The notes under the pieces were generated by a model. The model saw only the letters and a program-made list of their open reading frames with translations, was not told the DNA's origin and searched no databases. A stretch of DNA of 64,000 bases from Halogeometricum sp. S3BR5-2 (GTDB lineage: Archaea; Halobacteriota; Halobacteria; Halobacteriales; Haloferacaceae), in NCBI RefSeq assembly GCF_031624635.1, contig NZ_JAMQOQ010000003.1, positions 124,001 through 188,000 on the forward strand, read 5' to 3'. Every line of letters starts with the position of its first letter. Within the stretch, counting starts at the first letter, position 1. Positions 1-64,000 of the stretch are shown in pieces. The position numbers and the translations under genes were made by a program.

Positions 1-75
1 GTGTAAGAATGATATGGCAGTCGGCGGGAGACGGACCACGAAAGTCGGAATCCCTCGCTCGTCGGCGTCCGCGGA

Positions 76-939
76 CTACGCCGCCGCGACCGCCCGCCGC
101 CGGTCGAAGAGGTAGACGACGGCCGCGAGCCAGCACGCGCCGAGGAAGCCGAGCATCGAGACCGGCGCCTCCCACGCGTTGTACGCCGCCAGATAGTGGC
201 CGGCGACGAACGCGGCGACGGGGACGCCGACGTACGCGGCCACGTTCGGAATCCACGGCGAACCGGCCTCGTGGAACTCTTTCGCGTCCTTGTACACGCC
301 GAAGAGCGCGAGCGCCGCGGTGAACATCGCGACGAACCACATCAGGACCGCGAGCAGAGCGCCGACGAATCCGTCGGGGTCGAGGCCGAAGAGGAAGCCG
401 ACGGTCACCGGGAGGAAGACGGCGTAGCCGACGGCGGACAGCCACCACCTCGAATTCGGAACCTCCTCCCGAGCGCCGGTCGGCCCGTCCCGCGCCTCGG
501 CCCGCCACGAGCGCACCGCCGCGAACCGGTCCCCGACGAGTGCGGCCGCGCGCACGACGAGCACGGTGATGGCGACGCCGACGGCGATTGCGAGGGGGGT
601 TCCGACGAGAACGAACGCGGTCGCTCTCGGGTCGGAGGGGTCGAGCGTCGAGACCATGTTGGCGAGGTAGACGACGACCATGCCGACCGAGGCGGCCAGA
701 CCCGCGCGCGTCCCGGCCGCACGTCGCTCCGTCGGCCGGTCGTAGTACAGATAGCCGACGAGAAGTCCGACGACGAGGTAGGCGGCCGCCGAGACGGTCC
801 CGCCGGCGACTATCCGCTCGTCGGTCACCGCGCCCCACGAGAGCGCGACCGTTATCGGGACCGACGCGAGTCCGAAGGCCGTCGCGAGTCGGAGTTGCGG
901 GTCGGCCAGCGCCCGGCGGAGGCGCGCGTGGAGGGACAT
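76..939 (-). CDS. Multispan membrane protein of unknown function
   Basis: I do not recognise a named family. The 287-residue product has about eight hydrophobic segments separated by short loops, with one longer charged loop near the middle (around residues 140-160, rich in Arg, Glu and Pro), so it is an integral membrane protein of the cytoplasmic membrane. I start it at the ATG whose product begins MSLHARL. The frame stays open 15 codons further up, but only to a TTG, and the DNA there is an AT-rich stretch that looks like promoter. It is divergent from the small membrane protein that follows, and the two probably share the roughly 120-base region between them. Existence as a gene is well supported by codon bias; its role is unknown. 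Confidence 0.75.
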   Translation of the reverse strand: MSLHARLRRALADPQLRLATAFGLASVPITVALSWGAVTDERIVAGGTVSAAAYLVVGLLVGYLYYDRPTERRAAGTRAGLAASVGMVVVYLANMVSTLDPSDPRATAFVLVGTPLAIAVGVAITVLVVRAAALVGDRFAAVRSWRAEARDGPTGAREEVPNSRWWLSAVGYAVFLPVTVGFLFGLDPDGFVGALLAVLMWFVAMFTAALALFGVYKDAKEFHEAGSPWIPNVAAYVGVPVAAFVAGHYLAAYNAWEAPVSMLGFLGACWLAAVVYLFDRRRAVAAA

Positions 940-1062
940 CGTATCAGGTCCGCCGTCGACCGCAGCGACCAAGAATCTTTTCAATTTGTAGACGTTTGTC
1001 TCGTCGACGGCCGTTCGTCGGAGATAGTAAAACTAATCAACACTTTTGCGCGACGTATCGTC

Positions 1063-1329
1063 GTGCCCGACGACCCCGCCGCCGACTCGCTTCGCTACGC
1101 GCTGCGTCCCGAACTGCTCAAACTCTACGGAGTCACCGTTTTCGGGTACCTCGTCACGGCGAACGTTCGGGGAGCGTTCGGCGGGTTCGTCACCGCCCAA
1201 CCGTGGCAGGGGCTCCTCGAACTCCCGTTCGTCCTCCTGGGGCTGGCGCTCTTCTTCGGCGGGTTCGTCGGCGTGCTCCACCGGGTCCTCTCGGACGCGT
1301 CGTCGAATCGAAGGCGAAGCCGACTGTAG
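1063..1329 (+). CDS. Small two-span membrane protein
   Basis: This is an 88-residue product from a GTG start (MPDDPAADSLRYALRPEL...). It has an amphipathic N-terminus, two hydrophobic segments (about residues 24-38 and 53-72) and a basic Arg/Lys-rich tail, which suggests a small membrane protein with its C-terminus in the cytoplasm. The frame is open far upstream because of the high G+C, but the upstream part has the composition of an antisense shadow of the neighbouring gene. The GTG sits about 20 bases after an AT-rich stretch. No function can be assigned; it may be a haloarchaeal lineage-specific protein. Confidence 0.6.
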   Translation: MPDDPAADSLRYALRPELLKLYGVTVFGYLVTANVRGAFGGFVTAQPWQGLLELPFVLLGLALFFGGFVGVLHRVLSDASSNRRRSRL

Positions 1330-1403
1330 TGCCGTCTCGGACCGTTCTTCGGGGGTCCCCCGTCGATTGGAGCGTTCGGTTTCGGGGGCTCGGGACGGCG
1401 GCG

Positions 1404-3053
1404 CTAACAGCCCTCACCGACGGCGTCGGCGGGCGTCGAGACGACGACCGGGTCCAGTCCGTTCGCGGTGTAGACGACGTTCCGCGAGTCGAGCCACCCC
1501 TCGTACGTCGACTGCGCGACCGTCTGCGGGGAGGAGGGGAACAGGTGCGCGCCCGTCGTCGTCCACGACCGCTGGGAGACGACCGGACAGGTCGGACTCG
1601 GGCCGCCGGTGAGCCAACTCGCCGCCGGTCCGACCGAGGCGTCGCTGCCGAAGATGTAGATTCCGACGCGGGTGAGCGTGTGGCCGCCGGTCCACGCGCG
1701 GTCGGTGTGCGCGCCGAGGAACGCGACGCCCCGGTACTCCGAGTCGAGCGTCGTGCTCGGCGCCGAGGCGGTGTCCATGTTGAGGTACGCCAGCGGCGCG
1801 GAGGCGACGACGGTGAGGACGACGAGCACCGCGAGGGCGACGGAGAGCGCCCGTTTCAGCCCGTCCGCGGAGGGGCGACCGGAGTCGAGCACGCGCACCA
1901 GCGTCACCGCCGCGACGGCGAGCACCGGGAAGTGCAGGAACGTCTGCGCGCGCATCGCCGTCGCGAAGTACTCCGGCGTGAGCGACGCGGTGAGGCTGAA
2001 CCCGATGATGACCGCGGGCGCGGCGAACAGGGCGACGAGCAGCGTCGCGCCGCGGTACTCGTCCAGCACGTCCAGCGAGGGCGCCGCGGCGACGGCGACG
2101 AATGCGAGGAGGCCGACGAGGGCGAGGACGAGACGCGGCGTGCTCACCGTTCCCGGGAAGATGGGTGCGAAGGCGTTCAGCAGCACGACGGCGAAGAACG
2201 TCCCGACGACGGCGAGGTAGACGCCCTGTCGAATTCTGAGATCGGTGCGCTGGAACCAGACGACGCCGATGGCGAGGACGATGACCCACGCGACGAACAG
2301 GCCGGGGTAGGCGGTGACGCGGTCGACGTACGGGACGGTGAGCGACAGTCGAGTCGCGACGGCGCCGTAGTAGAGGGCGACGTACGCCCAGAAGCCGCCC
2401 GCGACGGCGACGCCGCCGACGAGCGAGCGCACCGAGAGCGTCTTCGAGACGTGCCGGGCGGTCAACGCGGTGACGACCAACCCGACGACGAACGACGTGA
2501 ACGTGTGCAGGAGCGGGAAGACGCCGAGGACGAGGGCGACCAGACCGTACCAGCGGGCCTCGCCCGTTCGGTAGGCGTAGTGGAGCGCGAACGCCACGGT
2601 GAAGGTGAGCAGGATGCCGACTATCTCCTCGTCGGGCACCAGCGTCCGGCGGAGGAACAGTCCCTCGACGGCGAGGAGGCCGGCCGTGACGACGGCCACG
2701 GAGGACGGGGAGACCGACAGGCGCGCCGAGTCGCGGACGATGCGGCGGGCGAGGACGGCGCCGACGAGGACGACGAGCGTTCCGACGACCGTCGCGAGCG
2801 GTTGTGCGACGTGGAGGGGGTCGGCGTCGAAGACGAGACCGGCGGTCGCGAAGAGCGTCGTGAACAGGAGGCTGTCGGCCCGGTCGGTGAAGGGGAACGC
2901 CCCGGTGTCGACGACCGTTCGAGCGAGGGCGGCGTAGTTGAACCCGTCGAGCGTCGAGGGGTAGGGACTCCAGTAGAGGGGGGCGGCGCGGAAGGCGAGC
3001 GCCACGGACACGACGGCGGCGAGGAGGAGGCCGACCCGGCGGCGGCGACTCAT
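1404..3053 (-). CDS. Large multispan membrane protein, GT-C glycosyltransferase-like
   Basis: A 549-residue protein with about twelve to thirteen hydrophobic helices and a soluble C-terminal part of roughly 140 residues. An N-terminal helix is followed by a first loop containing a Pro/Tyr-rich Asp motif (YPSTLDGFNY). That architecture resembles GT-C type glycosyltransferases that use lipid-linked sugars, with the acidic loop outside the membrane; the assignment rests on topology only. The C-terminal domain contains several Trp and paired Cys residues and ends in Cys. Its ATG abuts the stop of the large ABC permease upstream with no spacer (TAA then ATG on the minus strand), so the two are almost certainly co-transcribed and translationally coupled. 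It could instead be an export or assembly factor for that permease. Confidence 0.7.
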   Translation of the reverse strand: MSRRRRVGLLLAAVVSVALAFRAAPLYWSPYPSTLDGFNYAALARTVVDTGAFPFTDRADSLLFTTLFATAGLVFDADPLHVAQPLATVVGTLVVLVGAVLARRIVRDSARLSVSPSSVAVVTAGLLAVEGLFLRRTLVPDEEIVGILLTFTVAFALHYAYRTGEARWYGLVALVLGVFPLLHTFTSFVVGLVVTALTARHVSKTLSVRSLVGGVAVAGGFWAYVALYYGAVATRLSLTVPYVDRVTAYPGLFVAWVIVLAIGVVWFQRTDLRIRQGVYLAVVGTFFAVVLLNAFAPIFPGTVSTPRLVLALVGLLAFVAVAAAPSLDVLDEYRGATLLVALFAAPAVIIGFSLTASLTPEYFATAMRAQTFLHFPVLAVAAVTLVRVLDSGRPSADGLKRALSVALAVLVVLTVVASAPLAYLNMDTASAPSTTLDSEYRGVAFLGAHTDRAWTGGHTLTRVGIYIFGSDASVGPAASWLTGGPSPTCPVVSQRSWTTTGAHLFPSSPQTVAQSTYEGWLDSRNVVYTANGLDPVVVSTPADAVGEGC

Positions 3054-5993
3054 TTACTCATCACTTCCCGACGGCGTGGGTATATGTCTATCTACTAAGA
3101 GCGTCGCCGGGTCGCTGCGGACGACGGCCGCGGCGGCCAGCGTCGCGCTGACGAGCGAGAGCGCGACGCCGCAGGCCAGCGCTCCGAGGACGATGGCCGG
3201 CGAGAGCGAGGGTTCCAAGACGAGACCGAACACGCGGAGTTCGCCGACGGCGAGCAGCGCCCGAACCGCGAGATACGCGAGCGCCATCGCGAGCGCGGCC
3301 GCCGTGGTTCCGATTTTGAGCGCGTCGACGAACACGTCGAAGAACACCGAACGGGGGCCCGCGCCCGTCGCCCGCCGGATGCCGATTTCGCGCTTGGCGG
3401 TGTGGACCGCGCGGGTGAACGCCGCGGTGGTGCTGCCGACGGTCATCACGCCGAGCAGCGAGACGACGGCGAGCACGAGCACCTCGATGTTGCCGAACGC
3501 CACCTGTATCGCCTGCGTGATGCCGCCGCCGCCGGAGAACTGCCCGCTCTGCGCCAGCGCCGCGCCGAGGCGGGCGTCGCCGCTGACGGTGTAGGTCGAG
3601 GTCGCACTCGCCCCCGTCTCGACCGACGCCGTCACGTCGTACGACCCGGCCGGTCGCTGCGGAATCTCGACGGCGAACTGCGCCGTCTCGCCCGGGTCGA
3701 GCGCCAGCGCCTCCGTCCGCTCGACGCCCGGTGCGGTCACGCTCAGGTTCGTCTCTATCGGCTCTATCCACGGGTTCCGCGCCGTCACGGTCGCCTCCGG
3801 TCGCGTGAAGATGCTCGGCGCGTCCGGCGAGACGGTCACGTCCAGTATCGGCGCCCGCGCCGCACCCGGCGCGACGGCGACAGTCGTTCGCGCGCGCTCC
3901 CCCCCGTTCTCGGCGGTGACGGTGATGTTGCCGGTCGTTTCGAGCGAGATCCGCGCGTCGCCGTTCTCGTTCGTCGTCGCCGTCCGCCCGTCGACGCTCA
4001 CCGTCGCGCCGGCGACCGGTCGGTCGTTCCGGAGCACCCGCACTGCCGGCGTGCTACCCGTCGGCGCGCGGGCGGGCGCCTCGACGACGAGGCCGGCGCC
4101 GTCCGCGTCGAGCGCAACCAGCGAGTCGCCGTCGACGGTGACGTTCTTGCGCACGTCGCCGACGACGAGGGGGTACGTCCCGTCCGGGAGGTCCGCGAAG
4201 GCGACGAACGCGCGCGCCGAACGCTGACCGTCGACGGTCACCTCGGTCGCGCGCGTCCGGTCGCCGAGGCGGACCTCGACCTCCCGGGTCGCCTCGCTCA
4301 ACCCGAGGTTCGTCACGCCGACGGCGACGCCGGGCGTGCCGTTCTCGGTGGCGACCCGGGCGCTCGTAACGACGATGGTGGAGGTGCCGGCGGCGTCGAC
4401 GTCGAGGCCGTCGGTCCGGACGAACTGGACGGCGTCCCGACCGGTGGAGGACATCTCGCGGGCGGCCGGGAGGGAGACGAGCAGTTGGTCGTCCTGGATG
4501 CCCTCGCCGGAGAACGTGCCGGTGAGTTCGAGGCGCATCACGCTGGCGTCGGTGCTCCCGCCGATGACGACGGTGTCGCCGGGCGACAGCCCCGTCGACC
4601 GCGCGAGGTCGGCGCCGACGAGGGCCTCGTTCTCCGCGTCGGGCGCCTCGCCGCGCGCCAACTCGACGCCCGAGAGCGCCCGGTAGGCGGTGAAGTTCAC
4701 CCCCCTGGCGACGATGGGGTCCCCGTCGTACACCTCGAACAGGAGTATCTCGGGGCTCGCCGTCGCGCCCTGCGCGCGGAGGGCGTCCGCGTACGCGGTC
4801 GGGACGCTGCTGGCGATGGGATGGGGCGCGTCGGGTTGCGTGACGGTCTCGCCCGTGTCCGCCAGCGGACCGACAGCCCCCGCCACCGCGGTGAGGAGGA
4901 GGAGTGCGGCCATGAACACCGACAGCGTCGCCGCCGTCGGCACGAGGGCGTCCCAGCCGACGAGGCGCGTCCCGACGAGACTTCCGAGTCGGTCGCGGAG
5001 GCCCCCCTCGTCGGGGCGTTCGTGCCCGGTGAGCGCCGCCGGGTCCCCCGTCGCCCCGCGGGAGGCGGCGAGGAGGCCCGCGAGGCCGCCGACGAGGAGG
5101 AAGAGGGCGACGGCCGGGAGGAGGACGGCGAGCACCGGTTCTGTCACCCGCGCGCTCAGCGTCGTCGGGAGGCCGCGGTAGACGGCGGCGTTGACGACGG
5201 CGCGGACGAGGATGAGACCGAAGCCGTACCCCGCCGCGGTTCCGACGGCGGTGAGCGCGAGCGCCCGAACCGCGAACAGCCGGTATATCTGAAACGGCGT
5301 CGCGCCGGTCGAGCGGAGGACGGCGACGTCCGGCCGGCGCTCCCGGACCGTGATCCGAACGACGCTGTAGATGGTGACGGCGACGAGGACGCCCGCGGCG
5401 ACGGTGGCCAGTTGCAGGAGGCGGACGAGTTCGGCGGCCCCGCGGACGAAGAACTCCAAGGCGGACAGGAGCGGCGTCTCCGCGCGTGCCTCCGTCTCGC
5501 GGATGGTCACGGCGGAGGCGCCCTCGAACGCGGCGGCCGTCTCGGGGTCGGTCACGTACCACGAGTCGGGGAGCACCGGCCGCGACTCCCGCGGTTGGAC
5601 GCGGACGGTCCGGTCGCCGACCGAGACCCGCCTCGCGGCGCCCCGATAGTCGGCGCCGGCGAGGACGCCGGGGTCGGGCGGCGGGAACTCGACGGTCCGC
5701 CCGCGGACGGTGATGCTCGGCGTTCCGTCGGGCACGCCGACGACGGTCACCTGCTCGCCGTCGAGCGTCGCCTCGGCGACGGTGAGTTCGACGACCGCCG
5801 CGCCGTCGCTGCCTCCGGTGTCGTCGATGCCGTACGGCGTCTCGAACTGCGCCGCGATGGCCGTGGTCTGGGACCCGAGCGCGACGCCCAACACGGCCGC
5901 GCCGACGAGGAAGGAGACGGTGAGGGCGATGACGACGACGGCCAGCGTGTCGCGCCGCGCCCACCCGAAGGAGAGTGCTCGTCGGTATCCCAT
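3054..5993 (-). CDS. ABC transporter permease, FtsX/MacB type with extracellular Ig-like domains
   Basis: A 979-residue membrane protein. Residues about 14-38 form the first helix, followed by an extracellular region, then an FtsX-like block of three helices (about 190-330) with the conserved cytoplasmic stretch that includes RSTGATPFQI. Further helices lie near 340-380. A long extracellular part follows, whose last 250 residues (about 548-798) look like three beta-sandwich repeats of the CARDB/Ig type, and a C-terminal FtsX block (about 830-979) carries a matching RRATGAGPRS loop. Duplicated FtsX blocks are typical of permeases for lipoprotein or lipid export and mechanotransmission. I start at the MGYRRALS methionine, since upstream codons overlap the divergent promoter. 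No ATPase gene sits beside it. Confidence 0.85.
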   Translation of the reverse strand: MGYRRALSFGWARRDTLAVVVIALTVSFLVGAAVLGVALGSQTTAIAAQFETPYGIDDTGGSDGAAVVELTVAEATLDGEQVTVVGVPDGTPSITVRGRTVEFPPPDPGVLAGADYRGAARRVSVGDRTVRVQPRESRPVLPDSWYVTDPETAAAFEGASAVTIRETEARAETPLLSALEFFVRGAAELVRLLQLATVAAGVLVAVTIYSVVRITVRERRPDVAVLRSTGATPFQIYRLFAVRALALTAVGTAAGYGFGLILVRAVVNAAVYRGLPTTLSARVTEPVLAVLLPAVALFLLVGGLAGLLAASRGATGDPAALTGHERPDEGGLRDRLGSLVGTRLVGWDALVPTAATLSVFMAALLLLTAVAGAVGPLADTGETVTQPDAPHPIASSVPTAYADALRAQGATASPEILLFEVYDGDPIVARGVNFTAYRALSGVELARGEAPDAENEALVGADLARSTGLSPGDTVVIGGSTDASVMRLELTGTFSGEGIQDDQLLVSLPAAREMSSTGRDAVQFVRTDGLDVDAAGTSTIVVTSARVATENGTPGVAVGVTNLGLSEATREVEVRLGDRTRATEVTVDGQRSARAFVAFADLPDGTYPLVVGDVRKNVTVDGDSLVALDADGAGLVVEAPARAPTGSTPAVRVLRNDRPVAGATVSVDGRTATTNENGDARISLETTGNITVTAENGGERARTTVAVAPGAARAPILDVTVSPDAPSIFTRPEATVTARNPWIEPIETNLSVTAPGVERTEALALDPGETAQFAVEIPQRPAGSYDVTASVETGASATSTYTVSGDARLGAALAQSGQFSGGGGITQAIQVAFGNIEVLVLAVVSLLGVMTVGSTTAAFTRAVHTAKREIGIRRATGAGPRSVFFDVFVDALKIGTTAAALAMALAYLAVRALLAVGELRVFGLVLEPSLSPAIVLGALACGVALSLVSATLAAAAVVRSDPATLLVDRHIPTPSGSDE

Positions 5994-6213
5994 CTGGTCT
6001 GTCGGCACCTTCGCGTCGGCGACCAAATATGTGTGTGGTCTCCGGGTGGAAAGCGGCCGCCGGCGACCGGTCGTCGGCGGTACGTCTCGGGAGCGCTCCG
6101 GAGCGGACACCACCGTTTCCGCCGTTCTCGTCGCTCTCGACCGCCGGAGGGCAGAAACCCCGCCCGTCTGCTGCAAAACGGGGGTTGTTGTGCGGCGCCG
6201 GATAAGCCCGTGT

Positions 6214-7215
6214 ATGGACATCGGATTCGGACTGCTGAGCGCCCAGCGGCGCCCCGACGACGACCGCTCGGCGGCCGCCCTGTACGACGAGTTGCTCGAA
6301 CTCGGCGAGACGGCCGACCGGGTGGGTCTCGACAGCGTCTGGACGTCGGAGCACCACTTCCGAGACGACGAGTACCTCTCGGGGACGATGCCGGCGCTCA
6401 GCGCGCTCGCGGCCCGGACCGACGACGTGGAACTGGCGTCCGGGGTGGCGCTCGCGCCGCTGTACGATTCGGTCCGCCTCGCCGAGGATTCGGCGACGGT
6501 CGAGGCGCTCTCGAACGGGCGGCTCACTCTCGGCCTCTCCATCGGCTACCTCGACGAGGAGTTCCGGGAGTTCGGCGTCCCGAAGGACGAGCGGACCGAC
6601 CGGACGGAGGACGCAGTCCGCCTGCTCCGCAACGCGTGGGAACCGGGGCCGCTGGACTACGACGCGGAGTTCCACCCCGTCTCGCCGGAGACGACGGTGA
6701 CGCCGACGCCCGACTCGCCGCCGCGACTCGTGCTCGGCGCGGTGGCGAAACCCGCCGTCCGGCGCGCGGCCCGCATGGCCGACGGCTGGTGCGCCAACGA
6801 GGCGCTGTCGGTCGACGACATCCGGAAGCGCAAGGAGGACATCGAGCGCGTTCGGGAGGAAGAGGGAATCGACGGCGACTTCACGACCTACGTGATCCAG
6901 TACGGGTTCGTCGGCGACAGCTACGAGGAGGCGTGGGAGACCGTCCGAGAGAGCTACTTCTACCAGCAGCGCAAGTATCAGGAGTGGGCCGACGAGGAAC
7001 CGACGGACGAACTGCCCGAGGAGCGGCGGCGCGAACTCGAAGACGCGGCGCTCGTCGGGACGCCGGAGGACGTCGTCGAGGACCTCGAAACGTACCGCGA
7101 CGAACTGGGCGACGACGTTCACTTCGTCTTCCGGTCGTACTACCCCGGTATCGAGACCGAGGAGATGGTTCGGAGTCTCGAACGACTGGGCGAGGACGTG
7201 CTGCCGAAGTTCTGA
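6214..7215 (+). CDS. LLM-class flavin-dependent oxidoreductase
   Basis: A 333-residue luciferase-like monooxygenase family protein. It starts with the typical first strand MDIGFGLLS, continues with the SVWTSEHHF helix motif, and has a beta-barrel core containing GRLTLGLSIGY, which in this family lines the flavin (FMN or F420) phosphate site. The substrate cannot be told from sequence; relatives oxidise alkanals, sulfonates or F420-linked alcohols. The C-terminal third holds the family's mobile helices and a KYQEWAD segment. The ATG is preceded by a GATAA-type AT-rich element about 10 bases upstream. It is divergent from the ABC permease and followed by an EamA carrier on the same strand after a 155-base gap, so it is probably its own transcription unit. 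Confidence 0.88.
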   Translation: MDIGFGLLSAQRRPDDDRSAAALYDELLELGETADRVGLDSVWTSEHHFRDDEYLSGTMPALSALAARTDDVELASGVALAPLYDSVRLAEDSATVEALSNGRLTLGLSIGYLDEEFREFGVPKDERTDRTEDAVRLLRNAWEPGPLDYDAEFHPVSPETTVTPTPDSPPRLVLGAVAKPAVRRAARMADGWCANEALSVDDIRKRKEDIERVREEEGIDGDFTTYVIQYGFVGDSYEEAWETVRESYFYQQRKYQEWADEEPTDELPEERRRELEDAALVGTPEDVVEDLETYRDELGDDVHFVFRSYYPGIETEEMVRSLERLGEDVLPKF

Positions 7216-7370
7216 GCCGGGCGAACACCGGAGAGGGGTGATAAACGCCGTCCGCTGTTGGCCCGGACACTTAGTATCCGCCGGGGTGAGACCGACACGA
7301 TGGGTAGGACGACAGCCCCGACGGGGCGCGCGCCGAGCGGGAAGGAAGGAACGGGAACGGACGGGCGCCG

Positions 7371-7781
7371 ATGAATTCGGCGCTCGTGTACGGAACGATA
7401 ACGATGCTCGCGTGGGGGGTCTGGATCGTGCTGGGCGACGCCGCATCGGACTCGATAGCCCCCGAGATGGCCGCGTTCGTCACGTACTTCGTGGCGACGA
7501 TTCTGGTGGGCGTCTACGTCCTCGTCACCGACGTCTCGGTCGCCGTCACGGGGCGCGGACTGGCGCTGTCCGCACTCGCCGGCGTCGGCGCCGTGACCGG
7601 CGTCGTCGCGACGTACATCGGCGTCTCCATCGGGTCGACGGCGCTCGTCTCGACGCTCGGCGGGATGTACTTCGTCATCACGGCGATCATCAGCGTCCTC
7701 GCGTTGGGAGAACCGCTCTCTGCGAACAAGGTCGTCGGCATCGGCCTGGCGCTGGCCGCCATCGTCGTCATCAACCAGTAA
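7371..7781 (+). CDS. Half-size EamA/DMT-superfamily membrane carrier
   Basis: This 136-residue protein has about five hydrophobic helices and reads like one EamA repeat of the drug/metabolite transporter superfamily: a first helix with MLAWGVWIVLGDAAS and a last helix with the typical ending LGEPLSANKVVGIGLALAAIVV. Full-length EamA proteins carry two such repeats, so this one would have to act as a dimer, as known for half-size DMT carriers. The substrate is unknown. The GLE/LGEP motif before the last helix is the best family marker. It ends about 40 bases before the end of convergent nikR. Confidence 0.8.
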   Translation: MNSALVYGTITMLAWGVWIVLGDAASDSIAPEMAAFVTYFVATILVGVYVLVTDVSVAVTGRGLALSALAGVGAVTGVVATYIGVSIGSTALVSTLGGMYFVITAIISVLALGEPLSANKVVGIGLALAAIVVINQ

Positions 7782-7820
7782 TTCTCGGGTCGTCGCGTCC
7801 CCCGTTCCGGAGGCCGGGGG

Positions 7821-8237
7821 TCATCGGTCGGCTTCGACGACGGTGAGTTCGACGTTTCGAACCCCCTTCAGCGGCCGAATCTCCGAGAGCAGCGCCTCGA
7901 TTCGCTCGCCCGGCCCGTCGACGGCGATGGATTCCAGACAGAGGCGGTCGCCGAGGTGGACGTGGTGGACGGCGACGACGGTGTCCGCGAAGTCGTGTTG
8001 CAGGCCGGTCATCCGCTCTGTCACCCCGCTGTGGTCGTGTTCGTAGAGGACGACCACCGTCCCGCTGAGCGACCCGGAGAGCCCGGTCTGTCGGTTGAAC
8101 TCCGTGACGAACGCGCGGAGGGCGTCCCTCGTCGCCTCGGAGCGACTGCCGTACTCGCCCGCCTCGACCACGCCGTCCAGTTGCGCGAGCAACTCCGGCG
8201 GGAGGGTGACGCTCATTCGATCGTTGGCTTGGCCCAT
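7821..8237 (-). CDS. nikR: Nickel-responsive ribbon-helix-helix regulator NikR
   Basis: A 138-residue regulator. Residues 5-45 form a MetJ/Arc/CopG-type ribbon-helix-helix DNA-binding domain (MSVTLPPELLAQLDG...YGSRSEATRDALR). Residues 58-138 form an ACT-like nickel-binding domain. The four nickel ligands of E. coli NikR (His76, His87, His89, Cys95) align with His81, His92, His94 and Cys100 here, so the high-affinity site is intact. It is transcribed away from the cbiM-cbiQ-cbiO importer, and the two start codons are 110 bases apart. This supports control of that importer by nickel. I chose the ATG giving MGQANDRMS; the upstream extension is composition shadow. Confidence 0.92.
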   Translation of the reverse strand: MGQANDRMSVTLPPELLAQLDGVVEAGEYGSRSEATRDALRAFVTEFNRQTGLSGSLSGTVVVLYEHDHSGVTERMTGLQHDFADTVVAVHHVHLGDRLCLESIAVDGPGERIEALLSEIRPLKGVRNVELTVVEADR

Positions 8238-8292
8238 CGACCCCCTGTTTCGGCAGCGAACGCTTAATCGTTGATAGCGAGCGCCGGCGGCG

Positions 8293-8322
8293 AGTATTAC
8301 GATTTCGAGCAAAAGTATTATT
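8293..8322. promoter_or_regulatory. Candidate NikR-controlled promoter of the nickel/cobalt importer
   Basis: In the nikR-cbiM intergenic region the heptamer AGTATTA occurs twice, at 8293-8299 and 8314-8320. They are 21 bases apart, that is two helical turns. The second copy lies in GTATTATT, about 26 bases before the cbiM ATG, the position of an archaeal TATA box for a nearly leaderless transcript. A regulator bound across both copies would block TBP. Assignment to NikR is inference from gene order; the repeats themselves are visible. Confidence 0.4.
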
Positions 8323-8347
8323 CCGGCGCTGGGCGACCACGAGACGA

Positions 8348-8998
8348 ATGCACATTCCGGACGGATTTCTCGACCCGTGGGTCGCGGGGTTGTTCTGGCT
8401 CGGTTCGGGCGCCGCCGTCGGCGTCGCGGTCGACCGCGCGCGAGACGAACTCGGCGACGAGCGGACGCCGCTGCTCGGCGTCGTCGCCGCCGGCATCTTC
8501 GCCGCGCAGATGCTCAACTGGCCGATACCGGGCGGGACGAGCGCGCACTTCGTCGGCGGCGCGTTCGCCGGCATCCTCTTGGGTCCGTCGCTCGGCGTCC
8601 TCGCGATGACCGCCGTGGTCTCGATTCAGGCGCTCGTGTTCGGCGACGGCGGCATCGTCGCCCTCGGCGCGAACCTGTTCGCGATGGCCGTCGTCGACGT
8701 GCTCGTCGGCTACGCGCTGTTCCGAGCGCTCCGGGGAGTCCACGAGACCGGCGCCGCCTTCGCGGCCGGGTGGGGTGCCATTACGCTCTCGGCGCTCGCC
8801 GTCGGCGTCGGCGTCGGGGCGTCCTCGGCGTTCGCGTACGAACTCGGAACGACGGTCACCATCATGGTCGTCGGCCACGCGCTGTTGGGGGTCGTCGAAG
8901 GGGCCATCACGGCGGCCGTCTACGGCTACGTCGCGGACGCCCGGCCGGACCTCGTGCTCGGACGGGACGACGACCGCGCCGCGGGGGTCGGCCTGTGA
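8348..8998 (+). CDS. cbiM: ECF transporter substrate-binding membrane protein CbiM/NikM
   Basis: A 216-residue membrane protein that begins MHIPDGFLD. This is the hallmark N-terminus of CbiM/NikM, where the first residues and His2 chelate the Ni2+ or Co2+ ion inside the protein. About six hydrophobic helices follow, with the NWPIPGGTSAHFVGG segment that forms the inner metal-gating loop. It is the S-component of an energy-coupling factor importer with the three genes downstream. Because NikR is encoded divergently, nickel is the more likely cargo, although CbiM-type proteins also carry cobalt. Its stop overlaps the next GTG start (GTGA), indicating translational coupling. The ATG start is fixed by the metal-binding N-terminus. 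Confidence 0.93.
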   Translation: MHIPDGFLDPWVAGLFWLGSGAAVGVAVDRARDELGDERTPLLGVVAAGIFAAQMLNWPIPGGTSAHFVGGAFAGILLGPSLGVLAMTAVVSIQALVFGDGGIVALGANLFAMAVVDVLVGYALFRALRGVHETGAAFAAGWGAITLSALAVGVGVGASSAFAYELGTTVTIMVVGHALLGVVEGAITAAVYGYVADARPDLVLGRDDDRAAGVGL

Positions 8999-9294
8999 AC
9001 GCCGTCGTCGAGAAGCCGTGGGTCCGCCGGGCGATGGTGGGAGTTCTCGTTCTCGTCGTCCTCGCGCCGGTGTTCGGGTGGGCCTCGGGCGCGGTCGGCT
9101 ACGCCGAACCGCTCGAAAACGCCGCCGAGGAGACGGGCGCGGCCGACGCCGCTGATTCGACCGTCCCGGCCCTCCTCCCGGACTACTCGGTGCCCGGCCT
9201 CGGGTCTTCGCTCGGGACGCTCGTCTCCGCCGCCATCGGGACGGCGCTCACGCTCGCCGTCGGCGTCGGCGCGGGCCGCCTCCTCGAACGGTGA
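8995..9294 (+). CDS. PDGLE-domain/CbiN-like subunit of the nickel/cobalt ECF importer
   Basis: This 99-residue protein has an N-terminal hydrophobic helix (about residues 12-33), a short extracytoplasmic region and a C-terminal helix (about 71-95). That is the layout of the small PDGLE/CbiN/NikN accessory subunits needed with CbiM. The eponymous PDGLE motif is degenerate here, with YAEPLENAAEE in the expected place. The GTG start overlaps the cbiM stop by four bases, and its own stop overlaps the next GTG in the same way, so the order cbiM-PDGLE-cbiQ-cbiO is one coupled operon. Family assignment leans on position and topology as much as on sequence. Confidence 0.8.
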   Translation: MNAVVEKPWVRRAMVGVLVLVVLAPVFGWASGAVGYAEPLENAAEETGAADAADSTVPALLPDYSVPGLGSSLGTLVSAAIGTALTLAVGVGAGRLLER

Positions 9295-10115
9295 CGGGCG
9301 TCCTCGCCCGCACGGCCGAATCCGTCTCGGGCGCGCTCCGCGCCGTCTTCGCGGCCGAGCGAGTCGCCGCCGAGGACGGATTCCTCCAAGATCGGGACCC
9401 CCGTGTGACGCTCCTGTCGCTCGGCGGGTTCGCGCTGGCCGTGATGCTCGCGCGGACGCCCGCGGTGACGCTCTGTCTCGGCGCCGCGACGGTCGGACTC
9501 GCGCTGCTGTCGGCGGTCCCGCTCAGGGAGTTGCTCGGGCGGTCGGCGGTCGTCCCGCTCGCGGCGGCCGCGGTCGTTCTCCCGCAGGCCGTCCTGCTGC
9601 CCGGCGACGCGCTGGCGGGCGTGAGCCTGCTCGGCGTCGCCGTCGAACTCACCGACGCGGGCCTCGCCTACGTCGTTCGGTTCACCGCGCGCGTCTGGGT
9701 GGGAGTGGCGCTCCTCTCGCTGCTCACGATGACGACGCCGTTCTCTGCGCTCGTCGCCGCGATGCGAGAGCTGCGAGTTCCGGTCGCGCTCGTGTGGGTG
9801 CTGGCGGTGACGTACCGGTATCTGTTCCTGTTCTTCGACGAACTGCGGCGGCTGGTGCTGGCGCGGAACAGCCGAACGACGGGGTCGGCGGGCGCGCGGA
9901 GCGAGTGGCGCGACGCGAAGCGACTGGCGGGCACGTTCCTGCTGCGGACGCTGGACCGCGGGGAGCGCGTGGGCCGCGGGATGCGGGCGCGGGGCGGCGC
10001 TCGGCCGCCGTCGCCCTACGGGCGCTCCCGCGCCGTCGACGGATACGACTACGCCCTGAGCGCGTGCGCCGTCGCCGCCGTCGTCGGGGCCGGGGTGGTC
10101 CGATGGCTCCCGTGA
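9291..10115 (+). CDS. cbiQ: ECF transporter transmembrane component CbiQ
   Basis: A 274-residue T-component of the energy-coupling factor importer. An N-terminal cytoplasmic stretch with FLQDRDPRV is followed by hydrophobic helices. The long cytoplasmic coupling region in the second half (about 170-240) carries the paired Ala-Arg-Xaa motifs that fit into the ATPase grooves: LVLARNSRTTG and RGMRARGG. It transmits ATP hydrolysis by CbiO to the CbiM substrate subunit. The GTG start overlaps the upstream stop, and its last 13 bases overlap the start of cbiO in another frame. The C-terminus is hydrophobic (VVGAGVVRWLP). Confidence 0.9.
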   Translation: MTGVLARTAESVSGALRAVFAAERVAAEDGFLQDRDPRVTLLSLGGFALAVMLARTPAVTLCLGAATVGLALLSAVPLRELLGRSAVVPLAAAAVVLPQAVLLPGDALAGVSLLGVAVELTDAGLAYVVRFTARVWVGVALLSLLTMTTPFSALVAAMRELRVPVALVWVLAVTYRYLFLFFDELRRLVLARNSRTTGSAGARSEWRDAKRLAGTFLLRTLDRGERVGRGMRARGGARPPSPYGRSRAVDGYDYALSACAVAAVVGAGVVRWLP

Positions 10116-10900
10116 TAGCGGCCCGCGGGCTGACCTACGAGTACGCCGACGGGACGACCGCGATTCGGAACGTCGACCTCGCCGTCGAACGGGGCGAGCG
10201 CGTCGCCGTCGTCGGGGCGAACGGGTCGGGCAAGAGCACGCTTCAACTCGCCCTCGGCGGCCTCGTCGAACCGACCGCGGGGACGGTGACGTACTTCGGG
10301 GAGACGGGCGACGCGGAGGCGGTCCGGGACCGACTCGGCGTGCTGCTTCAAGACCCCGACGACTACCTGTTCAACACCACCGTCCGCGAGGACATCGAGT
10401 ACGGCCCCGCCCAACTCGGGCACTCCCGGGAGGCGGCGCGCCGGCGCGTGGACGAACTCGCCGCCGAACTCGAATTGGAGAACCTGCTCGACCGACCGCC
10501 GTTCCGCCTCTCCGGCGGCGAGAAACAGCGAGCCGCCGTGGCGAGCGTGCTCGCGTTCGACCCCGACGTGCTCCTCCTGGACGAACCGCTCGGGGCCGTG
10601 GACGCCCGGTACCGGGAGCGAATCCGCGAACTGGTGACCGGCCGCGACGGGACCCTCCTGTGGTCCACGCCGTCGCTCGACGTCGTCCCCGAGGTGGCCG
10701 AGCGAGTCGTGCTCGTGAGCCGCGACGGCTCGATAGCCGCCGACGGCCCCGTCCGCGAGATACTCACGGACCGGTCGCTGCTGGAGGACCACGGTCTGCG
10801 GCCGCCCGCCGCGGTTCGGCTGTTCGAAGGGGTCGTCGAGAAGGACGCCCTTCCGCTGACCGTCGAGGCGGCGCGGCGGCGCCTGCGGCGCGGCGAGTGA
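10103..10900 (+). CDS. cbiO: ECF transporter ATPase CbiO
   Basis: A 265-residue ABC ATPase that powers nickel/cobalt uptake. Walker A is GANGSGKST (residues 38-46), the Q-loop is LLQDPDDYLF, the ABC signature is LSGGEKQR, and Walker B is VLLLDEPLGAVD. The usual H-loop His after Walker B appears as Ser in WSTPSLDVV, where most ABC ATPases have THD. This is unusual and may slow hydrolysis. Only one ATPase is encoded, so a homodimer is expected. It is the last gene of the operon, and a 140-base gap separates it from a convergent lipoprotein gene. Confidence 0.92.
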   Translation: MAPVIAARGLTYEYADGTTAIRNVDLAVERGERVAVVGANGSGKSTLQLALGGLVEPTAGTVTYFGETGDAEAVRDRLGVLLQDPDDYLFNTTVREDIEYGPAQLGHSREAARRRVDELAAELELENLLDRPPFRLSGGEKQRAAVASVLAFDPDVLLLDEPLGAVDARYRERIRELVTGRDGTLLWSTPSLDVVPEVAERVVLVSRDGSIAADGPVREILTDRSLLEDHGLRPPAAVRLFEGVVEKDALPLTVEAARRRLRRGE

Positions 10901-11039
10901 ACCCCGTCACTCACCGGAACGCGGCAGTACACTCATATGACAAATCGTGCACGTGGGAATACGGCTCCGCGATGGAGTCCGTCCACTGGTTCGACGGGGA
11001 ATCGAGGCGCTCTCCGCGCGGTCGTCGACCGTCGGGGAT

Positions 11040-11777
11040 TTAGTACGGCGTTCGGATGCCGACCCCGTTCGAGAGGCTCCACGTGAACCGGCGCTCCGAC
11101 GGGTCGACGAACGACAGTTCGCAGGCGCCGACAAGCGGGACGACGCCGGGATGGAATCCCTCCCAGCGCGACCGGTACGTCTCGCGTTCGACGTTCGACT
11201 CGTACGAGCCGTCGGGCACCGTCACCGCGCCGCCCGCCGCGCGGACTCGGCCACCGTCGGTCGAGAGCGAACGGCCCGCGGAGAGGTGGTCGTCGGCCTC
11301 CGCTTCGATCTCCTGTTCGAGCCACGTGAACGCCGGTTCCTCGGTGTAGTAGCCCCACGGGTCGACCTCGTAGCGCTTCCCGAGGAGGCGACCGGCGCTC
11401 CACAGACGGAGGCGGTACCGCTCGTCCGCGAGGCGGTGGACGAGCAGCGCCGCGTCCTGAACTGCGAGCCGTCGGCTCGGAGTGATTTCCATCCGGCGCG
11501 CGCGGGCGCCGAGAAATCGAACCGGGAGCGAATCCGGGTCCGACCACGGAATCGCGGCCGCACCGTACTCCGCTCGCATTCGATTCCGGTACGCGTCGAA
11601 CCGATCCGGCGGGACGAAGACGTCGTCGTCGGGCGAGGAGAGGTCGACCGTGTCGGTCGAGCCCCCGCCGAGTTTCGTGCGGACGAAGCCGCCGTTCAGG
11701 CAACCAGCCGTCGTCGCCACCGACCCGACCGCGGCCGTCGCGCCGACCCGTCGGAGGAAGTTGCGTCTGGAGGGCAC
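11040..11777 (-). CDS. Tat-exported lipoprotein of unknown function
   Basis: A 245-residue product with a twin-arginine signal: SRRNFLRR, a short hydrophobic stretch, then a lipobox ending TTAGC with Cys at about residue 26. It would be folded in the cytoplasm, exported by Tat and anchored by a lipid outside the cell. The mature part is soluble, mixed alpha/beta and rich in Arg and Glu, with a WGYYTEEPAFTWLEQE segment. I do not recognise a family. The GTG start gives the expected length of signal peptide. It faces the end of the cbiO operon tail-to-tail and is probably transcribed alone. Confidence 0.75.
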   Translation of the reverse strand: MPSRRNFLRRVGATAAVGSVATTAGCLNGGFVRTKLGGGSTDTVDLSSPDDDVFVPPDRFDAYRNRMRAEYGAAAIPWSDPDSLPVRFLGARARRMEITPSRRLAVQDAALLVHRLADERYRLRLWSAGRLLGKRYEVDPWGYYTEEPAFTWLEQEIEAEADDHLSAGRSLSTDGGRVRAAGGAVTVPDGSYESNVERETYRSRWEGFHPGVVPLVGACELSFVDPSERRFTWSLSNGVGIRTPY

Positions 11778-12239
11778 GTGTCGCAGTAGTGACAGTCAGC
11801 CGTATAGCTTTTCTCCGCGAAGGGGGCCGTTTCGCGGCGAGGAGAACGCTCGATTCGGAAGTACTCGCGGAGAATATATCGGAAGTCGGGTCGCATTAGT
11901 GCCACACGCGAGACTCGGGATACATATCCGAAATCAACAATCGCACTTCACCGGCAGACACACGAATAACGAGAATATAATCGCCCATCGAATGAAAGAA
12001 GACAGTGGTTGATTTTCTACCAATCGAATATAGAAACAAATAGATATGATATCAAAATATCGTCCACGACCGACGCCCGAAGAGACACCGAACGGCGGTC
12101 GGTCGGGGACGGACCGTCGGGGTCGCGGGCGGGCGTGGCCGTATCCGAGCGTCCGCGCAACCGACCGCCCGCGCTCCGAGCGAGGGGGCTTTTTGCCCGC
12201 GGTGCCGAACGGACGGGTCGACGACCGCAGACATCTCCC
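11778..12239. other. AT-rich intergenic region with one hairpin
   Basis: This 462-base stretch holds no convincing gene. Its second half (about 11850-12060) is clearly lower in G+C than the flanks. At 11811-11846 an imperfect inverted repeat (TTCTCCGCGAA against TTCGCGG...GGAGAA around a G-rich loop) could fold in the leader of the lipoprotein gene. The part before 12240 includes an AT-rich tract (12010-12060) too far from the next start to be its TATA box, so the promoter of the next gene is not evident. Confidence 0.4.
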
Positions 12240-13082
12240 ATGAAGGACTTTCCGACGACACCGACCGCCGCGGACGCGCCCGCCGAGACGTTCGAGCGGG
12301 GCCACCTCTGGTTGCTCGAACTCGTCGATGCCCCCGGGTTTCGGTTTCAACTCGACGACACCGGGACCCTCCGCTTCGGCGACGAGACGCGGGTCTACGA
12401 CGACCCCGCCGACGTCCCCGCGCCGTACCAGCACGCCGTCCGACACGTCCGGGAGAACCTCGACCGCGAGGCGCTTCGGAACGCCGTCGCCGACGCCGGG
12501 GAGGTGGTGTTCTTCGGGTGGTCGACGCAGCGCCGGTCCACCGAGTACGACTGGGAGCGTCTCCCCTCGTTCCTCGGCGTCGACGTCTGGTCGGCGTCGG
12601 CCGACGGGTTCCGGCCGCCCGACACCGCCGAGAAGATATTCGAGCGCCTCGGTCTGCACCCCGTGAACGCGCTCGAACGGGAGCGACACACGCGCGATTT
12701 CGACCCCGACTCGTACGCCGTCCCGCGGTCGGCGTGGTACGACGGACCGGCGAAGGGGGTCCTGATCCGGAACAAACGCGGCGGGCGCGCCCGAGTGCTG
12801 CACCCGGAGTTCCGCGAGCGAGACCCGGACCCCGTCGACGTCTCGGCCGAGGCGTTCGCGCGGGAATGCGCGACGCGACGGCGGTTCGAGCGAGTCGCGG
12901 ACGGAATCGAGGCGATGGGGTGGACCGTGACGGCGGACGTGTTGTACGACCGAGTGCTCGAAGGCGTACTGCGCGAGGAACACCGACGGCTCGAACACCG
13001 CGAGAGCGACGTGGATACGGCGGCGTTCCGGTCGGAAATCGCCGCGCTGACGCGGGCGTTCGTCGCGGCGAGCGAGGAGTGA
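12240..13082 (+). CDS. RNA-ligase-fold protein lacking the catalytic residues
   Basis: The 280-residue product keeps the outline of a haloarchaeal RNA ligase (covalent nucleotidyltransferase fold). There is a first strand region LLELVDAPGFRFQL (residues 25-38), a conserved helix with HAVRHVRENLDREALR, a motif III region VVFFGWSTQ (89-97), a motif IIIa-like PSFLGVDVW (109-117) and a motif IV region AKGVLIRNK (171-179). In active ligases these motifs read roughly EKVDGxN, FFGE and EGVV. Here the nucleophilic Lys is Leu28, the motif III Glu is Trp94, the motif IV Glu is Lys172 and the motif V Lys is Arg185. It is therefore probably unable to form the AMP adduct. The frame is intact with normal codon use, so it is likely expressed. 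Family assignment is by motif reading only. Confidence 0.7.
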   Translation: MKDFPTTPTAADAPAETFERGHLWLLELVDAPGFRFQLDDTGTLRFGDETRVYDDPADVPAPYQHAVRHVRENLDREALRNAVADAGEVVFFGWSTQRRSTEYDWERLPSFLGVDVWSASADGFRPPDTAEKIFERLGLHPVNALERERHTRDFDPDSYAVPRSAWYDGPAKGVLIRNKRGGRARVLHPEFRERDPDPVDVSAEAFARECATRRRFERVADGIEAMGWTVTADVLYDRVLEGVLREEHRRLEHRESDVDTAAFRSEIAALTRAFVAASEE

Positions 13083-13283
13083 CTCCGGGCGCCGACCGGA
13101 GCGTCGATGGGGCCGACTGCGGTGCGCGCGCGGCCGCGACGGCGGCCCGCACGTCGAACGGCCACGTCACTTCGAATCGCCCGATACGGAGTTTTCTCAG
13201 TTGAGTCTGTGATTAATTATTAGTTTAATTTCATCAAGTATCATCCACTTTTAACCGTGGGGCATGTGAACTCCTGGCTCGGT

Positions 13284-14699
13284 ATGGACCGGAAAGGCAA
13301 CACGGACGGCGGGACCGAACGGGTATCACGGCGACGGTTTCTGACCACCGCGGGCGCGACCGGTGTCGCGATGGGAATAGCGGGCTGTTCGGGCGGAAGC
13401 GGCGGCGGCGCGACGACGGGAGGCGGCGGGACGGCGAACTCCGAACCGGTAAAGTTCGTCTCCAACAACAACTCCCCGAAGTTCAAAGAGATGCTGAACG
13501 GGTTCGCCGACCAGTTCGAAGAGGAGCGGGGAATTCCCGTCGACATCGAGTTCACCGAGATCGGCGGCGACTACGGCCGCCGGGTCGCGCAGTTGATACA
13601 GGGCGGGAACCCGCCGGACATCATCAACGCCGAGCAGTTCCGCATCGGCGCGTACGCGGTGCAGGGTATCCTCCGTTCGGTCGGGGACGTGATCAGCGCG
13701 GTCGAAGAGCAGGAAGAGGAGATACCGGACAACTTCAAGTTCAGCTACGAGGGCGAACCGCGACTCGTGCCGGCGGTGGCGTCGGTGACGAACAACTGGT
13801 ACCGCTCGGACATCTACGAGGAACTCGGCGCGCCCGAACCGACCACGTGGGAGAAGGAGCGCGAGGCCGCGCGAACGATCACGGAGGCCGACAACGACCT
13901 CCTCGGACTCGGGTACACGACGTCCGCGACGGTGTACGGGTCGTATCACGCGTGGTGTCGGCTCTGGGGCAACGACGCCCAAGTGGCGCGGCGGTCCGAC
14001 GGAACCGTCCAGGTCGCGCTCGATTCGGGGAGCAACCGCGAGCGGGTGCGGGAGGTCTTGGAGTACACGAAGGAGATGACCGAGTACTCCCCCACCGCCA
14101 CGAACTGGGACTGGGGGGAGATATACGAGTCCTACACCGGTGGAACGACCGCGACGGCCGTCTACTCGGGCGGCCGCCCGAAGACGCAGTCCATCGCGCA
14201 GGACCGGCCGTGGGCGGAGTCGACCAAACGGGTCTCGAACCCGTACAACGCCTCGAACCGGGACGCGCCGATGGGCAACTCCGCGGCGACCGGCTACGCC
14301 TTGGTTCAGGGCTCCGCCAACCCCGAGGGCGCCAAGGAGTTCGTCCAGTACATGGTGACCGGCGAGCGACTCGTCGAGTACGCGCGGGCGCTCCGGTTCC
14401 ACAACATCCCCATCTACGAGAGCTGGTACGAACCGGGCTCGCGGTACCGGGAGGGCTGGGACTACCTCAACGACAACTTCACCGAGGAGACGATTCAGGG
14501 CGAACGCGACGCGCTCTTCGGGGGCAACTCGCAGCCGTTCACGGCTGAGACGGACCCGCCGAACCCCTACGCCGCCCCCGCGTTCACGTCGTTCCAACTC
14601 GGGCAGATGTTCTACGACGTCACGCAGGGTAACGCGTCCGTCGAGCAGGCCATAGACAACGCGGCAGAGGAACTCCGCAGCAGCACCGGGATGGAGTGA
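13284..14699 (+). CDS. Sugar ABC transporter substrate-binding lipoprotein (CUT1 type)
   Basis: A 471-residue extracellular binding protein of the MalE/UgpB superfamily. The N-terminus has a Tat signal (SRRRFLTT) and a lipobox ending GIAGC at about residue 34, followed by a Gly/Ser-rich linker, so it is lipid-anchored outside the cell. The mature part has the typical start VKFVSNNNSPKF, a GNPPDIINAEQF ligand-domain loop and NWYRSDIYEELGAPEPTTW, a hallmark of solute-binding protein family 1. I prefer the ATG at 13284 over the upstream GTG because it gives a standard Tat signal, and a TTTTAA element lies 29-35 bases upstream. It is the first gene of a four-gene importer operon; the exact sugar is unknown. 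Confidence 0.92.
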   Translation: MDRKGNTDGGTERVSRRRFLTTAGATGVAMGIAGCSGGSGGGATTGGGGTANSEPVKFVSNNNSPKFKEMLNGFADQFEEERGIPVDIEFTEIGGDYGRRVAQLIQGGNPPDIINAEQFRIGAYAVQGILRSVGDVISAVEEQEEEIPDNFKFSYEGEPRLVPAVASVTNNWYRSDIYEELGAPEPTTWEKEREAARTITEADNDLLGLGYTTSATVYGSYHAWCRLWGNDAQVARRSDGTVQVALDSGSNRERVREVLEYTKEMTEYSPTATNWDWGEIYESYTGGTTATAVYSGGRPKTQSIAQDRPWAESTKRVSNPYNASNRDAPMGNSAATGYALVQGSANPEGAKEFVQYMVTGERLVEYARALRFHNIPIYESWYEPGSRYREGWDYLNDNFTEETIQGERDALFGGNSQPFTAETDPPNPYAAPAFTSFQLGQMFYDVTQGNASVEQAIDNAAEELRSSTGME

Positions 14700-14707
14700 G
14701 ACGAGGG

Positions 14708-15670
14708 ATGTCTTCGGCAACTGACTACGTCAGCTCGCTCGTCCCGCGCAGGTGGACTCGCACCACGAACAGCTACCTCGGCGACCTCTTCGAGAACGAG
14801 TACGCCCTGCTGGTCGTCTGTCTCGGACCGGCGCTCGCGCTGTTCTTCCTGGTCGCCATCCTCCCGATGGCGTGGGCGTTCAACCTCAGCCTCTACGAGG
14901 TGTCGACGCTGAATCCGGTCTGGACCTGGGTCGGTCCCGGCCGGTTCGTCGATATCCTGACCTCCAGCGGGTTCCAGAACGCGTTCGTCAGGAGCCTCAT
15001 CTTCGGGTTCGGCTCCGTCGCCATTCAACTCGTCCTCGGCGTCGGACTGGCGCTGCTCGTCAACAAGGACTTCCGAGGGGACGTGCTGGCGCGAGCGCTC
15101 GCGCTCCTGCCCTACATGGTTCCCGCGGTCGTCATCGGGATGGTCGGCCAGTTCATGCTCAACGCGCAGTACGGCATCGTCAACCTCGCGCTCCTCCGGG
15201 TCGGGATTCTCGACCAGCCGGTCGCGTTTCTCGGGCTTCCCGAGACGGCGATGGCGACCATCATGGTCGTCGCCTCCTGGAAGTTCGCCGTGTTCGTCAC
15301 GCTGCTGACGCTCGCGCGCCTGCAGTCGATTCCGGACCACTTCTACGAGGGCGCGACCATGTGCGGGGCGAACGCGTGGCAGAAGTTCCGGGACGTGACG
15401 CTGCCCCGCATCCAGAACGTCATCCTCATCGCGGCGCTGCTCCGGACGCTCTGGATGTTCAATAAGTTCGACATCATCTACATCATGACCCGCGGCGGTC
15501 CCGGACAGACCACCACGACGATACCGCTGCTCGCCTACGAGATCGCGTTCAACCAGTACGAACTCGGTCAGGCGGCGGCCATCGCGGCGCTGATGTTCGT
15601 GTTCCTCGCCCTCTGGTCGGTGCTGTACTTCCGGGTCGCACGGCCCGAAGAGGAGGTGCGCGTCGCGTGA
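14708..15670 (+). CDS. Sugar ABC transporter permease (MalF/UgpA type)
   Basis: A 320-residue inner permease with six helices after a cytoplasmic N-terminus. The EAA coupling loop, which docks on the ATPase, is visible as FYEGATMCGANAWQKFRDVTLPRIQ. The MalF-type segment NKFDIIYIMTRGGPGQTT precedes the last helices, a strong marker for CUT1 permeases. A GTG at 14696 overlaps the upstream stop (GTGA) and could also start it, adding four residues; I use the ATG at 14708. Its end overlaps the GTG of the partner permease by four bases. It pairs with the next gene to form the channel. Confidence 0.92.
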   Translation: MSSATDYVSSLVPRRWTRTTNSYLGDLFENEYALLVVCLGPALALFFLVAILPMAWAFNLSLYEVSTLNPVWTWVGPGRFVDILTSSGFQNAFVRSLIFGFGSVAIQLVLGVGLALLVNKDFRGDVLARALALLPYMVPAVVIGMVGQFMLNAQYGIVNLALLRVGILDQPVAFLGLPETAMATIMVVASWKFAVFVTLLTLARLQSIPDHFYEGATMCGANAWQKFRDVTLPRIQNVILIAALLRTLWMFNKFDIIYIMTRGGPGQTTTTIPLLAYEIAFNQYELGQAAAIAALMFVFLALWSVLYFRVARPEEEVRVA

Positions 15671-16521
15671 CGCAGATCGTCGGCACCTACCTCAGTTACG
15701 GGCAGGCGGCTCGCATCAAATCGATCTCCTACCAGATCGTCGTCTGGGCGACGCTTCTCACCCTGATGGTGCCGATCATCTGGCTCGTCATCGGCGCGTT
15801 CAGCGGACTGGAAGCGCTCCTGTCCGGAAACATCTCTCGCATCTTCTCCAGTATCACCTTAGATCCGATTCGACAGGTGTTCTTCGCGTCGAACTTCTTC
15901 ACCTACTACCGAAACAGCCTGGTCGTCGCCGCCGGCGTCGTCGTCTTCACCGTCGTCGCGTCGACGCTCGCCGGGTACGGACTGACGCGCGTCCAGTTCC
16001 GCGGGAAGAAGTGGCTCGCGCGGCTGATCCTCTTCGGATACATGTTCCCGCCGCTGCTGCTGTCGCTTCCGATGTACCAGATCTGGCGGGAACTGGGGCT
16101 GCTCAACTCCCTGTTCGGACTCGTCATCGCCGAGGCGTCCGTCCCGCTTCCCTTCGGCATCTGGACGATGTGGCTGTTCTTCCAGACCGTCCCGCTCGAC
16201 TACGAGGAGTCGGTCTGGATGGCCGGCGGGTCGCGCTGGCACTCGTTCAAGGACGTCGCGCTCCCGCAGGCGGCGCCGGGGATGATTGCGGTCGGAATCT
16301 TCGCGTTTCAGTCCGCCTGGAACAACTACACCTATCCGAAGGTGCTCATCTCCGAAGACGCGCTCCGCCCCCTCACGACCGGCATCACTCAGTACGCCGT
16401 CCAGAACTACGTGTTCTGGAATCAGGTGATGGCCATCGCGTTCACCATCGTCATCCCGGCGTTCCTGATGGTGTACTTCCTGCAGAAGTACCTGCTCGAA
16501 GGCTACAAAGCAACCGCCTAA
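15667..16521 (+). CDS. Sugar ABC transporter permease (MalG/UgpE type)
   Basis: A 284-residue partner permease with six hydrophobic helices. The EAA loop is seen as YEESVWMAGGSRWHSFKDV followed by ALPQAAPG, and the helix region NSLVVAAGVVVFTVVASTLAGYGL matches MalG-type proteins in which an N-terminal scaffold helix precedes the gating core. The C-terminus ends in a KYLLEGYKATA tail, very like the usual QRYLVxGLTxGAVKG ending. The GTG start overlaps the preceding stop. It is coupled to the ATPase gene 15 bases downstream. Confidence 0.92.
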   Translation: MTQIVGTYLSYGQAARIKSISYQIVVWATLLTLMVPIIWLVIGAFSGLEALLSGNISRIFSSITLDPIRQVFFASNFFTYYRNSLVVAAGVVVFTVVASTLAGYGLTRVQFRGKKWLARLILFGYMFPPLLLSLPMYQIWRELGLLNSLFGLVIAEASVPLPFGIWTMWLFFQTVPLDYEESVWMAGGSRWHSFKDVALPQAAPGMIAVGIFAFQSAWNNYTYPKVLISEDALRPLTTGITQYAVQNYVFWNQVMAIAFTIVIPAFLMVYFLQKYLLEGYKATA

Positions 16522-16536
16522 CAGGACTGACCTACT

Positions 16537-17661
16537 ATGACAAACATACAAGTAGAAAATCTCCGGAAGGAGTTTAGCGGCGAATCGGGCACAATCACAG
16601 CGGTCGACGACGTGTCGTTCACCGTCGAGGACGGCGAGTTCGTCTGCATCGTCGGGCCGTCCGGGTGCGGGAAGACGACGCTACTCCGCTGTATCGCCGG
16701 GTTGGAGACGCCCACGAGCGGGAGCATCCAACTGGGCGGCGAAGAGGTCGCCAACGTTCCGCCGCAGCACCGGAACCTCGCGTTCGTGTTTCAGGATATC
16801 ACCCTCTATCCGCACATGAAGGTGTGGCAGAACATCTCGTACCCGCTCAAGCTGAGCGGTCACTCGAAGGACGAGCGGTACGAGCAGGCGCGAGAGGTGG
16901 CCGAGACGATTCAGATCGGCGAGCTACTGGACAAGTATCCGGGCGACCTCTCGGGCGGCCAACAGCAGCGAGTCGCCATCGGCCGGTCGATTATCCGCTC
17001 CCCGCGGGCGTACCTCCTCGACGAACCGATGAGCGACCTCGACGCGAAGCTGAAAAAGGAGATGCGGGTCGAACTCCAGCAGATCCAGCGGGAGGTCGGG
17101 GGGACGATGACGTACGTCACCCACGACCAGGAGGAGGCGATGACGCTCTCGGACCGGATGCTCGTCATGGACGACGGGGAGATACAGCAGTACGGCTCCC
17201 CGCACACGGTGTATCACGAACCGAACAACGCGTTCGTCGCGCAGTTCATCGGGTCGCCCGAGATCAACCTCCTGTCGGCGACCTGTCCGAACGGGGACGC
17301 CCGGACCGTGAAAGTAGACGAGAGCGGATGGAGGATCGGAACCGGAATCGACGAAGAAGTCCCCGAAGAGGTGATGGTCGGGTTCCGCCCGCGGCACACG
17401 ACCGTCCACCGGGACGGTTCGGGGGAACTCGAAGGCGAGATATCCCTCGTTGAGTCGGTCGGCGACGAGGGAATCGTCTACGTCGACAGCGACGTCGGAG
17501 AGCTCCGGAGCGTGGTCGAAATCGAGGATAACCCGGTCAGAGAGGGAGAGACCGTCGGAATCGACGTCGAGCGAACGTACCTCTTCGACCGGGAGGACGG
17601 AACGCTGGTGACGCACGACGCCGACCTCCAATCGCGAAGCGAGACGCGAGTCACCTCGTAG
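16537..17661 (+). CDS. Sugar ABC transporter ATPase (MalK/UgpC/MsmX type)
   Basis: A 374-residue ATPase. Walker A is GPSGCGKTT (40-48), the Q-loop follows in FVFQDITLYPHM, the signature is LSGGQQQR, Walker B is YLLDEPMSDLD, and the H-loop lies in YVTHDQEEAMTLSDR. Residues about 240-374 form the C-terminal OB-fold (TOBE) domain typical of MalK-like subunits, which often binds regulatory partners and lets one ATPase serve several importers. It is the last gene of the operon. The long G+C-rich stretch after it shows no clear poly-T terminator close to the stop, apart from TTCTTTT about 25 bases downstream. Confidence 0.93.
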   Translation: MTNIQVENLRKEFSGESGTITAVDDVSFTVEDGEFVCIVGPSGCGKTTLLRCIAGLETPTSGSIQLGGEEVANVPPQHRNLAFVFQDITLYPHMKVWQNISYPLKLSGHSKDERYEQAREVAETIQIGELLDKYPGDLSGGQQQRVAIGRSIIRSPRAYLLDEPMSDLDAKLKKEMRVELQQIQREVGGTMTYVTHDQEEAMTLSDRMLVMDDGEIQQYGSPHTVYHEPNNAFVAQFIGSPEINLLSATCPNGDARTVKVDESGWRIGTGIDEEVPEEVMVGFRPRHTTVHRDGSGELEGEISLVESVGDEGIVYVDSDVGELRSVVEIEDNPVREGETVGIDVERTYLFDREDGTLVTHDADLQSRSETRVTS

Positions 17662-18144
17662 CGTCGGGTCCGCGCCCCGTCGGCGGTTCTTTTCTCGACG
17701 GTCGGTTCGCCTCGCAGGGAAACGGAAGGGACGCCGACGCGAGCGGTTCGACTCGGCGAGGGCGGCGCCAGCGCGGGCGTTCGTCGAACGAGAGACGAAC
17801 GGCGGAAACGCGGCGAAGCGAGCGTTACCGAGGAGATACCCACCATCGTCTTCGCCGTTATCGCCCGCGTATCGGGGGCGATAGCGGACTCCACGGCGGC
17901 GAGCGCCGTCGAGAGCGGTACCGTACCGATAACCGCGTATCGGCGTCCTGCGGCGGGCGGAGCCGCGAGTGACGAGGTCCTTAGTGGCCGGTTTCGGTCC
18001 CGTCAGCCGAGTCCTATCGAACTGTCGCAGCGACGAGAAAGAACTTCTGTTGGCTCTATCGGCCGTTATATCCCCCGAGAAGCCACCTAACAGACGTATA
18101 ACTATCCTTCAAAACTGGTGAATATACCGGGTAAGAACCAATCC
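17662..18144. other. Intergenic region without a recognised gene
   Basis: There are 483 bases between the sugar-importer ATPase and the secreted phosphoesterase. Short frames are open on both strands, but none has a family-like sequence or consistent codon bias. A TTCTTTTCTC run at about 17688 may terminate the importer transcript. The last 90 bases become AT-rich (GTTATATCC near 18065, AACTATCCTTCAAAA near 18100) and probably carry the promoter of the next gene. Confidence 0.4.
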
Positions 18145-20007
18145 ATGAGACGACTACGAGCGAACGGTTCCGGGGGAGACCCGTCGGGGCCGACAGCCAC
18201 GCGGCGTACGGTGCTGAAAGCCATCGGAGTCGGGGCGGGACTGGCGGGGTTCGGCGCTTCGACCGGTGTGGCCGCCGAGACGGAGGAGCCCTGGTCGGTC
18301 GTCGCCCTGCCCGACACGCAGTTCTACGCCGAGGATATGGCGAAGTATCCCGGTGAGATGACGCAGTGGATCGCCGACAATCACGCCGAAGACAAGGAGA
18401 ACATCGCCTTCGTGAGCCACGTCGGCGACATCGTCGAGAACGCCGACATCGTCGCCGAGTGGGAGCACATGGACGAAGCCATGTCGACGCTCGACGGCGT
18501 CGTTCCTTACTCGACGCTCCCCGGCAACCACGACTGGGAGGTGAACATGGAACGGAGTTCGTCGATCGCGAACTACAAGGAGTACTTCGGCGCGTCGAGA
18601 TACGAACGGAAAGAGTATTTCGGGGGCGCGGGCCCCACGAACGGCGACCCGAACCGCGACGACCTCAACACCTATCAGCTGTTCTCCGCGGGCGGATACG
18701 ACTTCCTCCACCTCGCTTTAGAGTGGGAACCGCCGGGAAGCGTCGACGACCCGTCGACGCCGCTCGGGTGGGCTCAGCAGGTGCTCGACGAGTACCCCGA
18801 CCGAGCGACCATCCTCACCACGCACTCGTACCTCCGCGACAACCCCACGGCTCGACTCGATAGAGTTCAAGAGAAGAAGGACGCAGACGGGAACAGAGAC
18901 GGAAACTCGGGTCAGACGGTGTGGGAAGAACTCGTCGCACCGAACTCGCAGGTGTTCATGGTGCTCTGCGGCCACTGGTACAAGTACTACGCCGAGGCCG
19001 ACCAGGTCTCGACGAACGAGGCCGGCGAGGAGGTGTACGAGATGCTGGCGAACTACCAAGCGCGGGAGGACGCTGGTCACGGACTGCTCCGTCAGATAAA
19101 GTTCCAACCCGGCGGGAGTGAGAGCGAGGGCGTCCCCGACCGCATCCAGATGCACACCTTCTCCCCGAGCACCGGGGAAGTCGAAACCGACGAGGACAGC
19201 GATTTCGGCTTCGACCTCGACTTCGACGCCCGCTTCGGAGGCGAGTCCGAGACGGTACCAGAAGCCTCGTTCCAGCAGGGAGTCGACGGCTACGGCGGCA
19301 CGGTCGACACCACGCTCTACGAGTCCGACCCGATGACGGCGTACGGCGACAGCGAAACGATGGTCGTCGACACTCGGGAACCGCAGGACTCGGAGAACGC
19401 CGCGCAGGCGCTCCTCCGGTTCGACGACGTCGTCGGCGACGCCGACGGGCAGATACCGCCGGGATCGACCGTCGACAGCGCGACACTGACACTCGAATGC
19501 GTGAACGACGGCGACGGAGCGGCGCTTCACCGGATGCGCACCGGATGGGACGACGGCGATACGTGGGACTCCGTCGGCGGCGGCGTCCGAACGGACGACT
19601 CCGACGCCGCGTCCACGCCCGACGCCGAGACCGGCGCCGTCGACGCCGGGACAGTCCCCGTCGACGTCACACAGAGCGTGCAGGCGTGGGTCGACGGCGA
19701 CCGGAACCTCGGGTGGGTGTTCGAACCCGCCGGGGGAGACGGCTGCGACTTCGAGACGGCCGAGAGCGGAAACCCGCCCCGCCTCACCGTCCGCTACACC
19801 GCCTCGGACGGCACCGGGGGTGGCCCCGTGACCGGCGACGCCGACGGCGACGGCGACGTGGACGAGGAGGACGTCGAGGCCATCCAGCGGTCGGTGGCGG
19901 GCGAGGACGTCGATATCGATTCGGAGGCCGCGGACGTCGACGGCGACGGCGACGTGGACATCGGCGATGCGATCGGTGCGAGAAATATCAGCGAGGAAAA
20001 CCAATGA
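18145..20007 (+). CDS. Secreted metallophosphoesterase with DNRLRE-type domain and C-terminal dockerin
   Basis: A 620-residue Tat-exported protein (signal at TRRTVLKAIG, about residues 18-48). Residues about 50-330 form a calcineurin-like metallophosphoesterase with the metal-binding blocks ALPDTQFY, HVGDIVEN, LPGNHDWE and a late GHWYKYY. Residues about 370-552 read like a DNRLRE beta-sandwich. The last about 55 residues hold two Asp-rich calcium loops, GDADGDGDVDEED and DVDGDGDVDIGD, separated by a helix: a type I dockerin. The stop overlaps the ATG of the next gene (ATGA). That gene encodes a cohesin-like domain, so the pair may assemble on the cell surface. It probably hydrolyses phosphate esters outside the cell; the substrate is unknown. 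Confidence 0.88.
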   Translation: MRRLRANGSGGDPSGPTATRRTVLKAIGVGAGLAGFGASTGVAAETEEPWSVVALPDTQFYAEDMAKYPGEMTQWIADNHAEDKENIAFVSHVGDIVENADIVAEWEHMDEAMSTLDGVVPYSTLPGNHDWEVNMERSSSIANYKEYFGASRYERKEYFGGAGPTNGDPNRDDLNTYQLFSAGGYDFLHLALEWEPPGSVDDPSTPLGWAQQVLDEYPDRATILTTHSYLRDNPTARLDRVQEKKDADGNRDGNSGQTVWEELVAPNSQVFMVLCGHWYKYYAEADQVSTNEAGEEVYEMLANYQAREDAGHGLLRQIKFQPGGSESEGVPDRIQMHTFSPSTGEVETDEDSDFGFDLDFDARFGGESETVPEASFQQGVDGYGGTVDTTLYESDPMTAYGDSETMVVDTREPQDSENAAQALLRFDDVVGDADGQIPPGSTVDSATLTLECVNDGDGAALHRMRTGWDDGDTWDSVGGGVRTDDSDAASTPDAETGAVDAGTVPVDVTQSVQAWVDGDRNLGWVFEPAGGDGCDFETAESGNPPRLTVRYTASDGTGGGPVTGDADGDGDVDEEDVEAIQRSVAGEDVDIDSEAADVDGDGDVDIGDAIGARNISEENQ

Positions 20008-21557
20008 GCGAGCGAATCAACGTGTTGGCCGTCTGCGCCCTGCTGATGGTGGTCGCCATCATCCCGGTTGGAGCGGCGACGATAACGCAGTCGACGACGA
20101 CGGCGGCGACGATAAGTATCGGCGACGAGGCGACGGCGGCGCCGGACGGAGCGATAACCGCGGAACCGGGTGAAACCCTCACGCTGAGCGTGTGGGCGAA
20201 CGCGTCGGCGGTGAGCGGGTACCAGACCAGGCTCGCGTTCGACCCCGACGTCGTGCAGGTCGAAGAGGTAGCGGGAAGCGACGACTTCGTCGCACCCGTC
20301 TCGAACATCGACAACGATGGCGGCAGCGTCACGTTCAACCAGATCCGCGACTCGGACGGGGACGACCCCGTTCTGGCCGAAGTAACGCTGACGGTGGTCG
20401 GCGAGGCCGGCGGGAGCACCTTGCTCTCGTTCGACCGGTCGGACGCGGAGACGAAGTTCGCCACCGACGGCGGGCAGACGTTCGTCCCGCAGACGTACCG
20501 CGACGCGACCGTGAGCGTCGAGGACGCGCCGACGGAGACAGAAACGGACACCGAGACGCCTGCACCGACGGAAACGGAAACGATTACCGAGACACCGACG
20601 CCGACGGAGACGGAAACGGCTACCGAGACGCCGGCGCCAACAGAGACGGAAACGGTCACCGAAACGCCTGCACCGACAGAAACGGAAACGGCTACCGAAA
20701 CGCCTGCGCCGCCGACGGAGACCGAGCAACCGCCCACGACGGAGGAGCCCACGACCACCGAGCAGCCCACGACCGCACAGCCGACGACCGAACAACCGAC
20801 GACCACGACCGAAGAACAGACCACGACTACTGAAGAGCAAACAACGACCGAAGAACAAACCACGACCGAAGAACAGACGACCACTGAGGAGCAGACCACG
20901 ACCACCGAACAGTCCACCGAGACCGAGACCGAATCGTCGTCCGACAGTAACGACGAGAACGACGCAAACGACGCAAACGACGCGAGCGACGACGACGATG
21001 ACGACGACAGCGGAAGCAGCAGTAGCGGTGGCGGCGGTGGCTACTCTGCGCCCGCCGAACCCTCGCTCGCCATCGAGTCGGTGCGGCTCAACGCGACGAA
21101 CGGAAGCGTCGGCACGTCGGTGACGGTTTCGGCCGTCGTCGAGAACACCGGCGACGCCGACGGCGAGATGGACCTCCGACTCGGCGTCGACGGCAACGAG
21201 ACGGGCGACGAACGGACCGTCGAAGTCGAGGCCGGAGAGACGCAAACGGTCGACTTCTCGGTCGGATTCGACGCTCCGGGGACGTACGCCCTCGCGGTCA
21301 ACGGCGTCGCGGCCGGCACCGTGACCGTCACGGCGGACGCGTCGAGCGAGACGGCGACCGAGACGTCGACGGTCGAGGCGGCGACCACGCAGTCCGCGGC
21401 GTCGACTACCGAGACGGCGACGGTGACCCCGTCCGCGGAGCCGACGGAACCCGCGACCACGACCGGCGGGAGCACCCCCGGATTCGGGTTCGTGGTCACG
21501 CTCGTGGCCATGACTCTGCTGGTCGGGTGGCGCGCGGTCGGCCGCGACGAGCGGTAG
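20004..21557 (+). CDS. Surface-anchored protein with cohesin-like domain, Thr-rich stalk, CARDB-like domain and PGF-CTERM-like tail
   Basis: A 517-residue protein. A Sec-type signal covers residues 1-24. A cohesin-like beta-sandwich follows (about 35-175; AEPGETLTLSVWANAS, GYQTRLAFDPDVVQV, TLTVVGEAGGSTLLSF). Next come a long Thr/Glu/Pro stalk (176-310) likely to be glycosylated, a run of Asp and Asn, a Gly/Ser spacer, and a CARDB-like domain (about 352-442). The C-terminus has TPGFGFVVTLVAM then a basic RAVGRDER, the pattern of PGF-CTERM tails that archaeosortase A removes before lipid attachment. It starts within the stop of the dockerin-bearing phosphoesterase, so the two are made together. 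The likely role is to hold that enzyme at the surface. Confidence 0.85.
   Translation: MSERINVLAVCALLMVVAIIPVGAATITQSTTTAATISIGDEATAAPDGAITAEPGETLTLSVWANASAVSGYQTRLAFDPDVVQVEEVAGSDDFVAPVSNIDNDGGSVTFNQIRDSDGDDPVLAEVTLTVVGEAGGSTLLSFDRSDAETKFATDGGQTFVPQTYRDATVSVEDAPTETETDTETPAPTETETITETPTPTETETATETPAPTETETVTETPAPTETETATETPAPPTETEQPPTTEEPTTTEQPTTAQPTTEQPTTTTEEQTTTTEEQTTTEEQTTTEEQTTTEEQTTTTEQSTETETESSSDSNDENDANDANDASDDDDDDDSGSSSSGGGGGYSAPAEPSLAIESVRLNATNGSVGTSVTVSAVVENTGDADGEMDLRLGVDGNETGDERTVEVEAGETQTVDFSVGFDAPGTYALAVNGVAAGTVTVTADASSETATETSTVEAATTQSAASTTETATVTPSAEPTEPATTTGGSTPGFGFVVTLVAMTLLVGWRAVGRDER
20532..20711 (+). repeat. Five imperfect 36-base tandem repeats in the Thr-rich stalk
   Basis: Five consecutive 12-codon units encode TETETxTETPxP, with x being D, I, A, V or A. 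Base differences between units are mostly synonymous, so the repeat is old or under protein-level selection. A second, shorter periodic section (TTEEQ-like units, about 20808-20900) follows. Such repeats change in number by slippage and would alter stalk length. Confidence 0.85.
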
Positions 21558-21669
21558 ACGCGCGTTCTACGCCCCGCTTCGCTACTCCCTATTCTCCCCG
21601 CCGCGTCTCGCGGTTACCGTCCGACGAGCGTTGTTTGGGGACGCCTAAGAATCGAAGCGACTATGTGTC

Positions 21670-21685
21670 TTTAGGGTAGCCTAAA
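21670..21685. promoter_or_regulatory. Iron-type operator (DtxR/SirR-like inverted repeat)
   Basis: TTTAGG-GTAG-CCTAAA is a perfect 6-base inverted repeat just 3 bases before the ATG of the siderophore-binding lipoprotein. It matches the core of DtxR/IdeR-family operators (TTAGG...CCTAA), which haloarchaeal SirR/Idr regulators use for iron-uptake genes. A half-site, GCCTAAGAA, lies about 25 bases further upstream. Binding would repress the gene when iron is plentiful. Confidence 0.65.
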
Positions 21686-21688
21686 TCC

Positions 21689-22945
21689 ATGCGCGAAGAA
21701 CCGACCGGTCGAGACGGTCCGACGAGGCGGCGCTACCTCCGCCTCGGCGGTGCGGTCGTCGGCGGGTCACTGCTGGCGGGATGTACGGGCGGAAACGACG
21801 CGGGGTCGACGGCGGCGTCGGCGACGGACACCGCGACGACGGCGGAGACGGAAGCCGATTCGGAGGCGAGCGAGGGCGAGAGCGAAACCGAATCGACCGC
21901 GGCGGGCGAGTCCTACTCGGTGTCGATGGCGCCGATGGGCGAAGTCGCGTTCGATGCGGTCCCCGAGACTGTTTTCACTCGTCTGACGCATCTGGCCGGG
22001 ATGGCGTTCGCGCTCGGCCGCGGGAACAGCGTGAACGCGATGCACGCGCCGAACTACTACGACGGCGTGTGGAACCAGTTCACCCCGCGACTCGACGGCG
22101 TCGAACTCGACTGGAGCGGGCTGTACTCCTCGTGGACGCCGAGCAAGGAGAAGCTGTACGAGTTGGACTCCGACGTCCACCTGGCGGACCCCGCGAGCGT
22201 CTTCGCGGAGGACAACTGGGGGATGGACGACATCGAGGAGATAGCCGAGAACGTGGCTCCGTGGTTCGGGAACGCCTACAGCGCCCGGCACCAAGAACCG
22301 CCGGAGGAGTGGGCCGACCGCTACGAGTACTACGGGCTCTGGGAGATGTTCGAGAGGGTGGCGCAGGTCTTCGACGCGGGGCCGCAGTACGACGCGCTGG
22401 CGGAGGTGCACGCGGGGTTGCTCGACACTATCGAGTCTGACCTCCCCCCCGAGGGCGAACGGCCGTCGGTCGTGATGGCAATGCCGAACGACTTCGAGCA
22501 GATATACGTGTACAAGGTGACGAACCCGGGACTGCTCACGGCGCACACCCGGCCGCTGAAACCCGTCGAGGCGCTCGGCGACGGCGTCTCCTCCGGCGAC
22601 GCCATCGACATCGAGGGGCTGTTGGAGGCCGACCCGGACGTCATCCTCGGCAACGGCGGGATGGCTCCCGGCACCGACATGGCGGAAGTGCGTCAGAACC
22701 TCGAAGACGACCCCGTCGCGGGTCAGCTCTCGGCGGTGCAGAACGGTCGCGTGTACGCCCAAGCGGCGCGCTACCAGGGGCCGATACTCAACCTCTTCCA
22801 GTTGGAGATGACGGCCAAACAGCTGTACCCCGACCGATTCGGCGAGTGGCCGACGTACACCGAGGGGCCGTACCCCGAACTCCCCGAGGACGAGCGGTTG
22901 TTCGACCGCCAGCGGGTCGCCGACGCCGTCAACGGCGAGGTCTGA
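21689..22945 (+). CDS. Iron-siderophore ABC transporter substrate-binding lipoprotein
   Basis: A 418-residue exported binding protein. The signal has RRRYLRLGG and a lipobox ending LLAGC (about residue 30), followed by a low-complexity Thr/Glu/Ser linker of about 45 residues, so it is lipid-anchored outside the membrane. The mature part is a type III (FecB/FepB-like) periplasmic-binding fold: an opening strand, a long spacer helix, then LLEADPDVILGNGGMAPG and NGRVYAQAARYQGP, which are family markers for ferric-siderophore receptors. No permease or ATPase is adjacent, so it must share them with another locus. The iron-type palindrome at its start supports iron-responsive control. Confidence 0.85.
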   Translation: MREEPTGRDGPTRRRYLRLGGAVVGGSLLAGCTGGNDAGSTAASATDTATTAETEADSEASEGESETESTAAGESYSVSMAPMGEVAFDAVPETVFTRLTHLAGMAFALGRGNSVNAMHAPNYYDGVWNQFTPRLDGVELDWSGLYSSWTPSKEKLYELDSDVHLADPASVFAEDNWGMDDIEEIAENVAPWFGNAYSARHQEPPEEWADRYEYYGLWEMFERVAQVFDAGPQYDALAEVHAGLLDTIESDLPPEGERPSVVMAMPNDFEQIYVYKVTNPGLLTAHTRPLKPVEALGDGVSSGDAIDIEGLLEADPDVILGNGGMAPGTDMAEVRQNLEDDPVAGQLSAVQNGRVYAQAARYQGPILNLFQLEMTAKQLYPDRFGEWPTYTEGPYPELPEDERLFDRQRVADAVNGEV

Positions 22946-23211
22946 GACGCCGCGTTCGGTCGGGTGCCTACCGCGGGTCGCATCCTCCGGCCGCCGTCAC
23001 CTCGGACGGGAGGAGACTGGTGAGGGGATACCGCCGGAACGACCGGTGGGCGAAGAAGAAGAGAAGAGGGGAAACGCCGAAAGACGCCCGAGTACCGCTA
23101 ACGGTCGAAAGCTACAGGTTGTTGGGCGTCGAACGCCGAGTCACGAGAACCGGCGGGCGGTCGCGCGAGTCGACGCCCCGCGCCGCCGGTGCGACGACGC
23201 CCGCGACCACC

Positions 23212-23655
23212 ATGTACGAGGACATACTGATACCATACGACGGGAGCGAAGAGGCGAAGATGGCGGCGAGACACGGAATCGAACTCGCGGCGAAACTGGG
23301 GGCGGCGGTCCACGGTCTCTACGTCATCGACCTCCCCGGCGTCCCCCGAGCGCTCTCGCTCCGGGACGACGAGGAACAGCTTCGAGCCGAGTACGAGGAG
23401 TACGGCGAGAAGGTGCTTGACGACCTGTGCGGCATCGCCTCCGAACACGGCGTCGACTGCGAGACGTCGATGCGGAGCGGGTCGGTCAGCGAGCGCATCG
23501 TCGACTTCGCCGACGAGGAGGGGATGGACGCCATCGTGATGGGGTCGGCCTACCGCGGGAAGATCGGCACCCTCCTCGGCGGAACGACGGACAAGGTGGT
23601 GCGGACCGCGACGGTTCCGGTCATCACCGAGCGGATGAAGGCCGACGAACTGTAG
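23212..23655 (+). CDS. Universal stress protein, single UspA domain
   Basis: A 147-residue UspA-family protein starting MYEDILIPYDGSEEA, with the conserved Asp of the ATP-binding fold in YDGS. The nucleotide loop near the end (VMGSAYRGKIGTLLGGTTDKVVR) corresponds to the GxxGxxxxxxGS/T signature, with the Ser replaced by Thr-Thr. It probably binds ATP and acts in stress signalling, partner unknown. The upstream frame stays open for 122 codons, but this ATG gives the canonical N-terminus. The 267 bases before it hold no other gene that I can see. Confidence 0.9.
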   Translation: MYEDILIPYDGSEEAKMAARHGIELAAKLGAAVHGLYVIDLPGVPRALSLRDDEEQLRAEYEEYGEKVLDDLCGIASEHGVDCETSMRSGSVSERIVDFADEEGMDAIVMGSAYRGKIGTLLGGTTDKVVRTATVPVITERMKADEL

Positions 23656-23691
23656 CCGAAGCGTCGTCGGGACGCTCGGACGCGATTCGGT

Positions 23692-23943
23692 TCAGTCGTC
23701 GAGGAGGTACGTCTCGCGGAAGTAGATAATCAGGCTCGCGCCGAGAAAGCAGAACGCCGCCGCCCGCAGGTCGCCGCTCGACATCAGCGCCAAGGCGGCG
23801 GCGAACAGGAGGACGACGAGCGCGGCCGCGGCGGTCGGCAGGAGTTCCGGCATCGTCTCGAACTCGTCGTCCCGCCACTTGTAGACGGGGTACTCCTCGC
23901 AGAGGTGACCGACCGTGTCGGGTCGGTCGTACTCGGACCGTGA
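23692..23943 (-). CDS. Small membrane protein, no standard start codon
   Basis: This 83-codon minus-strand frame reads ...SEYDRPDTVGHLCEEYPVYKW..., then two hydrophobic stretches (LLPTAAAALVVLLFAAALAL and LRAAAFCFLGASLIIYF) and ends RETYLLDD. Its composition is that of a real haloarchaeal small membrane protein. There is no ATG, GTG or TTG in frame before the internal ATG at 23851-23853. An in-frame stop (TAG) lies only six codons above the SRSEYDR region. Either translation starts at the internal ATG (53 residues, losing the charged N-terminal part), or a start codon was lost by mutation, or a rare start is used. It faces the UspA gene tail-to-tail. Confidence 0.5.
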   Translation of the reverse strand, partial: SRSEYDRPDTVGHLCEEYPVYKWRDDEFETMPELLPTAAAALVVLLFAAALALMSSGDLRAAAFCFLGASLIIYFRETYLLDD

Positions 23944-24117
23944 GCGGGATTCACCGAGTAGCTAGCTCGCGAGCGATACGCTCGGTGATACCGGAGCGTC
24001 GGTCGGCGGGAGTTCGCCGGGTAGGAGCGGAGCAGGAGCGAACACGAGGACCGGGGGGAGGAGACGAGCGCGTGGGACCGGGAGGGAAGACCGCGGACGG
24101 GAACCGGCGGGTCGAAC

Positions 24118-25914
24118 TCAGTCCGACCCTTCGGCGTCTCTGTTCCCTTGGACGTCGGTGACGACGTCCTGGCGGGAGGTCTCCACGTCGAACTCGTCGC
24201 CGTCGGTCATGTCCTCGATGCGCTCGGCGAACTGCTCGGACTGGAGCAGTTCGTACTCGTGGTCCAACCCGAGATACACCGTGTAGCACATCAGCACGAG
24301 GATGACGGCGAACGGGAAGCCCGTGGCGATGGCGGCCGTCTGCAGGGCGTTGAGGCCGCCGCCCCACAGCAGCAGCGCCGCGACGCCGCCCTCGGTGACC
24401 GCCCAGAAGATGCGCTGGATCTTCGGCACGTCGTGCTTGCCGCCGGAAGTCAGGTGGTCGACGACCAGCGACCCCGAATCCGAGGAGGTGACGAAGAACG
24501 TGATGACGAGAAGCGTCGCCAGCAGTCCCGAGATGGCGCCGAGCGGGAACTGGTTGAGCATGCCGAACATGGCGAACGTCTGCCCCGACTCGTTGTAGAT
24601 GGCCATCGCGGCGCCGTTGCCCTGCAGGGAGTTGAACAGCGCGCTCCCGCCGAACGCCGAGAGCCAGATGGTCGAGAACAGCGACGGCAGCACCAGCACG
24701 CCGACGACGAACTCCCTGACCGTCCGTCCCTTCGAGATGCGCGCGATGAACATGCCGACGAACGGCGACCACGCGATCCACCACGCCCAGTAGAACACCG
24801 TCCACGCGGAGACGGTCTCGCTACCCGGGCCCATCGTTCCCGTGAAGAACGACAGCGCGGGGAGGTTGCTGAAGTAGGTGCCGAGCCCCTGCATCCACGC
24901 GCTGAAGATGAACACGCTGGGCCCGACGAGAATCATGAATCCGAGCAGGGCGAACATCACGTAGAGGTTCACCGTGCTGAGTTTCTTCACGCCCCCGTCG
25001 AGGCCGGCCGCGACGGACAGCGTCGCGATGGCGGTGATGCCGGCGATGAGGAGTATCTGTGGAACGGTACCCACCGGAACGTTGACGAGCCCCAAGATGT
25101 CGCCGAAGACGTACGAGAGGCCGCTGTTGACCTGACTGACGCCGAGACCGAGCGACGTCGAGAGACCGAACAGCGTAGCGAAGACGGTCACGAGGTCGAT
25201 GAAGTGACCGATGGGACCGTAGATACGGTCGCCGAGCAGCGGCCAGAAGATAGAGCGGAACGTGAGCGGGAGTCCGCGGTTGAACGAGAAGAACGCCAAT
25301 CCGAGGCCGACGAGGCCGTAGATGGCCCAGGGATGAAAGCCCCAGTGGAAGAACGTCTGCGCGAGGGCAGCGGCCCCCGCGCCGCCGCTACCCGACTGGG
25401 CGTCGAAGAAGCCCGGGACGTTGGAGAAGTAGTAGAGCGGTTCGGAGACGCTGTAGAACATGAGCCCGATACCCATGCCGGCGCTGAACAGCATCGCCAT
25501 CCAGGAGAAGTCGCTGAACTCCTTTTCGGCCTCGACGCCGCCGAGGCGAATCGTCCCGTACTTGCTGAACGCGAAGTACGCGAGCGTCACGATGAAGATG
25601 TTCACCGCGAGGAGGAAGAACCACCCGAAAGTGCCCTCGAAGAAGCCTCGGATGGCGCCGTACGCCCCGGCCGCCGTCATCAGCGTTCCGTCGGCGGTCG
25701 TCAACCCGACGACCGACGCGAAGTTCTGGAAGAACACCGTCAGTACGACGAACGTCGCGATGATGACCAACGCGACCGGGAACACGACGGGATGAACGTC
25801 GAACCCGAATTTTTGGATGTTCGTGTCTCCCGGTTCGCGATCCGATTCCGGGTGGAACAGTTCGACCTGAAGGCCGTCGGACATCTCGCCAGTTGAGTCG
25901 TCGCTACTCGCCAT
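24118..25914 (-). CDS. BCCT-family compatible-solute transporter
   Basis: A 598-residue secondary transporter of the betaine/carnitine/choline family with twelve predicted helices. The substrate loop in helix 3 reads SAGMGIGLMFYSVSEPLYYF, the Gly-Met-Gly-Ile-Gly form typical of glycine-betaine carriers. The family's Trp-rich helix reads WTVFYWAWWIAWSPFVGMF, and FFVTSSDSGSLV marks helix 10-11. The N-terminal about 50 residues and the last 40 are acidic cytoplasmic extensions that in BetP-like proteins sense osmotic stress. It imports betaine or a similar solute with Na+ or H+. It is divergent from a long gene-free region holding its promoter. Confidence 0.93.
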   Translation of the reverse strand: MASSDDSTGEMSDGLQVELFHPESDREPGDTNIQKFGFDVHPVVFPVALVIIATFVVLTVFFQNFASVVGLTTADGTLMTAAGAYGAIRGFFEGTFGWFFLLAVNIFIVTLAYFAFSKYGTIRLGGVEAEKEFSDFSWMAMLFSAGMGIGLMFYSVSEPLYYFSNVPGFFDAQSGSGGAGAAALAQTFFHWGFHPWAIYGLVGLGLAFFSFNRGLPLTFRSIFWPLLGDRIYGPIGHFIDLVTVFATLFGLSTSLGLGVSQVNSGLSYVFGDILGLVNVPVGTVPQILLIAGITAIATLSVAAGLDGGVKKLSTVNLYVMFALLGFMILVGPSVFIFSAWMQGLGTYFSNLPALSFFTGTMGPGSETVSAWTVFYWAWWIAWSPFVGMFIARISKGRTVREFVVGVLVLPSLFSTIWLSAFGGSALFNSLQGNGAAMAIYNESGQTFAMFGMLNQFPLGAISGLLATLLVITFFVTSSDSGSLVVDHLTSGGKHDVPKIQRIFWAVTEGGVAALLLWGGGLNALQTAAIATGFPFAVILVLMCYTVYLGLDHEYELLQSEQFAERIEDMTDGDEFDVETSRQDVVTDVQGNRDAEGSD

Positions 25915-26430
25915 GCGGTACCCTCTCCGTCCGGTATCGTCCGTGTTCGCGTACGTTCATGTTCTGGTTTCCGGCGCTGCAAAGCGGTTGTCGCCCGATG
26001 GTCGGCGTCGGTGGACCGGTCCACCCACCGTATCCGTCGTTGCTACCCTGTGAATTCATGCATCGTAACCCAGCGTTATATGAGATTGGGCCACTCCGAC
26101 CGATCGGATGGCAGTCCCAGTTCGTGCTATCCTCAGCCACGGTTGTTCGACCCACGACTCATGATACCACACTTACGGATAAAGATGCACGTTGACTTGC
26201 TGTGATATTTTTAACCCGAACGTGTACCTCCGAGGCGTTCGAGCGTTCGATTCACCGGCGAACACCGCGCCCGGAGTCGCCGCGTCCCGCCCGTCGCGAC
26301 CGACGAGGCGGCGAGCGAGTATCGGTGCGGAAGAACAGAACACCGCTCGCGGGTGCGAGAGGCGAAGACGGGTCGCGGACGCCCCGTCGGTCGGTCCCGG
26401 CACCTCGCGCCGAACGCCGAGCGGGCGCCC
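25915..26430. other. Intergenic region upstream of the BCCT gene
   Basis: There are 516 bases with no convincing gene. The section about 26040-26220 is markedly AT-rich and contains GATATTTTTAACCC near 26203, which looks like a TATA element on the plus strand but precedes no gene I can recognise. The rest is G+C-rich, and the open frames there have no coding character. Confidence 0.35.
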
Positions 26431-27096
26431 TCAGAATCCGACGTGGGTGTCGCGTTCGACGGTGGCGTACCCCTGCGCCGCGAGGGCGTCCCCGCGATAG
26501 CGCGCCGCGAGCAACTGCTGCGGCGCGCGTCGCAGTCCGAAGCGTCGGTCCGACCGGTAGTCGTAGTCGACGACGGTGTCGTCGCCCGCGTCGCGTATCG
26601 TCGCCCCGTAGGTTCCCCACGGGCGACCGCCGGCTTCGACGCGCATCTCGACGCGGCGGTCGCCGCTCGGGTCGGTCATCGTCTCCGTGTCGACGGTCAT
26701 CTCGGTCGAGCGCAGTCCGAACAGGTACGAGACGCGGTACCGCGCCGTCCCGTCCTCGACGGTGACGTCGTCCGCGATGCCCCACTGAAGCGCGAGCACC
26801 GGCGGCGTCGGACCGGCGAACGCGTCGGCGACCGACGCCGGGTCGTCGTCGGTCCGGAGTCGGGCGGTGCCGGACGTTCGGAGCAGGGGAACGCGGGCGA
26901 CGAGGAGGAGGACGGCCGCGACGGCGGCCGCCGGTAGGAGCGACGTCACGGCGTACGCGCCGAGGAATATCGAGACGGCGACGAACACGACGAGAGCGGT
27001 GACGGGGCGTTCGCGTCCGAGATACTGTTCTGCGACTTCGACGGCCTCCCGGGGCGGGTCGACGCGGTTCGCGGAGGGCATCGCCCGAGATGTCAT
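26431..27096 (-). CDS. Haloarchaeal membrane-associated protein of unknown function
   Basis: This 221-residue product has two hydrophobic segments near the N-terminus (about residues 32-48 and 51-67), followed by a soluble, beta-rich acidic domain of about 150 residues (GIADDVTVEDGTARYRVSY..., DDTVVDYDYRSDRR). It looks like a small protein with a paired transmembrane anchor and an exposed C-terminal domain. I recognise no family. A second in-frame ATG five codons in could also be the start. It lies 54 bases upstream of the flavin-dependent oxidase gene on the same strand and may be transcribed with it. Confidence 0.65.
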   Translation of the reverse strand: MTSRAMPSANRVDPPREAVEVAEQYLGRERPVTALVVFVAVSIFLGAYAVTSLLPAAAVAAVLLLVARVPLLRTSGTARLRTDDDPASVADAFAGPTPPVLALQWGIADDVTVEDGTARYRVSYLFGLRSTEMTVDTETMTDPSGDRRVEMRVEAGGRPWGTYGATIRDAGDDTVVDYDYRSDRRFGLRRAPQQLLAARYRGDALAAQGYATVERDTHVGF

Positions 27097-27150
27097 TCGA
27101 CGGACGGTTAACGCTGCCGAACCCGCCGCCGAGTCGGGGCCGAAGCGGGG

Positions 27151-28293
27151 TTACTCGAAGCGGTCCAGTCGGAACATATCGATGGGATGCTCCGTCTCGC
27201 CGTCGGCCGCCAGATCCGCGAGAATCTCGCCGATAACGCTGGCGAACTTGAAGCCGTGACCGGAGAAACCGGCGCCGACGGCTACCTGCGGGTGGTCCGG
27301 GAGGGTGTCGAGAATGAAGTGCTCGTCCGGGGAGTTCGTGAACATGCACGTCGACAGCCCCATCGTCGGCCCCGACGCCTCCGGGAAGTACTTCTCCGTG
27401 AAGTCGCGCAGCACCTCCTCGTCGGCGCGCGTCGGGTCGGTGTCGTAGTCGTCGGGGTTCACCTGCTCGTCGAGGTGGTGGTACTTGCCGAGTTTGAACC
27501 CCGGCACGTCGTGGACGGGGAAGCCGTAGAAGCGCCCCTCGGGGACGCTGATGTTCCAGACGGGGTGATTTCCGGGCTGAAAGTTCGACGGCGTCTCGGG
27601 CTGGAACCACGCCAGCGCCTGCCGTTCGGGGACGGCCAGTCCCTCCAGGGCGTCGGCCAACTTGTAGTTCCACGCGCCCGCCGCGAGGACCATCGCGTCC
27701 GCCTCGTAGGTGTCGCGGTCGGTCCAGACGCGGACGCCGCCGTCGGGCGTCTCCGCCCAGTCGCGGACGGACTCGCGGGCGCGCACCTCCGCGCCGGCGG
27801 CCTGCGCCGCCTCCGCGTGCGCGACGATGGCCTGCTCGGGGACGAGAAAGCCGCCGTCCTCCTGATAGACGGCGCGGTGGTCCTCGGGCAGTTCGTAGCC
27901 GGGAAACCGCTCGTTCACCTCCGCGCCCGTCAGTTCCTCGTAGGGGATGTCGTACTCCTCGCAGGAGCGTTTCGAGCCCTCGAACACCGGATTATCCGGT
28001 GCGCCGGCGTCGATGGAGCCCGTGCGGTGCAGGATGTCGCGTCCCGACGACTCGTCTAGCTCCTCCCACAGTTCGTAGGCGCGTTCGATGAGCGGGATGT
28101 AGGAGGGGTGCTCGTAGTAGGCCCGCCGGATGATACGCGTGACGCCGTGCGAGGATCCCTTCGCGTGCGGGATGTCGAAGCGCTCGATTCCGACGACGTC
28201 CAGTCCGCGCTCGGCGAGGTGGGCGGCGGCCGCGCTTCCCATCCCGCCGACGCCGACGACGGCGACATCGTACCGCTCGTCGCTCGTGCTCAT
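27151..28293 (-). CDS. Monomeric sarcosine oxidase/N-methyl-amino acid oxidase (MSOX/SolA type)
   Basis: A 380-residue FAD enzyme of the DAO superfamily. The N-terminal dinucleotide fold is VAVVGVGGMGSAAAAHLA, and the second FAD contact KGSSHGVTRIIRRAYYEHPSY is diagnostic for MSOX and N-methyltryptophan oxidase. Near the C-terminus STCMFTNSPDEHFILD contains the Cys that binds FAD covalently in MSOX, and GAGFSGHGFKF follows. The reaction would be oxidative removal of an N-methyl group (for example from sarcosine), giving an amino acid, formaldehyde and peroxide. I use the ATG giving MSTSDERYDV. With a betaine-type carrier 1.3 kb away, it may take part in methylated-amine breakdown, which is inference. 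Confidence 0.9.
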   Translation of the reverse strand: MSTSDERYDVAVVGVGGMGSAAAAHLAERGLDVVGIERFDIPHAKGSSHGVTRIIRRAYYEHPSYIPLIERAYELWEELDESSGRDILHRTGSIDAGAPDNPVFEGSKRSCEEYDIPYEELTGAEVNERFPGYELPEDHRAVYQEDGGFLVPEQAIVAHAEAAQAAGAEVRARESVRDWAETPDGGVRVWTDRDTYEADAMVLAAGAWNYKLADALEGLAVPERQALAWFQPETPSNFQPGNHPVWNISVPEGRFYGFPVHDVPGFKLGKYHHLDEQVNPDDYDTDPTRADEEVLRDFTEKYFPEASGPTMGLSTCMFTNSPDEHFILDTLPDHPQVAVGAGFSGHGFKFASVIGEILADLAADGETEHPIDMFRLDRFE

Positions 28294-28398
28294 TCTCTGC
28301 CGAGCGTTCACACCGAAAGACAATCAGTGTTGACGCGTATCACGGGTCCCGTTTATCCGTCCCGCGGCGGCGACCGTGTGGGGCGCGGAAGGCGGGCT

Positions 28399-29001
28399 TC
28401 ACTCGTCCCGGAGTCGCAGCGTCTCGTCCAGGTACTCGTCGGCCGCGCGCCGCGCCGTCGCCAGCGTGTCCGCGTCCTCGAAGACGACAGACCGGGTCCG
28501 CGCGCCGTCGATGATGATCATGAGCGTCTTCGAGACGTGCTCGGAGTCGACGTCCGCGAAGACGCCTTCGCTGATGCCGTGGTCGATGGCGGTCCGAAGC
28601 AGGTAACGAACGTACTCGTCGTTCTGCTCGAACCGCTCGGTGAACGCCTCCTTGTACGGCGCTTGGCTCCGCATCTCCAGCATCGCCACGGACAGGTCGC
28701 TGTTGTCCTTCGGACCGGCCAGGAGTCTGTCCAAGAGCATCTCCAAGCGCTGCTCCGGGTCCGTCGTCTCCACCTCGTGTATCGTGCTCACGAACCGGTC
28801 CAGCAGGTAGTCGAGGAACGCCGCGAGCAGGTCGTCCTTCGTCTCGTAGTGGTAGTGAATCGCGGCGGTCGACTTGCCGTACTCCTCCGCGATTCGCTTC
28901 ATCGTCAGGTCCGCGTAGCCGTGCTCCTCGAGCGCCCGATAGGTGGCGCGCATTATCTCCTCGTCCGCGTCCGAGGGAGTGCGCTCGGGTGGCTCACCCA
29001 T
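28399..29001 (-). CDS. TetR/AcrR-family regulator
   Basis: A 200-residue regulator with an N-terminal helix-turn-helix domain (about residues 12-60: IMRATYRALEEHGYADLTMKRIAE followed by GKSTAAIHYHYETKDDLLAAF) and an alpha-helical ligand domain that ends in a segment resembling LYDGARTRSVV. It is oriented toward the oxidase gene on the same strand, 105 bases away, and is divergent from a second TetR gene whose protein is clearly related. It may control itself, the oxidase, or the MATE exporter. The 176-base region between the two regulators contains a palindrome suited to TetR binding. Confidence 0.9.
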   Translation of the reverse strand: MGEPPERTPSDADEEIMRATYRALEEHGYADLTMKRIAEEYGKSTAAIHYHYETKDDLLAAFLDYLLDRFVSTIHEVETTDPEQRLEMLLDRLLAGPKDNSDLSVAMLEMRSQAPYKEAFTERFEQNDEYVRYLLRTAIDHGISEGVFADVDSEHVSKTLMIIIDGARTRSVVFEDADTLATARRAADEYLDETLRLRDE

Positions 29002-29143
29002 TGTTCGTACCTTTACCGACGACTAAATAACGGTTTTGTTCCGAGCGATGACACCATTTTGCTACTGCCCCGATAGTTCTCAGAACCCGAATTGCCGCGT
29101 TTCTGAGCCTGTATCACGAATAGTCACCAGTCAGAACTTTTTT

Positions 29144-29163
29144 GACTGACTAGTTAGTAAGTC
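29144..29163. promoter_or_regulatory. Palindrome between two TetR genes, likely operator
   Basis: GACTGACTAGTTAGTAAGTC matches its own reverse complement at 16 of 20 positions and lies 15 bases before the ATG of the second TetR gene. TetR-family dimers bind such sequences. A further GTCACCAGTCAGAAC just upstream carries another AGTCA-type half-site. Autoregulation of the tetR-MATE operon is the simplest reading. Confidence 0.55.
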
Positions 29164-29177
29164 GCGTTATCACCAGC

Positions 29178-29768
29178 ATGGACGACGCAGTACGCGAAGA
29201 GATACTGGACGGAACGTACCGGGCGCTGTGTGCGCACGGGTACGCGGACCTCACGATACAGGACATCGCCGCGGAGACGGACCGGAGCAAGTCGCTCGTC
29301 CACTACTACTTCGAGAGCAAAGGCGAGTTGATAGACGCGTTTCTCACGTACCTGTACGACCGCTACACCGACTACATCGGCGAGGAGAGAGGGGAGACGA
29401 CTCGGGAGAACCTCACGTCGCTACTCGAACGCCTCCTCGACGGCGACGACTCCGAGCGACTCCGAACGGCGCTGTTGGAGGTGAAAGCGCAGGCGCCGTA
29501 CGACGAGTCGATTCGAGAGCACCTCGTCGAGTTCGACGCCGCCCTCTTCGAGCGACTCCGGGAACTCGTCGCGGCGGGCGTCGAGTCCGGCGAGTTCGAC
29601 GCGGCCGTCGACCCCTCGCGCACCGCCGAGTGTCTGACCGCGGCGGTTCACGGCGCGCGGACGCAACGGACCGCACTCGGTCGGCGGCGATACCACGCCG
29701 ACGAGACGCTCACCGAGTACGTCGATACCTACCTCGTCGCCGACGGAGGCCGGGAGGCGGCGCACTGA
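29178..29768 (+). CDS. TetR/AcrR-family regulator of the adjacent MATE exporter
   Basis: A 196-residue TetR protein: helix-turn-helix at about residues 8-52 (YRALCAHGYADLTIQDIAA then SKSLVHYYFESKGELIDAF), and a C-terminal helical ligand domain ending with HGARTQRTAL. It is similar along its length to the neighbouring divergent TetR (shared YRAL..HGYADLT and a late GART motif), suggesting gene duplication. Its stop shares one base with the ATG of the MATE gene, so it is the first gene of that operon and probably its repressor. Confidence 0.9.
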   Translation: MDDAVREEILDGTYRALCAHGYADLTIQDIAAETDRSKSLVHYYFESKGELIDAFLTYLYDRYTDYIGEERGETTRENLTSLLERLLDGDDSERLRTALLEVKAQAPYDESIREHLVEFDAALFERLRELVAAGVESGEFDAAVDPSRTAECLTAAVHGARTQRTALGRRRYHADETLTEYVDTYLVADGGREAAH

Positions 29769-31204
29769 TGGGGCTCCTCGACCGCATCGGCGCGCTGTTC
29801 AAGGGACGCGAGGAGTTCGACCTCACGGAGGGCGGAATCGCCCGGCCGCTGTTCTACCTCTCTCTGCCCATCGTCGTCACCAACCTGTTTCAGACGGCGT
29901 ACAACCTCGCGGACACCTTCTGGCTCGGTCAGTACAGCACGGACGCGCTGGCGGCCATCAGCTTCGCGTTTCCGATGGTGTTCCTGCTCATCTCCATGGG
30001 GATGGGACTGTCAGTCGCCGGCAGCGTCCTCGTCGCCCAGCACACGGGGTCCGACGAGACGGAGAAGGCCGAGTACGCCGCTTCCCAGACGCTCTCGTTC
30101 GCGTTCATCGCCTCGGTCGTCCTCGGAATAGTCGGGTATCTCTCCGTCGAACGGGTGCTCGGACTGCTCGGCGCGTCGCCCGACGTACTCCCGGGCGCGA
30201 CGGCGTACATGGAGGTCGTCTCGCTCGGCATCCCCTTCATGTTCGGCTTCTTCGTCTTCGTCTCGCTGATGCGGGGGTACGGCGACACCATCACGCCGAT
30301 GCTCGTCATGTTCGGCTCCGTCGTCGTGAACATCGTCATCGACCCCTTCCTCATCAACGGGTGGTGGCGGTTCCCCGAGATGGGTATCGAGGGGGCCGCC
30401 GTCGCGACCATCTTCTCCCGCGCACTGGCGGCCGCCGTCGGCATCGCCATCATGCTCCGGGGCTCCCGGGGCGTCACCGTCCACCTCGAAGACATGGTCC
30501 CGGACTTCACCTACGCACGCCGACTGGTCGAAATCGGCGCGCCGGCCTCCGTCGGCGGGATGGGACGGGCGCTCTCCATCAACCTCCTCCTCGTCATCGT
30601 CGGGACCTTCTCCTCGACGGTGGTCGCCGGCTACGGCATCGGGACGCGGATGTTCTCCGTCGTCTTCCTGCCCGCCATCGCGTTCGCGCGCGGCGTCGAG
30701 ACGATGACCGGACAGAACATCGGCGCCGGCAAGGAGGACCGCGCCGCGCGGACGAACGACTTCGCGGCGAAGGTGCTGTTCGGACTTCTAACGCTCGCGG
30801 GCATCGTCGTCTTCCTCGCCGCCGAACCGATCACGGCCGTGTTCACGAACGACCCCGCGGTCGTCGACGTGGGGGCGACGTTCCTCCGCTACGTCGCGCC
30901 GACGTTCGGCTTCATCGGCATCATGCGCGCGTACGCCGGCGGGTTCCGCGGCGCGGGCAAGACGATAATCGCGGCGACGATAGCCATTCTCACGCAGGGC
31001 GTCGTCCGCATCCCCATCGCGTGGTTCGCGTCCCGGAGCCTCGGGTCGTCCGGAATCTGGCTCGCGTTCGCCGTCTCCAACGTGGTCGGCGCGACGGTCG
31101 CCTACCTCTGGTTCCGGCGCGGCACGTGGCGCGGCGCCGATATCACCGGAGCGAGCGTCGATAGCGGGGAGCGTCCGAGGGGAGACGCTCCCACGGACGA
31201 CTGA
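29768..31204 (+). CDS. MATE-family multidrug/metabolite exporter
   Basis: A 478-residue antiporter of the MATE/NorM family with twelve helices in two six-helix lobes. The first lobe begins LSLPIVVTNLFQTAYNLADTFW, the typical MATE opening, and the matching helix 7 region is EIGAPASVGGMGRAL. Features such as FVSLMRGYGDT and FRGAGKT are family hallmarks. It should expel cationic compounds in exchange for Na+ or H+. It is translationally coupled to the upstream TetR gene. A closely similar C-terminus is encoded at the right edge of the window. Confidence 0.93.
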   Translation: MGLLDRIGALFKGREEFDLTEGGIARPLFYLSLPIVVTNLFQTAYNLADTFWLGQYSTDALAAISFAFPMVFLLISMGMGLSVAGSVLVAQHTGSDETEKAEYAASQTLSFAFIASVVLGIVGYLSVERVLGLLGASPDVLPGATAYMEVVSLGIPFMFGFFVFVSLMRGYGDTITPMLVMFGSVVVNIVIDPFLINGWWRFPEMGIEGAAVATIFSRALAAAVGIAIMLRGSRGVTVHLEDMVPDFTYARRLVEIGAPASVGGMGRALSINLLLVIVGTFSSTVVAGYGIGTRMFSVVFLPAIAFARGVETMTGQNIGAGKEDRAARTNDFAAKVLFGLLTLAGIVVFLAAEPITAVFTNDPAVVDVGATFLRYVAPTFGFIGIMRAYAGGFRGAGKTIIAATIAILTQGVVRIPIAWFASRSLGSSGIWLAFAVSNVVGATVAYLWFRRGTWRGADITGASVDSGERPRGDAPTDD

Positions 31205-31206
31205 CG

Positions 31207-31644
31207 ATGTCGGACGATCACTCCTCGACCGAGTACCGCACTGCACTCGACGACCGCCTCGCGTCGGTCCTCGCGGCGGCCGACGAGGACCGCCTGCGAC
31301 TCGCCGCGGGGGTCGTCGGAGAGTCCGACGACCGGTGGTACGGGCGGTTGGTCGCGCGTTCGTGCGAGGCGGCGGGCGGCGAACCGGCGTCGGCCACCGA
31401 CGCGGTGCTTCGGGGGGCGACGGCGGTCGAACTGCTGCGGGGATACTGTCGGCTCCGGAGCGGGCTGTTCGTCCAACTCGCCGACGAAGTCGCCCACTCG
31501 CTGAACTGGGACCCGGCGGCGGCCGTCCTCTCGGGAGACTTCCTGCAGACGGCGGCGTGCTCGACGGTCCTGTCGGCCGAGACCGACCGTCGGGACGAGT
31601 GCGTCGAACCGGGATTCGAGTACGTACGTGGTATCGAGCAGTGA
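31207..31644 (+). pseudogene. Isoprenyl-diphosphate-synthase-like protein, apparently truncated
   Basis: This 145-residue product starts 2 bases after the MATE stop. Residues about 60-125 (ATAVELLRGYCRLRSGLFVQLAD...AVLSGDFLQTAACST) resemble the helix around the first Asp-rich region and the GDxLxxxA motif of polyprenyl synthases. The catalytic DDxxD is absent, and the frame stops where those proteins continue for another 150 or so residues. No continuation is recognisable in the 838 bases that follow. It may be a broken gene or a short, non-catalytic haloarchaeal relative. The family call is tentative. Confidence 0.4.
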
Positions 31645-32481
31645 ATATCAGAGATTCGCGGCTAAGGTGTATCGAGAAATCGTCTGTACGAGGTGCAAGG
31701 TCCGGTATGACGGTCAGTGCGACTCGGTCCCGGAATCTGGGGTCGAGCGGCGGCGAAGCGCATCGAGTCGTATCGGGCGGCCGCCCGGGCCTTTGCCGGT
31801 CGGTGCGCGACGGATGCGGCGGTGTTACAGCCGTAAAACCGTAAATGAGAACCGGTAGTCACGAAACGGTGATAAATAGGACTATATCTACGCACCAGAT
31901 AGCTGTTCGATCGTTTCGTTGTTCGCCAAAAACGTGTACGCGGTATCGAGCGAACGTGTCGAGTCGCGCGTTCCCGGCGGACGGCGTTCGCCCCCGCCGA
32001 ACATCCAGTTCCCACGTGCGTCACGGGACGGCTCTCGCCGCCCGTTTCGGGCGGTTGGCCGGCAGCAAAGGGTCGAAACTCGATAGAGAGATTCGGAACC
32101 GATATGCGAACCGGCACCGCTCGGGTGCGGTATTTCGGAGAGACGAACAGAAGGGCGCTCATCTCGACGGCCGTCCAGAGAACCGCATATCCGTGAACGG
32201 TCGCGGAGCGATTCGCCACGGGACTGCAAACGTAACGAGTCGTGCGAGACGACCGAGAGTACGGTACGCACGTCGCTGTCTCGTCTCAAACACGATGTAC
32301 GGCACTTCGTCGTTGCAGTATCGGCTGTTCGTTCATCGGCGACGTTATCGATACACGAGATTCGATACCGTATCTCTCGGACTGGGAGGGCCGATGCGAC
32401 TCGTTCGGTTCGTTCCGCTCTCCGGAGCGTCCACACCGCGAGAGATACACTGATAAGTAGTCCCACGGAGAGAGCTACGAC
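31645..32481. other. Long gene-free region
   Basis: These 837 bases hold no recognisable gene on either strand. G+C is lower than in the flanks, and the codon-position bias expected of haloarchaeal genes is missing, so the long open frames here look spurious. AT-rich spots occur at 31838-31890 and 32330-32380. The last 30 bases, with GATACACTGATAAGTAG, probably hold the promoter of the IclR gene. It may be the decayed remainder of the truncated gene before it. Confidence 0.4.
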
Positions 32482-33252
32482 ATGAAGCCGCGCAGAACCG
32501 GGGATACGCTCCAGACGACCGACATTTCGCTTCGAGTCGTCGAACACGTCACCGAACTCGACGGCGCTACCCTCGCGGAACTGACCGCGGAGACGGGGCT
32601 GGCGAAGAGCACCGTTCACAACCACCTGAAGACGCTCTCGCGGTACGGCTATCTGAACCGCGAGGGCGACACCTACCACGTGGGCGTGAAACTCTACCAC
32701 CTCGGGAACTACGCGCGAAAGCGCCACGAGGCGTACGAAGTCGCGAGGGCCGTCGTGCCGGAACTGGCCGACGAGACGCAACTGGAGGCGGACTTCACCG
32801 TCGAGGAGAACGGCCGCATCGTTTCGCTGTACGACGTGTCGACGTTCTCGAACACCGCCTCCTCGCTCGTCGACAGCCGACTGTTCCACGTCCACAGCAC
32901 CGCCTCGGGGAAGTCCATCCTCTCGGAGTACTCCGAGGGGCGAGTCCGGGAGATACTCGACCGGTGGGGACTCCCCGCGCAGACCGAACACACCATCACC
33001 GACATCGACGAACTGCTGGAGGAACTCGAAGCCGTCCGGGAACGGGGGTACGCCACCAGTTTCGGCGAAGCCATCGAGGGGATGTGGACGATAGGTATCC
33101 CCGTCGCGGGACCGGACGGCGCCGTGTGCGGTTCGATCAACGTCTGCGCGCCGACCTACGCCCACGACGAATCGAGGGAACGCGCCGTGGTGGACGCACT
33201 GGAGGAGAAGGCCGCAGTCTTCGAGCGACGACTCGCCGAACAGGGAGAGTGA
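32482..33252 (+). CDS. IclR-family transcriptional regulator
   Basis: A 256-residue IclR regulator. The winged helix-turn-helix occupies residues 10-75 (LRVVEHVTELDGATLAELTAETG then LAKSTVHNHLKTLSRYGYL). The C-terminal effector domain (about 90-250) contains SLVDSRLFHVHSTASGKSIL, GYATSFGEAIEGMW and the late GSINVCAPTYAH, all typical IclR ligand-domain landmarks. IclR proteins usually control catabolic operons in response to a small carboxylate. BlcR, the repressor of bacterial gamma-butyrolactone operons, is of this family, and a lactonase-dehydrogenase operon lies 3 kb downstream. That link is inference. Confidence 0.93.
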   Translation: MKPRRTGDTLQTTDISLRVVEHVTELDGATLAELTAETGLAKSTVHNHLKTLSRYGYLNREGDTYHVGVKLYHLGNYARKRHEAYEVARAVVPELADETQLEADFTVEENGRIVSLYDVSTFSNTASSLVDSRLFHVHSTASGKSILSEYSEGRVREILDRWGLPAQTEHTITDIDELLEELEAVRERGYATSFGEAIEGMWTIGIPVAGPDGAVCGSINVCAPTYAHDESRERAVVDALEEKAAVFERRLAEQGE

Positions 33253-33699
33253 GACCCCCTTCGGACACCATCGTGTCCGCTGTTCGAACGACGGAGAGGA
33301 CGCCGACCGATACGGTCGAGCCGCACTCAGAAATTTTAGGAATTGTGCAATTCTTGGACTGTGTGCTACGAGAAGCGGGGTGGACGAGGGAACCGGGAGG
33401 GCCACTTCTCGTTGAGGAGCGTAGCGCGGACCAGTTCGACCGTTCCACGGCGGATGCGGCCGCCGACGGCCCTCGAGGAGATGTCGAGCGCCGCCACGAG
33501 TTCGACCGAGGCGTGTCGCGGGGTCGGAGAGCAACTGTTCTTCGAGCGTCTCCTCGCCCCTCCGTATAACGAAGAAGAACATCCAACAGGCTCTCGAACC
33601 GTTTTGTGCTCGTCCGAGCGTCGAGCGGTCGGGTGAGGCGGAGAACGCCTCGAACGAATCGGGCCCACAGTTTATGCGCCCCGTGCCCTAGCGGTGAGC
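33253..33699. promoter_or_regulatory. IclR to aldo-keto reductase intergenic region with palindrome
   Basis: This 447-base region has no clear gene. At 33340-33353 GAATTG-TG-CAATTC is a perfect 6-base inverted repeat, preceded by CAGAAATTTTAG (33329-33340), an AT-rich element related to the ones at 34581 and 57530. It is a plausible regulator site. A TTTATGC at 33671, about 29 bases before the next ATG, is a good TATA box for the aldo-keto reductase. The G+C-rich section 33380-33640 shows only short frames without recognisable sequence. Confidence 0.45.
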
Positions 33700-34584
33700 A
33701 TGGAGACACGCACACTGGGGCGGACGGGCCACGACAGCACCGTCGCGACGTTCGGCGCGATAGCGCTCAACTGGCTCGAACAGGAGGGGGCCGACCAGAT
33801 GGTCGAACTCGTCCTCGACAGCGGAGTGAACCACTTCGACGTGGCGCCGACGTACGGCGACGCGGAACTGAAACTCGGGCCGAAGCTCCGACAGCACCGC
33901 GAGGAGATATTCCTCGGCTGCAAGACCCAAGAACGGGACTACGACGGTGCGCGGCGGAAGCTCGAACGCTCGCTGGACCGCCTCGGCGTCGAGAAGATAG
34001 ACCTCTATCAGGTCCACGGGCTCGAGTACGAGGAGGAACTGGACGAGATAACGAGCGACGGGGGCGCGCTCGACGCGTTCCGCGACGCGAGAGACGAAGG
34101 ACTGATAGACCACATCGGACTGACGAGCCACGGGTCGCCGGGACTGATTCTGGACGCCGTCGACCGCATCGACGACCTCGAATCCCTGATGTTCCCGCTC
34201 AACCCGGTCGTCGCCGGGAAGGACGGAGACGAGCACGACTACGAAGCCGTCTTGGAACGCGCCGACCGGGAGGGAATCGGCACCCTTGGAATCAAGGCGT
34301 TCGCGAAGGGGTCGTGGCCGTCGACGGACGATTTACCCGAGGAAGACCGGCCGTACGCGAACTGGTACGAACCGGTCGGCACGCCCGACGAGATTCGCGA
34401 GCGGTTCGACTTCGCCGCCGCGCAGGGTCTGACGAGCGTCGTCTCGCCCGGCGACCCGAAACTCGTCGCGATGGTGCTGGACGCCGCCGCCCGCTACGAC
34501 GGGATGGACGAGGCCGCCCAGCGGTCGCTGATAGAGCAACTCCGCGGCGAGGATAGCCCCGTTCCCGAGCAGCTCCACCACTGA
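33700..34584 (+). CDS. Aldo-keto reductase
   Basis: A 294-residue NADP-dependent oxidoreductase with an (alpha/beta)8 barrel. Landmarks are METRTLGRTG at the start, SGVNHFDVAPTYGDAE with the catalytic Asp and Tyr, FLGCKTQERDYDGARRKLERS with the catalytic Lys, and IDLYQVHG with the barrel His. These supply the usual Asp-Tyr-Lys-His tetrad. The C-terminal cofactor motif is weaker than in classical enzymes (GLTSVVSPGDPKLVAM). It probably reduces an aldehyde or ketone; the substrate is unknown. The GTG six bases earlier could also start it. Its stop codon lies inside an AT-rich inverted repeat. Confidence 0.9.
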   Translation: METRTLGRTGHDSTVATFGAIALNWLEQEGADQMVELVLDSGVNHFDVAPTYGDAELKLGPKLRQHREEIFLGCKTQERDYDGARRKLERSLDRLGVEKIDLYQVHGLEYEEELDEITSDGGALDAFRDARDEGLIDHIGLTSHGSPGLILDAVDRIDDLESLMFPLNPVVAGKDGDEHDYEAVLERADREGIGTLGIKAFAKGSWPSTDDLPEEDRPYANWYEPVGTPDEIRERFDFAAAQGLTSVVSPGDPKLVAMVLDAAARYDGMDEAAQRSLIEQLRGEDSPVPEQLHH

Positions 34585-34610
34585 AAATTCTACAATGTTC
34601 TAAATTTTAG
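34581..34610. promoter_or_regulatory. AT-rich inverted repeat after the aldo-keto reductase
   Basis: CTGAAAATT at one end and AAATTTTAG at the other form an imperfect inverted repeat of 30 bases that includes the reductase stop codon. The 9-mer CTGAAAATT recurs at 57531 in another palindrome upstream of an amidohydrolase. It may be an operator for the tandem UspA gene that follows (TATA-like TTTATGA at 34651) or a terminator structure for the reductase. Confidence 0.4.
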
Positions 34611-34688
34611 CGCGACGAGAGCTACCGCGCGCTGGAAACCACCGCGACAGTTTATGACCGATGCGGCCCCACGTTCGAACGAAAGTCC

Positions 34689-35588
34689 ATGTACGACGAC
34701 ATCCTCGTTCCGACCGACGGAAGCGAACACGCGGGTCGCGCCGCCCAGCACGCCGGCTACGTGGCGGGACTGTTCGGCGCGACGGTGCACCTCGTCAGCG
34801 TCGTCGACGTTCAGGCAGCCGCCGGCGCGTTCAACGCTGGGGGCGTAGACAAGGCGTTCACCGACCGATTGGAGGCCGAGGGCCAACGCGCCGTCGAGGC
34901 GGCGGAGGCAGAGATAACGGGGGCCGACGCGGTCCGGACCGCGGTAGTCCGCGGACGGCCCGACAAGGTGATTCTCGACTACGCCGACGAGAACGACGTC
35001 GACCTCGTGGTGATGGGGACGCACGGGCGGACGGGACTGACGCGCTACGTCGCCGGGAGCGTGACGGAGCGAGTGCTCAGACTGTCCGAGGTCCCCGTGC
35101 TAACGGTCCGAGCGGCTGAGGGGCGGGAGGCGAGCGGCTACGAGGAGGTGCTCGTTCCGACCGACGGGAGCGAGTACGCCGAGGCGGCCGTCGACCACGG
35201 ACTCGCCGTCGCCGAGGCGGCCGGCGCGCGCGTCCACGCGGTGAACGTCGTCGACCTCGGCGGGATGACGGCGAGCGCCACCTACGGACTCCCCGAGGAC
35301 GTCGTCGCGCGCATCGAGGCCGACGGCGAGGCGGCGACCGAGGAGGTGGCCTCGCGGGCGCGGGACCGGGGCCTCGAAGCCGTCACCGACGTCCGGCGCG
35401 GGTCGGCCGCGCGGACGCTGTTGGACTACGTCGACCGAAAGGATATCGACCTCGTGGTGATGGGGACGGCCGGCCGGACCGGACTGGACCGATACCTGCT
35501 CGGGAGCACGACCGAGGGAGTCGTCCGGCGGTCCGACGCGCCCGTGCTGGCGGTCAACGCGCGGAACCGAACGTCGGGGTCGGAATAG
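34689..35588 (+). CDS. Tandem universal stress protein, two UspA domains
   Basis: A 299-residue protein made of two UspA repeats, residues 1-143 and about 150-293. Both begin with an ILVPTDGSE-type strand (YDDILVPTDGSEHA; YEEVLVPTDGSEYA). Both end with the ATP-binding signature: VVMGTHGRTGLTRYVAGSVTERV in the first, VVMGTAGRTGLDRYLLGSTTEGV in the second. Both domains therefore keep the GxxGx9GS/T motif of ATP-binding members, unlike the single-domain protein earlier in the window. It probably works as an internal dimer in stress response. A TTTATGA TATA box lies 38 bases before the ATG. Confidence 0.94.
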   Translation: MYDDILVPTDGSEHAGRAAQHAGYVAGLFGATVHLVSVVDVQAAAGAFNAGGVDKAFTDRLEAEGQRAVEAAEAEITGADAVRTAVVRGRPDKVILDYADENDVDLVVMGTHGRTGLTRYVAGSVTERVLRLSEVPVLTVRAAEGREASGYEEVLVPTDGSEYAEAAVDHGLAVAEAAGARVHAVNVVDLGGMTASATYGLPEDVVARIEADGEAATEEVASRARDRGLEAVTDVRRGSAARTLLDYVDRKDIDLVVMGTAGRTGLDRYLLGSTTEGVVRRSDAPVLAVNARNRTSGSE

Positions 35589-35594
35589 AAACCG

Positions 35595-35936
35595 CTACTC
35601 CCCGATTCTGTCCGGGTCCTCGACGTTCTCGAGGATTTCCGCGACGCACTCCAGCACCGCCTCGGGGTCGGCGTTCGCCGCCGCCGCGACCTGTCGGGCG
35701 TGGACGGCCAACGGCGAGAGCAGGTCGTACATCTTCCGGTCGAGGTGGCCGTCCGCGCCGTCGGCGTGGGCGTGGACGTAGTCGGTACCGTTGCGGTACC
35801 GCACCGCGACGAAGAGCGACTCCGGTCGCTCCTCGTCGTCGAGGAGGGCGGCCGCGTCGCGGAGCGACTGTCGGAACGCCTCGGGCGAGGCGCCGGGTCG
35901 CGGACCGCTCGCGGAGTGGCTGGTAGTCTCTTGCAT
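35595..35936 (-). CDS. Small acidic protein of unknown function
   Basis: A 113-residue soluble protein, acidic, mostly helical, with no signal or membrane segment. It contains a central ESLFVAVRYRNGTDYVHAHA strand region and a C-terminal helix (ADPEAVLECVAEILENVED). I do not recognise a family. I use the ATG giving MQETTSHS; a GTG six codons upstream is also possible. It lies tail-to-tail with the tandem UspA gene and 98 bases after the end of the alcohol dehydrogenase gene on the same strand, so it could be the last gene of the lactonase-dehydrogenase operon, although the gap is wide. Confidence 0.65.
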   Translation of the reverse strand: MQETTSHSASGPRPGASPEAFRQSLRDAAALLDDEERPESLFVAVRYRNGTDYVHAHADGADGHLDRKMYDLLSPLAVHARQVAAAANADPEAVLECVAEILENVEDPDRIGE

Positions 35937-36034
35937 ACTTCGGTATCGTTCCACAGTACATACTTCGATATAGCTCTATCTCTATTTACAGACTGTTCTC
36001 CGAAAATAAATTACCGTCGAGGGTGGCGACGCCG

Positions 36035-37354
36035 CTACGTCTCCTCCCAGTTGTTGAGCGCGTCCAAGAAGACGTCGCGCACGTCGTCCTCGGTGACGGG
36101 CCGGGGGTTCGTCCGCAGGAGTCGCTTCTGCGTCTCGACGGTCTGTTCGGCGAGCCAATCGACGTCCTCCTCGGTGATGCCGGCGAGTTCTTCGAGGCCG
36201 CTCGGGAGGACGTTCAGATCGCGTTGGAGTTGGATGTACTGCGCCTTCAGCGCGTCCGTCGCCTCCCGGTCGGTCATCCCGTCGGTGTCGACGCCGAACA
36301 TCTCCGCGACGTCCGCGAACCGGGAAGGGTCGCTCGCGGAGTTGTAGTCGATGGTGCTGGCGGGCGTGAGAACGGCGATGGTCTCGCCGTGCGTCGTGTG
36401 GTACTTGTTGCCGACGGGGTACGCCATCGCGTGGCAGAGAGTTGCCCCCGCGGTCAGTCCCGCGATGGCGCCGAACAGCGCCCCCTGCAGCATGTTCTCG
36501 CGGGCCTCCAGGTCGTCGCCGTTGTGGACGGCGGTGCGGACGTTGCTCGACAGCAGGTCGATGGCCTTCTCCGAGAACATCTCCGTCAGCGGCGTCCGCC
36601 CGGCGTACACCGGTCGGTCGGCCGGGTCGGTCGGCCGCAGCAGCGAGTCGTACTCGTGGGTCGTGTAGCCCTCGATGGCGTGACCGAGGGCGTCCATCGC
36701 CGTCTTCGCCGTCAGGTCCGGCGGGAGCGTCGTCGTGAGCGTCGGGTCGAGGACGGCGGCGTCCGCGCGGACGTGGTTCGAGGAGATACCCTCCTTTATC
36801 TCCTTCTCGGGGACCGAGAGGATGGCGACGGGCGAAATCTCCGCGCCCGTGCCGGCCGTCGTCGGCATCAGAATCAGCGGCGCCCCGGACTCCGTCAGCG
36901 GTTCGCCCTCGCCGGTCGGTTCGGCGACGTAGTCCAGCGGTTCGCCGCCGTTGGCGATGACCGCTCGCGTCACCTTCGCGGTGTCCATGCAACTGCCGCC
37001 GCCGAGACCGACGTAGAAGTCGTATCCGGACTCGCCGGCCTCCTCGCGGACGAACTCGATGCAGTCCGTGACGGCCTCGACGGACGGTTCGCGCTCGGAA
37101 CCGTCGTAGACATCGACGGAGAGACCGTCGTCCTCGATTTCGCCGGCGACGCGGTCCGCGTGACCGATATCGACGAGGTTCTCGTCGGTGACGACGAGTC
37201 CGCGGGCGTCCTCGTCGACGCCCAAGTCGCGGAGTTGAAACGCGAGTTCCTCGGTCGAATCGCGCCCGAAGCGTATCTCCGGCATGTCGATGTGCCACAC
37301 CGTCTCCGGGTCGAGGCTGTGGTTCGGCGCCGAGACGGAGCGCTCGTAGCTCAT
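36035..37354 (-). CDS. Iron-dependent (group III) alcohol dehydrogenase, possible gamma-hydroxybutyrate dehydrogenase
   Basis: A 439-residue enzyme of the iron-containing ADH family. The NAD-binding part has FYVGLGGGSCMDTAKV; PTTAGTGAEISPVAI is the family's second signature. Metal ligands lie in TAMDALGHAIEGYTTHEY and in CHAMAYPVGNKYHTTHGE, which supply the Asp and three His of the iron or zinc site. Its start shares one base with the stop of the lactonase gene (TGATG), so they are tightly coupled. In agrobacterial blcABC operons the same pair, lactonase BlcC and Fe-ADH BlcB, turns gamma-butyrolactone into succinic semialdehyde. The substrate here is inferred from that parallel. Confidence 0.9.
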   Translation of the reverse strand: MSYERSVSAPNHSLDPETVWHIDMPEIRFGRDSTEELAFQLRDLGVDEDARGLVVTDENLVDIGHADRVAGEIEDDGLSVDVYDGSEREPSVEAVTDCIEFVREEAGESGYDFYVGLGGGSCMDTAKVTRAVIANGGEPLDYVAEPTGEGEPLTESGAPLILMPTTAGTGAEISPVAILSVPEKEIKEGISSNHVRADAAVLDPTLTTTLPPDLTAKTAMDALGHAIEGYTTHEYDSLLRPTDPADRPVYAGRTPLTEMFSEKAIDLLSSNVRTAVHNGDDLEARENMLQGALFGAIAGLTAGATLCHAMAYPVGNKYHTTHGETIAVLTPASTIDYNSASDPSRFADVAEMFGVDTDGMTDREATDALKAQYIQLQRDLNVLPSGLEELAGITEEDVDWLAEQTVETQKRLLRTNPRPVTEDDVRDVFLDALNNWEET

Positions 37355-38157
37355 CAGGACCACCCCGACTCGATTTCCGCGAACTGCTCGGGGTCGTGGC
37401 CGTAGACGACCTCGGCGTCGTGACGCCGTTCGAGGTCCTTTAAGACCTGGAGGCTGTCGAACCAGTGGCGACCGCTCCAGAGCAGTTGCGCCCCCAGCGG
37501 AATCTCCTCCTCGTAGTTGTCGCTCTGGTATATCTCGTCGCCCGCGAACACGACGGTACCGTGGTCGTCGAGGTGGATCATCGTCCCCGTGAGTCCGGGC
37601 GTGTGTCCGGGGAGGCGGACGAACTCCGTGTCCTCGAAGTGCGTCTCGCGGTCCTGATGAAGCACCTGCCAGTTCAGGTCGTGGTCGAAGTCCCCGAGGA
37701 TGTACGCGCCGCTTCCCTCCGTCGTCTTCGCGGAGTAGTAGGCGAACTTCAACTCCTCCTCGTGGACGTAGACGGGCACGTCCGTGCCGTCGAAGTGGTG
37801 GAGGCCGCCCGCGTGGTCGAGGTGGAGATGGGTCTGGAACACGGCGTCGATGTCGTCCAGCGAGTAGCCCGCGTCGTCGAGGTCGCCCTCCAGAGTGTGC
37901 TCGCCCACGTCGTGCGGGTAGAACGCCTGCTTCAAGCCCTCCGGCCAGTGGCCGTCGAGGGCGTCCTCGTGGTTGCCGGTGTCCCAGAGGATGGTCGCCT
38001 CGGGGTGGTCGATGACGAGGTTCCACACCGGAATCTCGACGTAGTCCGTCGGCGGGTTCGGTTCGTCGTGGCTCCCGAGCGTGTTACCCTCCACGAGGTA
38101 GTTGAGGTCGCACTCGAGTCCCCCGCGGTCGATGACGTCTATCGTCGCGTCTACCAT
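37354..38157 (-). CDS. Metallo-beta-lactamase-fold lactonase (AttM/BlcC/AiiA type)
   Basis: A 267-residue hydrolase. The dinuclear zinc motif HxHxDH is THLHLDHAGG (His110, His112, Asp114, His115), with further ligands in LPGHTPGLTG and FAGDEIY and a late VVYGHDPEQF. The size and the segments DTGNHEDALDG and QTHLHLDHAGG fit the N-acyl-homoserine-lactonase branch that also includes gamma-butyrolactonase BlcC. It opens the lactone ring in the cytoplasm, having no signal peptide. It is the first gene of a two-gene operon with an Fe-ADH. The ATG giving MVDATIDVID is chosen because the 54 upstream codons cover AT-rich promoter DNA. Confidence 0.9.
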   Translation of the reverse strand: MVDATIDVIDRGGLECDLNYLVEGNTLGSHDEPNPPTDYVEIPVWNLVIDHPEATILWDTGNHEDALDGHWPEGLKQAFYPHDVGEHTLEGDLDDAGYSLDDIDAVFQTHLHLDHAGGLHHFDGTDVPVYVHEEELKFAYYSAKTTEGSGAYILGDFDHDLNWQVLHQDRETHFEDTEFVRLPGHTPGLTGTMIHLDDHGTVVFAGDEIYQSDNYEEEIPLGAQLLWSGRHWFDSLQVLKDLERRHDAEVVYGHDPEQFAEIESGWS

Positions 38158-38648
38158 ACGAACTAATGCGATTAACAATGTCAAAAGACTGGCGGGGGAA
38201 CGGGCAACGCTCGTTCCCTCAGCACCGATAGTTCGGAAGACGGTAAGGAGGGTCCGAGTCGGCGCCTCGTGCCGCGGACGATTGCGGCCGGTATAGATAC
38301 ATATGTAATCAAATGGCACGATATGAATTCGTATTTCGGCGAGAAAACCTTCGTTAGAGAATTCAGATGCATTACCGCGCGTCTAATTGCGAAATCTGAA
38401 ATGTGAACGTCTGACTACGCGATTGTGTATTCGGATTTTGACATCGAGGTGTGAGCTTCCGGTTCCGCACAGACCGCAGCCAGCGTCGGAGCCGGCGCGT
38501 CGACGAACGCCCGTGCGCGGGCGATTCGGGCGGCTCGAACGACCGACGGCGACGGAAACGGCCGCTCGGACCGCTCGAACCGTCTGATTTCAATAAAATA
38601 TACCCGAAAATAATTAGTTTTAATGGACGGCATACACACTCTCCGTGT
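38158..38648. promoter_or_regulatory. Divergent control region of lactonase operon and aminotransferase
   Basis: This 491-base region has no gene. At 38196-38218 GGGAACG...CGTTCCC forms a hairpin. The AT-rich section 38295-38430 includes TTCAGA at 38362 and TCTGAA at 38395, an inverted pair 27 bases apart that echoes the CTGAAA/TTTCAG elements elsewhere in the window. Near the aminotransferase, AATTAGTTTTAATGG (about 38611-38625) gives a TATA element about 30 bases before the ATG. Shared control of both sides is plausible. Confidence 0.45.
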
Positions 38649-40019
38649 ATGGACAGGCACACCGCGGAACCGACAGCCGAGGGTCTACCGGGTCCGAACG
38701 CCGCGGAGTGGATCGAGTTTCACTCGGAACACGCCGCGCCGAGCGAGTACTCCCACGAATTCGTCTGGGACGTGACCGCGGAGGCGGACGGGCCGTTCGT
38801 CACCGACGTGGACGGGAACGTCCTCCTCGATTTCACCTGCCACATCGGCGCGGCCCCCCTCGGATACAACAACGAGAAGGTGCTCGGGAAACTCCGCGAG
38901 TTCGACCTCGTAGAGCCGATGAAGATAGCGGGGCAGGACATGTACTACGGCGCCGGGCCGGACCCCGAGGAGTCGCCGTTCCCGGGGGCAAGTCACCTGA
39001 TGGAGAAGCTCTGTGAAGTCTCCGACCAGTACGGGATGGACACCGTCTTCCTCTCGAACTCCGGCGCCGAAGCGGTGGAGAACGCGCTGAAGATAACGTA
39101 CGACGACGCGCCGGCGGCGAAGTACGGCTTCGCCTTCGAGGGAAGCTTCCACGGCCGGACGATGGCGACGCTGTCGGTCACGCGGTCCAACGAGGTGTAC
39201 ACCCGACACTACCCCGAGATTTCGGGGGTCAAGACCGTCCCGTTCTGCACCGACCGGCGCTGCACCGAAGGCGAGTGCGACTGCGGGTTCTCGCCCCGCG
39301 AGGGGTCGCAGTTGCGGCGGGCGCTGTCCCCGGAAGGCGGCCACGTCAACCCCGAGGAGGTGGCGTTCGTCGTGATGGAACCGATTCAGGGCGTCGGCGG
39401 CTACCGCTTCCCGAGCGAGGCGTTCATGCGCGAGGTCGGAGCCGTCACCGACGAGTACGACATCCCGCTGGTCGTCGACGAGATACAGTCGGGCGTCGGG
39501 CGGACCGGCGAGATGTGGGCGGCGGACCACTACCCCATCGAACCCGACGTCATCGCCAGCGCGAAGGGTCTCCGGGTCGGCGCGACCATCTCGAACTCCG
39601 ACCTCTTCCCGAGCGAGTCGAACCGCCTGGGGTCGACGTTCGGCGGCGGCGACATCCTCTCGTCGATGCAGGGCGTGTTCACGCTCGAAGCCATCGAGGA
39701 GCACGACCTCTTGGACAACGCCACCGAACGCGGCCGACAGGCGAAGGAACTGCTCCGCGACGACGCGTCGGAGTACGTCGAGGACGTGCGCGGGAAGGGA
39801 CTCATGCTCGCCGTCGAGTTCGACACCGCCGAGCGCCGCAGTGCGGTCGTCGAGGAGTCGCTGAAGCGCGGCCTCCTCACGCTCGGGTGCGGAAAGAAGA
39901 CGATTCGGCTCCTCCCGCCGCTGGATTCGACCGAGCGCGAAATCGAACTGGGAATCGGTATCTTCACCGACGCCGTCGACGCCGCGGGCAACGAAGTCGC
40001 CTCCGCCCCGTCGTCGTAA
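38649..40019 (+). CDS. Class III (GABA-type) aminotransferase with Cys cluster
   Basis: A 456-residue PLP enzyme of the acetylornithine/4-aminobutyrate aminotransferase class. Landmarks are FLSNSGAEAVENALK (phosphate loop), FEGSFHGRTMATLS, VVMEPIQGVGGY, PLVVDEIQSGVGRTG (the Asp that pairs with the pyridine nitrogen) and IASAKGLRVGA (the PLP-binding Lys). Between them, Cys200, Cys205, Cys210 and Cys212 form a compact CX4CX4CXC cluster that could bind a metal. It is divergent from the lactonase-dehydrogenase operon. If it acts on GABA it would give succinic semialdehyde, the same product as that operon. Other omega-amino acids are possible. Confidence 0.9.
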   Translation: MDRHTAEPTAEGLPGPNAAEWIEFHSEHAAPSEYSHEFVWDVTAEADGPFVTDVDGNVLLDFTCHIGAAPLGYNNEKVLGKLREFDLVEPMKIAGQDMYYGAGPDPEESPFPGASHLMEKLCEVSDQYGMDTVFLSNSGAEAVENALKITYDDAPAAKYGFAFEGSFHGRTMATLSVTRSNEVYTRHYPEISGVKTVPFCTDRRCTEGECDCGFSPREGSQLRRALSPEGGHVNPEEVAFVVMEPIQGVGGYRFPSEAFMREVGAVTDEYDIPLVVDEIQSGVGRTGEMWAADHYPIEPDVIASAKGLRVGATISNSDLFPSESNRLGSTFGGGDILSSMQGVFTLEAIEEHDLLDNATERGRQAKELLRDDASEYVEDVRGKGLMLAVEFDTAERRSAVVEESLKRGLLTLGCGKKTIRLLPPLDSTEREIELGIGIFTDAVDAAGNEVASAPSS

Positions 40020-40075
40020 CGAACTCTCTGTTTTCTTTTCTTCTCTCGGCCGCCCGCATCGGCCCCGAGCGACGG

Positions 40076-42049
40076 CTACCGCGTCCACGTCTGCTCGAAG
40101 ACCGGTTCGCCGTCGTGCGTCACCTCGGTCCGCACCCGGCAGAGCGACCGGGCGATGCGACTGGTCGCGCACACCTCGAAGGTTCCGAGCGCGTTCTCGA
40201 CGGTCAGCGTCAGTTCGTTACGCGCGGACGCCGACCCGGGGTCGTCCCGCCGCACGGACGCCTCGAACGCCCCCTCGCGCGTCAGCGTCCCGTGCGGGAG
40301 GTCGACGCGCAGTTCGTCCGTCTTCTCGACGCGGGCTTCCCCGGCGGCGTGTTCCCGAGCGGTCACCCACGATGACGACCCCGAGGCGCGCTCGGGGGTC
40401 GTCGGCAGGCGGTCGTCTGGAGGCGCCATCGGCACGGCGTCGTCGAACGCGACGCGGTCCAGCCGCCGCCCCGGAAACCGGAGCAGGGCCGGGTCGTCGG
40501 GCGAGGACCGGAGTGTGAACGACCCCCGCTCGGGCGTCGGCAGCACCGCCGGGAACAGCGACGACCCGACGGCGACCCGGATGCGATGGCCCGCCTCGAA
40601 GACGTGCGACTTCGGCGCGAGGGGGACCGAGAGCTCGGTCGGTTCGCCGGGCGTCATCGGCGTTCGCTCGTCGATGCCGTCGCGGTACGCCCCGCTGAGG
40701 ACGCCGTAGGTGACGAGTCTTCCCTGACCGTCGGGTGCCACGTCGACGACGCGGACTGCCACCGTCGGGTCGGCGACGGTCGATTCGAGCGAGAGCGAGA
40801 CAGCGCCCGTCCCGGTGAGTTCGACCGCCGTCTCCAGTGTGGGCGTGTCGAACGTGAGACTGCGCGCATCGTCGTCGTTCGTGACCGGCGGGGCGACCGT
40901 CGCGCCGTAGGGGTCGACGGACGCGGGGCCGACCGTCGGGTCGAACTCGTACGTCTCCTCGACCGCGCCCGCACCCGGGTCCGCATCGTACTCGACGGGT
41001 GGAACGAGTCCCTCCGGCGCGAGGGCGAACGCGAGCGCGTCGTCTTCGGCCGTCGCGAGCGTCGGCCAACGGTCGAGGCCGCGCCACTCACCCGCCGTCG
41101 TTCCGCCGCCGTCGCGTTCCGTCCAGACGCGGAATTTGGGGAGGTCCGGCGCCCCCGTCTCTCCCTTCTCCAGGAAGCGGTCGAACCACGCGCGCACCTG
41201 CCGGCGGAAGTCGACCGCCGACTCGCGCCCGCGGTGGGGCATCCGGTGGCGCCACGGGCCGAACAACACCCGCGTGGGAGCGTCGATGCGGTCGACGTAC
41301 CGCACCGTGTCCTCGATGTACGGGTCGCGCCAGCCGTCGACGGCGAGGACGGGGACGTCGATTCGCTCGACCGGGATGACCTTGTCGTCCCAGTACGCCT
41401 CGTGCGGGCCGTTGTCGAGGAACTGGAACAGCCACGGGTCGCGGTCGGGCAGTCGGTCGAGGCGGTCGCGCCACGCCGCCATCGCCGCCGGGTTCGGGTT
41501 CGACGGCGGCTTGGCGTCCAGCGCCTGCATCAGCGTGAGCCAGTCCATCCCGATGGTCAGGAACTCGAACAGGCCGCCGTAGGTGTAGGCGTTGCGCACC
41601 CCCTCGAACGGGGTGTGGATGGGAACGATGGCCTCCAGTCCGTCGGGTCGCTGCGCGGCGGCGTCGAGCGCCGTGATGCCGCCGTAGGACTTCCCGAACA
41701 TCCCCACCTTCCCGGTGGTCCACGGTCGGTCGGCCAGCCACTCGACTATCTCGGCGGGTTCGGCGCCCTCGCGGCGCGTGAACGGTTCGTCGACGAACCC
41801 GGTCGACGCCCCCGACCCGACCATGTCGGCGACGACGACTTCGTACCCGCTCGCGGCGAGATACCGGTTCAACGGGTCGTAGGCCCCGTACGTGACGCTG
41901 TCCTGCTGCGGGTAGGGCACGTACGTCAGGAGCGCCGGCGACGGTCCATCCGTCTCCGGTTCGTACCGCGTCGCGGCGACGGTGTCCTCTTCCAGAGGAA
42001 TGCGCACGTTCTCGTGCCGTCGGACCCCGCTCAGTTCGTCCTCAGACAT
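40076..42049 (-). CDS. CocE/NonD-family alpha/beta hydrolase (X-Pro dipeptidyl-peptidase S15 type)
   Basis: A 657-residue serine hydrolase. The N-terminal alpha/beta hydrolase domain contains the nucleophile elbow GKSYGG (in VGMFGKSYGGITALDAAA), the oxyanion-region LLTYVPYPQQDS, ADMVGSGAS and the late catalytic Asp and His blocks VDGWRDPY and GPWRHRMPH. The C-terminal half is a jelly-roll beta domain (PLAPKSHVFEAGHRIRVAVGSS is its hallmark). Such enzymes cleave esters such as cocaine or acyl amides or Xaa-Pro dipeptides; no signal peptide is present. I start at the ATG giving MSEDELSG, with a GTG four codons upstream possible. Confidence 0.9.
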   Translation of the reverse strand: MSEDELSGVRRHENVRIPLEEDTVAATRYEPETDGPSPALLTYVPYPQQDSVTYGAYDPLNRYLAASGYEVVVADMVGSGASTGFVDEPFTRREGAEPAEIVEWLADRPWTTGKVGMFGKSYGGITALDAAAQRPDGLEAIVPIHTPFEGVRNAYTYGGLFEFLTIGMDWLTLMQALDAKPPSNPNPAAMAAWRDRLDRLPDRDPWLFQFLDNGPHEAYWDDKVIPVERIDVPVLAVDGWRDPYIEDTVRYVDRIDAPTRVLFGPWRHRMPHRGRESAVDFRRQVRAWFDRFLEKGETGAPDLPKFRVWTERDGGGTTAGEWRGLDRWPTLATAEDDALAFALAPEGLVPPVEYDADPGAGAVEETYEFDPTVGPASVDPYGATVAPPVTNDDDARSLTFDTPTLETAVELTGTGAVSLSLESTVADPTVAVRVVDVAPDGQGRLVTYGVLSGAYRDGIDERTPMTPGEPTELSVPLAPKSHVFEAGHRIRVAVGSSLFPAVLPTPERGSFTLRSSPDDPALLRFPGRRLDRVAFDDAVPMAPPDDRLPTTPERASGSSSWVTAREHAAGEARVEKTDELRVDLPHGTLTREGAFEASVRRDDPGSASARNELTLTVENALGTFEVCATSRIARSLCRVRTEVTHDGEPVFEQTWTR

Positions 42050-42147
42050 CGCCGAGTCCACCGCCGCGAATCGTGCGTGCTGCTATCATATGTCGTGAAA
42101 AGAGACCGCCGCGGGATAAAGGTGCAGTGTCGACCGACGGCAGGCGC

Positions 42148-43428
42148 TCACCCGAGCGTGTGCGACGCGACGGCGACGCCGTCGGCGTCGTCCAGCGACG
42201 CGAACACCTCGCGGAGATGCTCCCGGCCGGTGCCTTCGACGCCGACGGTGACGGGCGTCCGGTTCGGCGGGTCGTCCGCCGTCCGGTCGGCGCGTTGGAC
42301 GGCGTCGAGTCCGGCCCCTCGGTCGGAGACGATATCGCCGACCCGGCCGAGGGCCGCCGGCCACTCCCTGACGTGCAGTCGCGCCTCGGCGTAGCGGTCG
42401 AGTTCGAACAGGCCTGTTCGCGTCAGTTCGGCGTGCTCGGTCAGGTCGACGTTCCCGCCGGAGACGATGCAGGCGACGTGTTCGTCCGTCGCGTCGACTT
42501 TCCCCGAGAGGAGAGCGGCGACGGGCGCCGCGCCCGCCGCCTCGGCGACGGTCTTCGCCCGTTCGGCCAGCAGAGTGACGGCGACGGCCATCTCGCGGTC
42601 GGAGACCGACACCACGTCGTCGACGCGTTCGCGGATGACCGCGAACGTCTTCCCGAGCAGACGCGCGTCGGCGATTCCCTCGGCGGCGGTGTCGATATCG
42701 GAGAGCCGGTGTATCTCGTCGCGCTCCAAGGACGGCTTGGCGTGTGCCGCCCCTTCGGGTTGGACGCCGACGACGCGGATATCCGTGTCGTGCGCCTTCA
42801 GCGTCGTGGCGACGCCCGAGATGAGACCGCCGCCGCCAATGGAGACGAGGACGGTGTCCACCTCGGGGTACTGGTCGCGTATCTCCGCGCCGACGGTGCC
42901 CTGCCCGGCGATGACGCCCGCGTCGTCGAACGGGTGGACGAACTCGTACCCCTCCTCGTCGGCGAGTTCGAGGGCGCGTTCGTAGGAGCGCTCGTAGATG
43001 TCCCCCTCGACGAGCACCTCCGCGCCGTAGCCGCGGGTGGCCGTTATCTTCGCCGCGGGCGTCACCTCGGGGACGACGACGGTGGTGTCGATATCGAGGA
43101 GACGTCCCGCGAGGGCGACGCCCTGCGCGTGGTTGCCCGCGCTGGCGGCGACGACGCCGCGGGCTTTCGCCTCCTCGGGGAGCGTCGCCATCGTGTTGTA
43201 CGCGCCGCGAATCTTGAACGACCCCGTCCGCTGCGCGTTCTCCAGTTTGAGGCCGACGGACGCCGCGCCCGACATCTCGGCGAACGTCGTCGAGACGTCC
43301 AGCGGCGTCTCGTGGGCCACGCCGTCGATGCGTTCGCGGGCCGCCGCCACGTCCGCGGCGGTGACGACGGCGTCGGCGCTCTCCGGAACCGAGCCGTCGC
43401 TCTCCTCGTTACCGGGCACCGGACTCAC
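42148..43428 (-). CDS. Threonine ammonia-lyase / EutB-like PLP dehydratase with ACT-like tail
   Basis: A 426-residue fold-type II PLP enzyme. The PLP lysine is Lys72 in GSFKIRGAYN, the substrate loop is SAGNHAQGVALAG, and the phosphate-binding glycine loop is SIGGGGLISG. The last about 80 residues form an ACT-like regulatory domain (ARLHVREWPAALGRVGDIV). It removes ammonia from threonine or a related beta-hydroxy amino acid, releasing 2-oxobutyrate. EutB of hydroxyectoine-degrading bacteria is of the same family, and an ectoine-hydrolase-like gene lies 4 kb away, so that role is an alternative. The GTG start overlaps the M20 gene upstream by 20 bases. Confidence 0.9.
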   Translation of the reverse strand: MSPVPGNEESDGSVPESADAVVTAADVAAARERIDGVAHETPLDVSTTFAEMSGAASVGLKLENAQRTGSFKIRGAYNTMATLPEEAKARGVVAASAGNHAQGVALAGRLLDIDTTVVVPEVTPAAKITATRGYGAEVLVEGDIYERSYERALELADEEGYEFVHPFDDAGVIAGQGTVGAEIRDQYPEVDTVLVSIGGGGLISGVATTLKAHDTDIRVVGVQPEGAAHAKPSLERDEIHRLSDIDTAAEGIADARLLGKTFAVIRERVDDVVSVSDREMAVAVTLLAERAKTVAEAAGAAPVAALLSGKVDATDEHVACIVSGGNVDLTEHAELTRTGLFELDRYAEARLHVREWPAALGRVGDIVSDRGAGLDAVQRADRTADDPPNRTPVTVGVEGTGREHLREVFASLDDADGVAVASHTLG

Positions 43429-44761
43429 CCGCGCTCTCGTCTTCGCTCCCCTCCTCGCCCGCCGAGAGCACCGCCTTCGTCAGCACCTCGACGCCCATCG
43501 GGAGACTGCGCTCGTCCACGTCGAACGTGGTGGTGTGGTGGCTCGTCGGGTGGTCCGTTCCGACGATGAGGAACGTCGCGCGCCCGCCCTCCCGGTGGGC
43601 GCGGTCCATGAGGAACGTCGCGTCCTCGCTGGCGCCGAACGCGGCCCGTTCGGTCACCGTCTCGACGCCCTCGACGCCCGCGGCGACGTCGGCGACGAGT
43701 TCCGCCAGTTCGGGGTCGCTGTCGACGCGCGGGGACTCGCTGACGACTTCCACGTCGGCCGTACAGCCGTGCATCTCGGCCGCGGATTCGAGCGTCCGCG
43801 AGAGCTTCTCCTTCATGTACTCCATCAGTTCGGTCGTCTCCCCGCGCGCCTCGCCGTGGATGGTCGCCTCCTCGGCGATGACGTTGCTCGCGGTGCCCGC
43901 CTCCGCGACGCCGACGTTGACGCGGGTCATCCCGTCGGCGTGCCGCGGGATGCCGTAGGCGTTCTGGATGGCCGTCCCGAGCGCCTGCATCGCGTTGTCG
44001 CCCTCGTTCGGGGCCTTACCCGCGTGCGCGGAGGTGCCGTGAAACGTCGCGTCGACGTGGCACATCGCCAGAATCTCCTCGACGCCCGCGACGACTTCGC
44101 CCGTCGGGTGGTCGAGGCCGACGTGGACCGCGAAGAGGTCGTCCAGACCGGCGGCGTACTCGCTCTCGGCCATCGGGCGGCCGCCGCCGGACACCTCCTC
44201 GGCGGGTTGGAAGAAGACGGTGAAGCGTCCCGCGAAGTCGCTGCGCTTCACGGCGTCGAGGACGGCCAACCCCCACGTCATGTGCGCGTCGTGCCCGCAA
44301 GCGTGCATCGTCTCGCCCGTCTCCGAGCGGAACCCCTCGCGAACCGGGGCGTGGTCCTCGTCGTCCGACTCCTCGATGAACAGGCCGTCGATGTCGACGC
44401 GGAGGCCGACGTGGGGTTCGTCGGCCTCGGCGGCGTCGGCGCCGGATTCTCTGCTCCGACGGTCGAGGACGGCGACGAGGCCGGTGTTGCCGCCCGCCAT
44501 CTGCTCGACCAACTCCTCGTCGGCCCCCTGCTCGATTGCGCGGTCCATCCACCGCCGCACCTCCTCGGAGTCGGCGTCGGGGGCGGCCATCCTGTCGTCG
44601 GGGTCGTACGCCTCGGTACCGACCGCGAGTTCGTCGACGCCGATGGCCTCGACTTCCTCGACGAGACGCGCCGTGGTGTGAAACTCCCGCCAAGCGGGTT
44701 CCGGGTGGCGGTGGAACGCTCGACGCAACCGGCGGAGGTCTAGCTCGGTCGTCGCTACCAT
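43409..44761 (-). CDS. M20D-family metal-dependent amidohydrolase
   Basis: A 450-residue zinc or manganese amidohydrolase of the M20 peptidase/AbgA group. The N-terminal HRHPEPAWREF is diagnostic. Metal ligands are in MHACGHDAHMTW, FFQPAEEVSGGG and the late TDHPTSHHT; the dimerisation domain carries THFHG-type residues as DATFHGTSAHAG. It removes the acyl group or p-aminobenzoyl part from an amino acid, releasing a carboxylate. It overlaps the dehydratase gene downstream, so they are one operon. In an ectoine pathway it could act as the N-acetyl-diaminobutyrate deacetylase, although bacterial DoeB belongs to another family; this is inference. Confidence 0.9.
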   Translation of the reverse strand: MVATTELDLRRLRRAFHRHPEPAWREFHTTARLVEEVEAIGVDELAVGTEAYDPDDRMAAPDADSEEVRRWMDRAIEQGADEELVEQMAGGNTGLVAVLDRRSRESGADAAEADEPHVGLRVDIDGLFIEESDDEDHAPVREGFRSETGETMHACGHDAHMTWGLAVLDAVKRSDFAGRFTVFFQPAEEVSGGGRPMAESEYAAGLDDLFAVHVGLDHPTGEVVAGVEEILAMCHVDATFHGTSAHAGKAPNEGDNAMQALGTAIQNAYGIPRHADGMTRVNVGVAEAGTASNVIAEEATIHGEARGETTELMEYMKEKLSRTLESAAEMHGCTADVEVVSESPRVDSDPELAELVADVAAGVEGVETVTERAAFGASEDATFLMDRAHREGGRATFLIVGTDHPTSHHTTTFDVDERSLPMGVEVLTKAVLSAGEEGSEDESAGESGAR

Positions 44762-44866
44762 ACCACGTCATGACACGCGCCACGCACTTAACTGTGAACG
44801 GATTCCGTGGACACCGAATACACAAAAGGACTAAGTTCGGCAGCGACGACGCGAAGACCACTCACC

Positions 44867-45838
44867 ATGACGGAGACACCGGACGTCGTCGTCCTCCGCG
44901 AGGGGACCGAGGGACTGTCGATGGAGTCGTACGCCGAGACGCTCCGCGAGCGTCTGCCCGAACGAACCGTCGCGCTGGCGCGCACGCCGAAACAGGAACG
45001 CGAACTCGTCGCCGGGGCGCGCGTGGCCACCGGCATCGACCTCGACCCCGAACTGGTCGAGTCGGCCGAGAACCTCGAACTGTTCGCCTGTACGTTCGCC
45101 GGAACGGACCACGTGCCGACGGACGAACTCGCCGCCCGCGGCGTCGGCGTGACGAACGCCGGCGGCATCCACGCGCCGGGCATCGCCGAACAGGCCATCG
45201 GGAACATGCTGACGTTCGCCCGCCGCCTGCACGAGGGGTGGCGGCGGAAGCGGAACAACGAGTGGCGGCACTTCCAGTCGGGCGAGTTCACCGACAGCAC
45301 CGTCACCGTCGTCGGTCTCGGCTCCATCGGCCAGGCCGTCGTCCAGCGGTTGCAGGGGTTCGAGGTGGAGACGATAGGCGTGCGGTACACCCCCGAGAAG
45401 GGCGGCCCGACCGACGAGGTGGTGGGCTTCGACGAGGACGCGGTCCACGACGCCCTCTCGCGGTCGGAGTACGTCATCGTCGCCTGCCCGCTGAACGACC
45501 TCACGCGGGGCCTCGTCGGCGAGGCCGAGTTCGCCACGATGCCGCCGGAGGCCGTCCTCGTCAACACGGCGCGCGGCGGCATCGTCGACACCGACGCCCT
45601 CGTCTCGGCGCTCCAATCGAACAAGATACGCGGCGCGGCCCTCGACGTGACCGAACCCGAACCGCTGCCGAACGACCACGAACTCTGGGACCTGGAGAAC
45701 TGCCTGCTCACGCCGCACACCGGCGGCCACACGCCGAAACACTGGGACCGCCTGGCCGACATCGTCGCGGAGAACCTCGACCGCCTCGAGTCGGGGGAGG
45801 AACTGGTGAACGAGGTGCTCGCGCCGGGCGGGGAGTAA
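44867..45838 (+). CDS. D-2-hydroxyacid dehydrogenase
   Basis: A 323-residue NAD(P)-dependent enzyme. The Rossmann core is VVGLGSIGQAVVQRL (about residues 145-160), and the catalytic residues are in NTARGGIVD (Arg), DVTEPEPLP (Glu) and TPHTGGHT (His). These three are the classic D-2-hydroxyacid dehydrogenase triad. It would interconvert a D-2-hydroxy acid and a 2-oxo acid, which fits the 2-oxo acid products of the divergent dehydratase. It is divergent from the M20 amidohydrolase gene (105 bases) and convergent with glutamate dehydrogenase. I use the ATG giving MTETPDVVVL. Confidence 0.92.
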   Translation: MTETPDVVVLREGTEGLSMESYAETLRERLPERTVALARTPKQERELVAGARVATGIDLDPELVESAENLELFACTFAGTDHVPTDELAARGVGVTNAGGIHAPGIAEQAIGNMLTFARRLHEGWRRKRNNEWRHFQSGEFTDSTVTVVGLGSIGQAVVQRLQGFEVETIGVRYTPEKGGPTDEVVGFDEDAVHDALSRSEYVIVACPLNDLTRGLVGEAEFATMPPEAVLVNTARGGIVDTDALVSALQSNKIRGAALDVTEPEPLPNDHELWDLENCLLTPHTGGHTPKHWDRLADIVAENLDRLESGEELVNEVLAPGGE

Positions 45839-45883
45839 TCGAGGGAGGACGAGTGGAGAGCGGAGAGAAACGAGCGACTCAGT

Positions 45884-47161
45884 TCAGGGCCACAGGCCCC
45901 GCGTCGACTTCGCCTCGGCGACCCGTTCGAGCGCCACGACGTAGGCGGCGTTGCGCCACGTCACGTCCTTCTGCTCGTACTGGGTCCGCACGTCGTCCCA
46001 CGCCGAGAGCATCTGCGACTCCAGTTCCTCGTGGACGCGGTCGAGCGTCCACTGCCGGCGGTTGATGTCCTGCAACCACTCGAAGTAGGAGACGGTGACG
46101 CCGCCGGCGTTCGCGAGGATGTCCGGAACGACGGGCACCTCGCGGTCGGCGAGAATCTCGTCGCCGGCGAACGTCGTCGGCCCGTTCGCCCCCTCGACGA
46201 TCAGGTCGGCCTCGATGTCGTGGGCGTTCTCGGCGGTGACGACGTTGCCGATGGCGGCCGGAATCAGCACGTCCACGTCGAGTTCGAGTATCTCCTCGTT
46301 CGAGAGCGTCTCCGAGGCGTCGTAGCCCATCACCGCGCCGGGTTCCTCCTCGTGGGTGGCGACCGCTTCGGTGTCGAGGCCGTCGGGGTCGTAGATGGCG
46401 CCGTTGACGTCGGAGACGGCGACGACGTTCGCGCCCCACTCGTCGAGGGCCCGGGCGGCGTTGGCGCCGACGCTCCCGAATCCCTGGACGGCGACGGTCG
46501 TCTCCGAGAGGTCCCAGTCGTAGTAGTCGACGACCTCTCGGGTGACGATGGCGACGGAGCGACCCGGCGCCTCCTCGCGCCCGTAGCTGCCGCCGATGAC
46601 CGGCGGCTTCCCGGTGACGACGCCCGGCGTCGTCTCGCCCTGCTGCATCGAGTAGGCGTCCATGAACCACGCCATCGTCTGCGCGTCCGTCCCCATGTCC
46701 GGCGCGGGGACGTCCTGCTTCGGCCCGACGACGTCGCGGAGTTCCTCCGCGAACCGCCGCGTCAGCCGCTCTGTTTCCTCGTCCGAGAGCTCCTTCGGAT
46801 TGACTGCGACGCCGCCCTTCCCCCCGCCGAACGGGAGGTCCATCACGGCGCACTTCCACGTCATCCACATCGAGAGCCCCATGCACTCCTCTGCGCTCAC
46901 CTCAGGGTGATACCGGAGGCCGCCCTTGTACGGCCCGCGGACGTCGTCGTGTTGCGCGCGGTACCCCGTGTACACGTCGAGCGACCCGTCGTCGCGCTTG
47001 AGGGGCACCGAGACGCGTTCGACCCGCGTCGGGTGTCGGAGCCGTTCGACGACGTTCGCGTCCACGTCGACGTGCGCCGCCGCTCGTTCGAGCTGTCGCC
47101 GGGCGGTCACGAGCGCCGAGTCCGCGTCCGATCCGTCCGCGTCGTCTTCGTCTGGTGCCAT
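45884..47161 (-). CDS. gdhA: Glutamate dehydrogenase
   Basis: A 425-residue hexameric Glu/Leu/Phe/Val dehydrogenase. The glutamate-binding stretch is [11 protein letters not shown], the catalytic Lys lies in [11 protein letters not shown], and [17 protein letters not shown] and the cofactor loop [16 protein letters not shown] are conserved. It joins ammonium to 2-oxoglutarate or the reverse, and so can recover or assimilate nitrogen released by the amidohydrolase, dehydratase and aminotransferase genes around it. The upstream frame is open but begins with unrelated sequence; the ATG giving [10 protein letters not shown] is chosen. It is preceded by an AT-rich 168-base gap with TTAAATTAATC near 47190. 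Confidence 0.94.
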
Positions 47162-47329
47162 ATAGGTGGACGTGACGAACCATCGTGTTAAATTAATCGG
47201 TGACGTACCCCCGGCTGCTCGAACTGGATTCGTCTTCTTCGAGCTTCGATGAGATACAATTCGAGTCCGAAAAAGTATTGCGTCAACCAAAAGCGACGCG
47301 GCGGGTCGGCTCCCGTCAGACCGCCGCCC

Positions 47330-48508
47330 TCACGCCGAGAACAGTTTTCGCGGGAACTCCGCGAGCGTCTCCGCGCCGTTCGAGGTGACGCGGAACGTCT
47401 CGGAGAGTTCGGCGCCGAAGTCGTCGAACCACAGCCCCGGAATCATGTGGAACGTCATGTCCTCCTCTAACACCGTCTCGTCGCCGGGGCGGAGGCTGGC
47501 GGTGTGTTCCCCCCAGTCCGGCGGATAGCCGAGGCCCATCGAGTAGCCGATTCGCTCCTCCTTCTCGATGTCGTACTTCGCGATGGTGTCGCGCCACGCC
47601 TTCTCGACGCGTTCGCAGGTGACGCCGGGTTCGGCGACGTCGAGGGCGGCTTCGACACCCTCGACGACTATCTCCATCCGTTCGGTCATCTCCTCGGGCG
47701 GGTCGCCGACGTAGGCGGTGCGCGCGAGCGGCGAGTGATAGCGGTGCCGACAGCCCGACAGTTCGATGATGACCGGGTCGCCCGCCTCGAACTCCCGGTC
47801 GGTCCACGTCAGGTGCGGCGTTCCCGTGTGGTCGCCGGAGGGCATCAGCGGAACGATGGAGGGGTAGTCGCCGCCGTAGTCGTCGGTGCCGCGGATGAGG
47901 GCGTCGTAGATGGCCCGGGCCGCCTCCGACTCGGGGACGCCCTCGGCGACGGTATCGATGCCCGCCCGCATCGCGTTCTCGGAGATGCGAGCGGCCTCGC
48001 GCATGTAGTCGAGTTCCCGTTCGGACTTCTTTATCCGAACCCAGTTGACCAGGAGCGTCGCGTCCGAGAACGACGCCTCGCCGAGGTTCTCCTGCAGGCG
48101 CGTGTAGGACTTCGCGGTGAAGTAGTAGGCGTCCATCTCCAGTCCGATTTTTCCGTCAGAGACGCCGAGGGCCTCGAGGACGTCCGCGATGTAGTCCATC
48201 GGGTGCAGGTCGTGCGGCGAGTGGACGTGGTCGTCGCTGTAGGAGTCGATGCTCTCCTCGGAGAGCCACGTCGTCGCGCGCGCGCCGTTGGCGTCCATCC
48301 CGCGGCCCACCCAGACGGGTTCCTCGCGGTTCGGGGTCACGACGACGGCCTGATTCACGTAGAACGACCAGCCGTCGTACCCCGTGAGGTAGTTCATGTT
48401 CGCCGGGTCGGTGACCAGGAGGGCGTCCAGTTCCTCCTCGCGCATCCGCGCTTTCGTCTCCTCGATACGTCGCTCGTACTCGTCGGGGTCGAAGATTGAC
48501 TGTCGCAT
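47330..48508 (-). CDS. Ectoine hydrolase-like M24 protein (DoeA/EutD, creatinase branch)
   Basis: A 392-residue pita-bread-fold protein. The N-terminal domain is about 1-150 and the C-terminal M24 domain about 155-392. Unlike metal-dependent Xaa-Pro peptidases, the first two metal Asp positions are replaced: DPVIIELSGCRHRYHSPLART has Glu and Pro in their place. That is how creatinase and ectoine hydrolase look, both metal-free. The ending LVTxNGAETLAEFPR-like (here VTSNGAETLAEFPRKLF) and the loop HLTWTDREFEAGD also fit the DoeA/EutD type. It would open the ectoine ring to an N-acetyl-diaminobutyrate. It is divergent from a class III aminotransferase gene. A plain Xaa-Pro peptidase is the alternative. 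Confidence 0.78.
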   Translation of the reverse strand: MRQSIFDPDEYERRIEETKARMREEELDALLVTDPANMNYLTGYDGWSFYVNQAVVVTPNREEPVWVGRGMDANGARATTWLSEESIDSYSDDHVHSPHDLHPMDYIADVLEALGVSDGKIGLEMDAYYFTAKSYTRLQENLGEASFSDATLLVNWVRIKKSERELDYMREAARISENAMRAGIDTVAEGVPESEAARAIYDALIRGTDDYGGDYPSIVPLMPSGDHTGTPHLTWTDREFEAGDPVIIELSGCRHRYHSPLARTAYVGDPPEEMTERMEIVVEGVEAALDVAEPGVTCERVEKAWRDTIAKYDIEKEERIGYSMGLGYPPDWGEHTASLRPGDETVLEEDMTFHMIPGLWFDDFGAELSETFRVTSNGAETLAEFPRKLFSA

Positions 48509-48646
48509 GCTAGCGAGACTCTACGGGTAGTTCGCCCAACGCCGATATAACTGTTTTCGTGCGACAGGTCGGTGGTCAGTTTCTGTGTACAGTCCCTATG
48601 GAAATTGTGGACAACTTATTTACGACAGTTACACCTCAACACGCGT
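48509..48646. promoter_or_regulatory. Divergent promoter of the M24 and aminotransferase genes
   Basis: 138 bases separate the two starts. CTTATTTA at 48615-48622 is a TATA box 25-30 bases before the aminotransferase ATG. Just upstream of it, TTGT-GG-ACAA (48605-48614) is a perfect 4-base inverted repeat, placed where a regulator would compete with TBP or TFB. GATATAACTG (about 48542) could serve the leftward gene. The doe/eut genes of bacteria are controlled by AsnC-type and other regulators; none is encoded beside this one. Confidence 0.45.
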
Positions 48647-50026
48647 ATGGCACGCGGACCACCGATAACGGAACTCCACTACGACGAGGCACCGTCGGTC
48701 GACTCGGTTCCCGGACCGAAGTCCCGAGAACTCATCCGACGACAGGAGGAAATCGACAGCAGCGCCGTCGCCTACCCCGAGGACATCCCCATCGCGTTCG
48801 ACTCCGGGAAGGGGGCCACCGTCCGCGACGTCGACGGCAACACCTTCATCGACATGTTCGCCGGCATCGGCGTCCTCAACGTCGGCCACTCGAACCCCTA
48901 CGTCTTGGAGGCCGTCCACGAACAGACCGACAAGTTCGTCCACACCGTCGACTTCCCCACCGAGGCGCGCCTCGAACTCATCGAGAAACTCGACGAGATA
49001 GCGCCGGAGGGTCTGCGCGGGAACATGCGCACCGTCTTCGGCGGCCCGACGGGGAGCGACGCCGTCGAGGCGGCCATCAAACTCTCGAAGTACAACACCG
49101 ACGGCACCGGCCTCGTCGCCTTCCGCGGCGCCTACCACGGCGCGACCAGCGGCGCGATGAGCGTCACCTCGAACAAGAAGTTCAAGGAGGCGTACACGCC
49201 GCTCCTCCCCGACGTGGTTCACGCCCCGTATCCGAACCCGTTCCGGGACGACAAGTCGCCGCAGGCGTCCGTCGAGCACGCCCTCGAAGAGGTCCAAGAG
49301 ATACTCGAAGACCCCTACGGCGGCCTCGCGAACCCCGCGGGCATCATCGTCGAACCGATTCAGGGCGAGGGCGGCGTCGTCACCCCGCCGGAGGGCTTCC
49401 TGCAGGGCCTGCGCGACATCGCCACCGACAACGACGTTCCCCTCGTGTTCGACGAGATACAGTGCGGCCTCGGCCGGACGGGGCAGTGGTGGGCCAACGA
49501 GTGGGACGGCGTCACGCCGGACATCATGACCACGGCGAAGGCCCTCGGCGGCGTCGGCTTCCCCCTCTCGGCGACGATGTACCACGAGGACCTCGACACG
49601 TGGGGGTCGGGCGACCACGCCGGCACCTACCGCGGCCACGTCGTCGGCATGCGCGCCGGCACGCGGGCCATCGAGTACATTCAAGAGCACGACCTACTCG
49701 CGCACGCGCGTGAACTCGGCGAGTACCTCCGGACGCGACTCGAGGAGGCCGGCGAGTCGAACCCGCAACTGGCCGAGGTGCGCGGACGGGGCCTGTTCGT
49801 CGGCGCGGAGTTCGTCGACGCCGACGGGAACCCCGAGGGCGACATCGCCGACGAGATTCAGGATTACTGCTTCGAGCACGGCGTCCTCGTCTGGAAGGCC
49901 GGCCGCCACGGCAACGTCCTCAGACTGCTCCCGCCCCTCGTGCTGACGCGGGACCTCGCCGAAACCGCGATGGACGTCATCGTCGACGCCGTCGAACACG
50001 CGACGACGGCGACGGCGACGCGGTAG
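48647..50026 (+). CDS. Class III aminotransferase (4-aminobutyrate/2,4-diaminobutyrate type)
   Basis: A 459-residue PLP enzyme. Landmarks are [65 protein letters not shown] and TTAKALGG with the PLP Lys. The [13 protein letters not shown] and [12 protein letters not shown] forms are those of the diaminobutyrate/GABA aminotransferase branch, and the DoeD step of ectoine breakdown is done by this type. It is divergent from the ectoine-hydrolase-like gene and convergent (5 bases) with the semialdehyde dehydrogenase. I start at [11 protein letters not shown], after the TATA element; the upstream frame has no coding character. Confidence 0.92.
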
Positions 50027-50031
50027 GGGAG

Positions 50032-51420
50032 TTAGTCGTCGAGGCCGTCGGCCGGCGACACCCACACCGTCTTCTTGTTCGTGAACTCCCGGATGCCGTC
50101 GGCGGCGAGTTCGCGGCCGTAGCCGGAGTTCTTCACGCCGCCGAACGGGAGTTTCGGGTGCGACTGCACGAGTTCGTTGACGAACGCCGCGCCCGCCTCG
50201 AACTCGCCGGCGAGTCGCTCGCCCCGTTCTAAGTCTCCGGTCCAGACGCTCGCCCCGAGTCCGTAGTCGGTGTCGTTCGCCAGTTCCATCGCCTCCTCCT
50301 CGCTCCCGACGCGGAACAGGGAGGCGACGGGACCGAACAGTTCGTCGCAGGCGGCGGGGCTCTCCTCCGGAATCTCCTCCAATACCGTCGGCTCGAAGAA
50401 GTAGCCCTCGCGGTCCAGCGCCTCTCCGCCGGTGAGCACCGTCGCGCCGGCGTCCACCGTCTCTTTGACTTGCGTCTCCAGGGTGTCGAGGAGGTCCGCG
50501 CGGGCGATGGGTCCCACGTCGGTGTTCTCCTCGCGGGGGTCGCCCACCGTCAGCGACTCCATCTCGCGGACGAGTCCGTCGCGGAACTCCTCGTAGACGT
50601 CCTCGTGGACGATGAACCGCTTGGCGGCGATGCAGGCCTGCCCGTTGTTGTTCACGCGGGCCTGCGCGGCCACCTCGCACGCCCGGTCGAGGTGCGCGTC
50701 GTCGAGGACGACGAACGGGTCGCTCCCGCCGAGTTCGAGCACGGAGGGTTTGAGGTTGTTCCCGGCCGTCTCGGCGACGGCGCGGCCCGCGCGGACGCTG
50801 CCGGTCAGCGTCGCCGCGGCGACCCGGTCGTCGGCCACGGCGTCGTGTATCGCGTCGGTGTCGACGACGAGCGTCTGGAAGACGCCCTCGGGGAAGCCGG
50901 CGTCGGCGAGAATCCGCTCGACGGCCGTCGCACAGCCGGTGACGTTGGGCGCGTGGCTGAGAAGCATGGTGTTACCGGCCGCCAGCGTCGGCGCCGCGAC
51001 CCGCAGCACCTGCCAGAACGGGTAGTTCCACGGCATCACGGCGACGAGGGGGCCGAGGGGTTCGTAGGACACCTTCGTCCGCGCCTCGGGGTGGACGCCG
51101 ACGCGTTCGTCCTGCAGGAACTCCGCGGCGCGTTCGGCGTAGAACTCGCAGACCCACGCGCACTTTTGAATCTCCCCGCGGGCCTGCGAGACGGGCTTGC
51201 CCATCTCCTCGGTCATCAGTTCGGCGTACTCGTCCTCGTTCTCGCGGAGGACGTCGGCTATCGACCCGACGAGCGCCTGTCGCTCGGTGATGAGCCGGTC
51301 GCGCCACGACGCGAAGCGGTCGGCCGACGCGTCGAGCATGCGGTCGAGGTCGGCGTCGTCGTGGTATTCGTACGTCTCGATATCGTCCTCCGTCGTCGGG
51401 TCGGTGGTCGTGAGTTGCAT
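50032..51420 (-). CDS. Semialdehyde dehydrogenase (aldehyde dehydrogenase family)
   Basis: A 462-residue NAD(P)-dependent aldehyde dehydrogenase. The N-terminal cofactor domain has PLGPLVAVMPWNYPFWQVLR; the general-base Glu lies in LELGGSDPFVVLDD and the catalytic Cys in NNNGQACIAAKRF; the C-terminus has LPFGGVKNSGYGRE. The short form and sequence resemble the succinate/aspartate semialdehyde group (GabD/YneI/DoeC-like). It could oxidise succinic semialdehyde from the lactone/GABA genes or aspartate semialdehyde from diaminobutyrate. It is one base away from the RidA gene upstream, so they form an operon on the minus strand. Confidence 0.93.
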   Translation of the reverse strand: MQLTTTDPTTEDDIETYEYHDDADLDRMLDASADRFASWRDRLITERQALVGSIADVLRENEDEYAELMTEEMGKPVSQARGEIQKCAWVCEFYAERAAEFLQDERVGVHPEARTKVSYEPLGPLVAVMPWNYPFWQVLRVAAPTLAAGNTMLLSHAPNVTGCATAVERILADAGFPEGVFQTLVVDTDAIHDAVADDRVAAATLTGSVRAGRAVAETAGNNLKPSVLELGGSDPFVVLDDAHLDRACEVAAQARVNNNGQACIAAKRFIVHEDVYEEFRDGLVREMESLTVGDPREENTDVGPIARADLLDTLETQVKETVDAGATVLTGGEALDREGYFFEPTVLEEIPEESPAACDELFGPVASLFRVGSEEEAMELANDTDYGLGASVWTGDLERGERLAGEFEAGAAFVNELVQSHPKLPFGGVKNSGYGRELAADGIREFTNKKTVWVSPADGLDD

Positions 51421-51421
51421 C

Positions 51422-51808
51422 TCAGGCCACCTTCGCGACGGCGTCTATCTCGACGCGCACGTCCTCGGGGAGGCGGGCGGCCTCGATGCAGACCCGAGCG
51501 GGCGGCGTCTCGCCGACGTGTTCGGCGTACGCCTCGTTGACGGCGTCGTAGTCGTCCATGTCGGCGACGTAGACGGTGGTCTTCACCACGTCGTCCATCG
51601 ACCCGCCGGCCTCTTCGACGACGGCCGCGACGTTCTCCATCGCGCGGTGGGTGTGCGCTCCGACGTCGCCCTCGACCTCCGCGCCGGTTTCGGGGTCGAC
51701 CGGGCCGAACCCGGAGACGAACAGGAGGCCGTCCGCGAGGACGCCCTGCGAGTAGGGGTTGTCGTTCTGCGGTGCGCCCGCGGCCGATATCGCTGTCTGG
51801 TCTGGCAT
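51422..51808 (-). CDS. RidA family enamine/imine deaminase
   Basis: A 128-residue trimeric RidA/YjgF protein. Landmarks are PYSQGVLADGLLFVSGFGPVDPETG at the N-terminal end and ARVCIEAARLPEDVRVEIDAVA at the C-terminus, where the Arg that binds the substrate carboxylate sits in PPARV. It hydrolyses reactive 2-imino acids formed by PLP dehydratases such as the threonine ammonia-lyase in this window, releasing 2-oxo acid and ammonium. The ATG giving MPDQTAIS is chosen. The next gene downstream, the semialdehyde dehydrogenase, starts one base after its stop. Confidence 0.93.
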   Translation of the reverse strand: MPDQTAISAAGAPQNDNPYSQGVLADGLLFVSGFGPVDPETGAEVEGDVGAHTHRAMENVAAVVEEAGGSMDDVVKTTVYVADMDDYDAVNEAYAEHVGETPPARVCIEAARLPEDVRVEIDAVAKVA

Positions 51809-51919
51809 GGGTCTCGGTCGCACCCACTCGCCGGAGGTTCATAAACGTTATTCGGGACGTCGTACACAGAATCCGTTCTCGATTCGCCGAAGCGTCGGGC
51901 GGCACCGCGGCGTCGAGCG

Positions 51920-52573
51920 TCAGTCGCGCAGGTCGTCTGCCCGTCCGTTCCGCCGTTCGGTCGCCTCGGAGACGGCGTCGAGGAACGCCGGCATCTCCGC
52001 CTTCATCCCGGAGCGCATCTCCGCGGAGGAGAACTCCTCGGACTCGGTCATGAGGCGGACGAACGCGCGGAGTTCCTCGTCGGTCACCTCGTCGAACCGT
52101 TCGGCCTCCAGTTTGTCGACGACGTCGTCGACGTCGATTCGGCCGACCGGGTCCACGCTGAAGTCGACGGTCACCATGCGGTAGTCCGACCCTGCGAGTT
52201 TCTGCTCGGCCCGGTTGACGCCCTGCCCGAGCATGTCCTTGAACGGGACGTGGTAGCCGAGGGTGCCGAGGTGGAGGAAACCGAGCATGTCGACGATTCC
52301 CCGCGTGTAGGCGTCGCGGGCCTCGTCCTCGGGGTTGAACACCGTCTCCCGGTCGCGGTCCTCCAGGTGCTCGAAGAGGATGGAGAAATCGAGGATGGCG
52401 TTCCGCAGGCGGCGACGGATGCGGTTGCGCTTCTGCTTTTTCGAGTGTTCGGTGTAGTCCGTCTTCCGCCCGAGGAGGAACTCCCGGTCGCTGGGCGTGA
52501 GGATGCCGCGCGCTCTGTCCGCCGAGTGCGCGAGCGTCTCGTCCGCGGCGTCCGCGTCGGGGGCATCTGTCAT
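51920..52573 (-). CDS. Haloarchaeal domain protein of unknown function
   Basis: A 217-residue soluble protein with no signal or membrane span. The N-terminal part has a basic stretch after SDREFLLGRKTDYTEHSKKQ and then an RRRLRNAILDFSILFEHL helix, a motif I have seen in conserved haloarchaeal proteins but cannot name. The C-terminal half is acidic and helical (VTDEELRAFVRLMTESEEF). The basic N-terminus next to an acidic C-terminus suggests nucleic-acid contact, which is speculation. It is upstream of RidA on the same strand (about 110 bases), and may be transcribed with it. Confidence 0.75.
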   Translation of the reverse strand: MTDAPDADAADETLAHSADRARGILTPSDREFLLGRKTDYTEHSKKQKRNRIRRRLRNAILDFSILFEHLEDRDRETVFNPEDEARDAYTRGIVDMLGFLHLGTLGYHVPFKDMLGQGVNRAEQKLAGSDYRMVTVDFSVDPVGRIDVDDVVDKLEAERFDEVTDEELRAFVRLMTESEEFSSAEMRSGMKAEMPAFLDAVSEATERRNGRADDLRD

Positions 52574-52821
52574 ACACACTTCTCGTGTACGTCTTCGGAT
52601 AAGATTTGCGAACTACGAGAACACATCACACGGGAGCGAGCGTCCGTCAGACGGCGGATATCCGAACTCGCTCGGACGGTCCGACTCGGCTCCGTACCCG
52701 ACTACAGAAACCGTGTAGCCGGCCGAGACGTCCGGCCGGCGGCGGTACTCGCTCGGCGTTCGCTCCCACAACGTTTAACCGGGCGTTCCAGCATGTCGTT
52801 GACACGCACTCGCACACAGAT

Positions 52822-52920
52822 ATGCACTCGAATCAGAGCGACGGACTCGGCAGTCGTTCGCGGGGATACAGCGCCGTCAACCACCGGGTCGCGTGGGGGA
52901 CCGGCGGAGGGGACGCATGA
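52822..52920 (+). CDS. Short leader ORF coupled to the BCCT gene
   Basis: A 32-residue frame (starting MHSNQSDGLGSRSRG) whose TGA overlaps the ATG of the BCCT gene (ATGA). A TATA-like GTTTAACC lies 50 bases upstream at 52771-52778, so the mRNA probably begins before this ATG. The peptide has no recognisable family. It may be a translated leader that couples to, or controls, carrier synthesis, or it may be chance. Confidence 0.3.
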   Translation: MHSNQSDGLGSRSRGYSAVNHRVAWGTGGGDA

Positions 52921-54554
52921 GCGAGAGCGACGGCGTCGTCTCCGAGTTCCTCGACGAGATAGAGCCGACCATCTTCGGCTTCGGCGCGGGAATCACCCTC
53001 CTGTTCGTCGTGCTCTTCGCGTTCCGCCCGCAGGTGGCGAGCGACGTCGTCTCCGGCGTCAACCAGTTCGTGCTCGCGCGGTTCAACTGGGCCTTTCTCA
53101 TCGTCATGCTCGTGCTCGTCGGCTTTCTGGCCTTCCTCATCCTCGGTCCGTGGGGGAAACTCACGCTCGGAGAGGGAAGCCCCGAGTTCAGCTACGTCTC
53201 GTACTTCACGATGATCTACTCGGCGGGGTTGGCCGCGGGCATCGTCTTCTGGGGGCCGGCCGAGGCGGTGCTGCACTACTCGACGGTGCCGCCGCTGTAC
53301 AGCGTGGCCGCCGAGTCCCAGGCCGCCATCCCCATCGCCGTCCAGTACAGCCTGTTCCACTGGAGCATCACCCAGTGGTCCTGCTTCACCGTCATGGGTC
53401 TCGGCATCGGCTACTTCGCGCACGAACACGGGGCGCCGCTCCGCGTCTCGGCCGTGCTGACGCCGTTCGTCGGCGCCGACAACGTGGACAACCTCCTCGG
53501 GAAACTCGTCGACATCCTCGCGGTGTTCGCGACGCTCGGCGGGGTCGCCACGTCGCTCGGTCTCATCGGGAGCCAGTTCCTGACCGGTATCGAGTTCAAC
53601 TGGGGGTACCAGATCGGCGACGTCGGGACGGTGGCCATCATCACCGGGATGACCGTCCTGTTCACCGTCTCCTTGGTCCTCGGGGTCGACAAGGGTATCC
53701 GCCGCCTGTCGAACTTCAACATGGGGCTGTTCGCGCTCTTGATGACTGCGACGTTGCTGTTCGGCCCGACGGTCCGCATCCTCGAACTGGGTACGCAGGC
53801 CACGGGCGGCCTCATCGGTGACTGGTTCCAGATGAGCCTGTTCACCGACTTCACGGGCGGGGGGTCGTGGTCGAACGCGTGGACGGTGTTCTACTGGGCG
53901 TGGCCGCTGGCGTGGTCGCCGTTCGCCGGCCTCTTCATCGCCCGCATCTCGCGCGGCCGGTCGGTCCGCGAGGTGGCGTTCACCGGCATCGTCGCCACGT
54001 CGCTGGCGACGATTCCGTGGTTCGCCATCGTCGGCGGCACCGCCACCCTCTTCCAGCACAACGGCGTCGTCGACATCCTCGGACCCGTCGGACAGTACGG
54101 CGAGGCCGTCTCGGGCTACCTCCTGTTCCAAGCGCTCGACGTGGCGTGGATTCCCCTCCCGGTGGGGACCATCCTCCTGTTCGCGTTCCTCGTCCTCGTG
54201 ACGACGTTCTTCGTCACCTCGGCGGACTCCTCGACGCTCGCCGTCTCGATGATGACCACCGGCGGGAAGGCCGAACCCTCCGCCGTCAGTCGCGTCTTCT
54301 GGGGCGTCCTCCAGGGCGTCGTCGCGTCCATCCTCATGGTCATCGGCGGCGTCGAAGCGCTCCAGTCGGCCGCCATCATCACCGGCGGGCCGTTCGCCAT
54401 CGTCTGTCTCATCGCCGTCGCCGGCCTCGCCAAATCGTTCAACCGGCAGTCGGAGAACGTCCTCCTCCAGGAGGAGACGGTGCTGTACGGCGACACCGGC
54501 GGATCGGAGTCGGCCGACGCGGACGGACGGCCGACGGGGGCCGACGACGACTGA
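52917..54554 (+). CDS. BCCT-family compatible-solute transporter
   Basis: A 545-residue BCCT carrier with about twelve helices. Its helix-3 loop, YSAGLAAGIVFWGPAEAVLHY, lacks the Gly-Met-Gly-Ile-Gly of betaine carriers (it reads Gly-Leu-Ala-Ala-Gly), so the substrate may differ, for example a choline-, carnitine- or ectoine-like solute. The Trp-rich helix reads WTVFYWAWPLAWSPFAGLF. It has short termini compared with the other BCCT in this window, so less osmotic sensing is likely. GGAGGG at 52906-52911 is a good ribosome site before the ATG. It stands at the edge of the catabolic block and is the natural importer for it. Confidence 0.93.
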   Translation: MSESDGVVSEFLDEIEPTIFGFGAGITLLFVVLFAFRPQVASDVVSGVNQFVLARFNWAFLIVMLVLVGFLAFLILGPWGKLTLGEGSPEFSYVSYFTMIYSAGLAAGIVFWGPAEAVLHYSTVPPLYSVAAESQAAIPIAVQYSLFHWSITQWSCFTVMGLGIGYFAHEHGAPLRVSAVLTPFVGADNVDNLLGKLVDILAVFATLGGVATSLGLIGSQFLTGIEFNWGYQIGDVGTVAIITGMTVLFTVSLVLGVDKGIRRLSNFNMGLFALLMTATLLFGPTVRILELGTQATGGLIGDWFQMSLFTDFTGGGSWSNAWTVFYWAWPLAWSPFAGLFIARISRGRSVREVAFTGIVATSLATIPWFAIVGGTATLFQHNGVVDILGPVGQYGEAVSGYLLFQALDVAWIPLPVGTILLFAFLVLVTTFFVTSADSSTLAVSMMTTGGKAEPSAVSRVFWGVLQGVVASILMVIGGVEALQSAAIITGGPFAIVCLIAVAGLAKSFNRQSENVLLQEETVLYGDTGGSESADADGRPTGADDD

Positions 54555-54867
54555 GCGGACTTCCGGGGTCGCCAATCACCCCACGATTCGGCAGCGACGA
54601 ATCGACTCGATGACTCATTTCTGGAGAAATATCTTCTACCGTCGTACGTTCGTCCGACTATGACCCCAGACCCCTCGCTCCGCAGTTCGCGCGTCCAGTT
54701 CGTTCCCGAGAGCGGAACACTGTCTATCGCGTCTGCGCTTCTGCGTGTCGCCGAAGCCTCGAAAACTCCTTTTCCGTTACAAATCTATGACTGTACTTCT
54801 TTGGGGTCATCGAGGGACTGTCCCGCAGAGAATACAGAACGGGAAGTGACGGAAGAAAAAACCGAGT

Positions 54868-54897
54868 CGCGCGGACCGCCCGAGCGGCGCGTTTTTT
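54868..54897 (+). terminator. GC hairpin followed by six T
   Basis: CGCG and CCGC pair with GCGG and CGCG around a CCGA loop, directly followed by TTTTTT. An A6 tract at 54856-54861 makes it look bidirectional. Archaeal termination depends mainly on the T tract; the hairpin is extra. It may end the BCCT transcript, although 300 bases separate it from that stop. Confidence 0.5.
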
Positions 54898-54947
54898 GTC
54901 CGAAAGATGGTGAAGATTAGGTATAAACGGAAAGAATATGATTTTTA

Positions 54948-54973
54948 GATGCAGTGCGCTCCGACACTGCATC
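54948..54973. repeat. Perfect 9-base inverted repeat (hairpin)
   Basis: GATGCAGTG and CACTGCATC flank an 8-base loop, giving a perfect stem just after an AT-rich TATGATTTTTAGA element. No gene starts or ends nearby. It could be part of a small RNA, a regulator site or the end of a mobile element. Confidence 0.6.
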
Positions 54974-55044
54974 GGCCGCGTCCGATTTGAGTGCCGAGAG
55001 CGTGCAAACAACTCGCACACGTGGGTTTCGTTCCGCTCTCAGGA

Positions 55045-55143
55045 ATGGATTCCGAAGAAGCCGTTCGAGAGTTACTTCGCGGCTCGAATCGGACAGAAGA
55101 ATTTATCTTTCCGCGTATATACAAATTCTTACCGTTTCGATGA
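55045..55143 (+). CDS. Short ORF of doubtful status in the AT-rich gap
   Basis: A 32-residue frame reading MDSEEAVRELLRGSNRTEEF and ending FLPFR. The first half looks like a haloarchaeal protein N-terminus, with acidic helix character, but the frame stops at once and the codons are AT-rich. It may be the broken start of a lost gene. There is no recognised family and no partner gene. Confidence 0.2.
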   Translation: MDSEEAVRELLRGSNRTEEFIFPRIYKFLPFR

Positions 55144-55316
55144 GTTTCTAGGCCTATTTATAACCATATTCTAGTTTGCAGTTCTGTAAATCCTATCTTA
55201 GATTTATCTATCCCCAGTGTATCTATACTCCTGAAAACGATACGTCTAAACTTCGAGACGCTACCCGAATATCGCTCTCGCGGTAACTTCTTGTGAACGT
55301 CTCGCCTCTTCGGCGC

Positions 55317-56108
55317 ATGGACGTCCCTCGAACGGTTCGGGTCGCACTCGCGGACCGCCCGGTCGCGGGCGCGACCTGTCTGGAGGCCGGCGCGGGCGTC
55401 GGGAAGGCGACCGCGGGGCTCCTCGACGCCGGCGCGGCGCACGTCTACGCGGTGACGAACGACCGCGGCCACGCGCGACTGGTCCGCGAGCGCCTCGCTC
55501 CCGACGAACTGGCGCGGGCGACGGTGCTGGAGGCGGACCTCCGGGCGATTCCGCTCCCGGCCGACGCCGTCGACGTCGTCACCGCCCACGCCCTGTTCAA
55601 CGTCGTCCCGGTCGCGTCGCTGGCCGGCATCGTCTTCGAACTGACGAGAGTCGCGGCGCCGGGCGCCCACCTCGTCGTCGACGACTACGAACCGCTCCCC
55701 GAAGACGCCGCGGTGCGGGAGTTGTTCGCGCTGGAGAACGCGGCGACCGAACTCGCGGACGGCCGGCCGGCGCTGACGTTCTACGAGAGAGAGACCCTCC
55801 GCGCGCAGTTCGAGGCCCGCGGGTGGGCGTTCGACCGGGAGCGGACGCTGTTGGACCCCGTTCCGTGGACCGAGAACCACGTCGCGGCGCACGCGAACGT
55901 CGTCCGCCGGGCCTGCGAGCGCCTTCCGACCGGACTCGGCGAGCAGTTTGCATCGGAGGCGGACCGCCTGGCGGGGGCAATCGGCTCGGAGTCGGTCGGC
56001 GAGATGTACGGGCTGGCGTTTCGGCTGTCGGACGACGAGAACCCGACCGATCAGCCCATCGTCACGTCGAACGGCGGTTCCGCGTCCTCGGGGAGCGGCG
56101 TCTCGTAG
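55317..56108 (+). CDS. Class I SAM-dependent methyltransferase
   Basis: A 263-residue methyltransferase with the SAM-binding glycine motif LEAGAGVGKATAGLL (about 28-42), the acidic VLEADLRAIPLPADAVDVVTAHALF block (motifs II-III) and VAAPGAHLVVDDYEPLP (motif post-III). The target is unknown. The last about 19 residues (SNGGSASSGSGVS-like) are low-complexity and are encoded by the antisense of the amidohydrolase C-terminus, since the genes overlap tail-to-tail by 58 bases. The original stop may have been lost. The ATG at 55317 is chosen over a GTG 24 bases upstream. Confidence 0.85.
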   Translation: MDVPRTVRVALADRPVAGATCLEAGAGVGKATAGLLDAGAAHVYAVTNDRGHARLVRERLAPDELARATVLEADLRAIPLPADAVDVVTAHALFNVVPVASLAGIVFELTRVAAPGAHLVVDDYEPLPEDAAVRELFALENAATELADGRPALTFYERETLRAQFEARGWAFDRERTLLDPVPWTENHVAAHANVVRRACERLPTGLGEQFASEADRLAGAIGSESVGEMYGLAFRLSDDENPTDQPIVTSNGGSASSGSGVS

Positions 56109-57469
56109 GCGTCCGAGCCGATTTCCTCCTCGAACTCCTCGCGCGCGGCCGCGAGTCGTTCCGCGTCGGCGAGCAGGTCGTACGTCGCCCCCGCGAGCAC
56201 CTTCGCCGCGAAGGCGACGCCTTTCAGCCCGAAGTCGCCGTTGGCGGCGACGACCTGCCAGGAGTGACCGGGCGTTCCGACGGGCCACGTCGCCGCGTTG
56301 AACTGCCCGGTGGGAGTTATCCAACTCACGTCACCCACTTCCGTCGACCCGTGGGTCTGCCGGTCGTGGTCGTACGGCGCGACCGGTTCGGCGTATAACG
56401 CCTCACCCTCGACCTCGTCTCGGAGGTCCTCGGGGAGTTCGTCGAGGCGCGACTCGATGCGCTCGTCGGGCACCGTCGCCTGCAACTCGGCGGCGAACTC
56501 GCGGTCGGCGTCGTCGTAGGGGACGGGACCGGCCGTGTCGATGTTCTCCCATATCAACTCGGAGACGACGCCGTTCGCGCGGTAGTCGTAACAGCCGGTG
56601 AGAAACCGCTCGGACACCTCGGTCTGCGTCATCATCGCGGCCGCCTCGGCGATATCGCGGAGCCAGTCGGTGTTGCGCTCGACCTCCTCGCGGGTCGGCG
56701 CGCGGACGTAGTACCACACCGTCGACTCGGCGGGCACCACGTTCGGCGCGCTCCCGCCGTCGGGTATCGAGTAGTGCATCCGCGCGTCGTCGGAGACGTG
56801 CTCGCGCATGTACTCGACGCCGGTGTTCATCAGTTCCACCGCATCGAGCGCCGACCGCCCGGAATCCGGCGCGCCGCCGGCGTGCGCGGAGACGCCCTCG
56901 AACGTGAACGTGAGGGAGTTCAGGGCGTTCGAAGAGCCCATCCGCGGCGTGCTGAGGTCGCCGGGGTGCCACGTCAGCGCGGCGTCCAAGTCGTCGAAGG
57001 CGCCCGCGCGGGCCATGTACGTCTTGCCGACCAGCGTCTCCTCGGCCGGACAGCCGAAGAAGACGACGGTGCCCGACACCTCGCCGGCGTCGACGGCGTC
57101 GGCGAGAGCGAGGGCCGCGCCCACGCCGGCCGTCCCGAAGAGGTTGTGCCCGCAGCCGTGGCCCGGACCGTCGGCCTCGACGGGGTCGCGGTCGGCCGAC
57201 ACGGACTGCGAGAGACCCGGCAGCGCGTCGTACTCGCCCAAGATGCCGATTCGCGGGTCGCCGTCGCCGTACTCCGCGACGAACGCCGTCGGCATCCCGG
57301 CGACGCCCGTCTCCACGTCGAATCCGCCGTCTTCGAGCGCCTCGACCAGCGTCGCCGCGGACTCCTCCTCGTGGAGACCCAACTCGGGGGTCTCCCACAA
57401 CTCCCGTGCGATGGCCGTCAGTTTCGACTCGTCGGCGTCGATCCGCTCGAAAAGTTCCGATTTGGTCAC
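56051..57469 (-). CDS. M20-family amidohydrolase, AbgB type
   Basis: A 472-residue zinc amidohydrolase. The N-terminus reads LFERIDADESKLTAIARELWETPELGLHE, and the metal sites are in GHGCGHNLFGTAG, FFGCPAEETLVGK and the late ITPTGQFNAATWPVGTPGHSWQ segment. The dimerisation domain has FTFEGVSAHAGGAPDSGRS. This is the p-aminobenzoyl-glutamate hydrolase subunit B branch, which cleaves amide-linked glutamate or similar acyl amino acids. The GTG start gives VTKSELFER. A palindrome of CTGAAA/TTTCAG type lies about 60 bases upstream (57530-57553). Confidence 0.9.
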   Translation of the reverse strand: MTKSELFERIDADESKLTAIARELWETPELGLHEEESAATLVEALEDGGFDVETGVAGMPTAFVAEYGDGDPRIGILGEYDALPGLSQSVSADRDPVEADGPGHGCGHNLFGTAGVGAALALADAVDAGEVSGTVVFFGCPAEETLVGKTYMARAGAFDDLDAALTWHPGDLSTPRMGSSNALNSLTFTFEGVSAHAGGAPDSGRSALDAVELMNTGVEYMREHVSDDARMHYSIPDGGSAPNVVPAESTVWYYVRAPTREEVERNTDWLRDIAEAAAMMTQTEVSERFLTGCYDYRANGVVSELIWENIDTAGPVPYDDADREFAAELQATVPDERIESRLDELPEDLRDEVEGEALYAEPVAPYDHDRQTHGSTEVGDVSWITPTGQFNAATWPVGTPGHSWQVVAANGDFGLKGVAFAAKVLAGATYDLLADAERLAAAREEFEEEIGSDAYETPLPEDAEPPFDVTMG

Positions 57470-57529
57470 GGTCTCGGGTCGGAGTGGCCGACTATCAACC
57501 TGTGTCTCGCGGCGGTTCGGCTAGAGATT

Positions 57530-57553
57530 TCTGAAAATTGCAAAAATTTCAGA
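57530..57553. promoter_or_regulatory. 24-base palindrome upstream of the AbgB-type gene
   Basis: TCTGAAA at 57530-57536 and TTTCAGA at 57547-57553 are perfect 7-base arms around an AT-rich centre; 9 of 12 pairs match in all. It sits between the divergent amidohydrolase (start 57469) and the conserved protein (start 57682), 61 bases from the former, and shares CTGAAAATT with the element at 34581. It is likely a regulator-binding site. Confidence 0.5.
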
Positions 57554-57681
57554 GTGTTCGGAGCGCGTGCGCTCGGAAGGCGGAATCCGCCGCGACCGGA
57601 CGGCCGGCGCCGACGGCGGCCGCGTCGGAGCGACGCCGGTGCAGTCAAACCCCTCCACCCTCTATCACGCGTAGAGACCGT

Positions 57682-58212
57682 ATGGACAGACAACGTGACA
57701 CGGCGCGGGTTCCCATTCAGGCCCTCAAACGGCAGGTCGCGGACGCCGTGGGCGCCTCCGCGTCGCTCGTCGAGATAGAGCGGGTGGACGTCGAGGAGAG
57801 CACGCTGGCGGTGGAGTACTCGCTCCCGACGGGCGACGCGCCGATAGTCGAAGTGTACGTCGACCACCCCGACGGGCGGACCGACTCGACGCTCGTCGAA
57901 CTGGGCGAACCGGCGGGGCTGAAGGTGTACGGCGAGACGATTCGCATCGAGTACGCCGGCCGCGACAGCGAGACGAACGACGTCCTCGTGAGCGTCGACC
58001 AGCGACGCGGCGACGACTGGGTGACGCTGCTCGGGTGCGGGCAGATGTGGGCCGTCGAGAGCGAACGCGACGGCGAACCGGTGCGCGTGACCTGTCACGC
58101 CGAGACGCCGCGGACGGACGAGGACGAAGCCGACGAGGCCGACGAACCGGAGGACGTGACCGAGGACGGCGACGACGTGGACATCGGCCTCGGCGCCGAG
58201 TCCGAGTGGTGA
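57682..58212 (+). CDS. Conserved haloarchaeal acidic protein of unknown function
   Basis: A 176-residue soluble protein beginning MDRQRDTARVPIQALKRQVADAVGASASLVEIERVD... (only its first part is quoted here). The core (about 1-135) is a mixed alpha/beta domain with several beta strands, one containing the GCGQMWAV motif with Cys. The last about 35 residues are almost all Asp and Glu. I recognise no family. The ATG is preceded by GTAGAGACCGT. It precedes a small ribbon-helix-helix-like protein gene by 76 bases on the same strand. Confidence 0.65.
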   Translation: MDRQRDTARVPIQALKRQVADAVGASASLVEIERVDVEESTLAVEYSLPTGDAPIVEVYVDHPDGRTDSTLVELGEPAGLKVYGETIRIEYAGRDSETNDVLVSVDQRRGDDWVTLLGCGQMWAVESERDGEPVRVTCHAETPRTDEDEADEADEPEDVTEDGDDVDIGLGAESEW

Positions 58213-58288
58213 GGCGGTCGGCGGGAGGCCGTCGGCGGGGCGCGCCACCAACCGTCCACTCAAGTACCCGGAGGTAGAACCTCGACCG

Positions 58289-58528
58289 ATGCCAATCGTC
58301 GAAGTGACGCTCCCCGACGAACTGCTGACCGAGTTCGAGCAGCTCGTCGACCAGGAGTTCGTGAGCGAGGAGCAGGCGGCGGAAGAACTGATAAGCATGG
58401 GTATCGACGCCTACAACGTCAACGTCGTCGACGAGTCGACGCCCGGCGACGACTTCATGGACGGCGCGGAGAACAACCTGTTCGACACCGCGAACGACCC
58501 GGGCGCGGCGGACGACGACCGCCTCTGA
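58289..58528 (+). CDS. Small CopG-like protein
   Basis: A 79-residue acidic protein starting MPIVEVTLPDELLTEFEQLVD. The opening beta strand followed by two helices (QEFVSEEQAAEELISMGIDAY) resembles the ribbon-helix-helix fold used by CopG-type DNA-binding proteins, but the basic residues of the beta strand are absent (Glu and Val instead), so DNA binding is doubtful. The C-terminal 25 residues are Asp-rich and disordered. GGAGGT lies 13 bases before the ATG. It may be a partner or antitoxin-like protein, with no toxin gene beside it. Confidence 0.6.
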   Translation: MPIVEVTLPDELLTEFEQLVDQEFVSEEQAAEELISMGIDAYNVNVVDESTPGDDFMDGAENNLFDTANDPGAADDDRL

Positions 58529-58682
58529 ACGGACTCCACTTTTCGGCGGCGGAGCTCGCTCGCGAGCGACCCCGTCCGCTATCGAACTCGACCGGTCGGC
58601 GGAAGCCGCGGCCGTAGCGGACGCCGGAGGCGTCGTCGAGCGAAATAAGAAGTGAATCGAGCGCGGCGGAGTGGCGCGTCAG

Positions 58683-60677
58683 TCAGTCGCTTCCGCAGTC
58701 GACGGGTACCTCGACGTTGGGACCGACCGGGTCGCCGCTGTCGGGGTCGAACGCGCGGAGCACGGCCGTTCCGTTCTCGACACCCGTGAGACTCAGCGAC
58801 TCTTCGGGTTCGAGCGTCGGGCGACCGTCGATGACGTTCGGGCCCGCGCTGTCGATGTCGCGGACTTCTATCGTCTCCTCGCTCACGTTCGTGACCCACA
58901 GCGTCGCGCCGTCGTCGCCGCACGAAACGGACGTGTCGATGACGTTGCTCATCACGCGGAAGATAGCCGTCGTCCCGCTTATCTCGTGGCCGACGAAGAC
59001 GAGGGGGTCGTCGGTCGGGCTCTCCCCGACGGAGGCGAAGTCCAGACCCTCGGGGCCGAGGTCGCCGGCCGCGCCGGCGGGCGCGTCGCCCTCGGCGATT
59101 TCGCCCTGGATGTCGAACGAGAGGTCGCGGTTGTTCACGTAGTCGACGAACGTGGGTTCGTGCGGGTCGGTTATCTCGTAGACCATCACGCCGCCCATGC
59201 GTTCGAGGCCGATGAACGCGTAGTGCCGGTCGCCGACCCGGCCGAGCGTGAGGCCCTCCGGTTCGGGCCCCTTGTTGTCGCTCCGACTGTCGCCGGTGTT
59301 CTCCGTGTTGTCGTTGTTGAACCGGTCGCCGTACCGCTCGGCCGTGATGCGCTCGAAGTCGCTCCCGCTGTCGAACACCATCTCGCCGTCCTCGGTGAAG
59401 ATGCTGAACGACCGCCCGCCGAACACGTATATCTCCTCGTAGTAGCCGTCGCCGTCGGTATCGCCGAGCGTCTTCGTCACGCCCTTCGGGCCGAGATTCT
59501 CGGGCGCTTGGAGTTCCTCGACGCTGTCGATACCCTCGATGTCGTCGATACCCTCGATGTCGTCGAAGTCGAACGCGTCGGGGTCGAGTCTGAGGTCGGC
59601 GACTTCGGCCTCCTCGCTGTAGGCGTCGTAGTCGCGGCTGTCGCCCTCGTTGGCCGTGACGAGATAGGTCTCGTCGTCCGGGCTGTACGCGGCGATGGCG
59701 TCGGGCTGGAGGATACCGTTGATCGGCCAGTTGCGGACGTCGGCGCCGCCGTCCTCGTTGCTGGCGTCGAGTTCGTTCCCCGCGAGGCTGTAGTCTTTGA
59801 ACCCGAGCGGCAGGAGGTCGGTGACCTCCGCGTCTTCGATGTCGATTTCGGCGATAGCGTTGTTCTCCTGCAGCGAGACCCACGCGGTCTGTGAGTCGTC
59901 GCTTATCGTCACGTACTCCGGCTCGAAGTCCTGCGAGGCGCTGGCGTTCGGACCGAAGATGCGGATGCCCTTCTCCCGAAGCTCCTCTTCTTCCCCGTCG
60001 AACGCGGTGAAGTCCGCGGTGCTGACCGAGGGCTCCTCGACGCCCTCGGAAACGTCGACGATGCTGACGGAGCCGCGGGGGTCGTACGCGTAGTTGTCCG
60101 TCGGTTCGCCCTCGTTCGCGACGAGCGCTCGCGTCCCGTCGGGGGTGAACGTGACCTTGTCGGGCAGGGGGCCGACCGCCGCCGTACCCAGGAGTTCGAG
60201 CGTCTCCGGGTCGTACAGACCGACCTGGCCGGGGTCTTGGGCGACCTCCGCTTCGAGGGCGACGGCGACGACGTGCTCGGACGTCGAGACGCTGTTCGCG
60301 GAACTCACGCCGTCGACCCCGCCCGTGGCGTCTATCTCGCCGACCTTCTCGGGCGCGGTCGGGTCCGAGACGTCGAGGACGTCGACGCCGCCGAGGTCGG
60401 CGTTGATCACGAACAGTCGGTGCGTCGGGGCGTGGTACGCGATAATCTCGGCCCCGCCCTCGTCGAAGATGCCCGACTCGTACCGACCGATCTGTTCCAG
60501 TCTGACGTGGTCGTGCTTCGCGGGACTCCCCCTCGGATGGGGGGCGGTCGCCCCGCCCCTCACCGTCGAGTCGTCGCTCGCGGTGGCTGTGCCAGTTAGC
60601 AATCCGAGTACGGCCCCTCCCGTGAGACCCAGGACGCGTCGGCGTCCGAGGTCCAGCGTCTGTCGTGAACCCGTCAC
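58683..60677 (-). CDS. Secreted choice-of-anchor I family protein
   Basis: A 664-residue exported protein with a Tat signal (RRRVLGLTGGAVLGLLTG, residues about 12-33). The main part is a long beta-propeller-like domain. It contains repeated strand motifs such as YHAPTHRLFVINADLGGVDVLD, FTPDGTRALVANEGEPTD and DDSQTAWVSLQENNAI, which match the choice-of-anchor I group of large surface proteins. A short acidic direct repeat, DIEGI-DDIEGI (near 59535-59560), interrupts it. The last about 90 residues look like an extra beta-sandwich with two Cys. No C-terminal anchor is obvious. Function is unknown; some relatives are phosphatase- or esterase-like. Confidence 0.8.
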   Translation of the reverse strand: MTGSRQTLDLGRRRVLGLTGGAVLGLLTGTATASDDSTVRGGATAPHPRGSPAKHDHVRLEQIGRYESGIFDEGGAEIIAYHAPTHRLFVINADLGGVDVLDVSDPTAPEKVGEIDATGGVDGVSSANSVSTSEHVVAVALEAEVAQDPGQVGLYDPETLELLGTAAVGPLPDKVTFTPDGTRALVANEGEPTDNYAYDPRGSVSIVDVSEGVEEPSVSTADFTAFDGEEEELREKGIRIFGPNASASQDFEPEYVTISDDSQTAWVSLQENNAIAEIDIEDAEVTDLLPLGFKDYSLAGNELDASNEDGGADVRNWPINGILQPDAIAAYSPDDETYLVTANEGDSRDYDAYSEEAEVADLRLDPDAFDFDDIEGIDDIEGIDSVEELQAPENLGPKGVTKTLGDTDGDGYYEEIYVFGGRSFSIFTEDGEMVFDSGSDFERITAERYGDRFNNDNTENTGDSRSDNKGPEPEGLTLGRVGDRHYAFIGLERMGGVMVYEITDPHEPTFVDYVNNRDLSFDIQGEIAEGDAPAGAAGDLGPEGLDFASVGESPTDDPLVFVGHEISGTTAIFRVMSNVIDTSVSCGDDGATLWVTNVSEETIEVRDIDSAGPNVIDGRPTLEPEESLSLTGVENGTAVLRAFDPDSGDPVGPNVEVPVDCGSD

Positions 60678-60889
60678 AGGTCGTAGTCCCGAGATGTCGT
60701 CTTAGTCCTGTGTAATACCGTACATGTCGGCTATTGTCCCGAACGGTCGGCCCGGTTCGTATATATGTAAATCATTTTAGAATGGTACGGGTGGAACCAA
60801 ATTCTCCTGAAAGGCACACTCTTCATAGAGTGTAGAACGGAGAGCTACCGTTCGGGAGGCGCGAGCCGACGTCGACGCGCTCGGGTCAC

Positions 60890-61564
60890 TCACTCCCGTT
60901 GCGCGATGTCGGCCAACCGGTCGCTCCCGGCGGCGGCGAAGCCGCCGTGGTAGCACAGCGTCCGCGAGATATCCAACTCCGAGAGCGCTCGAACCGACAT
61001 CAGCGCCGTGTCCATCTCCTCGGTGAACGTCGGGTCGGGTCCGTTCAGTTGGCCGTCCGCGGCGGTGGCGGCGTCGCCCGCGAGCAGGAACGACTCCTCG
61101 GGGAAGTACAGCGAGACGTGGCCGGGGGTGTGTCCCGGCGTCGGGACGACGTGCGCCGGGCCGGCGCGGGTGTCGAGCGTCGCTTCGCCCGCGATGGCCA
61201 CGTCGACGGCAACGGGTTCGTACCGGTCGTCGCCGGGGTCGGAGCCGCGCGGGGGTTCCGTCCCGTCGACGACCCGCGCCGCGCGTTCGCTCGCGACGAC
61301 GACGGCGTCCGTCCGGTCGACGACGCGCGCGAGGCCGCCGGCGTGGTCGCCGTCCTGGTGGGTGAGGAAGGCGAGACGCACGTCCGAGAGGGCCAAGCCC
61401 GCCTCCGCGAGGCCCGCTTCGAGTTGGTCGACGGTGTGAGCGAACCCGGCGTCGACGAGAACGAGGCCGCGGTCCGTCTCGACGGCGCAGGGCCAGAATC
61501 GTCGGGTCTCGCCGTCCGATTCGAGTTCGACCGGGAGCGGGTGTACAGCGTCGGGGACGTTCAT
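60890..61564 (-). CDS. Metallo-beta-lactamase-fold hydrolase
   Basis: A 224-residue hydrolase with the zinc motif THQDGDHAGG (His69, Asp71, Asp73, His74). The second His of HxHxDH is replaced by Asp, a variant seen in some MBL proteins that still bind two metals. Other ligands are in TPGHTPGHVSLYF and LLAGDAATAADG, and a late CYHGGF. The substrate is unknown; the family includes thioesterases and lactonases. It is 96 bases downstream of the M50 protease gene on the same strand and could share its transcript. No signal peptide is present. Confidence 0.85.
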   Translation of the reverse strand: MNVPDAVHPLPVELESDGETRRFWPCAVETDRGLVLVDAGFAHTVDQLEAGLAEAGLALSDVRLAFLTHQDGDHAGGLARVVDRTDAVVVASERAARVVDGTEPPRGSDPGDDRYEPVAVDVAIAGEATLDTRAGPAHVVPTPGHTPGHVSLYFPEESFLLAGDAATAADGQLNGPDPTFTEEMDTALMSVRALSELDISRTLCYHGGFAAAGSDRLADIAQRE

Positions 61565-61660
61565 GCCCGAGAGTCGGGCGGGACCGTCAAGGCGGTACCG
61601 GCGCCGGCGACTCGTTCCGGGGACGCCCGCGCCGTTTACTTAGACATCGCGCGCCGACGC

Positions 61661-62746
61661 TCACGCCAGCGCCAGCGGGACGGGCGTGAAAGAGAGCGCG
61701 CCGAGGAGGAGCGTCACCGCGCCGACGGCGAGTCGGAACGCGCCGAGGGGGGAGTCGTCCACGGGTTCGGCGCCGCCCGCGCGGGCGAACAGCAGCGCGA
61801 GGAAGCCCCAGAGCACCCAGAGGCTCAGCGACTGGCCGTCGGCGAAGACGTACGTGTAGGCGCCGAGGGCGAACAGGGGGATGGGGACGAGTCGCTGGAC
61901 CGTCGCGTGCGCGCGGCCGAACATGGCGCGGACGACGTGGCCGCCGTCGAGTTGGCCGACCGGCAGGAGGTTCAGGAACGTCACGAACGCCCCCACCCAC
62001 CCGCCGACGACGACGGGGTTGGCCATCAGCGAGGGGTCCGCGTAGGTGAGCGGTCGACCCAGCGCGGCCGCGACGATTTGGATGAGCGGCGGGTAGCCCA
62101 GTCGGACGGGGAACGCCCCCACTTCGACGGGCGGGAGGGAGACGCCGACGGCGGTGACGACGACGGTGGCGACCAGACCGGCGAGGGGGCCGGCGACGCC
62201 GATGTCGAACAGCGACTCCCGGTCGGGGAGCGTGTCGCGCATGCGGATGACCGCGCCCATCGTGCCCAGGAGCGTCGGGACGGGGATGAAGTACGGCAGC
62301 GACGCCTGCACGTCGTGGTAGCGGCTGGCGACGTAGTGGCCGAGTTCGTGGACGCCGAGGACGCCGAGGACGGCGGCGGCGAACGGCCACGCCTCGACGA
62401 TTCCGAGGGGGTTCGAGAGGGCGTCGATGCCGTACCACTGCGAGCCCGCGAACAGCGTCGTGACGACGGTGAGACAGAAGAGCGCGACGTTCGTCGTCGG
62501 GAACTCGTCGACGCCGGTGGTGCGCTCGCTGGCGACGAGGACGTACTCTCCGAATTCCCGCTCCACGGAGACGGTGTACCCCCGTTTGCGGAACACCGGC
62601 GCGACGACGCGGACGACGGACTGGCGGTCCGAGCGGGGCTGGCCGTAGTAGCGTATCTCCTCCCCCTCGGCCTCCACCTCGTAGACGTCGAACGCACCGG
62701 CGAACCGGCGGGGTTCGGGGGCGCCGCCGAGAGCCGTCTCGGTCAT
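61661..62746 (-). CDS. Site-2-type membrane protease (M50 family)
   Basis: A 361-residue intramembrane metalloprotease. The zinc motif HELGH lies at residues 133-137 inside a helix, and the third ligand is in NLLPVGQLDGGHV, the NxxPxxxxDG motif of the M50 family. Several helices surround them, and the N-terminal about 80 residues are a soluble cytoplasmic domain (RKRGYTVSVEREFGEYVL). It probably cuts regulatory membrane proteins within the bilayer. It has no PDZ domain, like other archaeal members. Its start is the ATG giving MTETALGG; a TATTA motif lies at the divergent promoter. Confidence 0.92.
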   Translation of the reverse strand: MTETALGGAPEPRRFAGAFDVYEVEAEGEEIRYYGQPRSDRQSVVRVVAPVFRKRGYTVSVEREFGEYVLVASERTTGVDEFPTTNVALFCLTVVTTLFAGSQWYGIDALSNPLGIVEAWPFAAAVLGVLGVHELGHYVASRYHDVQASLPYFIPVPTLLGTMGAVIRMRDTLPDRESLFDIGVAGPLAGLVATVVVTAVGVSLPPVEVGAFPVRLGYPPLIQIVAAALGRPLTYADPSLMANPVVVGGWVGAFVTFLNLLPVGQLDGGHVVRAMFGRAHATVQRLVPIPLFALGAYTYVFADGQSLSLWVLWGFLALLFARAGGAEPVDDSPLGAFRLAVGAVTLLLGALSFTPVPLALA

Positions 62747-62885
62747 ATTACCGGTACGTGCCGGACGTACATATGTCCACAGACTCCGGCGGGCGGCGAA
62801 CGTCGGCCGACGGACGACGAGTGTGGATGAACGGGCGACGACCGACGAGCGCCGGGTTATCTCCTCGGAGCGCGTACAAGTGAGT

Positions 62886-63314
62886 ATGACCATCGCAGAC
62901 GTCGTCGCGTCGTGGCCGGGCGTCGAGACCCTCCCGCACCGCTTCGGCGGGCGCGAGTTCAGGCTGGGTAGAAACGAGTTCGGGCACGTCCACGGCGACT
63001 CGCTGGTCGACATCCCGTTCCCGACAACTATCAGAGACGCCCTCGTCTCGTCCGGACGCGCGCGGCCACACCACGTCCTTCCCGACACCGGGTGGGTGTC
63101 GTTCCCCGTCGACGGGGCGGACGGCCGGACGGACGCCGTCGAACTGCTCCGACTCGCGTACCTCCTCCGCCTCGTCGGGCGTCAGCGACGCCCCGGCGCC
63201 GAGCCGTCGGCCTCCGAGGTCGACGCCGCCGCGGAACTGGCGGCGATGGACCTCCCGCCGGCGGTCCGGACCGCGGTGGACGAGTACGCTCGCCCCTCGG
63301 AACGGGCGGCGTGA
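62886..63314 (+). CDS. Luciferase-domain (DUF5519-type) protein
   Basis: A 142-residue soluble protein. It contains ADVVASWPGVETLPHRFGGREFRLG and a later LPDTGWVSFPVDG, the marks of a small domain called luciferase family in annotation although unrelated in reaction. Function is unknown. It is acidic and has no signal. The ATG at 62886 is preceded by an AGT-rich stretch. It is divergent from the M50 protease gene (139 bases apart). Confidence 0.65.
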   Translation: MTIADVVASWPGVETLPHRFGGREFRLGRNEFGHVHGDSLVDIPFPTTIRDALVSSGRARPHHVLPDTGWVSFPVDGADGRTDAVELLRLAYLLRLVGRQRRPGAEPSASEVDAAAELAAMDLPPAVRTAVDEYARPSERAA

Positions 63315-63397
63315 GCGTCGCTCGCGCCGGAGACGGCTGATCCGTCGGGTGTGAGAGCCCGCAACGTTCTTTGCGCCCGCCGCACCACTCGGAGGTC

Positions 63398-63649
63398 GTG
63401 GAAGTCACGATTCGGTGCTACGCCGGCGTCGCCGACGCGGTGGGCGAGCGGTCGCTGTCGCGCGTCCTCGAACCGCGCTCGACCGTCGAGGACGTGATTC
63501 GCGGCCTCGCCGCGGAGTTCGAAGCCTTCGACCCCGAGTCGCTGTCGAGCGAACTCGTCTGTCGGGTGAACGGCGGCGACGCCGACCGGACGACCCGGCT
63601 CTCGGAGGGCGACGCCGTCGTCCTCTCCGAACGGTCCGCCGAGGAGTGA
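63398..63649 (+). CDS. MoaD/ThiS-like protein without the C-terminal Gly-Gly
   Basis: An 83-residue ubiquitin-fold protein, starting VEVTIRCYAGVADAVG (GTG) and continuing RSTVEDVIRGLA, LVCRVNGG and LSEGDAVVLSERSAEE. The fold is that of MoaD or ThiS, which carry sulfur on a C-terminal Gly-Gly. Here the protein ends Ser-Ala-Glu-Glu with no Gly-Gly, so it cannot be activated in the usual way. It could be a non-catalytic relative or a degenerate copy. The GTG is chosen because GGAGGT just precedes it, although the spacing is short. Confidence 0.7.
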   Translation: MEVTIRCYAGVADAVGERSLSRVLEPRSTVEDVIRGLAAEFEAFDPESLSSELVCRVNGGDADRTTRLSEGDAVVLSERSAEE

Positions 63650-63660
63650 CGCGTCAGTCT

Positions 63661-64000
63661 TCAGTCGTCCGCGGGCGCTCGCCGCGTGAGCGACCCGTCC
63701 CGCCACGTGCCGCGGCGGTACCAGAGGTAGGCGATGGCGGCGCCGGCGACGTTCGAGACGGTGAAGGCCATCCAGATACCCGTCGAGCCGTAGCCCCACG
63801 ACTGCGAGGCGAAGTAGGCGAACGGCAGGCGGATGACGCCGAGCATCAGAACGGAGATGGCCGCCGACGTCAGCGTCTCGCCCGCGCCGCGGAAACTCCC
63901 GGTGTACGAGCGCATGATGCCGATGAATCCGAACGTCGGCGCGACCCAGTAGAGGAAGTCCGCGCCGACGCGAATCACCTCGGGGTCGTCGGTGAACACG
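63661..64000 (-). CDS. MATE-family exporter, C-terminal part only
   Basis: The C-terminal 113 residues of a second MATE exporter; the gene runs off the right edge of the window. The segment VAPTFGFIGIMRSYTGSFRGAGET closely matches the MATE protein at 29768-31204 (VAPTFGFIGIMRAYAGGFRGAGKT), and both end with a Trp-rich helix (YLWYRRGTWR). The two are clearly paralogues. Its stop lies 12 bases from the end of the convergent MoaD-like gene. Confidence 0.9.
   Translation of the reverse strand, partial: VFTDDPEVIRVGADFLYWVAPTFGFIGIMRSYTGSFRGAGETLTSAAISVLMLGVIRLPFAYFASQSWGYGSTGIWMAFTVSNVAGAAIAYLWYRRGTWRDGSLTRRAPADD

Follow-up and report, generated by a model that had tools for sequence, protein, structure and literature searches.

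The window, the whole 64,000-nucleotide stretch of Halogeometricum sp. S3BR5-2 DNA that was analysed, carries on its reverse strand a gene for an AhlS/GcL-like lactonase of the metallo-beta-lactamase fold (37354..38157; 267 aa, Lactamase_B domain), followed by one for an iron-containing (type III) alcohol dehydrogenase (36035..37354; 439 codons including the stop, Fe-ADH and ADH_Fe_C domains). In the reading of the open reading frames and their translations, base 37354 is common to the TGA of the lactonase and the ATG of the dehydrogenase (TGATG). The one-base overlap given in the preliminary description was thereby borne out, as was the distance of 491 bases (38158..38648) which separates the lactonase, on the promoter side of the unit, from a class III aminotransferase gene on the forward strand (38649..40019, Aminotran_3; ATG at 38649, stop ending at 40019). 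The lactonase and dehydrogenase genes are presumably transcribed together. The aminotransferase was judged to lie outside the unit and an IclR-family regulator gene (32482..33252, forward strand) to be unlinked to it. An aldehyde dehydrogenase gene, GabD1/PRK09406-like, is located on the reverse strand at 50032..51420.

The conservation of the pair was surveyed in 391 haloarchaeal genomes. Close homologues of the lactonase occur in 67 and the dehydrogenase in 79 of them; both are present in 66 and adjacent every time (Fisher p = 2.6e-60 for the co-occurrence), while 13 genomes contain the dehydrogenase and no close lactonase. Co-conservation in other haloarchaea, which had been proposed as a check, is therefore far beyond chance, with the pair adjacent in 66 of the 67 lactonase-bearing genomes. 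The gap between both genes ranges from -1 to +14 bases across 42 loci. Apart from these two genes the neighbourhoods of the homologous loci are unrelated, which argues that selection keeps just the lactonase and the dehydrogenase together. The two genes form a genuine functional unit, conserved and nearly always touching, and a mobile catabolic cassette is the best explanation for it. In the stretch upstream of the lactonase, no operator motif common to the homologous loci was found but only lineage-specific sequence matches, and a shared operator was rejected for this reason.

The pair is directly followed, in the same direction, by a semialdehyde dehydrogenase of the GabD1 type in three genomes of two families (L124, L037 and L161), which include those of Halobacterium hubeiense and Halolamina salifodinae; the gene content there equals that of the Agrobacterium blc operon. 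The nearest model of this adjacent third enzyme is succinic semialdehyde dehydrogenase (SSADH) with 604 bits. An aldehyde as substrate of the third step means that the second step starts from a primary alcohol, i.e. an omega-hydroxy acid. Within the window, no SSADH gene lies next to the pair. The semialdehyde dehydrogenase formerly placed 10 kb on does exist as the aldehyde dehydrogenase at 50032-51420, but it is only the second-best host match to the operonic SSADH and thus a possible, not the best, candidate for the third step; the best match is found about 100 kb away on contig C3 (274999-276348).

The surrounding genes were considered as parts of one integrated GABA/gamma-butyrolactone locus, in which the aminotransferase, the pair, the aldehyde dehydrogenase at 50 kb and the IclR gene would be co-regulated and would all feed succinic semialdehyde. 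All these genes are located within 20 kb in the host genome, and the aminotransferase and IclR genes also lie next to the pair in two sister Halogeometricum genomes. However, the aminotransferase touches the pair in only three Halogeometricum genomes, and a fourth (G040) has about 70 kb between the two. All 10 other contexts that were sampled place it in a different conserved cluster with PALP, M20 and 2-hydroxyacid dehydrogenase genes, mostly accompanied by GDH, DoeA, AT2 and RidA. Such clusters are described in the literature as putatively serving ectoine catabolism in haloarchaea (PMC13188858). The DoeA-like hydrolase, aminotransferases and aminopeptidase-like genes around the window's aminotransferase agree with them, whereas the lactonase-dehydrogenase cassette is no part of them. 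On gene order, the aminotransferase is a member of a separate, putative ectoine-catabolism cluster to its right and was rejected as pathway partner of the pair; its earlier inclusion in the locus did not hold. Since it belongs to this other cluster and adjoins the pair in three Halogeometricum genomes only, the 491 bases once regarded as a shared control region are a local accident. The aldehyde dehydrogenase at 50032-51420 also sits in the putative ectoine cluster, between AT2 and RidA, and the closer SSADH elsewhere in the genome argues further against a single locus. An upstream IclR gene is present as described, though its distance to the dehydrogenase is 2.8 kb instead of 3.5 kb; an aldo-keto reductase gene and a UspA-like gene lie in between. 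It ranks only fifth of 13 BlcR matches in the host genome, its position near the pair is not conserved, and it was rejected as counterpart of BlcR. Taking both sides into account, an integrated locus is highly improbable.

The HxHxDH motif of the lactonase is intact. Its dinuclear metal site is that of the AhlS family (HxHxDH~H~D~H), and the ligands H110, H112, D114, H115, H185, D207 and H254 are all invariant in an alignment of 30 homologues. The former assignment as AttM/BlcC-type was too specific, as the enzyme reached 103 bits with the AttM model NF045700 (cut-off 390), compared to 486 bits for AttM of strain C58. The best curated model was AhlS (NF047976) with 153 bits, far below the cut-off of 475 bits. 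The predicted structure (pLDDT 87.5) resembles the lactonases GcL, AiiB and AiiA, with GcL as closest fold (TM-score 0.84), the same metal site and 26-28% identity in the fold alignment. The lactonase is thus nearer to AhlS/GcL, bacterial acyl-homoserine lactone (AHL) lactonases, than to AttM/BlcC in sequence and fold; the low identity sets it apart from these enzymes, and so does its genetic partner, a dehydrogenase. Together with the RefSeq name, N-acyl homoserine lactonase family protein, this resemblance could point to a quorum-quenching AHL lactonase that is co-transcribed by chance with an unrelated detoxifying dehydrogenase. Yet every AHL lactonase model scores far under its cut-off, and an opened AHL would offer the dehydrogenase no obvious substrate although the pair is all but inseparable. 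Quorum quenching is therefore an improbable function, and the haloarchaeal proteins of this name are probably catabolic.

In the dehydrogenase, the metal ligands D221, H225, H308 and H322 are invariant and the NAD-binding residues intact. Its plasmid-borne relatives with 68-81% identity are named hydroxyacid-oxoacid transhydrogenase (HOT) by RefSeq. The HOT subfamily (ADHFE1, cd08190) has been described with two inserts that are said to mark all HOT proteins: the first, between helices 5 and 6, has 19 residues, and the second, between helices 8 and 9, has 13 (PMC5125639). Compared to BlcB and a plain iron alcohol dehydrogenase, the window's enzyme contains 17-18 extra residues at approx. residues 235-254 (36593..36652, reverse strand) with a motif kept in 20 homologues, and this insert fits the first published one in position and size. 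The second insert is absent in the comparison with BlcB, which makes a transhydrogenase mechanism uncertain; two further prokaryotic proteins that bear the HOT name lack it as well. The characterised activity of the subfamily is the conversion of 4-hydroxybutyrate to succinic semialdehyde, while the activity of non-animal members was stated to be unknown (PMC5125639). Among curated models, the choline dehydrogenase GbsB was the best match, well below its cut-off; the identities as GbsB, lactaldehyde reductase and sulfoacetaldehyde reductase were rejected with best model scores of less than half of the cut-offs. The structure prediction for the dehydrogenase was of too low quality for use (pLDDT 51.9).

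With blcABC (attKLM) of Agrobacterium fabrum C58, which degrades gamma-butyrolactone, the cassette shares the enzyme types, the adjacent and co-directional arrangement of lactonase and iron alcohol dehydrogenase and, in the three relatives, the adjoining SSADH. Within the host genome, BlcC and BlcB each match the window's pair best, at 29-34% identity. The view of the pair as an archaeal blcC-blcB thus stands with respect to adjacency, direction and best match in the host, but the proteins are not close homologues: the identity to the C58 enzymes is 29% for the lactonase, 31% for the dehydrogenase and 37% for the SSADH of H. hubeiense. Moreover, the haloarchaeal gene order is reversed with the lactonase first, the lactonase falls outside the AttM model and the dehydrogenase has the insert that BlcB lacks. 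The haloarchaeal unit usually consists of two genes only and is without a BlcR partner; no divergent BlcR-type repressor of the IclR family was found beside the pair. It probably does the job of the known bacterial operon, using only distantly related enzymes. No report of a haloarchaeal gamma-butyrolactone lactonase was found in a literature search mostly outside subscription journals.

The zinc lactonase would open the ring of a small lactone. With gamma-butyrolactone, the most likely substrate, the product would be 4-hydroxybutyrate, an omega-hydroxy acid, which the iron-dependent dehydrogenase would oxidise to succinic semialdehyde, either with NAD or by a transhydrogenase reaction with 2-oxoglutarate. 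An SSADH, next door in some relatives or elsewhere in the host genome, would then yield succinate for the citrate cycle. This substrate is suggested by the adjacency in 66 of 67 genomes, the SSADH in a row with the pair, the best matches to BlcB and BlcC, the HOT activity and the lactonase model compared with GcL, AiiB and AiiA. An independently assembled archaeal module for gamma-butyrolactone and 4-hydroxybutyrate is rather likely on these grounds; that an SSADH adjoins the pair in only three genomes counts against it, and so do the 13 genomes with the dehydrogenase but no close lactonase.

Iron alcohol dehydrogenases and lactonases of this kind have broad substrate ranges. The cassette might hence degrade the lactone of another primary-alcohol hydroxy acid, such as delta-valerolactone or that of a longer omega-hydroxy acid, with the dehydrogenase forming the matching oxo acid. 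The iron alcohol dehydrogenase CpnD (HVD subfamily) oxidises 5-hydroxyvalerate in cyclopentanol degraders (PMC5125639), and clade B paralogues of the lactonase adjoin acyl-CoA synthetase and acyl-CoA dehydrogenase genes, which suggests that the lactonase family serves other substrates too. As the adjacent third gene is closest to SSADH models and the subfamily after which the dehydrogenase is named is that acting on 4-hydroxybutyrate, this alternative seems unlikely.

For the gamma-butyrolactone module, a variant of the second step may be considered. If the dehydrogenase worked as HOT enzymes do in animals, it would hand the hydride from 4-hydroxybutyrate to 2-oxoglutarate via a bound cofactor, giving D-2-hydroxyglutarate. 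That haloarchaea built the module independently from an AhlS/GcL-type lactonase and such a prokaryotic HOT is a tentative and rather doubtful proposal; if true, the subfamily would for the first time have a role assigned outside animals. A D-2-hydroxyacid dehydrogenase as recycler of the 2-hydroxyacid product was rejected because the Halorubrum hits upstream of the pair resemble a phosphoglycerate dehydrogenase of 534-588 aa amid other housekeeping genes and the window's copy belongs to the aminotransferase cluster.

With the gamma-butyrolactone module, a definite substrate can be predicted for two enzymes named by similarity alone in dozens of haloarchaeal genomes and, if the module is right, the same three-step route was built twice out of distant parts. 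When supplied with gamma-butyrolactone, Haloferax mediterranei makes 4-hydroxybutyrate units from it (PMC3880725), which shows that a haloarchaeon is able to import and open this lactone; the result does not bear directly on the cassette, since the Haloferax loci found carry solely the other lactonase clade. The lactone has been fed as 4-hydroxybutyrate source in haloarchaeal bioplastic work (PMC3880725), and a cassette of the predicted function would drain this monomer.

The lactonase (267 amino acids; 37354-38157, minus strand) has a metallo-β-lactamase fold and overlaps the iron-containing alcohol dehydrogenase (36035-37354, minus strand) by one base. On the opposite strand, a class III aminotransferase begins with an ATG at 38649, 491 bases from the lactonase. 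ORFs and family matches bore out this arrangement as given in the preliminary description. The identical gene set and order were found in Halogeometricum pallidum, whose lactonase is 97% identical to that of the window. A scan of genome contigs yielded 80 loci with lactonase homologues and, lineage-specific housekeeping neighbours aside, the dehydrogenase was the only family kept beside the close ones. Across 391 genomes of haloarchaea with a completeness of at least 90%, the lactonase was present in 67 (≥71% identity) and the dehydrogenase in 79 (≥67% identity). Both occurred in 66 genomes and were adjacent in all 66, with gaps of -1 to +14 bases; Fisher's p = 2.6e-60 overstates independence because the genomes are related. 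The two genes are presumably co-transcribed. The co-conservation in haloarchaea that was to be checked for the whole set thus held for the pair, but not for the aminotransferase and the IclR gene.

The pair is a mobile cassette, as its flanks vary by lineage, several copies are plasmid-borne (Haladaptatus, Halobacterium and Natronococcus) and Natrialba sits with Halolamina, apart from other Natrialbaceae, in the lactonase tree. At one locus (L167:8968-9168), a short 66-codon remnant with an internal deletion resembles the lactonase and precedes an intact dehydrogenase. It looks like a lactonase lost from the cassette, so that loss appears to occur as well as movement.

BlcB and BlcC from the γ-butyrolactone operon blcABC of Agrobacterium fabrum C58 have the window's two genes as top matches in the whole host genome, far ahead of all others. 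In three genomes, namely Halobacterium hubeiense, Halolamina salifodinae and a third one (L161) placed in the latter's genus, an aldehyde dehydrogenase follows approx. 20 bases after the dehydrogenase, which restores the full blcABC gene content. These enzymes are 87-88% identical to one another and named NAD-dependent succinate-semialdehyde dehydrogenase (SSADH) in RefSeq; their top curated model is the NADP-dependent GabD1 (604 bits, cut-off 730). Unlike in blcABC, the lactonase comes first in a reversed order, and identities are low with 29% to BlcC, 31% to BlcB and 37% to BlcA (H. hubeiense SSADH). The label "AttM/BlcC-type" was therefore too narrow for the lactonase, which reached 103 bits on the AttM model (cut-off 390; C58 AttM, 486) and 153 bits on AhlS (cut-off 475). 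Its predicted structure (pLDDT 87.5) was closest to GcL, followed by AiiB, AiiA and AhlX. The cassette is probably a functional analogue of blc built in archaea from distant relatives in differing gene order; no description was found in the literature searched, which left out most subscription journals.

The zinc lactonase would open a lactone to the hydroxy acid, which the iron dehydrogenase would oxidise to the semialdehyde, the substrate of SSADH. A physiological role in lactone breakdown is suggested, and the cassette likely serves the catabolism of ω-hydroxy-acid lactones. The adjacent SSADH genes and the dehydrogenase subfamily point to γ-butyrolactone and 4-hydroxybutyrate, which we regard as the probable specific substrates. 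Haloferax mediterranei built fed γ-butyrolactone in as 4-hydroxybutyrate units (PMC3880725), so haloarchaea are able to open it, although the lactonases at the Haloferax loci found are all of a second clade.

The active sites of the pair are intact, including the NAD site and four metal ligands of the dehydrogenase. Its relatives are named hydroxyacid-oxoacid transhydrogenase (HOT) in RefSeq, and it carries the first HOT insert, whose motif is conserved across 20 homologues. The second insert was absent on sequence comparison, and the enzyme was therefore not assigned to this subfamily; two other HOT-named prokaryotic proteins lack it as well. Transhydrogenase rather than simple NAD chemistry is a tentative reading that we hold to be the less probable one. 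Whether a prokaryotic HOT-named enzyme is truly a 4-hydroxybutyrate:2-oxoglutarate transhydrogenase is the point of most interest. A plasmid of Haloferax alexandrinus (L129:152-2973) encodes a HOT-named dehydrogenase that is 44% identical and shares the first insert; an IclR-family regulator comes after it. On a Peribacillus plasmid (L128:8504-15521), a HOT-named dehydrogenase and another Fe-ADH form a row with two aldehyde dehydrogenases, of which one is named SSADH, and with an MFS transporter; this is possibly a bacterial 4-hydroxybutyrate cluster without lactonase. In two other haloarchaea (L087:6872-13483 and L159:8582-13028), the dehydrogenase lies near an HMG-CoA synthase-like/thiolase-looking set, and in L087 an acyl-CoA synthetase-like gene and a lactonase of the second clade are also present; this looks like another context for its hydroxy-acid product.

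The remaining neighbours, previously counted to a blc-like locus, fell outside the unit. Aminotransferase orthologues are present in many relatives, and in 10/10 sampled contexts they stood beside, or shortly before, a PALP-fold lyase, an M20 hydrolase and a 2-hydroxyacid dehydrogenase, mostly also near glutamate dehydrogenase, ectoine-hydrolase-like DoeA, a second aminotransferase and RidA. The same set lies to the right of the aminotransferase in the window (40-52 kb). This cluster (40076-52579) comprises an S15 peptidase, a threonine ammonia-lyase-like PALP, the M20 hydrolase, the 2-hydroxyacid dehydrogenase, GdhB, a DoeA-like ectoine hydrolase (475 bits, cut-off 613), a DABA-type aminotransferase, a GabD1-like ALDH and RidA, and a large part of it is conserved in at least ten further genomes. 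A 2026 report described such clusters of Halobacteria as putatively ectoine-degrading, a provisional assignment pending tests (PMC13188858). The aminotransferase adjoins the pair only in three Halogeometricum genomes, and in a fourth they are ∼70 kb apart; it was therefore rejected as a member. The aldehyde dehydrogenase 10 kb on (50032-51420), between the second aminotransferase and RidA, is only the second-best match to the operonic SSADH (61% vs 69% for C3:274999-276348, ∼100 kb beyond). The IclR gene, taken as the BlcR counterpart, ranks fifth among BlcR matches and was not conserved near the pair in other genomes. Further to the left (24118-29768), a BCCT-family transporter, a DAO-family FAD oxidoreductase and two BetI-like TetR regulators lie close together, which looks like compatible-solute uptake and use.

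A lactonase paralogue with 59% identity (L144; G000 C1:390313-391110) belongs to the second, separate clade, which has 100/100 support over 37 sampled members and is the only one at the Haloferax loci found. Its sampled members were never directly beside the dehydrogenase and often accompanied acyl-CoA synthetase and acyl-CoA dehydrogenase genes; they perhaps provide a lactone-opening step before β-oxidation.
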